From a virus: a stretch of 41,108 nucleotides of DNA. A program made the position numbers and the translations under genes. The stretch spans positions 1-41,108 of IMG/VR virus record IMGVR_UViG_3300036770_007224, one strand, 5' to 3'. The notes beneath the pieces were generated by a model. That model saw only the letters and a list, made by a program, of their open reading frames with translations. It had not been told where the DNA came from and did not search any database. Positions 1 through 41,108 of the stretch are shown here, piece after piece; within the stretch, counting starts at the first letter, position 1; the number at the start of each line of letters is the position of its first letter.

Positions 1-624
1 ACTATAAACAGATTAAAATCCGAAAAGAAACCTTTTGAGGTTTATGAAGATGATACTCTTGATGATAAAGATGCTTTGGGTGCAGATGCAATGCAACAAG
101 ACACAGGACAAGAGATGCCTCATGACGCGGATGATATGGCACCTGATGGTATGGATGACGATTCAGACAACAATAGAAAAATGATGACAGATGGTGAGAT
201 AAGAGAAAAGTTTAAATCGAAAGCTCAACAAGGGTATTTCTTTGCTAAATGTGAAGAGGAGGGTCCAAAATCAAAATGGTGTAAAATGGCAGATGAGTTT
301 GCGTCTAAAACCAAGAATTGGAAAAAACTACCTGAAAAGGTGAAAACAGAATCTTTCGAACAAAAAGTTGACATTATAGAGTCGACTTTACTAAATTTGA
401 TTCATAAGCACCTACCACCTCAAATGAGCAAAAAAGATTTTTTAGAGTTAGTTGAAGCGGATACAAAAGAAGCTCCAACAAAAACCCCAACAAAGACTCC
501 AAGTAAACCGGAAAGGAAAACCCCGTATCAACCTAAACATAAGCCAGCTCCAAAAGCTGAACTTCCCAAAGAATTGAAGTTTGGAAGTTTAAAAATTAAA
601 TTTAAGGATGAAAAGAAAGATTAA
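1..624 (+). CDS. Unrecognised acidic/lysine-rich phage protein, 5' end outside window
   Basis: The frame is open from base 1 with no stop, so the gene begins left of the window. A TTG at 76 and an ATG at 91 are internal candidates, but the residues before them (TINRLKSEKKPF...) look like ordinary coding sequence. The visible part, about 207 residues, starts very acidic (DDMAPDGMDDDSDNN), has a helical middle with Cys and Trp (KCEEEGPKSKWCKM), and ends in a Pro/Lys/Thr-rich tail (PTKTPTKTPSKP) and a basic C-terminus. No family is recognised. It overlaps the next gene by 17 nt and lies two genes upstream of terminase, which suggests a packaging or head role only by position. Confidence 0.75.
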   Translation, partial: TINRLKSEKKPFEVYEDDTLDDKDALGADAMQQDTGQEMPHDADDMAPDGMDDDSDNNRKMMTDGEIREKFKSKAQQGYFFAKCEEEGPKSKWCKMADEFASKTKNWKKLPEKVKTESFEQKVDIIESTLLNLIHKHLPPQMSKKDFLELVEADTKEAPTKTPTKTPSKPERKTPYQPKHKPAPKAELPKELKFGSLKIKFKDEKKD

Positions 625-1870
625 CGAAGCACCTATATCTTATGATTCACCCGAAAGGATGGATCCAAGTCTTCAGTCAAAAATTGAAAAAGGGGAAACT
701 CCATTCTCAGAAAACCCTGCATTACCAAAATCTGAACCCAATTCTTTCGAGCAAATAATCGCATCTAAAAGATTCAAGGATGTTGTTGAAAAGGTTAAAA
801 GATATACAGGATTAACATCTGTAACCGGGCAAAATGCGTTCATGCAACTTCAAATGATGTTGATGAATGCGGTACGTGAAGTTAAAGTTATTGAGAATAG
901 AAACACCGAACAACTTGAAAATTTAGCCATCGAGTTGGTAAAAAAGGAACTTGCAATACCTGAAGATGCATTTCAATACGACGTGCAACTTTCTTCGAGT
1001 ATGGGACAAGTAGATACCAGCAAAATGAGAAAAAGTTCAGAGGAACCAAGTGCCGAGGAAATTGAAAAAGAATTTAACGTCACAGAAGAAGAGGCGGAAG
1101 AGGATATATTAAACTTCATAGATGCGTTCGAAAAATTCGATTTGGAAAAGGCAAAAAGACGATTCATCAATTCACTTATCCAAGGAGCATCCAAAAAGGG
1201 ACATTACATGTTTGAATTAATCAGCGATGAACTTGAAAGTATTGACGAAAGATTGTTGAATCTTTATGGTGTTTTGATGTCTATAAACGACTTATTATAT
1301 TGGGTGATGCCTGATGAGACAATGCAAATGATGAGTGGTTCAGGACAAAGTGCTGAAGGTTCTACAGAAGTCGATCCAGAAACCGATCCACCTACCATCA
1401 AAGCTAAAGGATTATTTTTCCCTATATTGGTTCATGAAATTATTAAAGGAGTATACGAAGTACTCGGAAGTCAGGGATTACCCGATGATCCTAAAAAGGC
1501 GGAAATGGTTATGGCGTCACAGGATACACTTCCGTATGAAATTTGGGACCTGAGACTCGGACCTGTAATTTGGGAAAAATTTGTAGAATCATATCCTGAT
1601 GAACTTTTCGAGGATGATATGAGAGAAATTCAAAATTACTTATTTTCAAGATTCTCCATGTTGACAACTGAAGAGTTTTTTGAAGTTGCAAAAATGATAT
1701 TATCAGGTTCAAAAGAGGGAAAACAAATTGTTAAGAAAATGGTTGATGAAATCGTTGAAGAACTTCGTAACGAAGAATACAACTCTGTAATGGATTTGAT
1801 GTCGGATGAAGAAGATGATGATGATTTAACCGATTTCTTGGGTTCATTGGGGATAGCACCTTCAAAATAA
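608..1870 (+). CDS. Unrecognised 420-aa acidic phage protein upstream of terminase
   Basis: The ATG at 608 lies inside the end of the preceding gene. The protein is acidic and largely helical: a Pro/Glu-rich N-terminus, a helical segment around residues 50-130 (FKDVVEKVKRYTGL), a Glu-rich linker near 145-165, a second helical domain around 170-250 (ENILNF-like, then LEKAKRRFINSLIQGASKKGHYMF), a third helical region, and a terminal Asp run (DEEDDDDL). No catalytic motif is visible. It ends 19 nt before the terminase start. T4 carries the small terminase gp16 at this place, but 420 residues is far larger than gp16 and no similarity is seen, so I leave the function open. Confidence 0.8.
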   Translation: MKRKINEAPISYDSPERMDPSLQSKIEKGETPFSENPALPKSEPNSFEQIIASKRFKDVVEKVKRYTGLTSVTGQNAFMQLQMMLMNAVREVKVIENRNTEQLENLAIELVKKELAIPEDAFQYDVQLSSSMGQVDTSKMRKSSEEPSAEEIEKEFNVTEEEAEEDILNFIDAFEKFDLEKAKRRFINSLIQGASKKGHYMFELISDELESIDERLLNLYGVLMSINDLLYWVMPDETMQMMSGSGQSAEGSTEVDPETDPPTIKAKGLFFPILVHEIIKGVYEVLGSQGLPDDPKKAEMVMASQDTLPYEIWDLRLGPVIWEKFVESYPDELFEDDMREIQNYLFSRFSMLTTEEFFEVAKMILSGSKEGKQIVKKMVDEIVEELRNEEYNSVMDLMSDEEDDDDLTDFLGSLGIAPSK

Positions 1871-1889
1871 ACTACCTCAAAAATGAATA

Positions 1890-3653
1890 ATGTCTTTGAC
1901 AAAAGAACAAGTATTACTCGAATATGCTAAGTGCTTAAAGAATACTCCTTACGCGCTGAAGACATATTTGCAAACTTATGATAATACTCAGTCGAGGTAT
2001 GTACCCTTGGAACTTTTTCCCGATCAAGTTAGTTTAGTCGAGGATTATGACAACTACGAAGAAAACATTGCACTGAAATACAGACAAGCGGGTGTGTCGA
2101 CTGTAACATCCGCATGGGCGTCCAAAAGGTTGGTTTTTGCCAAAAAAACCAAGCCTGAAAAAATCCTTATCATTGCTAACAAACAAGACACAGCCATTGA
2201 AATGGCAAATAAAATCAGATCTTTCGTTGAGCAATGGCCGTCGTGGGTTGGTGTAGGATTTTCAAATGAAAAAAACGCACAAAAACATTTTAAACTGAGT
2301 AATGGTTGTGAGGTAAAGGCGGTTGCAACTTCCAAAGACGCCCTCCGTGGATATACTCCAACAATCCTTATTTTTGACGAAGCGGCATACATCGATGCTG
2401 ATGAAGATTTCTGGTCGGCATGTATGGCATCACTTTCAACGGGTGGTAAGGTAATAGTAATATCTACACCCAACGGATTCGATCCTATTTATTATGGAAT
2501 TTATGAACAAGCCCTTAGAGGTATGAATGATTTCAAGATAACCGAAATGTTTTGGTATAGAGATCCGAGATATTCTAAGGATTTAAAATTGTTGAAAGTT
2601 AAGGACATTGTTCATTACATGTTGAATCGGGACGACTATAAAGACAATGAAATTACAATCGATTATAGTGATGTTTCACCCCGAGAAAGGAACTTCGAAG
2701 AATTAAAAAGTAAATTTAGTGATGGATACAAACCATACTCTTCTTGGTTCGAATCAATGGCTAAAAAATTGAAATTTGATAGGAGAAAAATTGCACAGGA
2801 ATTGGAGTGTAACTTTTTGGGTTCGGGTGATAGTGTAATCCCACCTGAAACTATCGAAAAAATCAAAGATAATTTCATATTACCCCCTGAACACAAATTT
2901 ATGGGAGGTGCATTATGGCAATGGAAAGAGCCGGTAATGGGACACAAGTACATTATGGGTATTGACGTTTCACGTGGTGATTCTGAAGACTTTACAACTT
3001 TCAGTATAATTGATTTCGATGAGCGAGAACAAGTCTTGGAATATTTGGGTAAAATACCGCCCGACGTAGCGGCTGAGGTTGCCATAAAATGGGCTGTAAT
3101 GTATAATGCATTTGTTGTTATTGATATCACTGGTGGTATGGGAGTTTCTACATCAAGAAAAATGCAAGAACTTGGATACAAAAACTTATATGTTGATGGA
3201 ATCAATATTGCTGACAAATGGAAGTATAATCCAAAGGCAGATGAAAAAATCCCTGGAATAAACTTCAATAGTAAAAGAGTTCAAATTGTTGCGGCTTTTG
3301 AAGAAGCCTTGAGACACGATTTCAAAATCAGATCGAATCGTTTGTTGAATGAGTTGAACACGTTTGTTTATGTAAACGGACGACCTGATCACCTAAAAGG
3401 ACAACATGACGATTTGATTATGGCGTGTGCAATGCCGATTTATGTTGGAGAAACATCCTTTGCACAATTGGATAAAGTTACAGAAGTTACCAAAGCGATG
3501 GTAGAAAGTTGGACGGTAAATTCCTCACATAATAACCGAGTCACAGAGTTTAATCCAAGTGTTCCTGTTTTTCCTAACGAAAGAATGTCACAATTCAACA
3601 ATAATCCAACAAGACAAGAATATGAAAAGTATTCTTGGCTATTCGGTAGATAA
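1890..3653 (+). CDS. 17: Terminase large subunit, T4 gp17 type
   Basis: This is the packaging motor ATPase plus headful nuclease that docks on the portal. The ATPase half shows a deviant Walker A at residues 64-71 (YRQAGVST, with Val where T4 gp17 has Lys), Walker B with the catalytic Glu at 160-164 (LIFDE), and a coupling motif VISTPNG at 190-196. The RNase H-fold nuclease half shows the three metal-binding acidic positions: D359 in GIDVSRGD, D412 in VVIDITGG, and D507/D508 in GQHDDLI. At 587 aa it is close to T4 gp17 (610). The ATG at 1890 is preceded by an A-rich leader without Shine-Dalgarno. Portal follows after 48 nt; the sheath and tube genes found between 17 and 20 in T4 are absent here. 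Confidence 0.95.
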   Translation: MSLTKEQVLLEYAKCLKNTPYALKTYLQTYDNTQSRYVPLELFPDQVSLVEDYDNYEENIALKYRQAGVSTVTSAWASKRLVFAKKTKPEKILIIANKQDTAIEMANKIRSFVEQWPSWVGVGFSNEKNAQKHFKLSNGCEVKAVATSKDALRGYTPTILIFDEAAYIDADEDFWSACMASLSTGGKVIVISTPNGFDPIYYGIYEQALRGMNDFKITEMFWYRDPRYSKDLKLLKVKDIVHYMLNRDDYKDNEITIDYSDVSPRERNFEELKSKFSDGYKPYSSWFESMAKKLKFDRRKIAQELECNFLGSGDSVIPPETIEKIKDNFILPPEHKFMGGALWQWKEPVMGHKYIMGIDVSRGDSEDFTTFSIIDFDEREQVLEYLGKIPPDVAAEVAIKWAVMYNAFVVIDITGGMGVSTSRKMQELGYKNLYVDGINIADKWKYNPKADEKIPGINFNSKRVQIVAAFEEALRHDFKIRSNRLLNELNTFVYVNGRPDHLKGQHDDLIMACAMPIYVGETSFAQLDKVTEVTKAMVESWTVNSSHNNRVTEFNPSVPVFPNERMSQFNNNPTRQEYEKYSWLFGR

Positions 3654-3680
3654 ACTTTAGTTTAATTATTGAAAGATTAC

Positions 3681-3687
3681 TATTTAT
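3681..3687 (+). promoter_or_regulatory. Putative late promoter element TATTTAT before portal gene
   Basis: TATTTAT followed by TATAAAA begins exactly 21 nt before the portal ATG. The same spacing recurs at four other genes on both strands. Role as the -10 of a phage late promoter is inferred. Confidence 0.55.
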
Positions 3688-3701
3688 TATAAAACTCGTA
3701 A

Positions 3702-5549
3702 ATGGCAGATAATAATTTAACAGTTTGGCAGAGGTTAAGTAAAGTTTTTGGACCTGATTCAACATTGGATCAGCAAACGCCTGTCTATCAATTTGATAAA
3801 AAGGAACTGCTAAGAACCACTTCGAAGCAAGAATACGAAAAAGAAAAACTCGAAGCTCAACAAACTTTATATTTGGGACAACAATGGGCTAAGGTTGAAA
3901 GTAATCTTTATAGTCAATCCGTATATTACGAACCCACAAGATTATCTGCTTTTTACGATTATGAAAGTATGGAGTATACTCCTGAAATTTCTGCAGCCTT
4001 GGATATCTACGCTGAAGAATCCACAACAACCAACGAAAATGGTTTTATGTTACAGATTTATTCAGAGTCTAAAAGAATCAAATCGGTTTTAGCTGATTTG
4101 TTCAATAACAAGTTGGATATCAATACTAACTTACCAATGTGGACTCGAAACACATGTAAGTATGGTGATAATTTTGTCTACATAAAACTAGATCCAGATA
4201 AAGGAGTAGTGGGTTGTCAACAACTTCCAAATATCGAATTGGAAAGAATTGAAAGGGGAATGAAATACAAACCTTTAGATCAAAACCAACAAGGCGAGAG
4301 TAGAGGATTGAAATTTACTTGGAAAAACAAAGATTTGGAGTTCAACACATGGGAAGTTGCCCACTTCAGACTTTTAGGTGATGATAGAAAGTTACCATAC
4401 GGTACTTCCATGTTGGAAAAAGCAAGAAGGATATGGAAACAATTACTTCTTTCTGAAGATGCTATGATGATATATCGTGTATCAAGAGCACCCGAAAGAC
4501 GAGTTTTTAAAGTATTTGTAGGAAACATGGATGATAAGGATGTAGAGCCTTACGTACAAAGAGTTGCTAACAAATTCAAAAGAGATACGGTAGTTGACAA
4601 CAAAACAGGTAACGTTGATTTGAGATACAACCAAATGGCGGTAGATCAAGATTACTTTATACCTGTTAGAGATCCGAACGCACCTAATCCTATTGATACT
4701 TTACCTGGTGCTACTAATTTATCCGAAATTGCCGATATTGAATACATTCAAAAAAAGTTACTAACGGCGTTGAGAGTACCCAAAGCTTTCCTTGGTTTCG
4801 AAGAGGCGGTTGGTGATGGTAAAAACTTAGCATTACAGGATATTCGTTTTGCAAGAACAATCAACAAGATTCAAAAGTCAATGATTCAGGAATTGAATAA
4901 AATTGCAATTATTCATTTATATGTTCTTGGGTTTGAGGATGAACTTTCAAACTTCACACTTTCATTAACAAATCCGTCAACTCAAGCTGACTTACTCAAA
5001 GTTGAGAATTGGCAACAAAAAATCGCATTGTACAAAGATGCTGTGGCAGACCCTGGTAACGGTATTCAGCCAGTTTCATCCTCATGGGCTAAAAAACACA
5101 TTTTAGGTTTTTCCGATGAAGAAATCAAACTTGACATCCAACAACAAAGAATAGAAAAAGCCGTAGCTTCAGAATTGGAAAAAACACCTGAAGTTATCAT
5201 TCATACAGGTTTGTTTGATAATATTGACAAATTATATGGTAAAAAACCCGGTGAAGAAGCTGGTGAATCTGAGGGTGAAGAAGGAGCAACTGATTTGGGT
5301 GCTGATTTAGGAGGTGATTTAGGTGCCGAACTTGGAGGACCTGGTATCACAGATGTAGGAGGTGCGGAAACTGAAACACCTGAAACACCAGCAGGTGGCG
5401 AAACAGTTCCTGAATCAAAAGAAAAAGATTTGAATCTGATACTTGAAACCAATAACTTTTTACAAGAAGATTTGGAAATTAATTTATCAAAGGCAAAAAA
5501 CCCTATAAGTCAGATTTCAAAAAAACTTGGTGAGTTATTAAATGATTGA
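3702..5549 (+). CDS. 20: Portal vertex protein, T4 gp20 type
   Basis: It forms the dodecameric ring at the unique vertex through which DNA enters and to which the terminase and neck bind. The central block is the classic gp20 signature: YGTSMLEKARR then WKQLLLSEDAMMIYR and SRAPERRVFKVFVGNM at about residues 225-275, and later an AFLGFEEA segment in the stem region. At 615 aa it exceeds T4 gp20 (524). The excess is a Gly/Glu-rich, low-complexity stretch at about 515-580 (GADLGGDLGAELGG) before a short helical C-terminus. The start is fixed by the TATTTAT element 21 nt upstream and by the conserved-looking N-terminus. It directly follows terminase. Confidence 0.95.
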   Translation: MADNNLTVWQRLSKVFGPDSTLDQQTPVYQFDKKELLRTTSKQEYEKEKLEAQQTLYLGQQWAKVESNLYSQSVYYEPTRLSAFYDYESMEYTPEISAALDIYAEESTTTNENGFMLQIYSESKRIKSVLADLFNNKLDINTNLPMWTRNTCKYGDNFVYIKLDPDKGVVGCQQLPNIELERIERGMKYKPLDQNQQGESRGLKFTWKNKDLEFNTWEVAHFRLLGDDRKLPYGTSMLEKARRIWKQLLLSEDAMMIYRVSRAPERRVFKVFVGNMDDKDVEPYVQRVANKFKRDTVVDNKTGNVDLRYNQMAVDQDYFIPVRDPNAPNPIDTLPGATNLSEIADIEYIQKKLLTALRVPKAFLGFEEAVGDGKNLALQDIRFARTINKIQKSMIQELNKIAIIHLYVLGFEDELSNFTLSLTNPSTQADLLKVENWQQKIALYKDAVADPGNGIQPVSSSWAKKHILGFSDEEIKLDIQQQRIEKAVASELEKTPEVIIHTGLFDNIDKLYGKKPGEEAGESEGEEGATDLGADLGGDLGAELGGPGITDVGGAETETPETPAGGETVPESKEKDLNLILETNNFLQEDLEINLSKAKNPISQISKKLGELLND

Positions 5550-5557
5550 TATTTATA
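5550..5557 (+). promoter_or_regulatory. Putative late promoter element TATTTATA
   Basis: TATTTATA followed by an A-run begins exactly 21 nt before the ATG at 5571; its first base is the last base of the portal stop region (TGA at 5547-5549 precedes it). Confidence 0.5.
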
Positions 5558-5570
5558 AAAAAAAATAAGT

Positions 5571-6302
5571 ATGAAATCGTTCGGACAAATCAAAAGTAAT
5601 TTCGAAAGTGCACTAGTTAAACACTATGGGAAAGACTCATTCAAGTCGCTTATAAAAAATTTCAAAACAGTTGTTTTGGAAAGTAAAAATCTATCACAAG
5701 TTTTTTACTTGTACGATGAATTACAAACAAAGAAATCTCTTTCTGAAGATGTTGCTTCAGAATATTTGAACGAAAGTTTTTCCACTTTAAAACATCTAAT
5801 CGAAAAGTCCAAACAAGAAATTGAGTCACTACAAACATGGGTGGAGACATTAATTGAAGGAGATGTTGAAAATTCATATCACAATATTGATACAGTACTT
5901 TACTCAAATTCGGTAACTAAAATTCAAGAGGTTGTAGAGGCTAAATTGAATATCAAAAAAATTATAACCTCTAAAGAAACTCAAACTGTAACAGAATCAT
6001 TAAATTTACCATTATCTTCCATGTTGAAAATAGCGGCAAATACCTTCAACAACGAATACTCAAATCTTGAGGAGGACGATAAAAGTAAGTTGAAATATTT
6101 GTTGTCTCTTAATAAAACACAATTGGTTGAAGAATTCGAGAAGACAAAAAAAGAAGTTCTTACAAAGTTGAATGAATCTTTAAAAGATAACGAAGATTCA
6201 GAACTTAGACTTACAATTGAACAAACTATCGGAAAAATTAATGAATCTGAAGTTGAATTGGTTTCTTTATATAAGTTAACACAACTTAAAGAAAACCTTT
6301 AA
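5571..6302 (+). CDS. Unrecognised helical head-cluster protein (243 aa)
   Basis: The protein is Lys/Glu/Ser/Leu-rich and almost entirely predicted helix (SLKHLIEKSKQEIESLQTW; KLKYLLSLNKTQLVEEFEKT), with no cysteine and no catalytic motif. It sits between portal and prohead protease, where T4 keeps the small prohead core genes 67 and 68. A prohead core or scaffold-assisting role is therefore possible, but I see no sequence match to those. It has its own TATTTAT element at the common 21-nt spacing. Its TAA overlaps the stop of the convergent bS21 gene by four bases, with no terminator hairpin between them. Confidence 0.8.
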   Translation: MKSFGQIKSNFESALVKHYGKDSFKSLIKNFKTVVLESKNLSQVFYLYDELQTKKSLSEDVASEYLNESFSTLKHLIEKSKQEIESLQTWVETLIEGDVENSYHNIDTVLYSNSVTKIQEVVEAKLNIKKIITSKETQTVTESLNLPLSSMLKIAANTFNNEYSNLEEDDKSKLKYLLSLNKTQLVEEFEKTKKEVLTKLNESLKDNEDSELRLTIEQTIGKINESEVELVSLYKLTQLKENL

Positions 6303-6493
6303 TTTTCGTCTTTAGATTTAGTTTTTGAAGTATAAATTGCTTTCAATTTATCTTCACGCTTTTGGACTGACTTTTTCACAAACTCTTGTTTATTTCTTAA
6401 TTGTTCGAGCTGCTTAGTCTTGATGACTTTATATTTGTATCGTTTGAGGACTTTATCAATATTTTCCCCTTTTTTTACTTCAATGTGAATCAT
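6299..6493 (-). CDS. rpsU: Ribosomal protein bS21, phage-encoded
   Basis: The 64-aa protein matches bS21 along its length: an N-terminal beta strand (IHIEVKKGENID), the conserved VLKRYK block where cellular bS21 has ALKRYKRKF, then LEQLRNKQEFVKKSV and a basic helix ending KAIY. Cellular bS21 sits on the 30S platform next to bS18 and the 3' end of 16S rRNA. With the ATG at 6493 the Tyr in KAIY is residue 54, the position of a tyrosine that in Flavobacterium ribosomes helps hold the anti-Shine-Dalgarno tail. A TTG at 6496 is possible but unlikely, because the TATTTAT element lies exactly 21 nt before the ATG. It is a single minus-strand gene inside a plus-strand head cluster, and its leader is A-rich with no Shine-Dalgarno. 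Confidence 0.88.
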   Translation of the reverse strand: MIHIEVKKGENIDKVLKRYKYKVIKTKQLEQLRNKQEFVKKSVQKREDKLKAIYTSKTKSKDEN

Positions 6494-6507
6494 CAATTTT
6501 TTTTTTA

Positions 6508-6514
6508 ATAAATA
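6508..6514 (-). promoter_or_regulatory. Putative late promoter element TATTTAT before bS21
   Basis: On the minus strand TATTTATTAAAAAAAA begins 21 nt before the ATG at 6493, the same geometry as at portal and protease. It supports the ATG over the upstream TTG, and late expression of bS21. Confidence 0.55.
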
Positions 6515-6597
6515 TGACTGTTCATATCATTTTTGACAATTGATAGTTTAATTTTTATAATTGTTTATACAATAAACATTTTACATTCATATGATTA

Positions 6598-7050
6598 ATG
6601 AAAAAGGGAAAAACTTCCAAAATAAATTTGTTCGAAAAAGCAAAATGTCATTACGGCACCGTTGACTCAAAGAACTTCAAGTCCGTATATATTGTTTTAC
6701 AAACATGGGTTTCACCAAAAAAAGAATTGGAACAGTGGGAAAGAACGACATCAAATTTACACAGAAAAATTAAACACACCATTTGTGAAGTTTTGGATTC
6801 ACTATATTTTGAAAAAAACTTTATAGTTGATTTAGATTTACGTAGTAGTGGTATACAGATGGATAAAAGAAGTTTCATGAATTTAGAAATCACTCTTTTT
6901 CTCAAAAACGATGTCGATTTCAAAAGTCCAATTCTCAAAGAAAAATTAAAATCCACAATCAGTAGTGTTTATAGGTATGATTTATTGGATTCCGAACATT
7001 TTACCCTTCATAAAACAAAAACAGAAAAATTAGTGGATATTCAAGAGTAA
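6598..7050 (+). CDS. Unrecognised 150-aa protein in the head cluster
   Basis: The protein mixes predicted strands and helices: a basic N-terminus (MKKGKTSKINLFEKAK), VYIVLQTWVSPKKELEQW, a helix with HRKIKHTICEVL, then alternating hydrophobic strands (FIVDLDLRSSGI, NLEITLFLK) and a final helix. The alternation suggests a small alpha/beta fold rather than a coiled coil. I do not recognise the family. The start is the ATG at 6598; an overlapping ATG at 6591 is in another frame. No good TATTTAT element sits at the usual spacing (the closest is TGTTTATA at 6562). It ends 25 nt before the prohead protease gene. Confidence 0.75.
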   Translation: MKKGKTSKINLFEKAKCHYGTVDSKNFKSVYIVLQTWVSPKKELEQWERTTSNLHRKIKHTICEVLDSLYFEKNFIVDLDLRSSGIQMDKRSFMNLEITLFLKNDVDFKSPILKEKLKSTISSVYRYDLLDSEHFTLHKTKTEKLVDIQE

Positions 7051-7054
7051 TGAG

Positions 7055-7062
7055 TATTTATA
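7055..7062 (+). promoter_or_regulatory. Putative late promoter element TATTTATA before prohead protease
   Basis: TATTTATATATAAAAAAG begins exactly 21 nt before the ATG at 7076 and just after the preceding stop codon. Confidence 0.55.
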
Positions 7063-7075
7063 TATAAAAAAGTTT

Positions 7076-7801
7076 ATGAAGGTTTTAAGTCCAGGGGAAA
7101 TTGGTAAAGGCATTCTAATAGAATATGATGCGGGACATGTGTCTCCATACGATACAAGGAATCTAGAAGTTTTAAAAGAACAAAAAACTCAATTAGATTA
7201 TTCAAAACCATTTGAGTTCTATGCCGTTTTACAAAAATACAACACACCGAATCGTAATGGTAGAATCTACCCTGAAAAGGTATTGAAGAGAGAAGCTGAA
7301 AACTACAAAAGAGCTATCGAAAAGGGAACTTCCCTTTCTGAGTTGAATCACCCCGAATCTTCCTTGATAGATTTGGATAGGGTATCTCACATTATTACCG
7401 ACATTTGGTGGGAAGGAAATGTTTTAATGGGTAAGTTAAAATTATTAACTTCACCAGGATTTCATGAAAGAGGTGTAATATCGTGTAAAGGTGATATGGC
7501 GGCTAACTACCTAAGACAGGGGGTTACCATGGGAGTATCATCAAGAGGTGTTGGTTCATTAGTTAAAAAAGGGGAACAAAATGAAGTCCAAGACGACTTT
7601 GAATTAATTTGTTTCGATTTAGTTTCTTCACCATCCACACCAGGGGCTTATTTGTTTTCTAACAAAGAAGATCGATACAAGTATGAAGAAAACTTGGAAG
7701 AAGAGAAAAAAATAAAAGACGATAGAATCGTAAGTTCATTATCGAATTCTAACAAGTCACTTGACTTAATGAGAAAATTATCGGATTATTTAGGAAATTA
7801 A
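7076..7801 (+). CDS. 21: Prohead core protease, T4 gp21 type
   Basis: This serine protease degrades the scaffold and trims capsid proteins before DNA packaging. The diagnostic N-terminal block YNTPNRNGRIYPEKVL (residues 55-70) is present, followed by the catalytic His in ELNHPE (H92), the nucleophile Ser in MGVSSRG (S155 or S156) and an acidic residue in CFDLVSSPS (D181). This is the usual His-Ser order of the assemblin-like prohead protease fold. At 241 aa it is slightly longer than T4 gp21 (212), with a charged helical C-terminus (about 195-241). It precedes a DUF4494-like gene, and the scaffold and capsid genes lie beyond a terminator. Confidence 0.93.
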   Translation: MKVLSPGEIGKGILIEYDAGHVSPYDTRNLEVLKEQKTQLDYSKPFEFYAVLQKYNTPNRNGRIYPEKVLKREAENYKRAIEKGTSLSELNHPESSLIDLDRVSHIITDIWWEGNVLMGKLKLLTSPGFHERGVISCKGDMAANYLRQGVTMGVSSRGVGSLVKKGEQNEVQDDFELICFDLVSSPSTPGAYLFSNKEDRYKYEENLEEEKKIKDDRIVSSLSNSNKSLDLMRKLSDYLGN

Positions 7802-7806
7802 TTGAA

Positions 7807-8013
7807 ATGGACGAAAAATATTTTATTGCAAAAGTACAGTATGATTTACCTGATGAAAATTCAGGAAGAGTAAAAAAAATTCGTGAGGAAAAACTTGTTC
7901 AAGGTTACAACGTCACTGAAGTTGAAACAAAGGTGACAAAAAAATTTGAAGGATTTCCACATGATTGGAGAATTACTTCTGTTGCCGAAAGCAAAATTGA
8001 TGAAGTTTTTTAA
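7807..8013 (+). CDS. Small DUF4494-like protein
   Basis: This 68-aa protein reads YFIAKVQYDLPDENSG, then KKIREEKLVQGYNVTEVE, then ending WRITSVAESKIDEVF. The pattern (an aromatic and a KVxY strand, a Gly/Lys turn, a charged segment ending in a TEVE helix, and a final strand ending in a hydrophobic-Phe) resembles DUF4494, a short family of unknown function common in Bacteroidota and their phages. It begins 5 nt after the protease stop and is followed by a terminator, so it is the last gene of that unit. The family assignment is from memory of the pattern only. Confidence 0.75.
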   Translation: MDEKYFIAKVQYDLPDENSGRVKKIREEKLVQGYNVTEVETKVTKKFEGFPHDWRITSVAESKIDEVF

Positions 8014-8040
8014 ATAAAATAAAATCATCAAAAAAATTAA

Positions 8041-8067
8041 ATCAGGACTAAGTCCTGATTTTTTTTT
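8041..8067 (+). terminator. Rho-independent terminator after the protease/DUF4494 unit
   Basis: The stem ATCAGGAC / GTCCTGAT (8 bp, loop TAA) is flanked by A residues and followed by a run of nine T. It separates the protease unit from the scaffold/capsid unit. Confidence 0.9.
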
Positions 8068-8108
8068 GCTACAAACATTGCAATGTTAAATTTTTTACAA
8101 ATTTGATA

Positions 8109-8116
8109 TATTTATA
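8109..8116 (+). promoter_or_regulatory. Putative late promoter element TATTTATA before scaffold/capsid unit
   Basis: TATTTATAGAATAAAAT lies downstream of the terminator and 46 nt before the scaffold ATG, giving a longer leader than at the 21-nt sites. No other candidate promoter sits between the terminator and gp22/gp23. Confidence 0.45.
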
Positions 8117-8154
8117 GAATAAAATAAACCAAAACGTTTGCAAAAAAAATAAAG

Positions 8155-9621
8155 ATGAGTAATAAAGAAAAATCTTTAGTTGAAGAGGCATTACTACAAA
8201 TGAAAAATTTGGAAGAAGCCGTTACACAAAACGCAAAAGGAATACTTGCTTCAACTATGAAGGAAGAAATCAAAGAATTAGTAAAAGAATCTCTTGAAGA
8301 AGAGGTTAAAGAAGGAATGGAGATGAAAAGTTCAGAAAAGAAAAAAGAGTCAGAAATGACTGAACAAGGTGAGATGGAACTTGATATCGACGACACAGAA
8401 GAGGAATCTGATGACATTACAGGTGACGACGAGGAAATCGAGTTGGATACTATGTTTATGGACAAGGATTCTGATGATGAGGAATTCGAACTCGGAGCAG
8501 AGGACGAAGAAGTTATGTTACCACTTGATTTGACTGGTGCATCAGATGAAGAAATTCTGAAGGTGTTCAAGGCAATGGGTGACGAAGACGGAATCATCGT
8601 TAAAAAAGATGGTGAAGAAATTCACTTGAAAGATGAAACTTCTGATGTTGAATATAAAATTGATCTTGGTGAGTCAGAAGAAGAGGAACCTATCGAAGAA
8701 ATGATGGGTGACGATTTTGAAGATTTGGACGAAATCGTTTATGAAATCGAACTCGATGACGAGGACGATGATAATGATGATGAGGAGGAAATGATGTCAG
8801 AAGAAAAAATGACAGTTACTCCAAAAGGCGAAGGAATGGGTAAACCTAAATTCAAGTATCCTTCTAAAATGAAGGGTGGTGTTACTGAAACTGAAGACAT
8901 CGAAGAGATGACTGAAGGTGAAATGTCAGTAAAACCAAAAGGTGAAGGAATGGGTAAACCTAAATTCAAGTATCCTTCAAAAATGAAGGGTGGTGTTACC
9001 GAAACTGAAGATGTTGAAGAAATGTCAAAAGAAGAGGCTACCGAAGATTTTGGTTCTAAAAAAGACGAATATAAGCGTAGAAAAGGACACAAAATAGGTG
9101 ACAAAGACGGACACTACAAAGATTACGAGAATGAAGCTGAAACCACAGAAGCTTCGAGAACCTATGGTAATGGTTCAAGAAACTACCCAGGTAGAGGTAT
9201 TCCTAAAATGAAAGTAATTCCAAATTCAGCTCTAGCAGAAGAAGTTGAATCATTAAGAGCTAAGAATGACGAGTACAGAAAAGCTCTTAACATATTCAAA
9301 GACAAGCTCAACGAAGTTGCAGTATTCAATTCTAACCTTGCTTACGCAGTTAGACTATTTACTGAAAACTCCACGACTAAACAAGAAAAAATAAATGTTC
9401 TTAGAAGATTCGACAATGTTGAAACTTTGAAAGAATCAAAAGCTCTGTACAAAACAATTAAAGATGAATTAACCACACAGTCAGTTGTTACTGAATCTGT
9501 TGAAACTAAGTTACAACAGACACCAACTGCAGGTTCTTCAAGTACTTTGATTGAGAGCAAAACTTATGAAAATCCACAGTTCCAAAGAATGAAGGATTTA
9601 ATGGGTAAATTAAATAAATAA
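8155..9621 (+). CDS. 22: Prohead core scaffold protein, T4 gp22-like
   Basis: A 488-aa, extremely acidic protein immediately upstream of the major capsid gene, the place of T4 gene 22. Order of parts: an N-terminal helix (KSLVEEALLQMKNLEEAV), a long Glu/Asp region (about 40-215), two near-identical 38-residue repeats containing GKPKFKYPSKMKGG, a Lys/Gly-rich stretch, and a C-terminal helical domain (LAEEVESLRAKNDEYRKAL, then NSNLAYAVRLFTENSTT). Scaffold is expected to be cleaved by gp21. It is nearly twice the length of T4 gp22 (269 aa), the excess being the acidic region and repeats. The assignment rests on position, charge and the C-terminal coiled coil rather than a close match. Confidence 0.75.
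   Translation: MSNKEKSLVEEALLQMKNLEEAVTQNAKGILASTMKEEIKELVKESLEEEVKEGMEMKSSEKKKESEMTEQGEMELDIDDTEEESDDITGDDEEIELDTMFMDKDSDDEEFELGAEDEEVMLPLDLTGASDEEILKVFKAMGDEDGIIVKKDGEEIHLKDETSDVEYKIDLGESEEEEPIEEMMGDDFEDLDEIVYEIELDDEDDDNDDEEEMMSEEKMTVTPKGEGMGKPKFKYPSKMKGGVTETEDIEEMTEGEMSVKPKGEGMGKPKFKYPSKMKGGVTETEDVEEMSKEEATEDFGSKKDEYKRRKGHKIGDKDGHYKDYENEAETTEASRTYGNGSRNYPGRGIPKMKVIPNSALAEEVESLRAKNDEYRKALNIFKDKLNEVAVFNSNLAYAVRLFTENSTTKQEKINVLRRFDNVETLKESKALYKTIKDELTTQSVVTESVETKLQQTPTAGSSSTLIESKTYENPQFQRMKDLMGKLNK
8809..9024 (+). repeat. Two-copy 114-bp tandem repeat inside the scaffold gene
   Basis: The copies start at 8809 and 8923. Both encode MxVxPKGEGMGKPKFKYP followed by SKMKGGVTETED and a variable acidic end. 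The period is 38 codons, with mostly synonymous differences, and the second copy fades after 9024. Confidence 0.9.
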
Positions 9622-9644
9622 ACATCCTAAAAAAAAAAATTAAA

Positions 9645-11450
9645 ATGGGAGCATTATTAGAATCAGGTCTTGTTGGTAACATCGGTCTTAAGCACTTGAA
9701 AGTTATCAAAGAAGACACAATCAACAAATGGGACAAACTTGGATTCCTTGAGGGTCTAAAGGGTCACTTAAAGGAAAACGTAGCTCAGTTATACGAAAAC
9801 CAAGCTTCATACTTAATCAATGAAGCTGCGTCTACAACAGACTCAGGTTCATTCGAGACTGTAGTTTTCCCAATCGTTAGAAGAGTTTTCTCTAAACTTT
9901 TAGCTAACGATATCGTATCAGTACAAGCAATGAACCTACCTATCGGTAAGTTGTTCTACTTCGTACCTAAAATCCAAAACAGAGCAAATAACAGTCACTT
10001 CGCACCTATCGGAGCACCAAACGGTCCTACAGATCCAAACGTAGGTTACGGTTCAGGTAAAAACCTTTACGATAGATTCTACGAAGGTACAGAACCAGGA
10101 TTAGATCCAGAAGGTTTGTTCGACTACTCTAAAGGAGAATACTCAGCAAGAACTGTAAATTTGGTTACACAAAGATGGGTTGGTGATAGTCTTTTGGCTT
10201 TCAACTACGCAGCTAACACAGAGTATAGAAAAGTTCTTGTTGCGATGTCAGGTTTCAACAACGCAGGTGCCGGTAAACTTATCGGACCTGATGGTAACGA
10301 AATGGACAACGAAGCTTTCTTGGCGGGATTGACTATTGCTATCAATGGTAACTCAGATATTAACTTCTTCTCAGGTTTGAGCTCAACTTCAGCAGTTGCA
10401 TCTAACGGTAACTTGTTGTTCAGAGTTGTAACTCAAGTATATGGTAAGGGTATCGTTCAGTATGGTTCACCAAACACTGCAACTGTATTCCCAACCACAG
10501 GAAACGGTGGTACTTACGACAACCTTTGTGACGCTAACGGCGTGATCTACTTGGAGATTGACACTCAAGTTCCATGTACAGTAACTGCAAACTCTATTGA
10601 CGGTTACTCAGGTTTCACTACAGGTACAGGTGCAACTAACGCAAACTCAGCGTTCACAGCTACATACAGAATTTACAAAGAATTGGAATTCGAAGATGCT
10701 ATCGGTGAAGTTTCTTTCGACCTTGAGTCAGTAACAGTATCTGTTACAGAAAGAAAACTAAGAGCTCAATGGTCTCCTGAATTAGCACAGGACGTTTCTG
10801 CGTTCCACAACATCGACGCTGAAGCTGAATTAACAGCTTTATTGTCTGAACAAGTTGCAGCAGAAATCGATCGTGAAATCTTGAGAGACTTGAGAAAAGG
10901 CGCGGCTTGGAACCTACGTTGGGACTACAACGGATGGAAAAGAGGAACTACCGCTAATCCATTGACTCAGTACACTCAAAAAGACTGGAACCAAACTCTT
11001 ATCACAGCTATCAACCAAATCTCTGCACAGATTCACAAATCTACATTGAGAGGTGGAGCTAACTGGATTGTTGTTTCTTCTGAAATCAGCGCTATCTTTG
11101 ACGACTTGGAGTACTTCCACGTTTCAAACGCGGCTCCTGAGCAAGATCAATACAACATGGGTATCGAAAGAGTTGGTACATTAGCAGGTAGATATCAAGT
11201 ATACCGTGATCCTTACTTCCCACCTAACACAGTATTGTTGGGACACAAAGGTACATCATTACTTGACACTGGTTACGTTTACGCACCATATGTACCTCTA
11301 CAGTTGACTCCAACTATGTACAACCCATTCAACTTTACACCTATCAAGGGTATCATGACAAGATACGCTAAGAAAATGGTTAACAACCGTTTCTATGGTA
11401 GAATCACAGTTGATGGTGTTAGAACATTCGACTTGAGAGAATTGAGATAA
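9645..11450 (+). CDS. 23: Major capsid protein, T4 gp23 type
   Basis: HK97-fold hexamer subunit. The N-terminal targeting/delta region (LLESGLVGNIG, NKWDKLGFLEGLKGHL) is followed by YLINE-AAS, which fits the gp21 cleavage rule (Leu/Ile-x-Glu then Ala): cutting after E60 would match the T4 site after E65. FPIVRRVFSKLLANDIVSVQAM begins the conserved core, and the C-terminus has MTRYAKK and FYGRITVDG. At 601 aa it exceeds T4 gp23 (521). A Gly/Ser/Thr/Asn-rich stretch at about 230-340 may be an inserted surface domain. Its codons look more selected (many AAC, TTC, TAC) than in neighbouring genes, as expected for a very abundant protein. It lies 23 nt after the scaffold gene and has no TATTTAT element of its own. 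Confidence 0.95.
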   Translation: MGALLESGLVGNIGLKHLKVIKEDTINKWDKLGFLEGLKGHLKENVAQLYENQASYLINEAASTTDSGSFETVVFPIVRRVFSKLLANDIVSVQAMNLPIGKLFYFVPKIQNRANNSHFAPIGAPNGPTDPNVGYGSGKNLYDRFYEGTEPGLDPEGLFDYSKGEYSARTVNLVTQRWVGDSLLAFNYAANTEYRKVLVAMSGFNNAGAGKLIGPDGNEMDNEAFLAGLTIAINGNSDINFFSGLSSTSAVASNGNLLFRVVTQVYGKGIVQYGSPNTATVFPTTGNGGTYDNLCDANGVIYLEIDTQVPCTVTANSIDGYSGFTTGTGATNANSAFTATYRIYKELEFEDAIGEVSFDLESVTVSVTERKLRAQWSPELAQDVSAFHNIDAEAELTALLSEQVAAEIDREILRDLRKGAAWNLRWDYNGWKRGTTANPLTQYTQKDWNQTLITAINQISAQIHKSTLRGGANWIVVSSEISAIFDDLEYFHVSNAAPEQDQYNMGIERVGTLAGRYQVYRDPYFPPNTVLLGHKGTSLLDTGYVYAPYVPLQLTPTMYNPFNFTPIKGIMTRYAKKMVNNRFYGRITVDGVRTFDLRELR

Positions 11451-11474
11451 TTCTAATCAAGAACACAAAACGAA

Positions 11475-11501
11475 GGGGGACTGAAAAGTCCCCCTTTTTT
11501 T
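11475..11501 (+). terminator. Strong terminator after the major capsid gene
   Basis: The stem GGGGGACT / AGTCCCCC closes a GAAA tetraloop and is followed by a run of seven T. It ends the scaffold/capsid unit. The stop of the opposing small gene lies in the T-run, so the hairpin may also serve the minus strand, although the T-tract on that side is weak. Confidence 0.95.
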
Positions 11502-11673
11502 ATTTTCTACAAAATTTAGAATCTTCACCGTAATACAAACATCTCAGCACATTAACTTCAGTACGCATGGATTGATATTCGTCACCTATGAACGGTTTAT
11601 GTCCGTTTCTAACTGCTAAAAACATAGTATACTCACATTCAACAATACGTTTAAGTATTTGATTTTCATCCAT
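11500..11673 (-). CDS. Small unrecognised protein (57 aa)
   Basis: The open frame starts at the ATG at 11673 and reads MDENQILKRIVECEY, then TMFLAVRNGHKPFIGD, and ends GEDSKFCRK before TAA at 11500. Its ATG lies inside the last codons of the gene at 11666-11902 (8-nt overlap), typical of coupled genes. It fills an otherwise empty stretch, and its helical N-terminus and soluble composition look coding. No family is recognised. Confidence 0.6.
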   Translation of the reverse strand: MDENQILKRIVECEYTMFLAVRNGHKPFIGDEYQSMRTEVNVLRCLYYGEDSKFCRK

Positions 11674-11902
11674 TGTTTTCAGGTGTAATAGTAAAAAATC
11701 TTAAAGATTTTGATATTATTTCACTCTCTTCTAAAGAAAAAATCCCTTGAGCATGTGAATACTTCAAGGCTAAATTCAAAATGTAAAAAGATTGTTCCGG
11801 GGTTATATTTTCGATAAACATGTCTATGTCTTTTTGTGACGTGTAGTTAATTGTCCCGAACAATTGTCCTATAGGTTTTTTTTGTTGCTCCTCTGCTTGC
11901 AT
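11666..11902 (-). CDS. Small unrecognised protein (78 aa)
   Basis: It starts MQAEEQQKKPIGQLFG at an ATG followed by coding-like sequence: TSQKDIDMFIENITPEQSFYILNLALKYS, then a helix LEESEIISKSLRFF. It looks like a small helical soluble protein. It is the first of two overlapping minus-strand genes between gp23 and the plus-strand gene at 11941. No TATTTAT element is at the usual distance on its strand. Function unknown. Confidence 0.65.
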   Translation of the reverse strand: MQAEEQQKKPIGQLFGTINYTSQKDIDMFIENITPEQSFYILNLALKYSHAQGIFSLEESEIISKSLRFFTITPENNG

Positions 11903-11915
11903 ATTTATTTTGATA

Positions 11916-11923
11916 TATTTATA
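11916..11923 (+). promoter_or_regulatory. Putative late promoter element TATTTATA
   Basis: TATTTATATGTAATAAAG begins 25 nt before the ATG at 11941, close to the 21-nt standard; a second TATTTAT is at 11902. Confidence 0.45.
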
Positions 11924-11940
11924 TGTAATAAAGTTATTCT

Positions 11941-13626
11941 ATGAAAAATATAAAAGAAATGACTACAAGTCAAAGCGATGGTAAGTTTGTGGGTAAATTA
12001 ATTTTAGGAAAAAGAAATTTCAAAAAAGAACTTGAGCCTTTTAATATTGCAATAGAAAACGAAAGTGAAACTGAACAAATAAACGAAGATTTAGCAGTGT
12101 GGTTTGGGACAAAAAAGAAACCAAAAGGAAGTAAACAACCAAAGGGTCCGTGGGTTAATATTTGTCGTAAGGTAGATGGCAAACATCCACCATGTGGGAG
12201 AGACAATACAGACAAGGGTGGTTACCCAAAATGTCGTGCAGCAGGAGTTGCGGGAAAAATGTCTGACTCAGAAAAAAAAGCAGCATGTGCCCAAAAAAGA
12301 AGAGCAGAAAAAAAAGATACTCAAACAGGTAAAGGACAGAAACCTGTAATGACATCTTACAAAAAAAGAAAGTCCACAAAAGAATCAATACATGAACTTG
12401 CTATTATGGTGATGAAGAATATTTCAGAAAATGATAATTTTGAAGTATCACCATCAACTAAAGTTCAAAAAAACATCTGTGAAACTAAAAAGTTTTGTTC
12501 GGCACAAGGCCCGATTACTTTTGGACAATTAAGATCTATAATTTCATCGGCAACAAATAAAAGATTAGGTATACACATTGGTGAAGGTGGTGTGAAGGCA
12601 CTTATAAGGTTACTTCCTTGGTTTATACCTCAGATTGCATTTGCAGGGTTTTTCGGATCCGCACTTAGAGCCGCTAATAAAATTATATCACCTACGTTGA
12701 AAGAAACATCATCTTACAAAACTTGGTGGGCAAAAACTATTCTGAAGTTATTCAATTTAGTTGAGGGAGAGATAAGTGCAACAGACCCCTTCAGTAGAAT
12801 TTTTTTCATAGGTGATGGATTAATGCATTTGATGAATGAAGAATCGAAAATAGAATTCGCAGAATACATCTCGAATGTGGTAAGTAGTCAACCAGATGAT
12901 GAAGTAGTACCTGATTTTTTTGTTGAGAATGAATTAAGAAACTGGATTAATAAAAAATTCTTAATAAGTCCACCTTTATCCTCCGTTTCAGACGGTGATA
13001 GATTAAGTGAGACCTCAAGAAAGGTAAGTGTTACAAAATCAAACTATGGTAATTACATAGGTTTTTTTGAGAAAGACGATAATTTATCCATATCCAAAAA
13101 TCTAAACGAAAATTCTAATCATTATTGTGAACTTTACTACTTCGACATGTTGAATCACCCGAAAAGTATTTCGATAGCTGAAAAGTTTTGTAAAAGTTCC
13201 GAATACTTGACTGAATCCGAAGGTGGTAAGTACTCACATATTAATTTTGTACCACCTGTATCTGTTGCAAATCAAGCTAGTAAAGGTTTGGAATATAGAA
13301 AAAAGGCGGGAGGTAAAGGTGGTTTGACACCTTCACAAGCTGCGGCGTCTAATAGAAGTGGTGAAACAAAAAATTTGGGTTCAGGTGTACAAAGAGCTGT
13401 TAATCTCAAAAATAGAACATCAATGTCTCCTTCTACCGTTAAGAGGATGAAGGCTTTTTTTGATAGACATGAAAAGAACAAGTCGATAGATTCTGATAAC
13501 AAGGGAACTCCTTGGAAAGACAAGGGTTATGTTGCTTGGTTATTATGGGGTGGTGATGCTGGTTATGCTTGGGCACGAAAAGTTGTTAAACAGATGGAAA
13601 CTGCCGACAAAAAGAAAAAAGATTAA
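11941..13626 (+). CDS. Three-part phage protein: DUF5872-like, central helical, and WGGDAGYAWA domains
   Basis: A 561-aa protein with three visible parts. Residues about 50-125 are Lys/Gly/Cys-rich (FGTKKKPKGSKQPKGPW, CGRDNTDKGGYPKCRAAG, KKAACAQKRRAEKK) and resemble DUF5872-type segments of large viruses and T4-like phages. Residues about 165-340 form a mostly helical hydrophobic region (FGQLRSIISSATNKRLGI, LLPWFIPQIAFAGFFGSAL). The C-terminal 130 residues (SVANQASKGLEYRKKAGG, MSPSTVKRMKAFFDRHEKN, AWLLWGGDAGYAWARK) are a domain often seen attached to different phage proteins, function unknown to me. It is a separate plus-strand gene with its own promoter-like element and is probably virion-associated. 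Confidence 0.7.
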   Translation: MKNIKEMTTSQSDGKFVGKLILGKRNFKKELEPFNIAIENESETEQINEDLAVWFGTKKKPKGSKQPKGPWVNICRKVDGKHPPCGRDNTDKGGYPKCRAAGVAGKMSDSEKKAACAQKRRAEKKDTQTGKGQKPVMTSYKKRKSTKESIHELAIMVMKNISENDNFEVSPSTKVQKNICETKKFCSAQGPITFGQLRSIISSATNKRLGIHIGEGGVKALIRLLPWFIPQIAFAGFFGSALRAANKIISPTLKETSSYKTWWAKTILKLFNLVEGEISATDPFSRIFFIGDGLMHLMNEESKIEFAEYISNVVSSQPDDEVVPDFFVENELRNWINKKFLISPPLSSVSDGDRLSETSRKVSVTKSNYGNYIGFFEKDDNLSISKNLNENSNHYCELYYFDMLNHPKSISIAEKFCKSSEYLTESEGGKYSHINFVPPVSVANQASKGLEYRKKAGGKGGLTPSQAAASNRSGETKNLGSGVQRAVNLKNRTSMSPSTVKRMKAFFDRHEKNKSIDSDNKGTPWKDKGYVAWLLWGGDAGYAWARKVVKQMETADKKKKD

Positions 13627-13787
13627 TTTTTTTTCAAGGACTTCAATCCTACCGAGTATTTTTGAAAGTTACTGTAAAAGTCTGGTTTCATTTCCATAAA
13701 GTAATCAACGGCACTGTCAACAGAAGAAGCTTGAGTTTCCATTACTATTTCATTGTTTTCAGAAAGAGTGTAAGTAATTTGGTTCAT
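13623..13787 (-). CDS. Small unrecognised protein (54 aa)
   Basis: The ATG at 13787 begins MNQITYTLSENNEIVMETQA and the frame runs through VDSAVDYFMEMKPDFYSN and QKYSVGLKSLKKN to a TAA overlapping the stop of the convergent gene at 11941-13626. It has one strand pair and one helix by composition. The tight fit between neighbours and the regular codon pattern support a gene. Function unknown. Confidence 0.6.
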   Translation of the reverse strand: MNQITYTLSENNEIVMETQASSVDSAVDYFMEMKPDFYSNFQKYSVGLKSLKKN

Positions 13788-13813
13788 TGTGAAATTTTTT
13801 GCTAATGTACAAA

Positions 13814-14278
13814 TTAGTTTTTACCTGAACAATATTTTCCTGAACATCTTTTTTCACCATCTAAACCCGCCACTTGTCCTTTACATACTTGCACTGCATG
13901 TCCGTTAGCATAGGCACTTGGATATACATCATACTTTGCTTTGGCAGAATTAATACCACGTGAACATAAAGTGTTTTTTTTCTTTTTCTTTTTTTTCTTA
14001 CCTTCATCAATTTGGACGTAATCGACATATTGGGATTGTTTTTCCATTTCGTTTTTGAAAAAATCAAAAACCTGATCCATATTTGTTTTTGCCTCAGAAA
14101 TGTGATCATCCGCCCAATCATGTCCTCCCTGTAAAATTTCTTCAATCATGTTCGGATCCATTTCCAACATCATATCTATTTGTCTTCTCATTTGTTTTAA
14201 GTTACTAAAAAACATATAGTTTTCTGTGTAACTTTCCTTAAGAACTTTGTGTATAATTTTTTTTAACGGGGTGTTCAT
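13814..14278 (-). CDS. Unrecognised protein with poly-lysine linker and Cys-rich C-terminus
   Basis: A 154-aa protein. The first 90 residues are helical (PLKKIIHKVLKES, QMRRQIDMMLEMDPNMIEEIL). Then comes an uninterrupted run of eight Lys, and a C-terminal 50-residue segment TLCSRGINSAKAKYDVYP, YANGHAVQVCKGQVAG, with Cys at regular places and a CSGKYCSG end. This Cys-rich segment recurs in T4-like phages, where its role is not established. The ATG overlaps the stop of the upstream gene as ATGA, so the two are co-translated. Confidence 0.7.
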   Translation of the reverse strand: MNTPLKKIIHKVLKESYTENYMFFSNLKQMRRQIDMMLEMDPNMIEEILQGGHDWADDHISEAKTNMDQVFDFFKNEMEKQSQYVDYVQIDEGKKKKKKKKNTLCSRGINSAKAKYDVYPSAYANGHAVQVCKGQVAGLDGEKRCSGKYCSGKN

Positions 14279-15789
14279 ATTTTGTTAACTATTTGGAAGG
14301 TTAATTCTCTTTTATAAGTATTTGTTTCGTAATCAGAAAGTACTTTTATGTCTACGTAATATTGATTCGGTACTTTGTCTCTTGTGTCGAATATAAAGTA
14401 GTAGGCATCTGGAGTTCTATTTATTCTAGTCCAATCTTGTACTTGAACCTCAGTATTAGCGCCTTCACGTACATATACTCTGTAGTACGCCTGTACATCG
14501 TTCAACACTTCATTTGGTGAGTAAGCTTTTTTGATTGTTACATTAACTTTTCTCACATCAGTGTTCAGAATTTTTTCATTTTGCTTGATACCTGAAAAAT
14601 CAAAACCATAAATCGATGGGTCTTTAGTTGATGAACCTATTTGGTAGTATCCTGAACTTTGTTGTATTACAAATTCGTTTGTTATTAAACCTACTTCAAC
14701 ACCATTTATTGTTATACCACTCCATTGATCGTAAAACATACATGGAGTCGTCTGTCCTGTAATAATCGGTACAGTAACCTCGTAGACACCTTCAGTGATT
14801 AGGCAGGTAGATAGTCCAGTGTATGAACTACCCAAATATTCTTCATTGGAATTCAATATGTTTACAATTGGTAAATTGTCGAAGTTTGTTGGTTGTCCAT
14901 TTATGTAAGAATACAGGTATAAATGATTAACTTTGTTTTGATAAAATGAATTTCTGTCATCCAATATCAAATCATCGTAATTCGTTTCTAAAAATGGTTC
15001 ATAGAACGTTTGAGTATGTCTTGTGAAAAAACCAACTGAATAATTTTCTGTGAGTCCTGAAATGTTTTCAATTTCGGGAACATAGGCAATTCCCCAACCT
15101 GTGAAACCGGAAGTATTACCCGTGATAACTTCATTTATTTCATTTGTCATATCAAACTCTATGTTTTCATTTCCAAATTCAAAATGTTGTGTTGCCACAA
15201 TTGTAAGACCGGAATAGTTAAAACAGGTATTTCCTGAATTAGAATTTGTATTATCATATATTCCAGGTTGTCCCCAATTCGAGATTGTTTCAGATTGATA
15301 CCAATTCGATGGACGAGTAGAAAAACTTTTATCAGTTTCAAGGGCTAAAGATATAGTAGAACCGTTACTCGAATTCAAATTCGTTGCGGAATTGTAGTAA
15401 TCATACCCAACACCCTCATCCCAAGTCTGTCCCGATCCTGTGCAACCTGAAACAGGAATTCTAAAAAGTATTAAGTCGAATGATGTTGCTCTTCGTCTTC
15501 CTTCTGAAGTCATAGAATTCAAAAGTTCAGTATCAAATGCCGATGTGTTTGTCATTTTTAGTGTGTGACTAGCACTTCTACTACATCCTGTAGATATGGT
15601 ACCATTGTAATACAATTGTCTTAGTTGTGATAAATCAATATCAAAAATAAAACGGCTAAACCCTATAGGTGAAGTCAAATCTTGAACACCGCCATAAAAA
15701 AGCTCAGTCACAGGGTTTCTACCTGTGTTAGTGTATGAATTTGATATGATTGTGTTATTTCTATTGAAATAAGATCGGAAAATTGACAT
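14275..15789 (-). CDS. Probable virion structural protein (504 aa), unrecognised family
   Basis: The sequence is Ser/Thr/Asn/Tyr/Gly-rich with alternating strand patterns (SRFIFDIDLSQLR, TISLALETDKSF, EFVIQQSSGYYQI) and no enzyme motif, a composition typical of tail, fibre or neck proteins. The C-terminus (VQDWTRINRTPDAYYFIF, YYVDIKVLSD) suggests beta-sandwich repeats. It has its own TATTTAT element exactly 21 nt before the ATG at 15789. The partial gene at the right edge has a similar composition and a similar start (NYYFNR versus SYFNRN). The structural role is inferred. Confidence 0.65.
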   Translation of the reverse strand: MSIFRSYFNRNNTIISNSYTNTGRNPVTELFYGGVQDLTSPIGFSRFIFDIDLSQLRQLYYNGTISTGCSRSASHTLKMTNTSAFDTELLNSMTSEGRRRATSFDLILFRIPVSGCTGSGQTWDEGVGYDYYNSATNLNSSNGSTISLALETDKSFSTRPSNWYQSETISNWGQPGIYDNTNSNSGNTCFNYSGLTIVATQHFEFGNENIEFDMTNEINEVITGNTSGFTGWGIAYVPEIENISGLTENYSVGFFTRHTQTFYEPFLETNYDDLILDDRNSFYQNKVNHLYLYSYINGQPTNFDNLPIVNILNSNEEYLGSSYTGLSTCLITEGVYEVTVPIITGQTTPCMFYDQWSGITINGVEVGLITNEFVIQQSSGYYQIGSSTKDPSIYGFDFSGIKQNEKILNTDVRKVNVTIKKAYSPNEVLNDVQAYYRVYVREGANTEVQVQDWTRINRTPDAYYFIFDTRDKVPNQYYVDIKVLSDYETNTYKRELTFQIVNKI

Positions 15790-15803
15790 TACAAACTTTT
15801 ATA

Positions 15804-15810
15804 ATAAATA
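15804..15810 (-). promoter_or_regulatory. Putative late promoter element TATTTAT (minus strand)
   Basis: On the minus strand TATTTATTATAAAAG begins exactly 21 nt before the ATG at 15789; the eight bases after TATTTA match those before the portal gene. Confidence 0.55.
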
Positions 15811-15832
15811 TCAAAAGTTAGGAAATAGAAAT

Positions 15833-16630
15833 TCAATCTATCTCGTATAGGATTTTTTTTGTTAATTTGAATATTGATTCGGGGGTTGCATTCTCTTCAT
15901 ACCACTTCACAACATTTGATGATACATATTCCCATTCCTCTTGTGTGGTATTTTCGATTACATACTTTGCGTGGTGAATATCATCAACCAATAGATAATG
16001 AACATTCTGTTCCAATTTATTGAAATATTCAACACTAACTTCACGGGTAAAAAGGGGTACAACTCCCATACCCATATATTCGATATCTCGTAAACATTTT
16101 GGACCTACACCTGTCAAGGATAAACCAAATTTATGTTGGGATATAAATCTTATATAATCTTCATATGGCAGGGGGAGTGTCTCTCCCAAACTAAAGTTTT
16201 CTATCACTTCACTCCATTCTTCTTTACGATTACCTCTTTTTTTTCCACTCCCGTAAAATATACTCGTATAAGGACGTTCATCATATGATTTTATGCCTTC
16301 TGAACGTAAACGTTCATATGTGGTTGGGTGTGTTGCCCAAAAAGTCCATCTGTAAGCCCCTTTGAAGGGTACAAACTGATTTGCCATCAAACATTTTTGA
16401 AATCCAAACTTTATACGTGTGTCCCATGTCGGTCTATCGTATAGTAAATAACCACCGAGTCCCCCAATCCAAATATAACTTTCTATATAAGAACCAATCA
16501 AGTCACGATTGAATTCTTCTTTTTCTATTGGGTGTAATTTTACCCAACTATTTTGCTCCCAAATTTTTAAAATCTCTCTGAAACAACAACCATTATGTCC
16601 GTCAATTGTTGGGACGTAGATATCTAACAT
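15833..16630 (-). CDS. Exostosin-like (GT47-type) glycosyltransferase
   Basis: A 265-aa protein. Its second half carries the pattern of exostosin/GT-B acceptor-side domains: FISQHKFGLSLTGVGPKCLR then DIEYMGMGVVPLF at about 165-197 (a Phe-Gly-Leu core, Gly-x-Gly, a conserved Arg, an acidic residue and a Gly-x-x-Pro segment). The N-terminal half is short for a full GT-B enzyme. It starts on the last base of the gp5-like stop (TAATG overlap), so it is expressed with baseplate genes instead of the sugar cluster. That context hints at glycosylation of a virion component. The family call is moderate. Confidence 0.55.
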   Translation of the reverse strand: MLDIYVPTIDGHNGCCFREILKIWEQNSWVKLHPIEKEEFNRDLIGSYIESYIWIGGLGGYLLYDRPTWDTRIKFGFQKCLMANQFVPFKGAYRWTFWATHPTTYERLRSEGIKSYDERPYTSIFYGSGKKRGNRKEEWSEVIENFSLGETLPLPYEDYIRFISQHKFGLSLTGVGPKCLRDIEYMGMGVVPLFTREVSVEYFNKLEQNVHYLLVDDIHHAKYVIENTTQEEWEYVSSNVVKWYEENATPESIFKLTKKILYEID

Positions 16631-18195
16631 TAGTTAATTCGAATTTTCGCGTTCAGTACTGTTTGTTGTGCTCTTTGTAATTTCGCTAATAAATCTGGTA
16701 CCGATGAAGTACCATCAACCGCGGTTGGTAGTGGAGGTTGTCCGTGGTAAGGGTGTACGTGTAGTACAACATAATTAACAACCTGATTCATTAATTCTAA
16801 CAGTTCTTCACCCCTCACCATCGAAGATGTATTTTTTGTCAAATCATTTAGTGATGATTCAGGTATACCGTATAGTGTATTGGATAAATCAACTTTTTTG
16901 TTACCACTACCTTCACTGGTGTTTGAAAGTAAAAACAAAGTATCTCCACCAAAAAAACCAACAGTCTGTAATTGTGTTGTTTTTGTTATGTTATCTTCCA
17001 CCTCCAAAACAGACTGAGTTGGTACCCCTATAGAGTCCTTTTCATAGACTAAGTCATAACCCTCTGATGCGTCAGTTACATTCAATTTAATTTGTGACAT
17101 CATGTTTGCCACATTCAAAGTACCACTGAAACCGTTTTGGATTGTAATGTTTTTGATGTACTCATAAGTACTAAGGGTAGGACGGAAATAAAACGGAAAT
17201 TGATTAGTAATCGGGGTATTTGTACTTTCAATCAATCCGTTATTTACTTCTTTGATAAAAGAATTAACTGTGTCTATTACCTCTTGAATAGTCAATGCAA
17301 CAAAAGGGACTACTAATTGTAGTGAAACATAATCACTCAAATCCGTATCCACTACAAAATTGTTAGTTAATACTTTTTCTTCCTGTTTTAGATTATAAAG
17401 ATAAATTCTACCTGTAAAACTATTTTGGGTGTTGTCTGGATTATCCAATTGATACTCAACTAATTTTTTACAGTATGTGTTTTGTTCAACAAATCTTAAT
17501 CTTTTTTTGGGTTCTCCTACAATGGTGGTTTCACCAAAATTCGATAATTGTAAAAAGGCTCTATTAATATTTCCTACAGGTAATGTATTTCTTCTAAGAG
17601 ATGTACCTACAATTTTACCGGCACGTAATAATAATTCGTTCTCTTTTAAAATTAAATCTGAGTTGAATCTTCCCTGTAATGCGTTATCACCTGGCTCAGG
17701 ATAAACCCCGGTACTTGATTCATTACTGTAAGGAATTCTAGAAGGGGGTTGAGTATTTCCAAAATTTAATTGAAATTGTGAATTTTTAAGAGGTTGTGGG
17801 GGTAAGTTTTGTGAACCATCATCCAACCAAGTCTTGGCGCTTTGAAATTCTTCATTGGTTGAATTGTTAGGTGTTGAAAAAGGTCCCTGTACATAAAACC
17901 TATTTTTTGTAGATTGGTAGGAAGGATCTTGGTAAATAATGTGAACATATTCACCCACACGAGGAACTTGGAAAACAAAATACGGTAATAAGGGTAGTAC
18001 AACAAACGGATCCCGTTTTGCCCACTGATCTTTTTTTTCATCAAAATCGGGAAAAGATTTTTTGATATTTTCAAAATATTCCGCCTCTGGTTGCACTCTA
18101 ATCCTACCCAACATCCATGGATCTTGGTTGTCAATTACAACACCAGGAAAAATAATTTGTCTAAAATTAGGTGGTAGTTTAGAAATAGAATCCAT
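16630..18195 (-). CDS. Baseplate protein with gp5-like OB-fold N-terminus
   Basis: Residues 15-110 match the N-terminal OB-fold of T4 gp5/central-spike proteins: FPGVVIDNQDPWMLGRIRV, then DPFVVLPLLPYFVFQVPRVG and EYVHIIYQDP. The middle is strand-rich, and the end is a helix with VVLHVHPYHGQPP, a His cluster found in phage hub/spike proteins. No lysozyme domain is seen, unlike T4 gp5. It would act at the baseplate hub or spike tip. It overlaps the downstream glycosyltransferase by one base and follows a short coiled-coil gene by 2 nt. Confidence 0.6.
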   Translation of the reverse strand: MDSISKLPPNFRQIIFPGVVIDNQDPWMLGRIRVQPEAEYFENIKKSFPDFDEKKDQWAKRDPFVVLPLLPYFVFQVPRVGEYVHIIYQDPSYQSTKNRFYVQGPFSTPNNSTNEEFQSAKTWLDDGSQNLPPQPLKNSQFQLNFGNTQPPSRIPYSNESSTGVYPEPGDNALQGRFNSDLILKENELLLRAGKIVGTSLRRNTLPVGNINRAFLQLSNFGETTIVGEPKKRLRFVEQNTYCKKLVEYQLDNPDNTQNSFTGRIYLYNLKQEEKVLTNNFVVDTDLSDYVSLQLVVPFVALTIQEVIDTVNSFIKEVNNGLIESTNTPITNQFPFYFRPTLSTYEYIKNITIQNGFSGTLNVANMMSQIKLNVTDASEGYDLVYEKDSIGVPTQSVLEVEDNITKTTQLQTVGFFGGDTLFLLSNTSEGSGNKKVDLSNTLYGIPESSLNDLTKNTSSMVRGEELLELMNQVVNYVVLHVHPYHGQPPLPTAVDGTSSVPDLLAKLQRAQQTVLNAKIRIN

Positions 18196-18197
18196 GA

Positions 18198-18407
18198 TTA
18201 CGATTTTGTTCTTTTTTGATACTCTTTTAAAATATTATTATACAAAGATTCTGTGGCATCTAAATGAAAAGATAATTTGATTAACATTTCTTTTGTTTCA
18301 TCGAAATCTTTTTGTAGTGTATTCATCGCATGAATCAAATCGTTATTTGAATGATTTTTAAAATCATCAACAATTTTTTTTATTTTATCGAAATCTTTAG
18401 TTTCCAT
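18198..18407 (-). CDS. Small coiled-coil protein (69 aa) between baseplate genes
   Basis: I choose the ATG at 18407 (METKDFDKIKKIV). A longer frame back to 18455 would overlap the upstream gene by 47 nt, whereas 18407 leaves a one-base gap after its stop. The protein is one long amphipathic helix (NTLQKDFDETKEMLIKLS, TESLYNNILKEYQKR). Size and position suggest a baseplate accessory or chaperone, but the function is not known. Confidence 0.65.
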   Translation of the reverse strand: METKDFDKIKKIVDDFKNHSNNDLIHAMNTLQKDFDETKEMLIKLSFHLDATESLYNNILKEYQKRTKS

Positions 18408-18408
18408 A

Positions 18409-20361
18409 TTATATAAGTTTACCACCTCCACGTTGAGGCACCGTTGATAGTGCACCTGAACCCAAAGGTACTACTGCAGTCGGAGGTATACCAACTTCTA
18501 ATTTTCCATTCTCATCCTGCTCCCTCAAATGTGCCCTTGCTTTTGCGAAATCGGATTGTAAACCCACGTTAGGAAAACCACCAGGATAATCCCCCGTTGG
18601 AATTCCTACGGATTCATATTCCTCAATTACATTTGCAAAAATTCTTGTTGCAGACATTCCTTGTAATTGATCGGTACTACTTGGAAATAAGAAAGGTAAT
18701 GGTATATCACCTTGAGGTCCTTGTATTGTTGAACGACCGGCTATGTTTAAAAGAGCTAACAATTCATCTAAAAGACTGTTACATCGTCGATAATCAATAA
18801 CACCTTGGACTACAACTAATAAAGTTTCAACAATCGTCAAAATCATCCGATTCCTTTTTTGTGTTCTTTCAACACCAATATCTCTTATGATACTTTGAAC
18901 CAAAAGGAGAAAATCTTTTTTAATAATTAAATATAATTCTTCTAAATATATTGCGTAAATTCTACTTTGTACTTGTATCAAGTAATTTTTATATTTTTTT
19001 GCAAAATCTTCTAATGAGTCCACAAAATCTGAAAGGTTATCACCCAACACTTTTGATAAAAGAATTAGAGGTAATATATTTTTTGGGGATAATACTGTAG
19101 TTAGAACTGCTTTTGGTAAAATTTTCAAAAAGTCTTCTTGAACTTTTAGTTGTATGTTTACATTAGGTAATAAAAGTTTCCATTCATTAACCATTTCGTT
19201 CAACATACTCTCAGCTGCCGCGTCTTCCTGAGATAAATTATTTGAGTTGAGGATTCTAGTAATAAGAGTTAACATATCATCAACTTGTACAGGTAATTTT
19301 ACGTTGTCACAATCTTCAAACTCCGTAACTCTTTGTTGTATATTATTTATCCTATCGTCTATAATTCTTAAATCAATTTCACTCATTTCAAAAAATGATT
19401 CATCAATTAAATCAACAGATAATTTTGCAATTCCACTGACATCAATTTCTTTTGTAGTATCGAAACACAAACCCAAAATTCTTTGTAATATTCTTTCGAA
19501 TGTTGTTTGATCTCTCGTTGTATCGGCACCAGTGTTAACCTTCATGGAAATAGCACCTGTAAGTGCCTCCATAACTTTACCATACAACTCGTGTACATCA
19601 AAAAGATTTATACTTGAATAATAATCAACCAAAAAATCTCCAATTCTGTTTGAATTGCCAAATCTGTTCCTAAGAGTTATTTTGTAAAAGTCACCAACAT
19701 TACCGACTCCGTCTGTCGAAGAGTATTCAATATCGAAGAGTGGTTGTGTAGAACTACCCACATAGTAGTTAGAATATTCTGTAAGAAATGATTGAGACGG
19801 GTCTTGTATTCTATGATACAACTGACGATTCATCGAATACGGATATACCCCTAACGAATAGTCTTTTTTTTCGTATAGTAATTTACCAACTTGTGTATCG
19901 GGGTCTTCTTTGAGAATTGAAAATAAATCTATAGCCGGAATTCTAATATAATATACGGGCGATGTCGTTGGAAATGACTGTTCTTGGCTACAACCCAATG
20001 AACTGATAGTTTCTTCTACTAAAATAGTTTTTAATTTGTCTATTGTTCTGTTTGCTGCTCGTATGAATCTTTTTGTCAAAAAACTCATGGTGGATGTACC
20101 TGAACCCTCCGTTAACTTGAATAACTCTAAAAGCTCATCTAAACTGTTTGGACCTTGTCCCGATTGGTTTTGTGAAAACTTTTTGGTTGCGTCATTAAAA
20201 TCGGATAGTTTTTTTTGAATCTTCGCATTAAATTGTTCTGCGTTATCACCGAAAGCATCAAATTTTGATTGAATCTCCTCTTGTTTGGCTTTGTTAGTTT
20301 TTTTGTAAGCCGAAACTTTAGCTTTTATTTTTTTTAACTTGGTTTTCCTATCTACTGGCAT
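18409..20361 (-). CDS. Large unrecognised protein of the baseplate region (650 aa)
   Basis: It has a basic coiled-coil N-terminus (residues 1-70: KTKLKKIKAKVSAYKKTNK), then a mixed region with repeated aromatic strand segments (PVYYIRIPAIDLFSIL, FYKITLRNRFGN). A long helical region (about 340-530) contains hydrophobic stretches such as VLSPKNILPLILLSKVLG and ILTIVETLLVVVQGVI. The C-terminus is Pro/Gly-rich. The hydrophobic segments could be membrane-active or buried helices. Its position just upstream of the gp5-like gene and its size make a hub, wedge or tape-related role plausible, but I do not recognise a family. Confidence 0.7.
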   Translation of the reverse strand: MPVDRKTKLKKIKAKVSAYKKTNKAKQEEIQSKFDAFGDNAEQFNAKIQKKLSDFNDATKKFSQNQSGQGPNSLDELLELFKLTEGSGTSTMSFLTKRFIRAANRTIDKLKTILVEETISSLGCSQEQSFPTTSPVYYIRIPAIDLFSILKEDPDTQVGKLLYEKKDYSLGVYPYSMNRQLYHRIQDPSQSFLTEYSNYYVGSSTQPLFDIEYSSTDGVGNVGDFYKITLRNRFGNSNRIGDFLVDYYSSINLFDVHELYGKVMEALTGAISMKVNTGADTTRDQTTFERILQRILGLCFDTTKEIDVSGIAKLSVDLIDESFFEMSEIDLRIIDDRINNIQQRVTEFEDCDNVKLPVQVDDMLTLITRILNSNNLSQEDAAAESMLNEMVNEWKLLLPNVNIQLKVQEDFLKILPKAVLTTVLSPKNILPLILLSKVLGDNLSDFVDSLEDFAKKYKNYLIQVQSRIYAIYLEELYLIIKKDFLLLVQSIIRDIGVERTQKRNRMILTIVETLLVVVQGVIDYRRCNSLLDELLALLNIAGRSTIQGPQGDIPLPFLFPSSTDQLQGMSATRIFANVIEEYESVGIPTGDYPGGFPNVGLQSDFAKARAHLREQDENGKLEVGIPPTAVVPLGSGALSTVPQRGGGKLI

Positions 20362-20369
20362 GGTTAAAC

Positions 20370-20744
20370 TTATTTGTTTAGTTTATAACCACCGTTATCT
20401 TCATTTTCCAAATCTTTATTGATTAAAGTCTGTAACATATCCTCGTCCATATCTGACAAAGAAAAATCTTCTTGTTGGTTGTTTTGAGATTTTTCCCATA
20501 TGGATGATTGCAATTTAGATAAGGTTAACTTTTTTTCGATAGTCTCGTTAATAATTTTTTGTTGCTCCTTCAAGATACCCGAAATTGCTGGCATGTCTTT
20601 TGAATTGTTCATCATTGCAATCAATTTGTTCTGAATTCTGATTGCAGTTGCTCTTTGTTCCACAAGTTCGTTGTAGATTTCTTGCATAAGACTCAACACT
20701 GAATCTTTGTTTAAAACAATTTCTTTTTTCTTAGGACGTGGCAT
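20370..20744 (-). CDS. Unrecognised basic/coiled-coil protein (124 aa)
   Basis: It starts MPRPKKKEIVLNKDSVLS, followed by a helical core (LMQEIYNELVEQRATAIRIQ, ISGILKEQQKIINETIEKKL) and an acidic tail (EDFSLSDMDEDMLQTL). The basic start and coiled coil recall small terminases, but there is no recognisable HTH and terminase lies 17 kb away on the other strand. A palindromic CTATAAATATTTATAAG overlaps its promoter region. It heads the baseplate unit, 8 nt before the 650-aa gene. Confidence 0.7.
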   Translation of the reverse strand: MPRPKKKEIVLNKDSVLSLMQEIYNELVEQRATAIRIQNKLIAMMNNSKDMPAISGILKEQQKIINETIEKKLTLSKLQSSIWEKSQNNQQEDFSLSDMDEDMLQTLINKDLENEDNGGYKLNK

Positions 20745-20749
20745 ATCTT

Positions 20750-20756
20750 ATAAATA
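20750..20756 (-). promoter_or_regulatory. Possible late promoter element within a TATAAATATTTATA palindrome
   Basis: On the minus strand TATTTAT starts only 12 nt before the ATG at 20744, closer than the standard 21. The palindrome also offers TATAAAT starting about 20 nt upstream. It heads the baseplate unit. Confidence 0.35.
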
Positions 20757-20770
20757 TTTATAGAACTATT

Positions 20771-21535
20771 TTATGAATCGGTGAACTTTTTCATCAATTC
20801 AAAGTACAAACTTTTATATTTTTTCAATGCACTTCTTATTTCTTTTGTAGTCATGTTTGTCATCTCCCTTAGAGAAAGAAGAATTATATTTTTATTGAAT
20901 TTGTTATTGTCATTTCCAATAAAAATTTCGTTGTAATTCTCAAATAAATCTATTAGTGCCTGCCCCAATTTACGTTCATTAGAATTTAAGTCGTTTGTCG
21001 ATATGAACTCTTTCAAATCTTTTATAAATTGATTTATTATTTGTTCAGGTTCTACTTTCTCAAATTCCAAATAATAAATCATATCAGGACGATTTTCTAA
21101 TGAAGATGAAATATCCTCGTAGGATATTTTTCTATTTGTTTCCTTTTGGTCTTTGATGATTTGTCCCATCAAATAGTTCTTACAAATAGTACCAAAGTAA
21201 GAATATGCTTTTTTATTCTTGTCGGGTTTGAACTTGTCTACTTTAGTTATCAAAAAAGAATGCGTATCATGGTGAATTTCGATAAAGTCCATATCCTTTC
21301 TGTAAAGTTTGTACCTACGAATAATAGACTCAATCATTTTGTCCAAAGGAGCTTTCAGAAACTCATTGTAAATTTGATTTTTTTCAGTAGAAGTTTGAGC
21401 GGTTAGAAACATTCTAACCGCCTCTTCTTCCCTGACATCAAAATAGTTGTTGTTTGTTGGTTTACGTCCTCGTTTTTTTATTTCAGACTGTTCAATTAAA
21501 TTTATTGAACTCCCACTTATTACGTCCAAAGTCAT
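20771..21535 (-). CDS. 55: Late-transcription sigma factor, T4 gp55-like
   Basis: Sigma-70-type region 2 is visible at about residues 95-135: KVDKFKPDKNKKAYSYFGTI followed by CKNYLMGQIIKDQKE, matching the gp55 pattern in which region 2 binds the host RNA polymerase clamp helices and reads the late -10. A C-terminal stretch (LREMTNMTTKEIRSALKKYK, about 222-245) has helix-turn-helix character, so at 254 aa this protein may have more than the minimal gp55 (185 aa). It is the last gene of the long minus-strand run and shares one base with the upstream glycosyltransferase stop. The TATTTAT elements in this window are its probable targets (inference). Confidence 0.82.
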   Translation of the reverse strand: MTLDVISGSSINLIEQSEIKKRGRKPTNNNYFDVREEEAVRMFLTAQTSTEKNQIYNEFLKAPLDKMIESIIRRYKLYRKDMDFIEIHHDTHSFLITKVDKFKPDKNKKAYSYFGTICKNYLMGQIIKDQKETNRKISYEDISSSLENRPDMIYYLEFEKVEPEQIINQFIKDLKEFISTNDLNSNERKLGQALIDLFENYNEIFIGNDNNKFNKNIILLSLREMTNMTTKEIRSALKKYKSLYFELMKKFTDS

Positions 21536-22338
21536 TAATCATTTTCAGGTTGATATTTTATTCCCCTGTCATCAATGAAAAAATATTCTTTTTTAGCCGA
21601 CTCAATCCAAAATTTGACTTCGTCATCGGACATTTTTGCTGTGTTATTTTTATAGTTCCAAAAAATCGAACCTTCTCTCATGTTGGTGTGCTTGTATCCA
21701 ATTTTTGGGATTGTCATAATTTTAGCTGAGTTGTAAGTAAGTCTCAGTAAAAGTTCATAAACAAACGTTAACTTGAATGATGGTTTGAAAGACCCAAACT
21801 CTTCTATTGTACTTTTTCTTATTACCATTCCACTGGATTGGAAATTTTGATAAGCCAACAACATTTCGTTTGTAAGGTATCCAATTTCTGAAGTCATACT
21901 AGCGGCAAAAGTTGCTTCGTTGGTAAAACCTGCGAAAGTACCTTTATCATCCACGTCTACCACCAAAGGTAAAAATCCATCAATGTCGGTATATGCTTCC
22001 ATATATTCTGCAACATTTTTGAACCAAATAGAAGAATACTCATCGTCGAACTCATAGAAAGAAACCCAACTAGATTTGGAGTTTTCTACGCCAACTTTTA
22101 TTTGATTGGCGTATGAAAAATCTCCTTCGTTTTTAACAATATTGACAGTCAACCCACTGAAGTCAAAGTTTGAAAGGTAGTTTTTCAAACTTTCTTCGTT
22201 TGAATGGACAATTACTAATTCATTTATGTCTACTGACTGATTTTTTACTGACAGAATTGCCTTAGTAAAGTAACTTTCAAAGTCTTTAGATTTTGAACTA
22301 CTAATTGGTAAAATTACTGATACGTCTATCTTTTTCAT
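21535..22338 (-). CDS. Family 2 (GT-A) glycosyltransferase
   Basis: The N-terminus DVSVILPISSSKSKDFE with ILSVKNQSVDINELVIVHSN is the typical nucleotide-sugar-binding start of GT2 enzymes, and YEFDDEYS near residues 95-101 is the metal-binding acidic motif. A later segment MVIRKSTIEEFGSFKPSF matches the acceptor-side part of the fold. At 267 aa it is a soluble single-domain enzyme without a membrane segment. It overlaps its upstream neighbour by four bases (ATGA) and the sigma gene by one. Donor and acceptor cannot be read from the sequence. Confidence 0.8.
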   Translation of the reverse strand: MKKIDVSVILPISSSKSKDFESYFTKAILSVKNQSVDINELVIVHSNEESLKNYLSNFDFSGLTVNIVKNEGDFSYANQIKVGVENSKSSWVSFYEFDDEYSSIWFKNVAEYMEAYTDIDGFLPLVVDVDDKGTFAGFTNEATFAASMTSEIGYLTNEMLLAYQNFQSSGMVIRKSTIEEFGSFKPSFKLTFVYELLLRLTYNSAKIMTIPKIGYKHTNMREGSIFWNYKNNTAKMSDDEVKFWIESAKKEYFFIDDRGIKYQPEND

Positions 22339-23402
22339 TGTTCTGATTCGTTTTTAATTTTTTCTACTTGTGACTCAAAATTTTGTAATCTGAGTTGATT
22401 ATATTCGTTGAATTTATGGAAGACATCTTTATTAAACTTTTCGTAATCAATATATTTGACAGCGGTTTCATGTCCCGAAGTATACAACTCCTCCGAAATG
22501 TTATCTTCCAACCAATTTTGTGTGAATTCTGCTAAGGTATCTACAATGTCCAAATATTCTGTAGTCCAAACACCGTTTGTTTCACTCATCCATTCAGGAC
22601 GTAGATGTGGAATTTTCCCAATGACTGGTGTGCCTGACAACATAGATTCCAATGGGAATGACCCAAAAGCTGACGTGTCATCTACCCAAACTGAAACAAA
22701 ACTTTCTTTAAGATTCTGTGCGAATTCTTCAAGAGTTAAACCTCTCATGTCTCTGAAAGTAATCCAACGGTATTGTGGATATTTCAAATAAAATGTTTTT
22801 ACAATTTTAGCAGTGTCTCTTTGGTCTCTAGTGTGAATTGTTACAACAGGTAATGGGGGTTTTTGTTTCTTACTGAAACCTTTATAAATTATTGGTTCAA
22901 TTACATCTATAGATACACTTTTGAAGATTGACTGTAAATAATTTTTTTGAGTCTCAGAAGTTGTTATTGCTTTGTATGTTCCGAATTGAATCCAAGTTGA
23001 ACCAGGTGCTAAAGTCTCTAAGGAGTAATCATACGATTGGCACAGTACAATTTTAGCACATGGTAGATTGGAAACTTGTTCGAGAGCATGTGCAAAAAGT
23101 TCGGGAATTATTAAAATATCTTCTGGTGATACTTGGAGTTTCTGTTCTTCTATATTTTGGTGTGGTAATTCAGTCATATATTCTTCTCCTAACCAATCAG
23201 CAACACCATCATATTCTTTTTTTTCGTGTAGGATAATCGGATTGAATCCACTATTCTTCAATGACATTGCCATGTCGTAAATGTGTTTGATACCCGCCTT
23301 AGCGTTTCCTTTAGTATCTTGGGTTAAAAAGAAAATTTTGTTTTCATTTTTCTTCAATATCTCAATGGAATTGAGAATTTTTTCTTGTAGTTCTTGACTC
23401 AT
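22335..23402 (-). CDS. GT-B glycosyltransferase (GT4-like)
   Basis: The 355-aa protein has the two-lobed layout of GT-B enzymes: an N-lobe with FFLTQDTKGNAKAGIKHIYD and MAMSLKNSGFNPIILHEKK, and a C-lobe with PVVTIHTRDQRDTAKIVKTF, VSVWVDDTSAFGSFPLESML and SGTPVIGKIP. The last is the ExxxxGxPVIG element that binds the nucleotide. The C-terminus is a long helix. It has no signal or membrane segment. It begins after a 6-nt gap from the preceding gene and overlaps the next glycosyltransferase by four bases. Confidence 0.78.
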   Translation of the reverse strand: MSQELQEKILNSIEILKKNENKIFFLTQDTKGNAKAGIKHIYDMAMSLKNSGFNPIILHEKKEYDGVADWLGEEYMTELPHQNIEEQKLQVSPEDILIIPELFAHALEQVSNLPCAKIVLCQSYDYSLETLAPGSTWIQFGTYKAITTSETQKNYLQSIFKSVSIDVIEPIIYKGFSKKQKPPLPVVTIHTRDQRDTAKIVKTFYLKYPQYRWITFRDMRGLTLEEFAQNLKESFVSVWVDDTSAFGSFPLESMLSGTPVIGKIPHLRPEWMSETNGVWTTEYLDIVDTLAEFTQNWLEDNISEELYTSGHETAVKYIDYEKFNKDVFHKFNEYNQLRLQNFESQVEKIKNESEQ

Positions 23403-23408
23403 TTTGGA

Positions 23409-23696
23409 TTAAATATTTTGAATAATATTATTAACTAATAATGTATTAAAAGCAATCTTAAAGGGAATACTTACTTCTCTTGATTTATTTGACAGCATTT
23501 CATCTATCGGTTCCTGCTCTGACATAACAACCTCCACCATAGTTTTTACAATTTCAAATTTTATGGGGCTTATTGTTTTTTCAGAATCACTGTTGTTTTC
23601 CATATCATTTGTATTTTGATGATTTGATTCTGTTTTTTTTTCTAACTCGTTTAAATCCAAGTAGTAAGTTTCTCCGAATACTTTAAACATTTGCAT
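23409..23696 (-). CDS. Unrecognised small protein (95 aa) in the sugar cluster
   Basis: It starts MQMFKVFGETYYLDLNELE; an alternative ATG two codons later (23690) would shorten the overlap with the upstream gene from 14 to 8 nt. After a Ser/Asn-rich linker comes a conserved-looking segment (IKFEIVKTMVEVVMSEQEP) and a hydrophobic C-terminal helix (IPFKIAFNTLLVNNIIQ). No family is known to me. It need not belong to sugar metabolism: it may be a phage core gene embedded in the run. Confidence 0.65.
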   Translation of the reverse strand: MQMFKVFGETYYLDLNELEKKTESNHQNTNDMENNSDSEKTISPIKFEIVKTMVEVVMSEQEPIDEMLSNKSREVSIPFKIAFNTLLVNNIIQNI

Positions 23697-24294
23697 TTTC
23701 TATAAAATTTTTAATGGATGGTACAAATTCCTCCAAAGTATCTATCGATAGTTTTGAGTTGACATCACTATTATAAAGTTTGTTAAATTTTACGATTTGT
23801 GTATCTTTTTTTGCGTTATTTATCAAATCAGGGTTTGCGGTAAGAATAATATCAAAATTGTCCCACAATGATTCTTGTGTGAGTTTAGAATAAAATTTGA
23901 TGTTCTCAACCAAACAACCATATTTGGCAAGAAAAAACAAGGTTGCGGGTTTACTCCTTTCCATTTCCTCTGAAATAATATAAACTTCATGACTATCCCT
24001 CAAAGATTTATAAATTTCATCCAAATTGTTGAATGTGTTTCCACTGACTGAAGGTGCATGTCCAAAAATCTCCATGGGAAAATCCACATAAAAGAAATCG
24101 TAAAAAGATTCTTCTGTTGGGAATGCAAAATGGTTGGACAGTGTTGTGGACGATATAGGTAAGTTTAAAGAGTATTCGAAAGATTCCTCACCTTCTTCAC
24201 TAACGTAATCATCAATAAAAAACTTTTTGTAAACCTGTTCCGCCTTACCCAAAGTATCTCTTACTACGCCGTTTATATCAATTGCTATTTTCAT
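23683..24294 (-). CDS. HAD-like protein with altered motif I (DxN)
   Basis: The N-terminus MKIAIDINGVVRDTLGKAEQ fits HAD motif I (DxDGVxxDT), but the second Asp, the general acid/base in phosphatases, is Asn. Motif II may be YIISEEMERSKP (Ser near residue 108), and DIILTANPDL near 150 could be the acidic strand. At 203 aa it is the size of phage 5'-nucleotidase-like HAD proteins. It is immediately adjacent to the HldE-like kinase, where a heptose-bisphosphate phosphatase would be expected in an ADP/GDP-heptose pathway, but similarity to GmhB is not apparent. Activity is uncertain. Confidence 0.65.
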   Translation of the reverse strand: MKIAIDINGVVRDTLGKAEQVYKKFFIDDYVSEEGEESFEYSLNLPISSTTLSNHFAFPTEESFYDFFYVDFPMEIFGHAPSVSGNTFNNLDEIYKSLRDSHEVYIISEEMERSKPATLFFLAKYGCLVENIKFYSKLTQESLWDNFDIILTANPDLINNAKKDTQIVKFNKLYNSDVNSKLSIDTLEEFVPSIKNFIENANV

Positions 24295-25047
24295 TTATAT
24301 TAATTTTTTACTTGGTAAAGCGACACCTCTTTTGGAAACAACTTCGGATGAAACTTCATTTGCAAAGTTAATTGATTTTTCAACATCTTTGTATAGAAAA
24401 TAGTGACAAGCAAATGATGAAATAAAGGTATCACCTGCACCACTAACGTCTATAGTTTCTTGAGGTTTTGGGGATGGATAAAATTGTTTCTTATACTTTA
24501 CTCCGTCCTTCCCTAATGTAATCAAGACATCAAGATTTTTTAAGATTGAATGGTTATTTTCAGATTCCTGTTTGTTCATCTTTATAAAAGTAAAACTTTT
24601 AACTTTTTTATGTTCGAGAATTTTTTTCGAATCCAAAAAAGACATTTTTGAATTTTTTGAAATGTAGTATAAATCATCTTGTGAGAGAAACCCTTTATTG
24701 TAATCACTCACCACGACAAAATCGTAGCCTTTCAAAGTTTTTTTATCTAATATTTTTTGATTGAATTTTTCTATATTTGTCTCACCCTCATCATATCTCA
24801 AAAACATATGATTTGATTTTTGTTCCACAAATCTAGTCTTAGTAATTTTCTCTTTTTGATGATAGAAATCAATTTCTGATTCAGGACAAAGAGTTTTCAA
24901 ATTGTTATAGACATTTCCCGCCATCCCTAAATTTGTTACTGTCGTAATTGGATTCAAGACGGGTACTGGCGCTTCGGGAGATATACGTTCAACTTTACAG
25001 TATATGAACTTATCCTCACAGAGTTCGCCGATTACTAATATTCTCAT
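24295..25047 (-). CDS. PfkB-family sugar kinase, HldE N-domain-like
   Basis: The start RILVIGELCEDKFIYCKVER followed by ISPEAPVPVLNP is the signature of the kinase domain of HldE/RfaE, which phosphorylates D-glycero-D-manno-heptose 7-phosphate at C1. The PfkB signature DVSGAGDTF is at residues 200-208, with catalytic Asp in GAGD. At 250 aa it is shorter than the about 320-residue kinase half of E. coli HldE, mainly in the lid and middle. The glycine-rich NLGMAGNVYNNL replaces the usual GGAANV. It overlaps the nucleotidylyltransferase gene by 32 nt, so the two HldE halves are separate but linked. The substrate could be another sugar phosphate. Confidence 0.8.
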   Translation of the reverse strand: MRILVIGELCEDKFIYCKVERISPEAPVPVLNPITTVTNLGMAGNVYNNLKTLCPESEIDFYHQKEKITKTRFVEQKSNHMFLRYDEGETNIEKFNQKILDKKTLKGYDFVVVSDYNKGFLSQDDLYYISKNSKMSFLDSKKILEHKKVKSFTFIKMNKQESENNHSILKNLDVLITLGKDGVKYKKQFYPSPKPQETIDVSGAGDTFISSFACHYFLYKDVEKSINFANEVSSEVVSKRGVALPSKKLI

Positions 25048-25441
25048 TGTTCAAAATCTTTGTTGTGGAGTATTCTTCTATTCTTTCAAAGAATATTATC
25101 TTTTTGACATATTGTGAACCTATTATTTTTTTTCCCTTATAGTCACTACCAATAACCATATAGTCAAGATTAAGACTCTGCATCAAATTTTCTAAAGATT
25201 CGTCAGTTCCAAAACTATAAACATTATGGATGTTTTTTATGTTTTTCAGAAATTCAATTCTGTCTGACAAATTATTAAAGGGTCGGGATTCACCTTTCAG
25301 TAGTTTTACTCGTTCATCACTATCAATACCTACGTGTAATTCACCAAATCTTGATGCAAATTCAAACATTCGTAAATGTCCCAAATGTAGTACATCGAAG
25401 GTACCATTAATCCAAACTTTTTTTGGGTACGGAACTAACAT
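25016..25441 (-). CDS. Sugar-phosphate nucleotidylyltransferase, HldE C-domain-like
   Basis: A 141-aa single-domain protein of the cytidylyltransferase-like superfamily: VWINGTFDVLHLGHLRMFEF contains HxGH (H19-H22), and EEYSTTKIL near residues 122-130 matches the ISTTxIL motif. Charged residues DSDERVKLLKG and RPFNNLSDRIEFL also fit HldE C-domain and glycerol-3-phosphate cytidylyltransferase relatives. With the adjacent kinase it would activate a sugar 1-phosphate, in HldE to ADP-heptose. The nucleotide used here cannot be told. It starts on the last base of the cupin stop (TGATG). Confidence 0.82.
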   Translation of the reverse strand: MLVPYPKKVWINGTFDVLHLGHLRMFEFASRFGELHVGIDSDERVKLLKGESRPFNNLSDRIEFLKNIKNIHNVYSFGTDESLENLMQSLNLDYMVIGSDYKGKKIIGSQYVKKIIFFERIEEYSTTKILNNENISNRRTL

Positions 25442-25827
25442 CAGCTTTGACTATCACCTTTCCAAACTCGGTAAGAATCTGAATCGAAATGTGTTGTGGA
25501 TACCTCGTAGATTGTACCATCAGTCAATGCTTGGAGTTGGTGTGGTTGTCCTGGACGTTGTCTTACAGTATCACCAACAACTAATGTCTCTTGTATCACT
25601 TCAGCGGTTTCTGTATTAATCCATCTGTATATGAATTCACCTTCTTGTACATACCAAGTTTCATCTTTAATCATATGGTAGTGCATTGAAAAACTAGCAC
25701 CCTTCTTGAATACTAAAAGTTTACCACAATATAGTTCGTTGTTTTCGAATATGATTTCATGTCCCCACCCTTTTGGTACATGGCATCCTTCACACTCACT
25801 TACATTTTTTATTAATGGTTTTTCCAT
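25441..25827 (-). CDS. Cupin, phosphomannose-isomerase type II-like
   Basis: I choose the ATG at 25827 (MEKPLIKNVS), one base after the upstream stop; an upstream in-frame ATG at 25872 would overlap that gene by 44 nt. Cupin motif 1 is complete: GASFSMHYHMIKDETWYVQEG (H49, H51, E56), and motif 2 GDTVRQRPGQPHQL gives the fourth ligand H96. The opening VPKGWGHE resembles the PWG-x-E start of type II mannose-6-phosphate isomerase C-domains. A role in feeding mannose phosphate or in isomerising a sugar nucleotide would fit its place between Gmd and the HldE pair. A precise reaction cannot be assigned. Confidence 0.78.
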   Translation of the reverse strand: MEKPLIKNVSECEGCHVPKGWGHEIIFENNELYCGKLLVFKKGASFSMHYHMIKDETWYVQEGEFIYRWINTETAEVIQETLVVGDTVRQRPGQPHQLQALTDGTIYEVSTTHFDSDSYRVWKGDSQS

Positions 25828-25828
25828 A

Positions 25829-26809
25829 CTATTTTTTTTTGTAATAATCCATCCAATATTCAACCATTTCATCCAACATACTCTCGAAAGTGTAAGTTGG
25901 AGTCCATCCGGTTTCTTTACAAAGTTTTGTATTGTCTCCTTTTAAATCATTAAGTTCCTCTGGACGTAAAAACTTTTCATCCAAAGTAACGAAATCCTGA
26001 TAATTCAAATCTAAACTTGAAAATACATATTCACACAAATCCCTAACGGAGTGTGAGATTCCTGTTGAACATACAAAGTCATCGGGATTTTCTTGTTGTA
26101 ATATCAACCACATAGCCTCCACATAATCTTTGGCGTGTCCCCAATCTCGTGTTGCTTCTAAGTTACCCAACTTTAGCTCGTTAGACAGTCCAAGTTTGAT
26201 TTTCACGGCTTCTTTTGCCACTTTATTTGTTACGAAGTTTGTGCCTCTTCTTGGCGATTCATGGTTAAATAGTATACCATTGGAGACAAACATATTGTAT
26301 GAGTTTCTATAGTTTCTACATATGTTGTATGAATAAACTTTGGCACATCCATAAGGTGAAACTGGATTAAGAGGGGTTGTTTCTCTTTGAAATCCATCGG
26401 TATCGATGGAGTTTCCAAACATTTCAGATGACGATGCCTGATACACTTTTGTATTTGGTTTGATTAGTCTTACCGCTTCCAAAAGATTCAAAGTACCTAC
26501 ACCAGTCACCTGAGCAGTGTATATTGGTTGATCGAAAGAAATTCTCACGTGTGACTGAGCCGCAAGGTTGTAAATTTCATCGGGTTGTACTTTTTGTATA
26601 GTATTAACCAAAGATGATAAATCAGTCATATCCGCGTAGTGTAAGTTTGATTTGATTTGTTCGTATACAGTATTTAATCTGAAGGTTTGATTTTCAGAAA
26701 CAGAGTTACGTTTTAGAGTTCCATGAACTTCATAACCTTTCTGTAATAAAAACTCTGCAAGATAGCTACCATCTTGTCCGTTAATACCTGTTATAAGTGC
26801 TTTTTTCAT
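25829..26809 (-). CDS. gmd: GDP-mannose 4,6-dehydratase
   Basis: An extended SDR enzyme converting GDP-D-mannose to GDP-4-keto-6-deoxy-D-mannose. It shows TGINGQDGSYLAEFLL (GxxGxxG, residues 8-14), NLAAQSHV, the catalytic SSSEMFG and YGCAK (Y153, K157), then the Gmd-specific FNHESPRRGTNFVT and LGNLEATRDWGHAKDYVEAM. At 326 aa it is slightly shorter than cellular Gmd (about 370). All active-site elements are present. It overlaps the ColD-like gene by four bases, and its product is the substrate of that enzyme or of the Fcl/ColC-type enzyme next to it. It needs GDP-mannose from the host. Confidence 0.95.
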   Translation of the reverse strand: MKKALITGINGQDGSYLAEFLLQKGYEVHGTLKRNSVSENQTFRLNTVYEQIKSNLHYADMTDLSSLVNTIQKVQPDEIYNLAAQSHVRISFDQPIYTAQVTGVGTLNLLEAVRLIKPNTKVYQASSSEMFGNSIDTDGFQRETTPLNPVSPYGCAKVYSYNICRNYRNSYNMFVSNGILFNHESPRRGTNFVTNKVAKEAVKIKLGLSNELKLGNLEATRDWGHAKDYVEAMWLILQQENPDDFVCSTGISHSVRDLCEYVFSSLDLNYQDFVTLDEKFLRPEELNDLKGDNTKLCKETGWTPTYTFESMLDEMVEYWMDYYKKK

Positions 26810-27960
26810 ACGTGTTTATTAACTATTGTAATTACTCTATTTAATTCTTCTTCTGTCATTAGATGGTTGTTTGGAATATACATACCGTACTCGTGAACTC
26901 GTTTTGCTATTGGAAGTTCAATTTTCTCATATCTTTCATACCAAAATGGATGTTCATTAATTGAACCACAAATTAAAGGACGACACTCAATATTATTGTC
27001 CATCAATTCTTTTGTTAGTTCTTTGATGTTTTCAGTTATAATAGGGTACGAGAAATTCGAAATCAATGAGTGTGTTGGAGGTTTGATTTTCCAACCGTTA
27101 GTTTTGATTTCATTATGGTATTTTAGATAATTTTTGTTTCTATTATACACAATAGTATCCAATTTTTCCAATTGTTGTAAACCAATGAACGCTTGTAAAT
27201 CTGTTGCTCTTAAATTGAAACCAGGGTAGTAAAAGGTATACAATGCTCTGAAATCTCCAATACCGTATTTATCACGGAGTTGTTTTTGTTTTTCGATTGG
27301 TAAGTCTCTATCCCATCCGTGTGAGCGTATTGACAATAAGATGTGATAAAGTTCCTCTGAATTTGTGGATATCATACCACCTTCTATCGTGGACATATGA
27401 TGTCCAAAGTAAAAAGAGAAAGTAGACAAGTCACCAAAGGTTCCGAGTTTTTTTCCGTCGTATAGTGAACCCGTTGATTCGCAAGTGTCTTCAATCAAAA
27501 GTATATCGTGTTGATTACACAATTCCATAATCTCGTTCATATGATTTGGGAATCCAAGCACATGAACTAAAATTATGGCAGCAGGGTTTTCCTCCTTAAT
27601 TATTTTTTTTAGGTAATCGATGTTCAAACCCAAATTGTCTTCATCACATTCACACATTATTGGTATCATACCAAGTTGCACTGCAGGTGTGACTGTTGTT
27701 ACCCATGATACTGCAGGAACTACGATTTTGTTATTTTTCAATTTACCTGAAAGTAATAAAGAGTATACTGCAGCTAAATTGGCAGATGAACCTGAATTCA
27801 CAAACACAGAATATTTTACTCCGAGCCATTCAGACCATTTCTTTTCAAACTCGACATTAAGTTGTCCTTTTGTTAATCTTGGATTGGTTCTTAACCAATC
27901 AATTAACTTTTCGATATCTTGGGTATCAATGGTGTCTTTAACTAAATCTATTTTTTCCAT
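26806..27960 (-). CDS. colD: ColD-like GDP-4-keto-6-deoxymannose 3-dehydratase (PLP, Lys replaced by His)
   Basis: DegT/DnrJ/EryC1 fold: FVNSGSSANLAAVYSLL (PLP phosphate), VPAVSWVTTVTPAVQLG, the PLP-nitrogen Asp in IEDTCES, and SFYFGHHMSTIEGG. In aminotransferases the last motif has a Lys (SFHPxKxxTxGEGG) that forms the Schiff base; here it is His (H187 from this ATG). That replacement defines ColD and CDP-sugar E1-type 3-dehydratases. The length, 384 aa, equals ColD (388) and there is no Cys cluster of the E1 iron-sulfur type. ColD removes the C3 hydroxyl of GDP-4-keto-6-deoxymannose. I use the ATG at 27960 (TGATG with the upstream stop) rather than the GTG at 27963. It lies between gmd and the fcl/colC-like gene. 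Confidence 0.83.
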   Translation of the reverse strand: MEKIDLVKDTIDTQDIEKLIDWLRTNPRLTKGQLNVEFEKKWSEWLGVKYSVFVNSGSSANLAAVYSLLLSGKLKNNKIVVPAVSWVTTVTPAVQLGMIPIMCECDEDNLGLNIDYLKKIIKEENPAAIILVHVLGFPNHMNEIMELCNQHDILLIEDTCESTGSLYDGKKLGTFGDLSTFSFYFGHHMSTIEGGMISTNSEELYHILLSIRSHGWDRDLPIEKQKQLRDKYGIGDFRALYTFYYPGFNLRATDLQAFIGLQQLEKLDTIVYNRNKNYLKYHNEIKTNGWKIKPPTHSLISNFSYPIITENIKELTKELMDNNIECRPLICGSINEHPFWYERYEKIELPIAKRVHEYGMYIPNNHLMTEEELNRVITIVNKHV

Positions 27961-28886
27961 CACTTTCTAATATTTGGGTAATTTTCATTGAACCATTTTA
28001 CGGTTTCTGTAATTCCATCTTTAAGACTTGTAAACTTAAAGTCTTCAGGTGCGTTTGAAATTGCGGGTTTTCTGAATTGTCCACGAGGTTTTGTATCGTC
28101 AAAGATTAAATTATCCCCATCAACACCCATTGACTTACATATTGTTTTTGCGGTTTCTAATATTGTAACTTCTTCGGGATTGATTGCCATAAATGCGTCA
28201 TCACTCTTCCAATTATCCATCGACCACAAAATAAGTTTTGCCAAATCTTCGGAGTAAATTAATTGACGAAGAGGTGAGCCGTCGCCCCAAACCAACATTT
28301 TTTCTTGATTTTTTTTTGCCAAGAATGCTCGATGAATCATCGCAGGTACCATATGTCCATCTTCTAAATGGAAGTTATCGTTCATACCGTAAACGTTTGT
28401 TGGTATAACTGAAACCCAATTTGATTTCAAAACATTTTTGACAATTTTCATTTCATATCCTGCTAATCTTTTTGCATATGAATATCCGTAGTTCGTAAAA
28501 TGAGGTGCTCCATTATCTATCTGATCGGGTGTCAATGGATATGTAACCTCTTTATCGGGAAAAATACAGGTAGATAAAAGATTAACGAAATTCGGTATTT
28601 CATTCCTAAATGCAGATTCGATAACGTTATTGTTCAGAATAAAATTATCTATAAAAAACCCTGTGTTGTTTTTCATATTCGCCTGTACACCTCCGACTCT
28701 AGCGGCACAGTTTATTATTGTGTCAACACCATTTCTCTTGACATGGTGCGTTATATAGTCCAATGTTTTTGTTCTATCGGTTAAGTCTACTTCATTCCTT
28801 TTGTGATAAACATGGTTTTCACCAAGTTGTTTTTTTAAAGCCGAACCAACTAAACCCTCAGAACCTAAAACTAAAATTTTTTTCAT
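27960..28886 (-). CDS. GDP-L-fucose synthase / ColC-type epimerase-reductase
   Basis: An extended SDR enzyme of the GDP-fucose synthase family: VLGSEGLVGSAL (GxxGxxG, residues 8-14), NCAARVGG, STCIFP with C107, GYSYAK with Y135 and K139, and DGHMVPAMIHRAF with H178. These match E. coli Fcl C109, Y136, K140 and H179 in order and spacing. Fcl epimerises at C3 and C5 and reduces C4 of GDP-4-keto-6-deoxymannose to GDP-L-fucose; ColC, in the same family, epimerises C5 and reduces C4 of the 3-deoxy product of ColD to GDP-L-colitose. With a ColD-like gene directly downstream, ColC is the more likely role, but Fcl cannot be excluded. Confidence 0.88.
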   Translation of the reverse strand: MKKILVLGSEGLVGSALKKQLGENHVYHKRNEVDLTDRTKTLDYITHHVKRNGVDTIINCAARVGGVQANMKNNTGFFIDNFILNNNVIESAFRNEIPNFVNLLSTCIFPDKEVTYPLTPDQIDNGAPHFTNYGYSYAKRLAGYEMKIVKNVLKSNWVSVIPTNVYGMNDNFHLEDGHMVPAMIHRAFLAKKNQEKMLVWGDGSPLRQLIYSEDLAKLILWSMDNWKSDDAFMAINPEEVTILETAKTICKSMGVDGDNLIFDDTKPRGQFRKPAISNAPEDFKFTSLKDGITETVKWFNENYPNIRK

Positions 28887-29944
28887 TTTATGTTATTCAA
28901 TAAATTTTCCCAAAGTTTATAAACCTGTTGTTTTTTTACAATATTAAACTCTTTCATTTTTTTAGAAATAGAATTACCGTCAAAATCTTGAATGATATTA
29001 TTCAAATCCTCAAAACTATCGAAATAAGTTATATGTGGCATCCAATCCACATCATAAAAGTCTGAAAGGGATATCCATTTTTTTATAACTTCTTCACTTT
29101 TGAAATCATTCGGATCGATACCAAATCTTGTTGGAATAATTGATTTGTTACCCATTTGGTTCATGTAGTACCATGAAGATTCTTCCATAACTTTATAACC
29201 CTTTTGAAACATTTTCAAAAGAAATTCTTGAGTTGGGAATAGAAGTGGTACGTTTGATGTGTATTGTTCAAAAACAGACATGTAAGAGGGACAGTACGGG
29301 AAATGTACGATTCCCTTATGTGATATTAATTCCTTGTATTTGTGATTACCCAAATCGGACTTGAATATAAAGTTTTCAGAATTTATTTCTGTTAATTTTT
29401 CTTTACTGTAGTAAATAAATTTATTTGTATCTTGTTTATAAAATTCACCATTATAGTCACAAATACTTGGTATATGTTGCACCTCAACATCTAAAAATTG
29501 TTCCGTATAGAATTTATCGTATAGGTTATTTGCAACTAAAATTATCTGTCCGTTTTTATAACCACTTTGTATAAAATCGTTAGTTTTTTTCCATGAATCT
29601 TCTTTAAATGAGAAAGGCCACTCATAACGGATTGGAATATTCACGATTATTGGCTTGTCAAAGTTTTTATACAAATTGACAAATGTTGGTGGGTAAGTGA
29701 CTATAAACGCATCAAACGAATTAAGTTTTGTGCCGAAATTAGAAAAAAATTCATCCTGATAATCTTCTGCAGATATTGACATCCACCTACCATTATCCAA
29801 CATCGGTATTGAGTCTTTTCGTCTGTTAAAAACCCAAGTATGATCGGATAAAGACATGTCAAAAACTTTATGTCCTAAATCTCCGAATATTTTTTTCATA
29901 TCAGCAATAACTGAAATGTGTAAATCAACGTTAAAAAATTTCAT
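28883..29944 (-). CDS. Probable glycosyltransferase, GT-B-like
   Basis: The N-terminus reads FFNVDLHISVIADMKKIFGD and LGHKVFDMSLSDHTWVF, a Rossmann-like start seen in GT-B proteins that begin with a place-holder for activated sugars. The middle has FDAFIVTYPPTFVNLYKNFD, and the second lobe GIVHFPYCPSYMSVFEQYTS then NVPLLFPTQEFL, which fits the donor-binding end of such enzymes (acidic residue, then a conserved Pro). The long C-terminus is helical. Motifs are weaker than in neighbours. It sits between fcl/colC and the GT32-like gene with a four-base overlap. Confidence 0.6.
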   Translation of the reverse strand: MKFFNVDLHISVIADMKKIFGDLGHKVFDMSLSDHTWVFNRRKDSIPMLDNGRWMSISAEDYQDEFFSNFGTKLNSFDAFIVTYPPTFVNLYKNFDKPIIVNIPIRYEWPFSFKEDSWKKTNDFIQSGYKNGQIILVANNLYDKFYTEQFLDVEVQHIPSICDYNGEFYKQDTNKFIYYSKEKLTEINSENFIFKSDLGNHKYKELISHKGIVHFPYCPSYMSVFEQYTSNVPLLFPTQEFLLKMFQKGYKVMEESSWYYMNQMGNKSIIPTRFGIDPNDFKSEEVIKKWISLSDFYDVDWMPHITYFDSFEDLNNIIQDFDGNSISKKMKEFNIVKKQQVYKLWENLLNNIK

Positions 29945-29945
29945 G

Positions 29946-30644
29946 TTACTGATAATTTGACATAATTGGGTAGTGTAGTTCTCTTATAATTCTGTCACGG
30001 TGTTTAAAAGACAAAGGGTGAAATATATTACCCAAAATAGCACTCCAATATAATGGATAATTTGAGGGTGACATAGTATCTGGTTTTTTGTGGTCTCTTG
30101 GGTGTTGAGCAGGATTTGATTTCAACAAATTATAGTATTGTGATAATTTTTGGTTGACTAATTGAAACCATTCCTGTGTAAAAGATGTTTTTGATTTACA
30201 AATAAACGCTCCGCAACCAATTAATAAGTTGTAATTTTTTTTGAGTTCTGTGTTATCGAATGGTTCGAAATCATCTAACATCGTGTTCGCAATGTGATCA
30301 GGATGTTTTTCTTGATATCCTACTACGTCAAACTTATCGGTTGACTCCAAAAAGTTGAAAAATCCTATCCAAGAACCCTGTACGTTTTTTATGTCACTAT
30401 ACCCACCCCCGTAATGGTGCATAAAATAACATCTCAGATAATCACTTTTGTGGACTTCAGATAAAAATTCAAAAGATGGATGTAATGGATCATCTCCAAT
30501 AACCCAATCATTCAGATTATATTTTGTAATCAGTACTACAGGGACACCACAATTGAGTGAAAGTAATTCTAAGTTTTTTTTTCTAACTTCAGGTAAGTCC
30601 CCGTGATTCATCCAAAAACAAAATATCTTTTTGTTAAAATCCAT
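29946..30644 (-). CDS. Capsular-polysaccharide-synthesis/GT32-like glycosyltransferase
   Basis: A 232-aa GT-A type protein with KIFCFWMNHGDLPEVRKKNL near the start and the family block HKSDYLRCYFMHHYGGGYSD, which corresponds to the R-x-x-x-L/M-x-x-x-GG-x-Y-x-D motif of GT32 and Caps_synth proteins. The second acidic residue of the classical DxD is Lys here (SDIK), as in some Caps_synth members. A further GCGAFICKSKTSF strand fits. Its ATG lies 11 bases inside the end of the upstream glycosyltransferase gene. Confidence 0.72.
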   Translation of the reverse strand: MDFNKKIFCFWMNHGDLPEVRKKNLELLSLNCGVPVVLITKYNLNDWVIGDDPLHPSFEFLSEVHKSDYLRCYFMHHYGGGYSDIKNVQGSWIGFFNFLESTDKFDVVGYQEKHPDHIANTMLDDFEPFDNTELKKNYNLLIGCGAFICKSKTSFTQEWFQLVNQKLSQYYNLLKSNPAQHPRDHKKPDTMSPSNYPLYWSAILGNIFHPLSFKHRDRIIRELHYPIMSNYQ

Positions 30645-31269
30645 GTTTAATATAGTTTGACAGTTTGTTAGTAATTAAGGTAGGAAATATATTTTGTAAA
30701 ACCAAATTTCTTAAGTAATAAGCATCTTCGGTAAAATACTTTGTCTCGTCAAATTTAAAACTTTCAAATATAGATTTTTTAACCGATACGTGTCCACAAG
30801 TAAAATCAAGATGTCCTTGAGTACTGGTTGGGTAAATGTGACTGTCAACAACCAAGTCCAAATAGTTTTTTAGAATTGTTGGATTTTCATATCGGTTTCT
30901 TGTGAAATTATAGTCGGGGAATGATGACTTTTGGTAATCATGGACAACTACGTCTGATGATTGTAATGCTTCCATTATAAATTCATTACGTTGTATGTGC
31001 GCCATGTCATCTGCATCAATAAATGATATTATATCCGTATCTAAGTTATTTGCTGCTATGTTTCTGTTAGCAGCCGCACCCAAATTATAATGTACTTGGG
31101 ATATGATAATTTCGAAATCGTAGTCTTTTGGTAGTTGGTATTTTGATATTCCCGAAATACTCAAAGAAACTTGTGAAGGTGGAACGGTTGATTCTGCTAA
31201 AGAATCTAATATTCTCGGCAAATATATCACATCTTTTTTACCTACAGGTATTGCTATTCCTAATTTCAT
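30634..31269 (-). CDS. Family 2 (GT-A) glycosyltransferase
   Basis: A compact 211-aa enzyme: MKLGIAIPVGKKDVIYLPRI opens the fold, followed by SLAESTVPPSQVSLSISG, NLGAAANRNIAANN and the DxD motif FIDADD (D85, D87). TCGHVSVKKSIFESFKFDE then YFTEDAYYLRNLV is the acceptor-side ED motif. Everything a GT2 needs is present in a minimal length. Overlaps are 11 nt with the downstream gene and four with the upstream one. Confidence 0.85.
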   Translation of the reverse strand: MKLGIAIPVGKKDVIYLPRILDSLAESTVPPSQVSLSISGISKYQLPKDYDFEIIISQVHYNLGAAANRNIAANNLDTDIISFIDADDMAHIQRNEFIMEALQSSDVVVHDYQKSSFPDYNFTRNRYENPTILKNYLDLVVDSHIYPTSTQGHLDFTCGHVSVKKSIFESFKFDETKYFTEDAYYLRNLVLQNIFPTLITNKLSNYIKHGF

Positions 31270-31934
31270 AATACTAATTTGTAATCGTCTGTAAGGGGTT
31301 CGTCATTTATATTCATTCTCTCTCCGATAAATCTACCATTTTCGCGTTTGAGAGGGAATGGTTTTTTCTCAAAAAAATCGTCGTGAGTTACCCTGTCTTC
31401 CTGAAACATTTGGTAAATAACTCTAAGAAAGTTCTGATCGTCTCCATAGGTGTTTCTTGATACGTTTGGATATTGAAGAATTAATTCTGTTAGGTTCACA
31501 ACCCCACCTTTGATTCCCCACATCCCTCCTAACATTCCAAGTTCAAAATTTCCGGCAGGTACACTATGGTATGGATGATCTCTCATCACATGTAAAGTTT
31601 TACCACTATTTATCCATTCGTCAACTGCCAACTTTTCTCTGACGCTAACTCTTGAGTCCGTATCACGAAAAATGGCATACTCACAATCTTCTAAATCTGC
31701 TGCTAAAAATCTCCAAAACATTCCATATATCCCCATGGATGATATATCAATACATTTGACTCCCATAGACTCTAATTTTCTCACAATTGCGGGTGATACA
31801 GTGTTATTATAGTAAACAACCATATCCCAACCTTCATAAATAGATTTGTATTGTTCTGCGTTTTTTATCGCACCAATACTATAAATTGGATCTTTTCCCC
31901 AAAGACTAAAACTTAAATAACGTTTGTTTCTCAT
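31266..31934 (-). CDS. Probable GT-A glycosyltransferase with DTD motif
   Basis: It opens KRYLSFSLWGKDPIYSIGAI, then WDMVVYYNNTVSPAIVRKLE, with the metal motif CEYAIFRDTDSRVSVRE (D91, D93). It continues VMRDHPYHSVPAGNFELGML, GGMWGIKGG and NTYGDDQNFLRVI. A DxD followed by a HP and GG-x-WG region and a late GDDQ resembles GT-A enzymes that handle polysaccharide or glycan donors. No signal or membrane segment is visible. Four-base overlaps on both sides place it within the translationally coupled chain of glycosyltransferases. Confidence 0.68.
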   Translation of the reverse strand: MRNKRYLSFSLWGKDPIYSIGAIKNAEQYKSIYEGWDMVVYYNNTVSPAIVRKLESMGVKCIDISSMGIYGMFWRFLAADLEDCEYAIFRDTDSRVSVREKLAVDEWINSGKTLHVMRDHPYHSVPAGNFELGMLGGMWGIKGGVVNLTELILQYPNVSRNTYGDDQNFLRVIYQMFQEDRVTHDDFFEKKPFPLKRENGRFIGERMNINDEPLTDDYKLVL

Positions 31935-32671
31935 TTCAATTGTTCATAAAATTTTTCGAATCGGTTAGGTTCCAAAGGGGATGTACCGTGTGAGTTAAGT
32001 TGAAAATGTTCGACATAATCCTTGGTAATGAATACTTTTCCTTTTGTTGCAAAATAGAAAAAACTAAGACTCCTCTCATGTGCATGTCCTGCATATTGAA
32101 AGTCTTTCATTGATTCAAATACAGGTTCGAACCATTTCAAATATTCTACCAAGTATTCCGTTCTCCAAGTCGTATTACTTGTGGCACTCCAAAGAGTATT
32201 GGAAGGGAGTTTAGACAACATATCGTCGATATCGACATTATGTATTTCTTTGATTTTTTTAATCATTAAATCACTCCAAATTCTATCTTTAACGTAACAT
32301 GGTTCTTGGAGTGACATGGGAAAAAATCCAATAAAATCCATTTTTGTTTTAGACAATTTCCCAACAAATTCAGCAACGTCTTTTTTGATATTCATATCGT
32401 ACTCAAACATAATTGAATATTCGGAATCTAAAAGTCCATTCTTCCAAAGAGCATACCAACCGGTGTATGAAGTCCATTTTGGGTATTCTTCTATATTAAT
32501 CGGTAGATTACGGGCGATAATTACATTAGGTAAATTTTCTATTTTATCTACCTCACCTGAACCTACGAAAACATACCTTAAGTTTGGAAGTTCAGAAAAC
32601 TTGTCAGATTTTAGGTAATCAACTATCACATTTTGGTTGTGAACAAAAATATAAGAGGATAAAAGATTCAT
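31931..32671 (-). CDS. Probable GT-A glycosyltransferase
   Basis: This 246-aa protein reads SSYIFVHNQNVIVDYLKSDK, RYVFVGSGEVDKIENLPNVI, WTSYTGWYALWKNGLLDSEY and SIMFEYDMNIKKD, where EYD (residues 90-92) sits at the DxD position after a hydrophobic strand. TLWSATSNTTWRTEYLVEYL and AHERSLSFFYFATKGKVFI follow, as in the acceptor half of GT-A proteins. The family is not certain, but the arrangement and context fit. ATGA overlaps both neighbours. Confidence 0.6.
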   Translation of the reverse strand: MNLLSSYIFVHNQNVIVDYLKSDKFSELPNLRYVFVGSGEVDKIENLPNVIIARNLPINIEEYPKWTSYTGWYALWKNGLLDSEYSIMFEYDMNIKKDVAEFVGKLSKTKMDFIGFFPMSLQEPCYVKDRIWSDLMIKKIKEIHNVDIDDMLSKLPSNTLWSATSNTTWRTEYLVEYLKWFEPVFESMKDFQYAGHAHERSLSFFYFATKGKVFITKDYVEHFQLNSHGTSPLEPNRFEKFYEQLK

Positions 32672-33396
32672 ATTAATTTAATTGCGTTTTTATTCAGATA
32701 AGCAGTATATTCGACAGCGTTTTTCAGTCGGTAGTGTGTGTTTAGATTATGTTGACGATTGAACGTCGATTGCCTAGATGCTAAGGTTTCATATCTTTTT
32801 ATAACGTATTCAGGGGCTAAATATTTGTAGTGTAGTAACATCAATTCAGGTGATTCTGACATTACATAATCCTGAGCATTTGATTGATGCGCACCGAAAC
32901 CAAATACCATATCTACGTTAGGATTGAATATTATATTTTTAGACATTGGTTCATAAGTCTCATGGGAACCGTATTGTACTAATTCGGTAATTAATCTACC
33001 ATCGTATACGGGAAACTTTTTGCTAAACATGTCTCTTCCATCAATTTTTGGAACTTGAACACCCTTTTCTTTATATTCTTGTAGTTTTTCAATCAGATTC
33101 GGGTGATATAAAATTTCGTCACAATCACAAGTTATTACCCAGTCTACGTTTTGATTTCTACTTCTGTTGCGATATTCTAAAGACTTAATTTTTCTATTCA
33201 TGTCATCATTCATGGAATCATCGCTTTCCCACTTAACAACTTCTACCTTATTATATTTTTGATATATTTCATCTGAAGAATCTGTGGACATATTATCGTA
33301 GACAAAAATTTTACTACAAATTCTTGAGTAATAGTCCAATACAAACGGAAGAATTTTTTCTTCATTCCATGCAATTATATGTGCGTGTATATTCAT
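32668..33396 (-). CDS. Family 2/92-like glycosyltransferase
   Basis: The order IHAHIIAWNEEKILPFVLDY, FVYDNMSTDSSDEIYQKY, SLEYRNRSRNQNVDWVITCD and CDEI is characteristic of the GT2/GT92 group: Asn-Glu-Glu at the start, a D-N-x-S-x-D-x-S strand-loop, and a catalytic D-x-D-E (D91, D93, E94). MLLHYKYLAPEYVIKRYE is the late His-Tyr-Lys segment of the same group. At 242 aa it is soluble. One base separates it from the upstream gene. Confidence 0.82.
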   Translation of the reverse strand: MNIHAHIIAWNEEKILPFVLDYYSRICSKIFVYDNMSTDSSDEIYQKYNKVEVVKWESDDSMNDDMNRKIKSLEYRNRSRNQNVDWVITCDCDEILYHPNLIEKLQEYKEKGVQVPKIDGRDMFSKKFPVYDGRLITELVQYGSHETYEPMSKNIIFNPNVDMVFGFGAHQSNAQDYVMSESPELMLLHYKYLAPEYVIKRYETLASRQSTFNRQHNLNTHYRLKNAVEYTAYLNKNAIKLI

Positions 33397-33397
33397 A

Positions 33398-34183
33398 TTA
33401 TAATTTTAAAACTTTTTTCCACAATTCCAAAACTTGTTGGTTGGATAGCTCTGAAACTTCATTTTGTGTTTCTTCGTTCCCGAAAAATTCTGTACCTGTC
33501 AAATAAGATTCGTCCTTGACTAAACAAGCAACCTCACCTTTTGAAGAGTGATAAACTCGTCCTATCATATCATACATGTCTTGCTTGTTTGTAGTATGTC
33601 CAAAAACAACTACTTCAGGACTCAAAAGAGGTTTAACGAACTTGTTAAAGTAATTTTCATCTCCGATATGTCCAAACAAATATATTTTCTCACACTTGTC
33701 CTTTTTAGCTCTTATAATAGAAATGTGTGTTTGTTTTCTTTCTTCAATTGTTCCAATTATTCCTGCAACTTTTGAAACTTCTGGTTTATCCTTTTTTTTC
33801 AAATCTTCTTTCAAGTTAGGGATAATCACAAAGTCACCCGTGTAATCCGAGTGATATTCACGGTGTTGTTGGTGAAGGAAAATAACCTTATCGAAGTATT
33901 TTTTTATTTTTCCAACAGGAAACCACCATTTTTCATGACAAGATAATACCACAACTTCCGCGTCAGGACGAGTTTCTATTTGGGTGAAATGGTAGATGAG
34001 TCTATCATCTTTTTCTATTTTAAGATTTTGTATCTTGTCAGATTTACATTTATCTAAGTGATAATCTTGGTTTCCATATAAAGTGCAATCAATTCCATTG
34101 TCGTTCAAAAAGTTGGTTAGGGTTATAAAAGCAACCGTCGATCCACCTTTATCGGTATATCCTGAAATGATTTTTACTTTCAT
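33398..34183 (-). CDS. Probable GT-B glycosyltransferase, short
   Basis: It starts VKIISGYTDKGGSTVAFITL with LTNFLNDNGIDCTLYGNQD, the Gly-rich N-lobe loop of GT4 enzymes. FLHQQHREYHSDYTGDFVII and PNLKEDLKKKDKPEVSKVAG, IIGTIEERKQTHISIIRAKK mark the hinge and the start of the C-lobe, then IYLFGHIGDENYFNKFVKP and VVFGHTTNKQDMYDMIGRVY. At 261 aa the C-lobe is truncated relative to full GT4 proteins (about 350-400), but the donor-side SSKGEVACLVKDE segment is still present. Confidence 0.68.
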   Translation of the reverse strand: MKVKIISGYTDKGGSTVAFITLTNFLNDNGIDCTLYGNQDYHLDKCKSDKIQNLKIEKDDRLIYHFTQIETRPDAEVVVLSCHEKWWFPVGKIKKYFDKVIFLHQQHREYHSDYTGDFVIIPNLKEDLKKKDKPEVSKVAGIIGTIEERKQTHISIIRAKKDKCEKIYLFGHIGDENYFNKFVKPLLSPEVVVFGHTTNKQDMYDMIGRVYHSSKGEVACLVKDESYLTGTEFFGNEETQNEVSELSNQQVLELWKKVLKL

Positions 34184-35631
34184 TTTTGTTGGGTAATAAA
34201 CGGGTGTAAATCTTTATTATTTTGAACCGATTGATTCAAATTTTTGAAATCCAACAATGTTCTTTCTAAGAAATAATCCGCCAAAAATCCATTTTGAATA
34301 ACCAAAGAATTTGTGTCCACAACGACTTTTTTCTTTTGGGACGATAACATCATCGCAAATTCATTAAAAAACAAACTGTGTTCATAGTTAATGTTGAACC
34401 AATCTACCAATTTCAAACTAGCCGGTGTTGTACAAATAAAATTAACAAAATTACCAACGGGATTATTAACAATTCCGAAAGAATAATTATAAAAAGAATT
34501 TTGATGATTAAGATGTAATCCCAAGTGGTTTTGCTTACTCAAAGTTATGTATAATGAAGTTGATAGCACACTATTCCTTTCATCGAAAGATAAGGGGAAT
34601 GCACATCCAAATTCTCGTTTACCCTGTCTGTAAATTTCAGAAAGATTATAGAATACGTCGTTAAGTATGTCTACTTCATCGGTTGATATGTATACCAACT
34701 CAGTACCCTCCAACATCTCATCTTGATATTTTAATATTGAAGAATTTTTTGGGAAGTCATTAAAAAATCCCTCCACAACCTCAACTCCTTGAATTTGTTG
34801 CAATTCATCATAATTGTTATCGTTTGATATTACAACAATTTTTATCGAATCATGATTGAACGACTTAACCTTTTCAACGAAAAGTTTTGTTTTGTTGAAC
34901 TCTGTTGATTGAAGTAATAGTACCGACGGAACTTTGAATTTGTTGATTTTTTCATTTACTATAATTTCAGGTTTCATGAAAATCGGAAGGTTTTCATCGT
35001 ACTTTTCTATAAAATATTCACGATTAGTTTCCCATTGATTGTTGGTTTGCCCAACTGATTTGTGTGTAATTCTCACGTCAAAAATCACTCCTATTTTCAC
35101 ATTTTTTAGATAATTGGATACACAAAAATCCAAATCATAAAAATGGAAACCTTCAATATCAGCCCCAAATTTTTCAGCAATTCTTTCCTTATGAATTGCA
35201 ATGAACACTCCATCGACAATAACCGTTTCAATAATCTCACCGACCCAATTTTTGCAATATTTCGATTCCCATCGTTTACCATCATTTTCATGGTTAACTA
35301 TACCAACCATTTTAGAAGGATCCTCCCACCATTTTCCTGATGCGGGTAGATGTGTTGTTCCAGCAACACCTAAAATACCAAAATTCGATTCATCGAAATG
35401 TTTAATCAACTTTCTAGCCCAAGATTTGGTATCGAACATAATATCATCGTGACACAAAACAACAATCTCGTTCGAAGAGTCCTGAATTGCTTTGTTATAA
35501 ATTTCAGTTAAAGAGTATTCACCATTATTCTCATAAGGTAATACCTCTATGTTTTTTAAACCTGAAGTATTTTTAATTTCTTGGACGAATTTTTCGTCAA
35601 TTTTTCGTGTACTAAATGCTACTGTAATCAT
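34180..35631 (-). CDS. Two-domain glycosyltransferase with GT2-like N-domain
   Basis: Residues 1-225 are a GT2-like domain: VAFSTRKIDEKFVQEIKNTS, NKAIQDSSNEIVVLCHDDIM with DD at 62-63, DGVFIAIHKERIAEKFGADI and EGFHFYDLDFC, the last being the acceptor D-x-D. The second half (about 235-483) starts VPSVLLLQSTEFNKTKLFVE and includes IKIVVISNDNNYDELQQIQG and ELVYISTDEVDILNDVFYNL, which look like another Rossmann/GT-A-type domain with an acidic motif. Bifunctional transfer is possible. Four-base overlap with the next gene, two-base gap to dUTPase. Confidence 0.75.
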   Translation of the reverse strand: MITVAFSTRKIDEKFVQEIKNTSGLKNIEVLPYENNGEYSLTEIYNKAIQDSSNEIVVLCHDDIMFDTKSWARKLIKHFDESNFGILGVAGTTHLPASGKWWEDPSKMVGIVNHENDGKRWESKYCKNWVGEIIETVIVDGVFIAIHKERIAEKFGADIEGFHFYDLDFCVSNYLKNVKIGVIFDVRITHKSVGQTNNQWETNREYFIEKYDENLPIFMKPEIIVNEKINKFKVPSVLLLQSTEFNKTKLFVEKVKSFNHDSIKIVVISNDNNYDELQQIQGVEVVEGFFNDFPKNSSILKYQDEMLEGTELVYISTDEVDILNDVFYNLSEIYRQGKREFGCAFPLSFDERNSVLSTSLYITLSKQNHLGLHLNHQNSFYNYSFGIVNNPVGNFVNFICTTPASLKLVDWFNINYEHSLFFNEFAMMLSSQKKKVVVDTNSLVIQNGFLADYFLERTLLDFKNLNQSVQNNKDLHPFITQQK

Positions 35632-35633
35632 AA

Positions 35634-36224
35634 TTAATTTCCTGTTGAGCCAAAACCATTTGAATTTCTATCTTTATTATTAAAACTTGCAACTTTTGTC
35701 AGACTGACTTTTGAACCTGGTAATACAGGACAAAGGACTGCTTGTGCTACTTTTTCACCTTTTTTAATTGTTTGTGAAATATTGTCCATGTTTATGACAA
35801 TAACTTTGATTTCACCAGTGTATCCCTCATCTACGGTTCCTGGTGTATTAAGAACTGTGAGTCCTTTATTGATTGCCAAACCACTTTTAGGACGAACTTG
35901 GATTTCATAATTTTTGGGAATATTAAAATATATACCTGTCGGAACTAAGGCTCTACCAAACGGAGCTAGATAAATTTCCTCATTAGCTCTTAAATCAAAC
36001 CCCGAATCACTAGGGTAGTTGTATGATAAATCCTCGTTGTTAGAATCTTTTTTGTATTCGAGTATGACTTTCATATTTTCAAAATCTTGCATCATACTAT
36101 TCAAAGCAGATTCGTCAATCCCTAAAGAAGACATTACATCTTCAGGTGTAGAATTTTCTGAAATACTTCTAAGTTTATTCAACAACTTAGCGGTTTCTTT
36201 TATATTTTTAATTTTTTCAAACAT
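35634..36224 (-). CDS. dut: dUTPase with N-terminal extension
   Basis: Trimeric dUTP pyrophosphatase, which keeps uracil out of phage DNA. All five motifs are present: DSGFDLRA (73-80), RPKSGLA (111-117), TVDEGYTGEI (130-139), KGEKVAQAVL (155-164) and RNSNGFGSTG (186-195). The catalytic Asp is in TVDEG. The first about 55 residues (MFEKIKNIKETAKLLNKLRS; TPEDVMSSLGIDESAL) are an extra helical domain not found in the usual about 150-aa enzyme. It lies between a glycosyltransferase and the exonuclease gene, with 1-2 nt gaps. Confidence 0.93.
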   Translation of the reverse strand: MFEKIKNIKETAKLLNKLRSISENSTPEDVMSSLGIDESALNSMMQDFENMKVILEYKKDSNNEDLSYNYPSDSGFDLRANEEIYLAPFGRALVPTGIYFNIPKNYEIQVRPKSGLAINKGLTVLNTPGTVDEGYTGEIKVIVINMDNISQTIKKGEKVAQAVLCPVLPGSKVSLTKVASFNNKDRNSNGFGSTGN

Positions 36225-36225
36225 A

Positions 36226-36927
36226 TTATTCTAATGTATAAAATTTTTGTACTACGTTTATAAGAACTTCAACATCCTTTTCACAATATTCGGTAATTTC
36301 TTTGAGTTGATTTTTGAACCAATAAGCCTCATGAACCTTATTTCCAACAACCTCCATATTCTTTGATGATTCAACTCCCATGCAGCTACACATTAACTCA
36401 AGTGAGCCAATACTCGAAAAACTTCCGAACTGCCACAATTCTTTTGTATCCAATGCTTTTATTTCCCATGGTTTTGTATCGTGTGATGGGAGTATCTCAG
36501 GTGGTTTAATTCCGTTGATAACCATTCTTTTAGCTAAGACGGGAATATCAAAACCTTTTGCATTATGTCCACAAAGATAAAAACCTAACTTCCCAATTTT
36601 TTTCAAAAGGAAATTTAAATCTTTTAGAATTTGTTTTTCATCATCACCACTAAAACTTTGAATTTTAATCCCACCTGTTGGGTCTACGTACCCAACGCTG
36701 ACACAAACAATTTTCAAAAATTCCGCAACCAAGGCAGATTTATTGTAGAACATAACATCACAACCTTGTCCTTGATGTTCAGGGAATCTTTTTTCGAACC
36801 AATCCAAGTAGTGTTCGAATTGATATGCAAGGGACTGGTGATTTTCCTTGAAGGTTGTAAAGTCTTTCTCAACACCTACAGTTTCGATATCAATAAATAA
36901 AATTTTGGTGATAGGTATGTTTATCAT
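36226..36927 (-). CDS. DnaQ-fold 3'-5' exonuclease, PolB-exonuclease-like
   Basis: DEDDy-type exonuclease motifs are present in order: ExoI ILFIDIETVG (D13, E15), ExoII YLCGHNAKGFDIPVLAKRM (D127), ExoIII ITEYCEKDVEVL (Y214, D218). LDTKELWQFG and a Cys-rich LELMCSCMGVE lie between. The layout matches the stand-alone predicted 3'-5' exonucleases related to the PolB exonuclease domain. The expected role is proofreading, repair or recombination of phage DNA. The partner polymerase is not in this window. It overlaps the upstream glycosyltransferase by four bases. Confidence 0.88.
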   Translation of the reverse strand: MINIPITKILFIDIETVGVEKDFTTFKENHQSLAYQFEHYLDWFEKRFPEHQGQGCDVMFYNKSALVAEFLKIVCVSVGYVDPTGGIKIQSFSGDDEKQILKDLNFLLKKIGKLGFYLCGHNAKGFDIPVLAKRMVINGIKPPEILPSHDTKPWEIKALDTKELWQFGSFSSIGSLELMCSCMGVESSKNMEVVGNKVHEAYWFKNQLKEITEYCEKDVEVLINVVQKFYTLE

Positions 36928-38138
36928 TTCAAAAGTGATTTATAAAGTTCAGCTCGGTTTTTTGTAACAACTCTCAAATCGTATGTATCTTTAACAGTTT
37001 CGTACAACTTCTGTCCTAAGTCATATGCCATGTTTGGATTATCACTCAATAGTTTGATGTTCTTGTACCAATCGTTGTAGTTTTTGAACTCACTAACTAA
37101 TAGTGCGTTACCATCGGTAAACTTCTTGTTTACATATGCACTTTTCAAATCAACTGTATAAGGTCCGAAGTCTGATGCGATGATTGCCTTTTTATAAAAT
37201 CCTGCTTCGATTACTTTGAGTTGTGATTTCACTTTATTGAATATGTGGTTTTTAATTGGAGCCAAGGATACATCAAATTTTGAATAGTTTTTTGCGTAAG
37301 AGGTAACAGGACGAGTCCATACTCTCTGATAATATTCATCAGGAAAATTGACACTGTTGTCTTCTTTGAATTTCATAAGAAACTCTTTGTAATCTGCAGA
37401 CATCATGGAGTGATTAGCCGTTACAATTTGTTCATATCGATACCATACAGTCTCCAAAGGTTTGATAGGGCGGCTTTTTTGTTCACCTGTCTGTGCGTTA
37501 ATTTCTGTCATGGAACCTCTTGTGTCAAATCCACAAAGATATAGTTGTATTTTATCTTGATAAGGTTTAAGTCTTTCAAAGGTGTTACCAAACAATTCTA
37601 AATCATGTAAGTGTGAGGAACCACCTAACCAACCAAATCTTAATTTGTCTGAAGGTATAGTTGGTTCTTTGAACTGACTTTCTTCAGGATTAATCGAGTT
37701 CGGTATGACAAATACGTTTTTGTTCAGTTTCGAGATTTCGTGGGCAAACAAAGAAGTTGTGGTTGTAACATACTTCGCAACCTTGATGTTGTTTTTAATT
37801 TTTTCAAAAAGATTGTTTTGGATAACCAACTGATGTGCGGGGTGTTCCCTCGTTGGTAACCAATAGTCGTCGATATCTAAAATTGTGATTATCCCTGCGT
37901 TATTGAGTTTTTGAATGACGGCATTGGACTTTTCGTAGTCGGGATTTAAAGTTCTGTGAAAATGAACAATCTGATATTTTTTCCAATAGTTCATATCATC
38001 CATTTTCGGATCGTAGTCAATGTCCACGTGAAATTCATCAGGATATAAATTTTGTAAAAAAATGTGTGGTTCGACAGATCGAAATTTACCGACACCTGTC
38101 CTGTCGGATGGAAGTACTAAGACATGAATTTTTTCCAT
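36924..38138 (-). CDS. GT4-like glycosyltransferase (404 aa)
   Basis: A full-length GT-B enzyme: N-lobe VLPSDRTGVGKFRSVEPHIF and YQIVHFHRTLNPDYE, ITILDIDDYWLPTREHP, then the hinge VIPNSINPEES, C-lobe LRFGWLGGSSHLHDLELFG and IQLYLCGFDTRG, and the donor-binding NKVKSQLKVIEAGFYKKAII with ASDFGPY (K-x-E-A-G-x-x-x-x-P/I-type element). It sits apart from the main sugar block, upstream of the exonuclease and dUTPase, and is preceded by a 49-nt gap holding an inverted repeat. Confidence 0.83.
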   Translation of the reverse strand: MEKIHVLVLPSDRTGVGKFRSVEPHIFLQNLYPDEFHVDIDYDPKMDDMNYWKKYQIVHFHRTLNPDYEKSNAVIQKLNNAGIITILDIDDYWLPTREHPAHQLVIQNNLFEKIKNNIKVAKYVTTTTSLFAHEISKLNKNVFVIPNSINPEESQFKEPTIPSDKLRFGWLGGSSHLHDLELFGNTFERLKPYQDKIQLYLCGFDTRGSMTEINAQTGEQKSRPIKPLETVWYRYEQIVTANHSMMSADYKEFLMKFKEDNSVNFPDEYYQRVWTRPVTSYAKNYSKFDVSLAPIKNHIFNKVKSQLKVIEAGFYKKAIIASDFGPYTVDLKSAYVNKKFTDGNALLVSEFKNYNDWYKNIKLLSDNPNMAYDLGQKLYETVKDTYDLRVVTKNRAELYKSLLK

Positions 38139-38144
38139 TAAAGC

Positions 38145-38169
38145 GAATTTGTAAAATTATAACAAATTC
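38145..38169. promoter_or_regulatory. AT-rich inverted repeat before the GT4-like gene
   Basis: GAATTTGT and ACAAATTC are perfect 8-bp arms around a 9-nt loop in the only sizeable gap (38139-38187) of the 20-kb minus-strand run. There is no T-tract after it, so it looks more like an operator, RNA-processing site or weak promoter (TTGTTATAATTTT on the minus strand) than a terminator. Confidence 0.35.
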
Positions 38170-38187
38170 AATGGAACAAAAAAAGAC

Positions 38188-38751
38188 TTATTGGATTTTT
38201 TTGATAGAGGTTACCTTACCTTCAAAAATGTGTTTCCCAACTTTCAATTCTAATCTATCGTTAGTTTTAGTTGTTGATTCTGTGATGACACCTAAACTCT
38301 TGAGTTCTTCCTTAATAACGTCTCTTACGGTATCTCTAACAGTGTCTCTAACCATGTTTCTTAATTCATTCATGTTGAAACTTGGTGATTCAGAATTCTT
38401 AGGTGTTGATGTAGTCCGTTTGTTATCATTCATCAACCTTGAGGCTTTTTCCACTAAATCGTCCGATAACGTGGGTCCATTCAATGATGGTTGTACAATT
38501 GGATTCTCTATCATTAATTTTTTGATTTCGTCGGGTAGTTTAGAATTCATCACACGACTGGAGTCATATGGTTGTGCCACATTCAAAGTTTGTTGTATGG
38601 AAGGTTGTTGTGGTTGTTCCATCATAGGTTGTGATTCCTCATAAGATGTTTGTGTGAACGACGACTCTCCAGCTGATTGTCCTCTTGGAATTCTGTCGTG
38701 GGCTTCCATGACTTTTTTTGCCATCACTAATTTTTGCATCAAATCACTCAT
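38188..38751 (-). CDS. Unrecognised T4-like phage protein with conserved ends
   Basis: A 187-aa protein. A short helical start (MSDLMQKLVMAKKVMEAHDR) and a C-terminal strand pair (LELKVGKHIFEGKVTSIKKI) bracket a long Gln/Ser/Pro-rich, probably disordered middle. Just before the C-terminal part a heptad-like repeat MVRDTVRDTVRDVIKEEL (about 132-149) probably forms a coiled coil. The start and end resemble small proteins common in T4-like phages of marine bacteria. Function unknown. It is the last gene before the gap with the inverted repeat. Confidence 0.7.
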   Translation of the reverse strand: MSDLMQKLVMAKKVMEAHDRIPRGQSAGESSFTQTSYEESQPMMEQPQQPSIQQTLNVAQPYDSSRVMNSKLPDEIKKLMIENPIVQPSLNGPTLSDDLVEKASRLMNDNKRTTSTPKNSESPSFNMNELRNMVRDTVRDTVRDVIKEELKSLGVITESTTKTNDRLELKVGKHIFEGKVTSIKKIQ

Positions 38752-38755
38752 CTTA

Positions 38756-39136
38756 TTAAAATTTTGCGTTCAGTATTACTCGTGTCATACTTTTATCACC
38801 ATTTGGGTTATATCCAGGTCGTGGTGTATTAAATTTCTCTAACGTAGGTTTAAAAGTAAAGATTTTATCCACTCTGAATAATCTCCAACCAGGAAGGGGT
38901 TGTTCTCCTATACGAGCAGTATGTGAAGCACCTTCTTCGTCCCACGCCCTTAAAACAACATTTCCTCTTTTACTATACCCAACACAAACAGGTTCGATAG
39001 TTCGCAATCCTTTACCACCGGGTTCATCACCATCATAATAGATAGTAACAACGGTTTTTTGTTTAATTGCGTCTTGAATGTCTTTCAAAGATGCAATTTC
39101 AGTTATCAAAGATTTTAAACTACCAACTAGTCTCAC
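38756..39136 (-). CDS. Stand-alone WYL-like domain protein
   Basis: Residues about 20-100 fit the WYL/Sm-like ligand-binding pattern: IKQKTVVTIYYDGDEPGGKG, RTIEPVCVGYSKRGNVVLRA and WDEEGASHT, then GWRLFRVDKIFTF. This is the strand order of WYL domains (xxYxx..R.IxP..L...xxxxLxA.....R.FRLDRI). In bacterial regulators WYL domains carry an N-terminal HTH, which is missing. The start is GTG: no internal ATG gives a sensible length, and the GTG overlaps the upstream TGA (GTGA). Role in the phage unknown; the C-terminus (NTPRPGYNPNGDK) is extended. Confidence 0.68.
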   Translation of the reverse strand: MRLVGSLKSLITEIASLKDIQDAIKQKTVVTIYYDGDEPGGKGLRTIEPVCVGYSKRGNVVLRAWDEEGASHTARIGEQPLPGWRLFRVDKIFTFKPTLEKFNTPRPGYNPNGDKSMTRVILNAKF

Positions 39137-39432
39137 TGAGTTACGCTATAGTATGGTTTATCAGGATTATATTTGTTTACTACAATATCAGATTTTCTTT
39201 CGATCTGATCCGTCTTGGTACCGGCATTGTAATTGTAAATATCCAAATCTCCACCTGTACCTCTACCAATTTCATCCCCATTTGCAAGGGCTGCTGGATT
39301 TACAGGTGAGTATTCATTTGCATTGTCGGAAAAATCGTTTCTTGCGAATAACTTTCTTCTTTCTACGTCTGCAATTCTAGACATTTCGTTTTCTGGTTGT
39401 GAAAAGTCTAATGTGTCCGATTGTTGTGCCAT
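39133..39432 (-). CDS. Unrecognised small protein (99 aa)
   Basis: A polar protein without long helices: AQQSDTLDFSQPENEMSRIA, RRKLFARNDFSDNANEYSPV, NPAALANGDEIGRGTGGDLD and a Tyr-rich end (NKYNPDKPYYSVTQ). The composition is that of an extended or virion-associated peptide. It shares one base with the stop codon of the gene upstream and overlaps the WYL-like gene by four. No family is recognised. Confidence 0.65.
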   Translation of the reverse strand: MAQQSDTLDFSQPENEMSRIADVERRKLFARNDFSDNANEYSPVNPAALANGDEIGRGTGGDLDIYNYNAGTKTDQIERKSDIVVNKYNPDKPYYSVTQ

Positions 39433-39896
39433 TATAAAATTGTTTGCATTATTTGGTTTATTTTTTTGATGTTTTCTGTAACAGTGGTATCAAATTTATT
39501 TATACCCTTTTCATGTCTATCATGTGGGTTTACGATGGAATTCTTTTTTTCATGATTCCGTATGAATTGATTACTCATTCCTGAATCGTGTTTAGTTTGT
39601 TTACCACTTTCCAAAGTATTTCTCCAATGATCGAGAACATGGTCACACCAACGATTCATTCTATCCCCTCCGTTTAGGATGAAAGGTGCGTCTTCTTTTT
39701 TTCCTGAATATGTGTCGAACCAATTTTTCATTCGCTTGAGTTGTTGGTAAGTCACAAATCCATTTTCTCTGAGTTCTTTATTTCTATTGTGCCCTTCAGT
39801 GTTAGAGTCACTTTTTAAGGCAGAAAAAGATTGCTCTAAATGTTTAATAAGAGTTTCGGGTAATTTTGCCTTCCTATTATATAGACTTTTATTCAC
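39432..39896 (-). CDS. Unrecognised T4-like phage protein (154 aa, GTG start)
   Basis: The GTG at 39896 overlaps the upstream stop by eight bases; the first internal ATG would remove a third of the protein. The central block ENGFVTYQQLKRMKNWFD, DAPFILNGGDRMNRWCDHVL, DHWRNTLESGKQTKHDSGMS and QFIRNHEKK recalls a conserved family of small proteins in T4-like phages of Bacteroidota and marine bacteria, function unknown. The ends are basic. Confidence 0.68.
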   Translation of the reverse strand: MNKSLYNRKAKLPETLIKHLEQSFSALKSDSNTEGHNRNKELRENGFVTYQQLKRMKNWFDTYSGKKEDAPFILNGGDRMNRWCDHVLDHWRNTLESGKQTKHDSGMSNQFIRNHEKKNSIVNPHDRHEKGINKFDTTVTENIKKINQIMQTIL

Positions 39897-40611
39897 CTCT
39901 CATCATTTTAAATAATTCATTCAAGGTGAACCCTTCTTTTTTTGCTAATTTCAAAACCGACTTAAAATTCCTTGTGAGTATTTCAGATGGTTTTCCAACT
40001 TTTTTTTGAATATCTTTTGTATCTGATTTGGACATAACCAAATCTTCTATGATTTTTTTCACTTCTTCTTCACTCAATTCTTTTTCAGTCAATCTTTGAG
40101 TAACAACAAAGTTTTTTTTGTTTTTAATGTCTTTGGGTGTTTTATCATCTAAACGAAGAGTTTTACCAAATCCTTCACATCTTTGAACTGCAGAGTCTTC
40201 ATCTAAACCCATTTTGTTTATCAAAAATTTAACACACTCTTCGGCAGTCATATCTTTTGTTTCTTCATATCCGAAAGCATCACTCATGTCAACTTCTTTG
40301 ATTTCGTTTTCATTGTAATACCTTCTGAACCCACGAGTCCATGGGTCTTGTGGGGTTCTTGCCATTGCTACTGTTTGATCCATAGTTTTTTTGGGTGTCA
40401 TCCTCGGATCTAAAATTGGAATTTTGGAACTACTAAAAGTTCCATCATAATCTATCAACTCTTCAAGCTCTTTTTTCTTAGTAACTTTAAGGAATGTCTT
40501 ATGGGACTCGCATGGCATAAATTTTTCTTTATGCTTGTGAGTACCTTCACAACCAATTTCCTCGGCTTTTTTCTTAGCGTCTTTTTCAGAAGAGAAAAGA
40601 AATGATTTCAT
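39889..40611 (-). CDS. Unrecognised T4-like phage protein (240 aa), first gene of the long minus-strand run
   Basis: The N-terminus SFLFSSEKDAKKKAEEIGCE, GTHKHKEKFMPCESHKTFLK is a small Cys/His-containing segment (Cys20, His24/26, Cys34, His37, possibly metal-binding). Then come DPWTRGFRRYYNENEIKEVD and a helical C-terminus (MTAEECVKFLINKMGLDEDS, LTEKELSEEEVKKIIEDL, LKLAKKEGFTLNELFKMM). It is preceded by a minus-strand TATTTATA element 25 nt upstream and may head the transcript that includes the sugar block. Function unknown. Confidence 0.72.
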   Translation of the reverse strand: MKSFLFSSEKDAKKKAEEIGCEGTHKHKEKFMPCESHKTFLKVTKKKELEELIDYDGTFSSSKIPILDPRMTPKKTMDQTVAMARTPQDPWTRGFRRYYNENEIKEVDMSDAFGYEETKDMTAEECVKFLINKMGLDEDSAVQRCEGFGKTLRLDDKTPKDIKNKKNFVVTQRLTEKELSEEEVKKIIEDLVMSKSDTKDIQKKVGKPSEILTRNFKSVLKLAKKEGFTLNELFKMMRGE

Positions 40612-40629
40612 GAATATAGATATTTTCCT

Positions 40630-40636
40630 ATAAATA
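40630..40636 (-). promoter_or_regulatory. Putative late promoter element TATTTAT (minus strand)
   Basis: On the minus strand TATTTATAGGAAAATATC begins 25 nt before the ATG at 40611. It is one half of a divergent pair with the element at 40649. Confidence 0.45.
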
Positions 40637-40648
40637 CGGCGAAGGTGG

Positions 40649-40655
40649 TATTTAT
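40649..40655 (+). promoter_or_regulatory. Putative late promoter element TATTTAT (plus strand)
   Basis: TATTTATCTATAAAAACCCG begins 23 nt before the ATG at 40672. It closely resembles the portal leader (TATTTATTATAAAACTCG). Confidence 0.5.
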
Positions 40656-40671
40656 CTATAAAAACCCGTGA

Positions 40672-41108
40672 ATGGCGTCTCAGAATATAAATAATTATTA
40701 CTTCAATCGTTTCGATTTAAGAAATACATTTTACTCGTACAACGATATTTTCTTGGTTTCAGATGAAAAAGATTACGATACTGAGGTAGTTTTTTCTTCT
40801 GAAGTAATAGCCTACAACGATGGTGACAGGTTACCTATTTATTTAGATTTTAACTCTACAGGTTCATCGCAACAATTAGAAATTCAATATGGAGATTTCA
40901 ATACGGGTGACACTGTAGTATCACTGAATTACTACAATCCTTTGAATTTGGATTTGACTTGTTTGAGTGCATTCACAGGTACTTGTGACGTTGGGTTAGT
41001 AGCAACAGATAACGGATTATACACCAAAATGACGGGTGAAACTTTGTTTTACACCATGGGTATAAGAGACGATTATAAGTTCCACCCATATTACTACGAC
41101 AGAAGATT
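40672..41108 (+). CDS. Probable virion structural protein, 3' end outside window
   Basis: The frame from the ATG at 40672 stays open to the last base (145 full codons). It reads ASQNINNYYFNRFDLRNTFY, SYNDIFLVSDEKDYDTEVVF, then GDRLPIYLDFNSTG, LEIQYGDFNTGDTVVSLN, TCLSAFTGTCDVGLVATDNG and MGIRDDYKFHPYYYDRR. The Asn/Tyr/Asp-rich beta-type composition and lack of enzyme motifs suggest a tail or neck component, as for the 504-aa protein at 14275-15789. Its own TATTTAT element is 23 nt upstream. The family is not recognised. Confidence 0.75.
   Translation, partial: MASQNINNYYFNRFDLRNTFYSYNDIFLVSDEKDYDTEVVFSSEVIAYNDGDRLPIYLDFNSTGSSQQLEIQYGDFNTGDTVVSLNYYNPLNLDLTCLSAFTGTCDVGLVATDNGLYTKMTGETLFYTMGIRDDYKFHPYYYDRR

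Follow-up and report, generated by a model that had tools for sequence, protein, structure and literature searches.

A 41,108-base virus record from IMG/VR (the whole of which is referred to here as the window) encodes what is probably a functional Bacteroidota-type bS21 of a T4-like phage, which would be made with virion proteins, enter the 30S subunits of the host and repress the host rpsU gene. We assign this reading as a whole a probability of roughly 0.7. The bS21 gene is intact and under purifying selection, and incorporation of its product into host 30S subunits is likely. The arrangement of the gene, its Tyr54, its late expression and the idea of a ribosome takeover were already published in 2022 (Chen et al., 2022; PMC9723584), and the window is one more example.

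The phage gene starts at the same ATG as its bS21 relatives, and Pfam, TIGRFAM, and PDB comparisons agree with the 64-aa bS21 framework that the initial annotation had read from this start. The profile search proposed there as a check returned bS21 above the cut-off with both PF01165 (E=2.3e-10, 40.5 bits versus a cut-off of 27; Pfam) and the bS21 equivalog TIGR00030 (E=1.4e-7, 31.2 bits versus a cut-off of 28.95; TIGRFAM). Among PDB chains, the top matches are bS21 of Flavobacterium johnsoniae (7jil_z; E=1e-10) and 9i5v_9, which is of the same bS21 type and also has KAIY. The window protein and F. johnsoniae bS21 (7JIL; PMC9976891) share 48% identity over the 60 aligned residues (1-60). Because this alignment is gapless, the window Tyr54 falls on the host Tyr54, in line with the earlier claim that the two residues coincide. 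When the window protein is aligned with the two host chains and with relatives from nine phage loci, the invariant positions are M1, L16, K17, K20, K22, T26, R33, K40, R46, K51, A52, and Y54, and residue 54 is Y in 67 of 68 viral bS21 sequences and F in the other one. Pairwise comparisons among the relatives gave dN of 0.04-0.16 against dS of 0.4 to saturation, and the gene has therefore been maintained. No match to the bS18 family was found in six relatives.

The gene is part of a T4-like head block (Table 1) with the order gp17-gp20-243 aa-bS21 (reverse)-150 aa-gp21-DUF4494-488 aa-gp23, and its stop codon overlaps that of the convergent 243-aa gene. This order is kept in 67 of the 69 viral loci that were found with the bS21 protein, and the two exceptions (L047 and L048) represent another lineage. 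In this second phage bS21 lineage, the gene (3717-3878 in L047 and 163-324 in L048) is located outside the head block, has a tRNA-like sequence upstream, and encodes a protein without the Y21/V23/Q28 signature. At the DUF4494 position of the window, a 68-aa protein (7807-8013, plus strand) matches only the C-terminal half of this domain and is found at the same place in relatives. The location of bS21 within the head gene block would also suit an extra-ribosomal function, such as that of an RNA-binding or virion protein that is encoded with the head genes and, for example, packaged and injected. Packaging is raised as a possibility by Chen et al. (PMC9723584). However, every ribosome-contact position examined is retained, Tyr54 included, which makes such a function very unlikely.

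Table 1. Features of the bS21 locus and the candidate sigma gene in the window (positions in the 41,108-base stretch).
Feature	Position	Strand	Remarks
gp17 large terminase	1890..3653	+	
gp20 portal protein	3702..5549	+	TATTTATT at 3681-3688 (-21)
243-aa conserved hypothetical	5571..6302	+	convergent side of bS21; TATTTATA at 5550-5557 (-21)
Phage rpsU (bS21)	6299..6493	-	64 aa from ATG 6493; MIHIEVKKGENIDKVLKRYKYKVIKTKQLEQLRNKQEFVKKSVQKREDKLKAIYTSKTKSKDEN; Y54 in KAIY
bS21 promoter element TATTTATT	6507..6514	-	first base at -21 from ATG
Neighbour promoter TTGACA-N17-TATAAT	6533..6561	+	on the bS21 strand, the -35 is GTCAA
AATAAAC	6571..6577	+	just 3' of the neighbour's -10; conserved in most relatives
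150-aa conserved protein	6598..7050	+	MKKGKTSK...DLDLRSSGIQ; adjoins bS21
gp21 prohead protease	7076..7801	+	TATTTATA at 7055-7062 (-21)
gp23 major capsid protein	9645..11450	+	
Sigma-like protein, 254 aa	20771..21535	-	candidate reader of TATTTATW

The gene is probably carried by a lytic, T4-like member of the phage group in Chen et al. (2022). No difference in kind was found between the window and the Bacteroidetes jumbo phages of the bS21 clades a-e in that article (PMC9723584), and the same gene block, the reverse strand of bS21, Tyr54, late expression (from metatranscriptomes), and the ribosome-takeover hypothesis are all present there. Common to both are a reverse bS21 between TerL/portal and prohead protease/MCP with two flanking conserved hypotheticals, an aromatic residue 54, divergent positions around 21-28, and LPS/sugar genes; the GC content is 33.8% in the window and 31.0-33.7% in the published phages. 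The promoter assignment, the divergent promoter of the neighbour, the Shine-Dalgarno (SD) comparison, and the natural control provided by locus L213 were not found in the text read of that article and are additions here. Based on portal protein sequences, the nearest isolates are Microcystis phage Mel-JY01, at 39%, and the Flavobacterium phages immuto, at 38%, which are too distant for a host to be named. The bS21 type, the SD-free genes, and the published group all point to a host that is very probably a member of Bacteroidota. The window also contains a long series of sugar-nucleotide/glycosyltransferase-like genes (21535-38138, minus strand), as read from the ORF translations.

For the expression of bS21, the sequence TATTTATW starts at exactly -21 in front of gp20, bS21, gp21, and the genes for the 243-aa protein and a 504-aa protein. 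These are five cases in the window, compared with 0.025 expected from shuffled leaders, and none of 2000 shuffles reached five. Counted over the whole window, the motif is only slightly enriched (18 versus 11.6), such that the signal lies in the placement. Virtually all phage bS21 genes of the block have the element upstream, and the individual genes of the sugar-gene run do not have it in front. In a 297-kb relative (behind L216), the motif has a consensus near TATTTATAATAAAA and is most frequent at -20 to -26 of the sense strand; the antisense strand shows no such peak. There, it precedes the genes for the portal, the protease, and an endolysin-like protein, and also those for DNA primase and superoxide dismutase; the presence of the latter two led us to reject TATTTATW as a strictly late element. 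The fixed -21 in the window might suggest that the ribosome recognises TATTTATW in the RNA, but this is not favoured given that the spacing in relatives is -20 to -26 and also -46. The T4 late consensus TATAAATA is not found on the bS21 non-template strand, which reads TATTTATT, its reverse complement, and we found no literature that names TATTTATA as a phage late promoter. TATTTATW can safely be called a promoter type of the phage that serves virion genes and is not purely late. The initial annotation had placed bS21 under a late-type promoter; the element is real and common to gp20 and gp21, but lateness does not follow from the motif. Instead, the term 'late' rests on the shared use with these two genes and on published metatranscriptomes (PMC9723584).

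A candidate for the factor that reads this element is a sigma-like protein that is present in all 12 of the block-type bS21-phage records tested, with 66-93% identity to the window protein in these 12 relatives. It has a weak sigma70 match (E=0.0022), and its leading Foldseek matches are all sigma subunits, but with E of at least 0.06. Each of these lines is weak on its own, and we regard the protein as a candidate sigma factor.

The divergent 150-aa neighbour, possibly the protein named bS21_CN by Chen et al., is closely linked to bS21. An independent search based on this neighbour recovered 80 loci, and bS21 was found alongside in 78 of the 79 that were testable. Its AF2 model has a pLDDT of 87.5, and the fold search gave no significant PDB match and one uncharacterised viral match. 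The TTGACA-N17-TATAAT promoter of this gene is kept in most relatives. On the bS21 strand, each locus has a single GTCAAAA-N16-20-TATTTAT, found exclusively upstream of bS21, and in one clade GTCAAAA forms the palindrome GTCAAAATTTGAC. The sequence GTCAAAA was considered as a bS21-specific operator, but it is better read as the -35 of the divergent promoter. At L213, the one locus without bS21, two other small genes take its place; TATTTATW is missing, and the neighbour's promoter is kept. This locus serves as a natural control by which each element can be assigned to its own gene. The same locus retains the neighbour without bS21, and thus the neighbour is not strictly dependent on bS21.

The phage genes are essentially free of SD sequences. 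SD pairing was found for one of 42 genes in the window and for 13 of 271 genes in a relative (4.8% versus 4.2% after shuffling), which bears out the earlier description of the phage genes as SD-free. For bS21 itself, the best anti-SD pairing of the window leader is -0.6 kcal/mol, far from the extended SD of autoregulated Flavobacteriales rpsU genes (below -13 kcal/mol). Among 80 Bacteroidota rpsU leaders from one pattern-based scan, in which SD-less paralogs are included, 46 pair at -7 kcal/mol or better and 34 reach -13, whereas the 32 distinct leaders of phage bS21 include none that pairs at -7 kcal/mol or better (Fisher p=9e-10). The contrast drawn in the initial annotation between a phage gene without SD and SD-bearing host rpsU genes is therefore real and quantitative.

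Some chromosomal genes resemble phage bS21 in this respect. In Muricauda/Allomuricauda genomes, the chromosome has two to three additional bS21 genes whose SD is weak or missing (L073, L084, L143 3001-4818, L116, and L127; L258-L271), whereas the canonical chromosomal rpsU has an SD pairing of -17.5 kcal/mol. In three such genomes, one paralog is followed by genes for an NYN-like protein and an RpoD-like sigma factor. The paralogs share the KVR-TKQ signature with phage bS21 and differ from it in being chromosomal. Five of these paralogs group as sister to the phage clade (SH-aLRT 83) in a bS21 tree that is based on only 64 columns and in which most deep forks are weak.

Comparison of 68 distinct viral and 77 distinct host bS21 sequences revealed consistent differences in one region, with Y/F21 in place of R, V23 in place of F, I/Y24 in place of D/E, K27 in place of G (K in some hosts too), and Q28 in place of T/V/A. 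Part of the viral set was retrieved via the neighbour gene, so this signature is not merely a product of the search. These substitutions agree with the divergent region reported by Chen et al. (2022; PMC9723584), in which the fourth divergent site (Asp25) corresponds to D24 in the reference numbering used here; the window protein has the phage-type residues Y21, V23, and Q28 at those divergent sites. The altered face formed by positions 21, 23, 24, 27, and 28 may change mRNA selection, although this is speculative, and the conserved Tyr54 argues for a host-like function rather than a new specificity.

The function of the host protein provides the basis for the proposed mechanism. In F. johnsoniae, Tyr54 holds the 3' tail of 16S rRNA, the Y54A substitution, truncation, or depletion of bS21 raises SD-dependent translation, and ribosomes carrying a truncated bS21 (DeltaC) are poor at initiating on mRNAs that lack an SD (PMC9976891). 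The F. johnsoniae rpsU gene has an extended SD, is autoregulated, and is best translated by ribosomes that lack bS21 (PMC9976891); the phage gene differs from it in having no SD and in residues 21, 23, 24, 27, and 28. A link between phage bS21 and this autoregulation was already drawn by McNutt et al. (2023; PMC9976891). Phage bS21, made together with virion proteins, would replace host bS21 in 30S subunits through exchange or during assembly. Because Tyr54 is retained, the anti-SD should stay sequestered, which would favour the SD-less phage messages. Translation of host rpsU depends on ribosomes that lack bS21 and recognise the strong SD of this gene. A large excess of phage bS21 should therefore switch it off, and the phage gene, without SD, would escape the autoregulatory loop. 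The phage-type residues at 21-28 may, more speculatively, alter the choice of mRNA.

A simpler explanation is that the phage only tops up bS21 to keep ribosomes replete through a long infection, when host transcription has stopped, leaving mRNA choice unchanged. The retention of Tyr54 and of the remaining invariant positions fits this explanation, as do the SD-less phage genes, and the DeltaC and depletion data (PMC9976891) indicate that high bS21 alone would be enough to favour SD-less phage messages. However, a top-up does not need the consistent phage-specific changes at 21, 23, 24, 27, and 28 that are seen in more than 60 distinct sequences, and we consider a plain supplement plausible at less than even odds. 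Alternatively, phage bS21 in ribosomes may act mainly in host shut-off, by lowering host translation or repressing host rpsU. When expressed in E. coli, bS21 of the Pelagibacter phage HTVC008M, which is likewise phage-carried and is the single phage bS21 with such an assay, enters 70S ribosomes, and GFP synthesis falls to about 5% (PMC6375957); poisoning of host translation is thus as compatible with that result as re-targeting. Moreover, a protein that has Tyr54 and is produced independently of the loop would be expected to repress the SD-dependent rpsU (PMC9976891). Nevertheless, the pelagiphage case mixes phyla, as this bS21 was acquired from an alphaproteobacterial host and is not of the Bacteroidota type, and the promoter type of the window gene is common to virion genes, which still need to be translated. 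Shut-off as the main role is therefore unlikely. In the boldest version, bS21 would be a self-sustaining switch acting on the autoregulation of the host, which fills all 30S subunits, shuts the SD-dependent rpsU, and alters mRNA choice through the changed N-terminal helix, with the 150-aa neighbour helping the exchange, which we regard as improbable.

Our preferred reading remains that of a functional bS21 that enters host 30S subunits and represses host rpsU. The anti-SD is hidden in Bacteroidota ribosomes, with bS21 as its regulated lid. The phage protein keeps the lid residue and drops the host control signal, which makes the question of specialised ribosomes testable in a well-studied host. 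The comparisons yield predictions for the repression of host rpsU, for the effect of the clustered changes at 21-28, and for the function of the linked neighbour.
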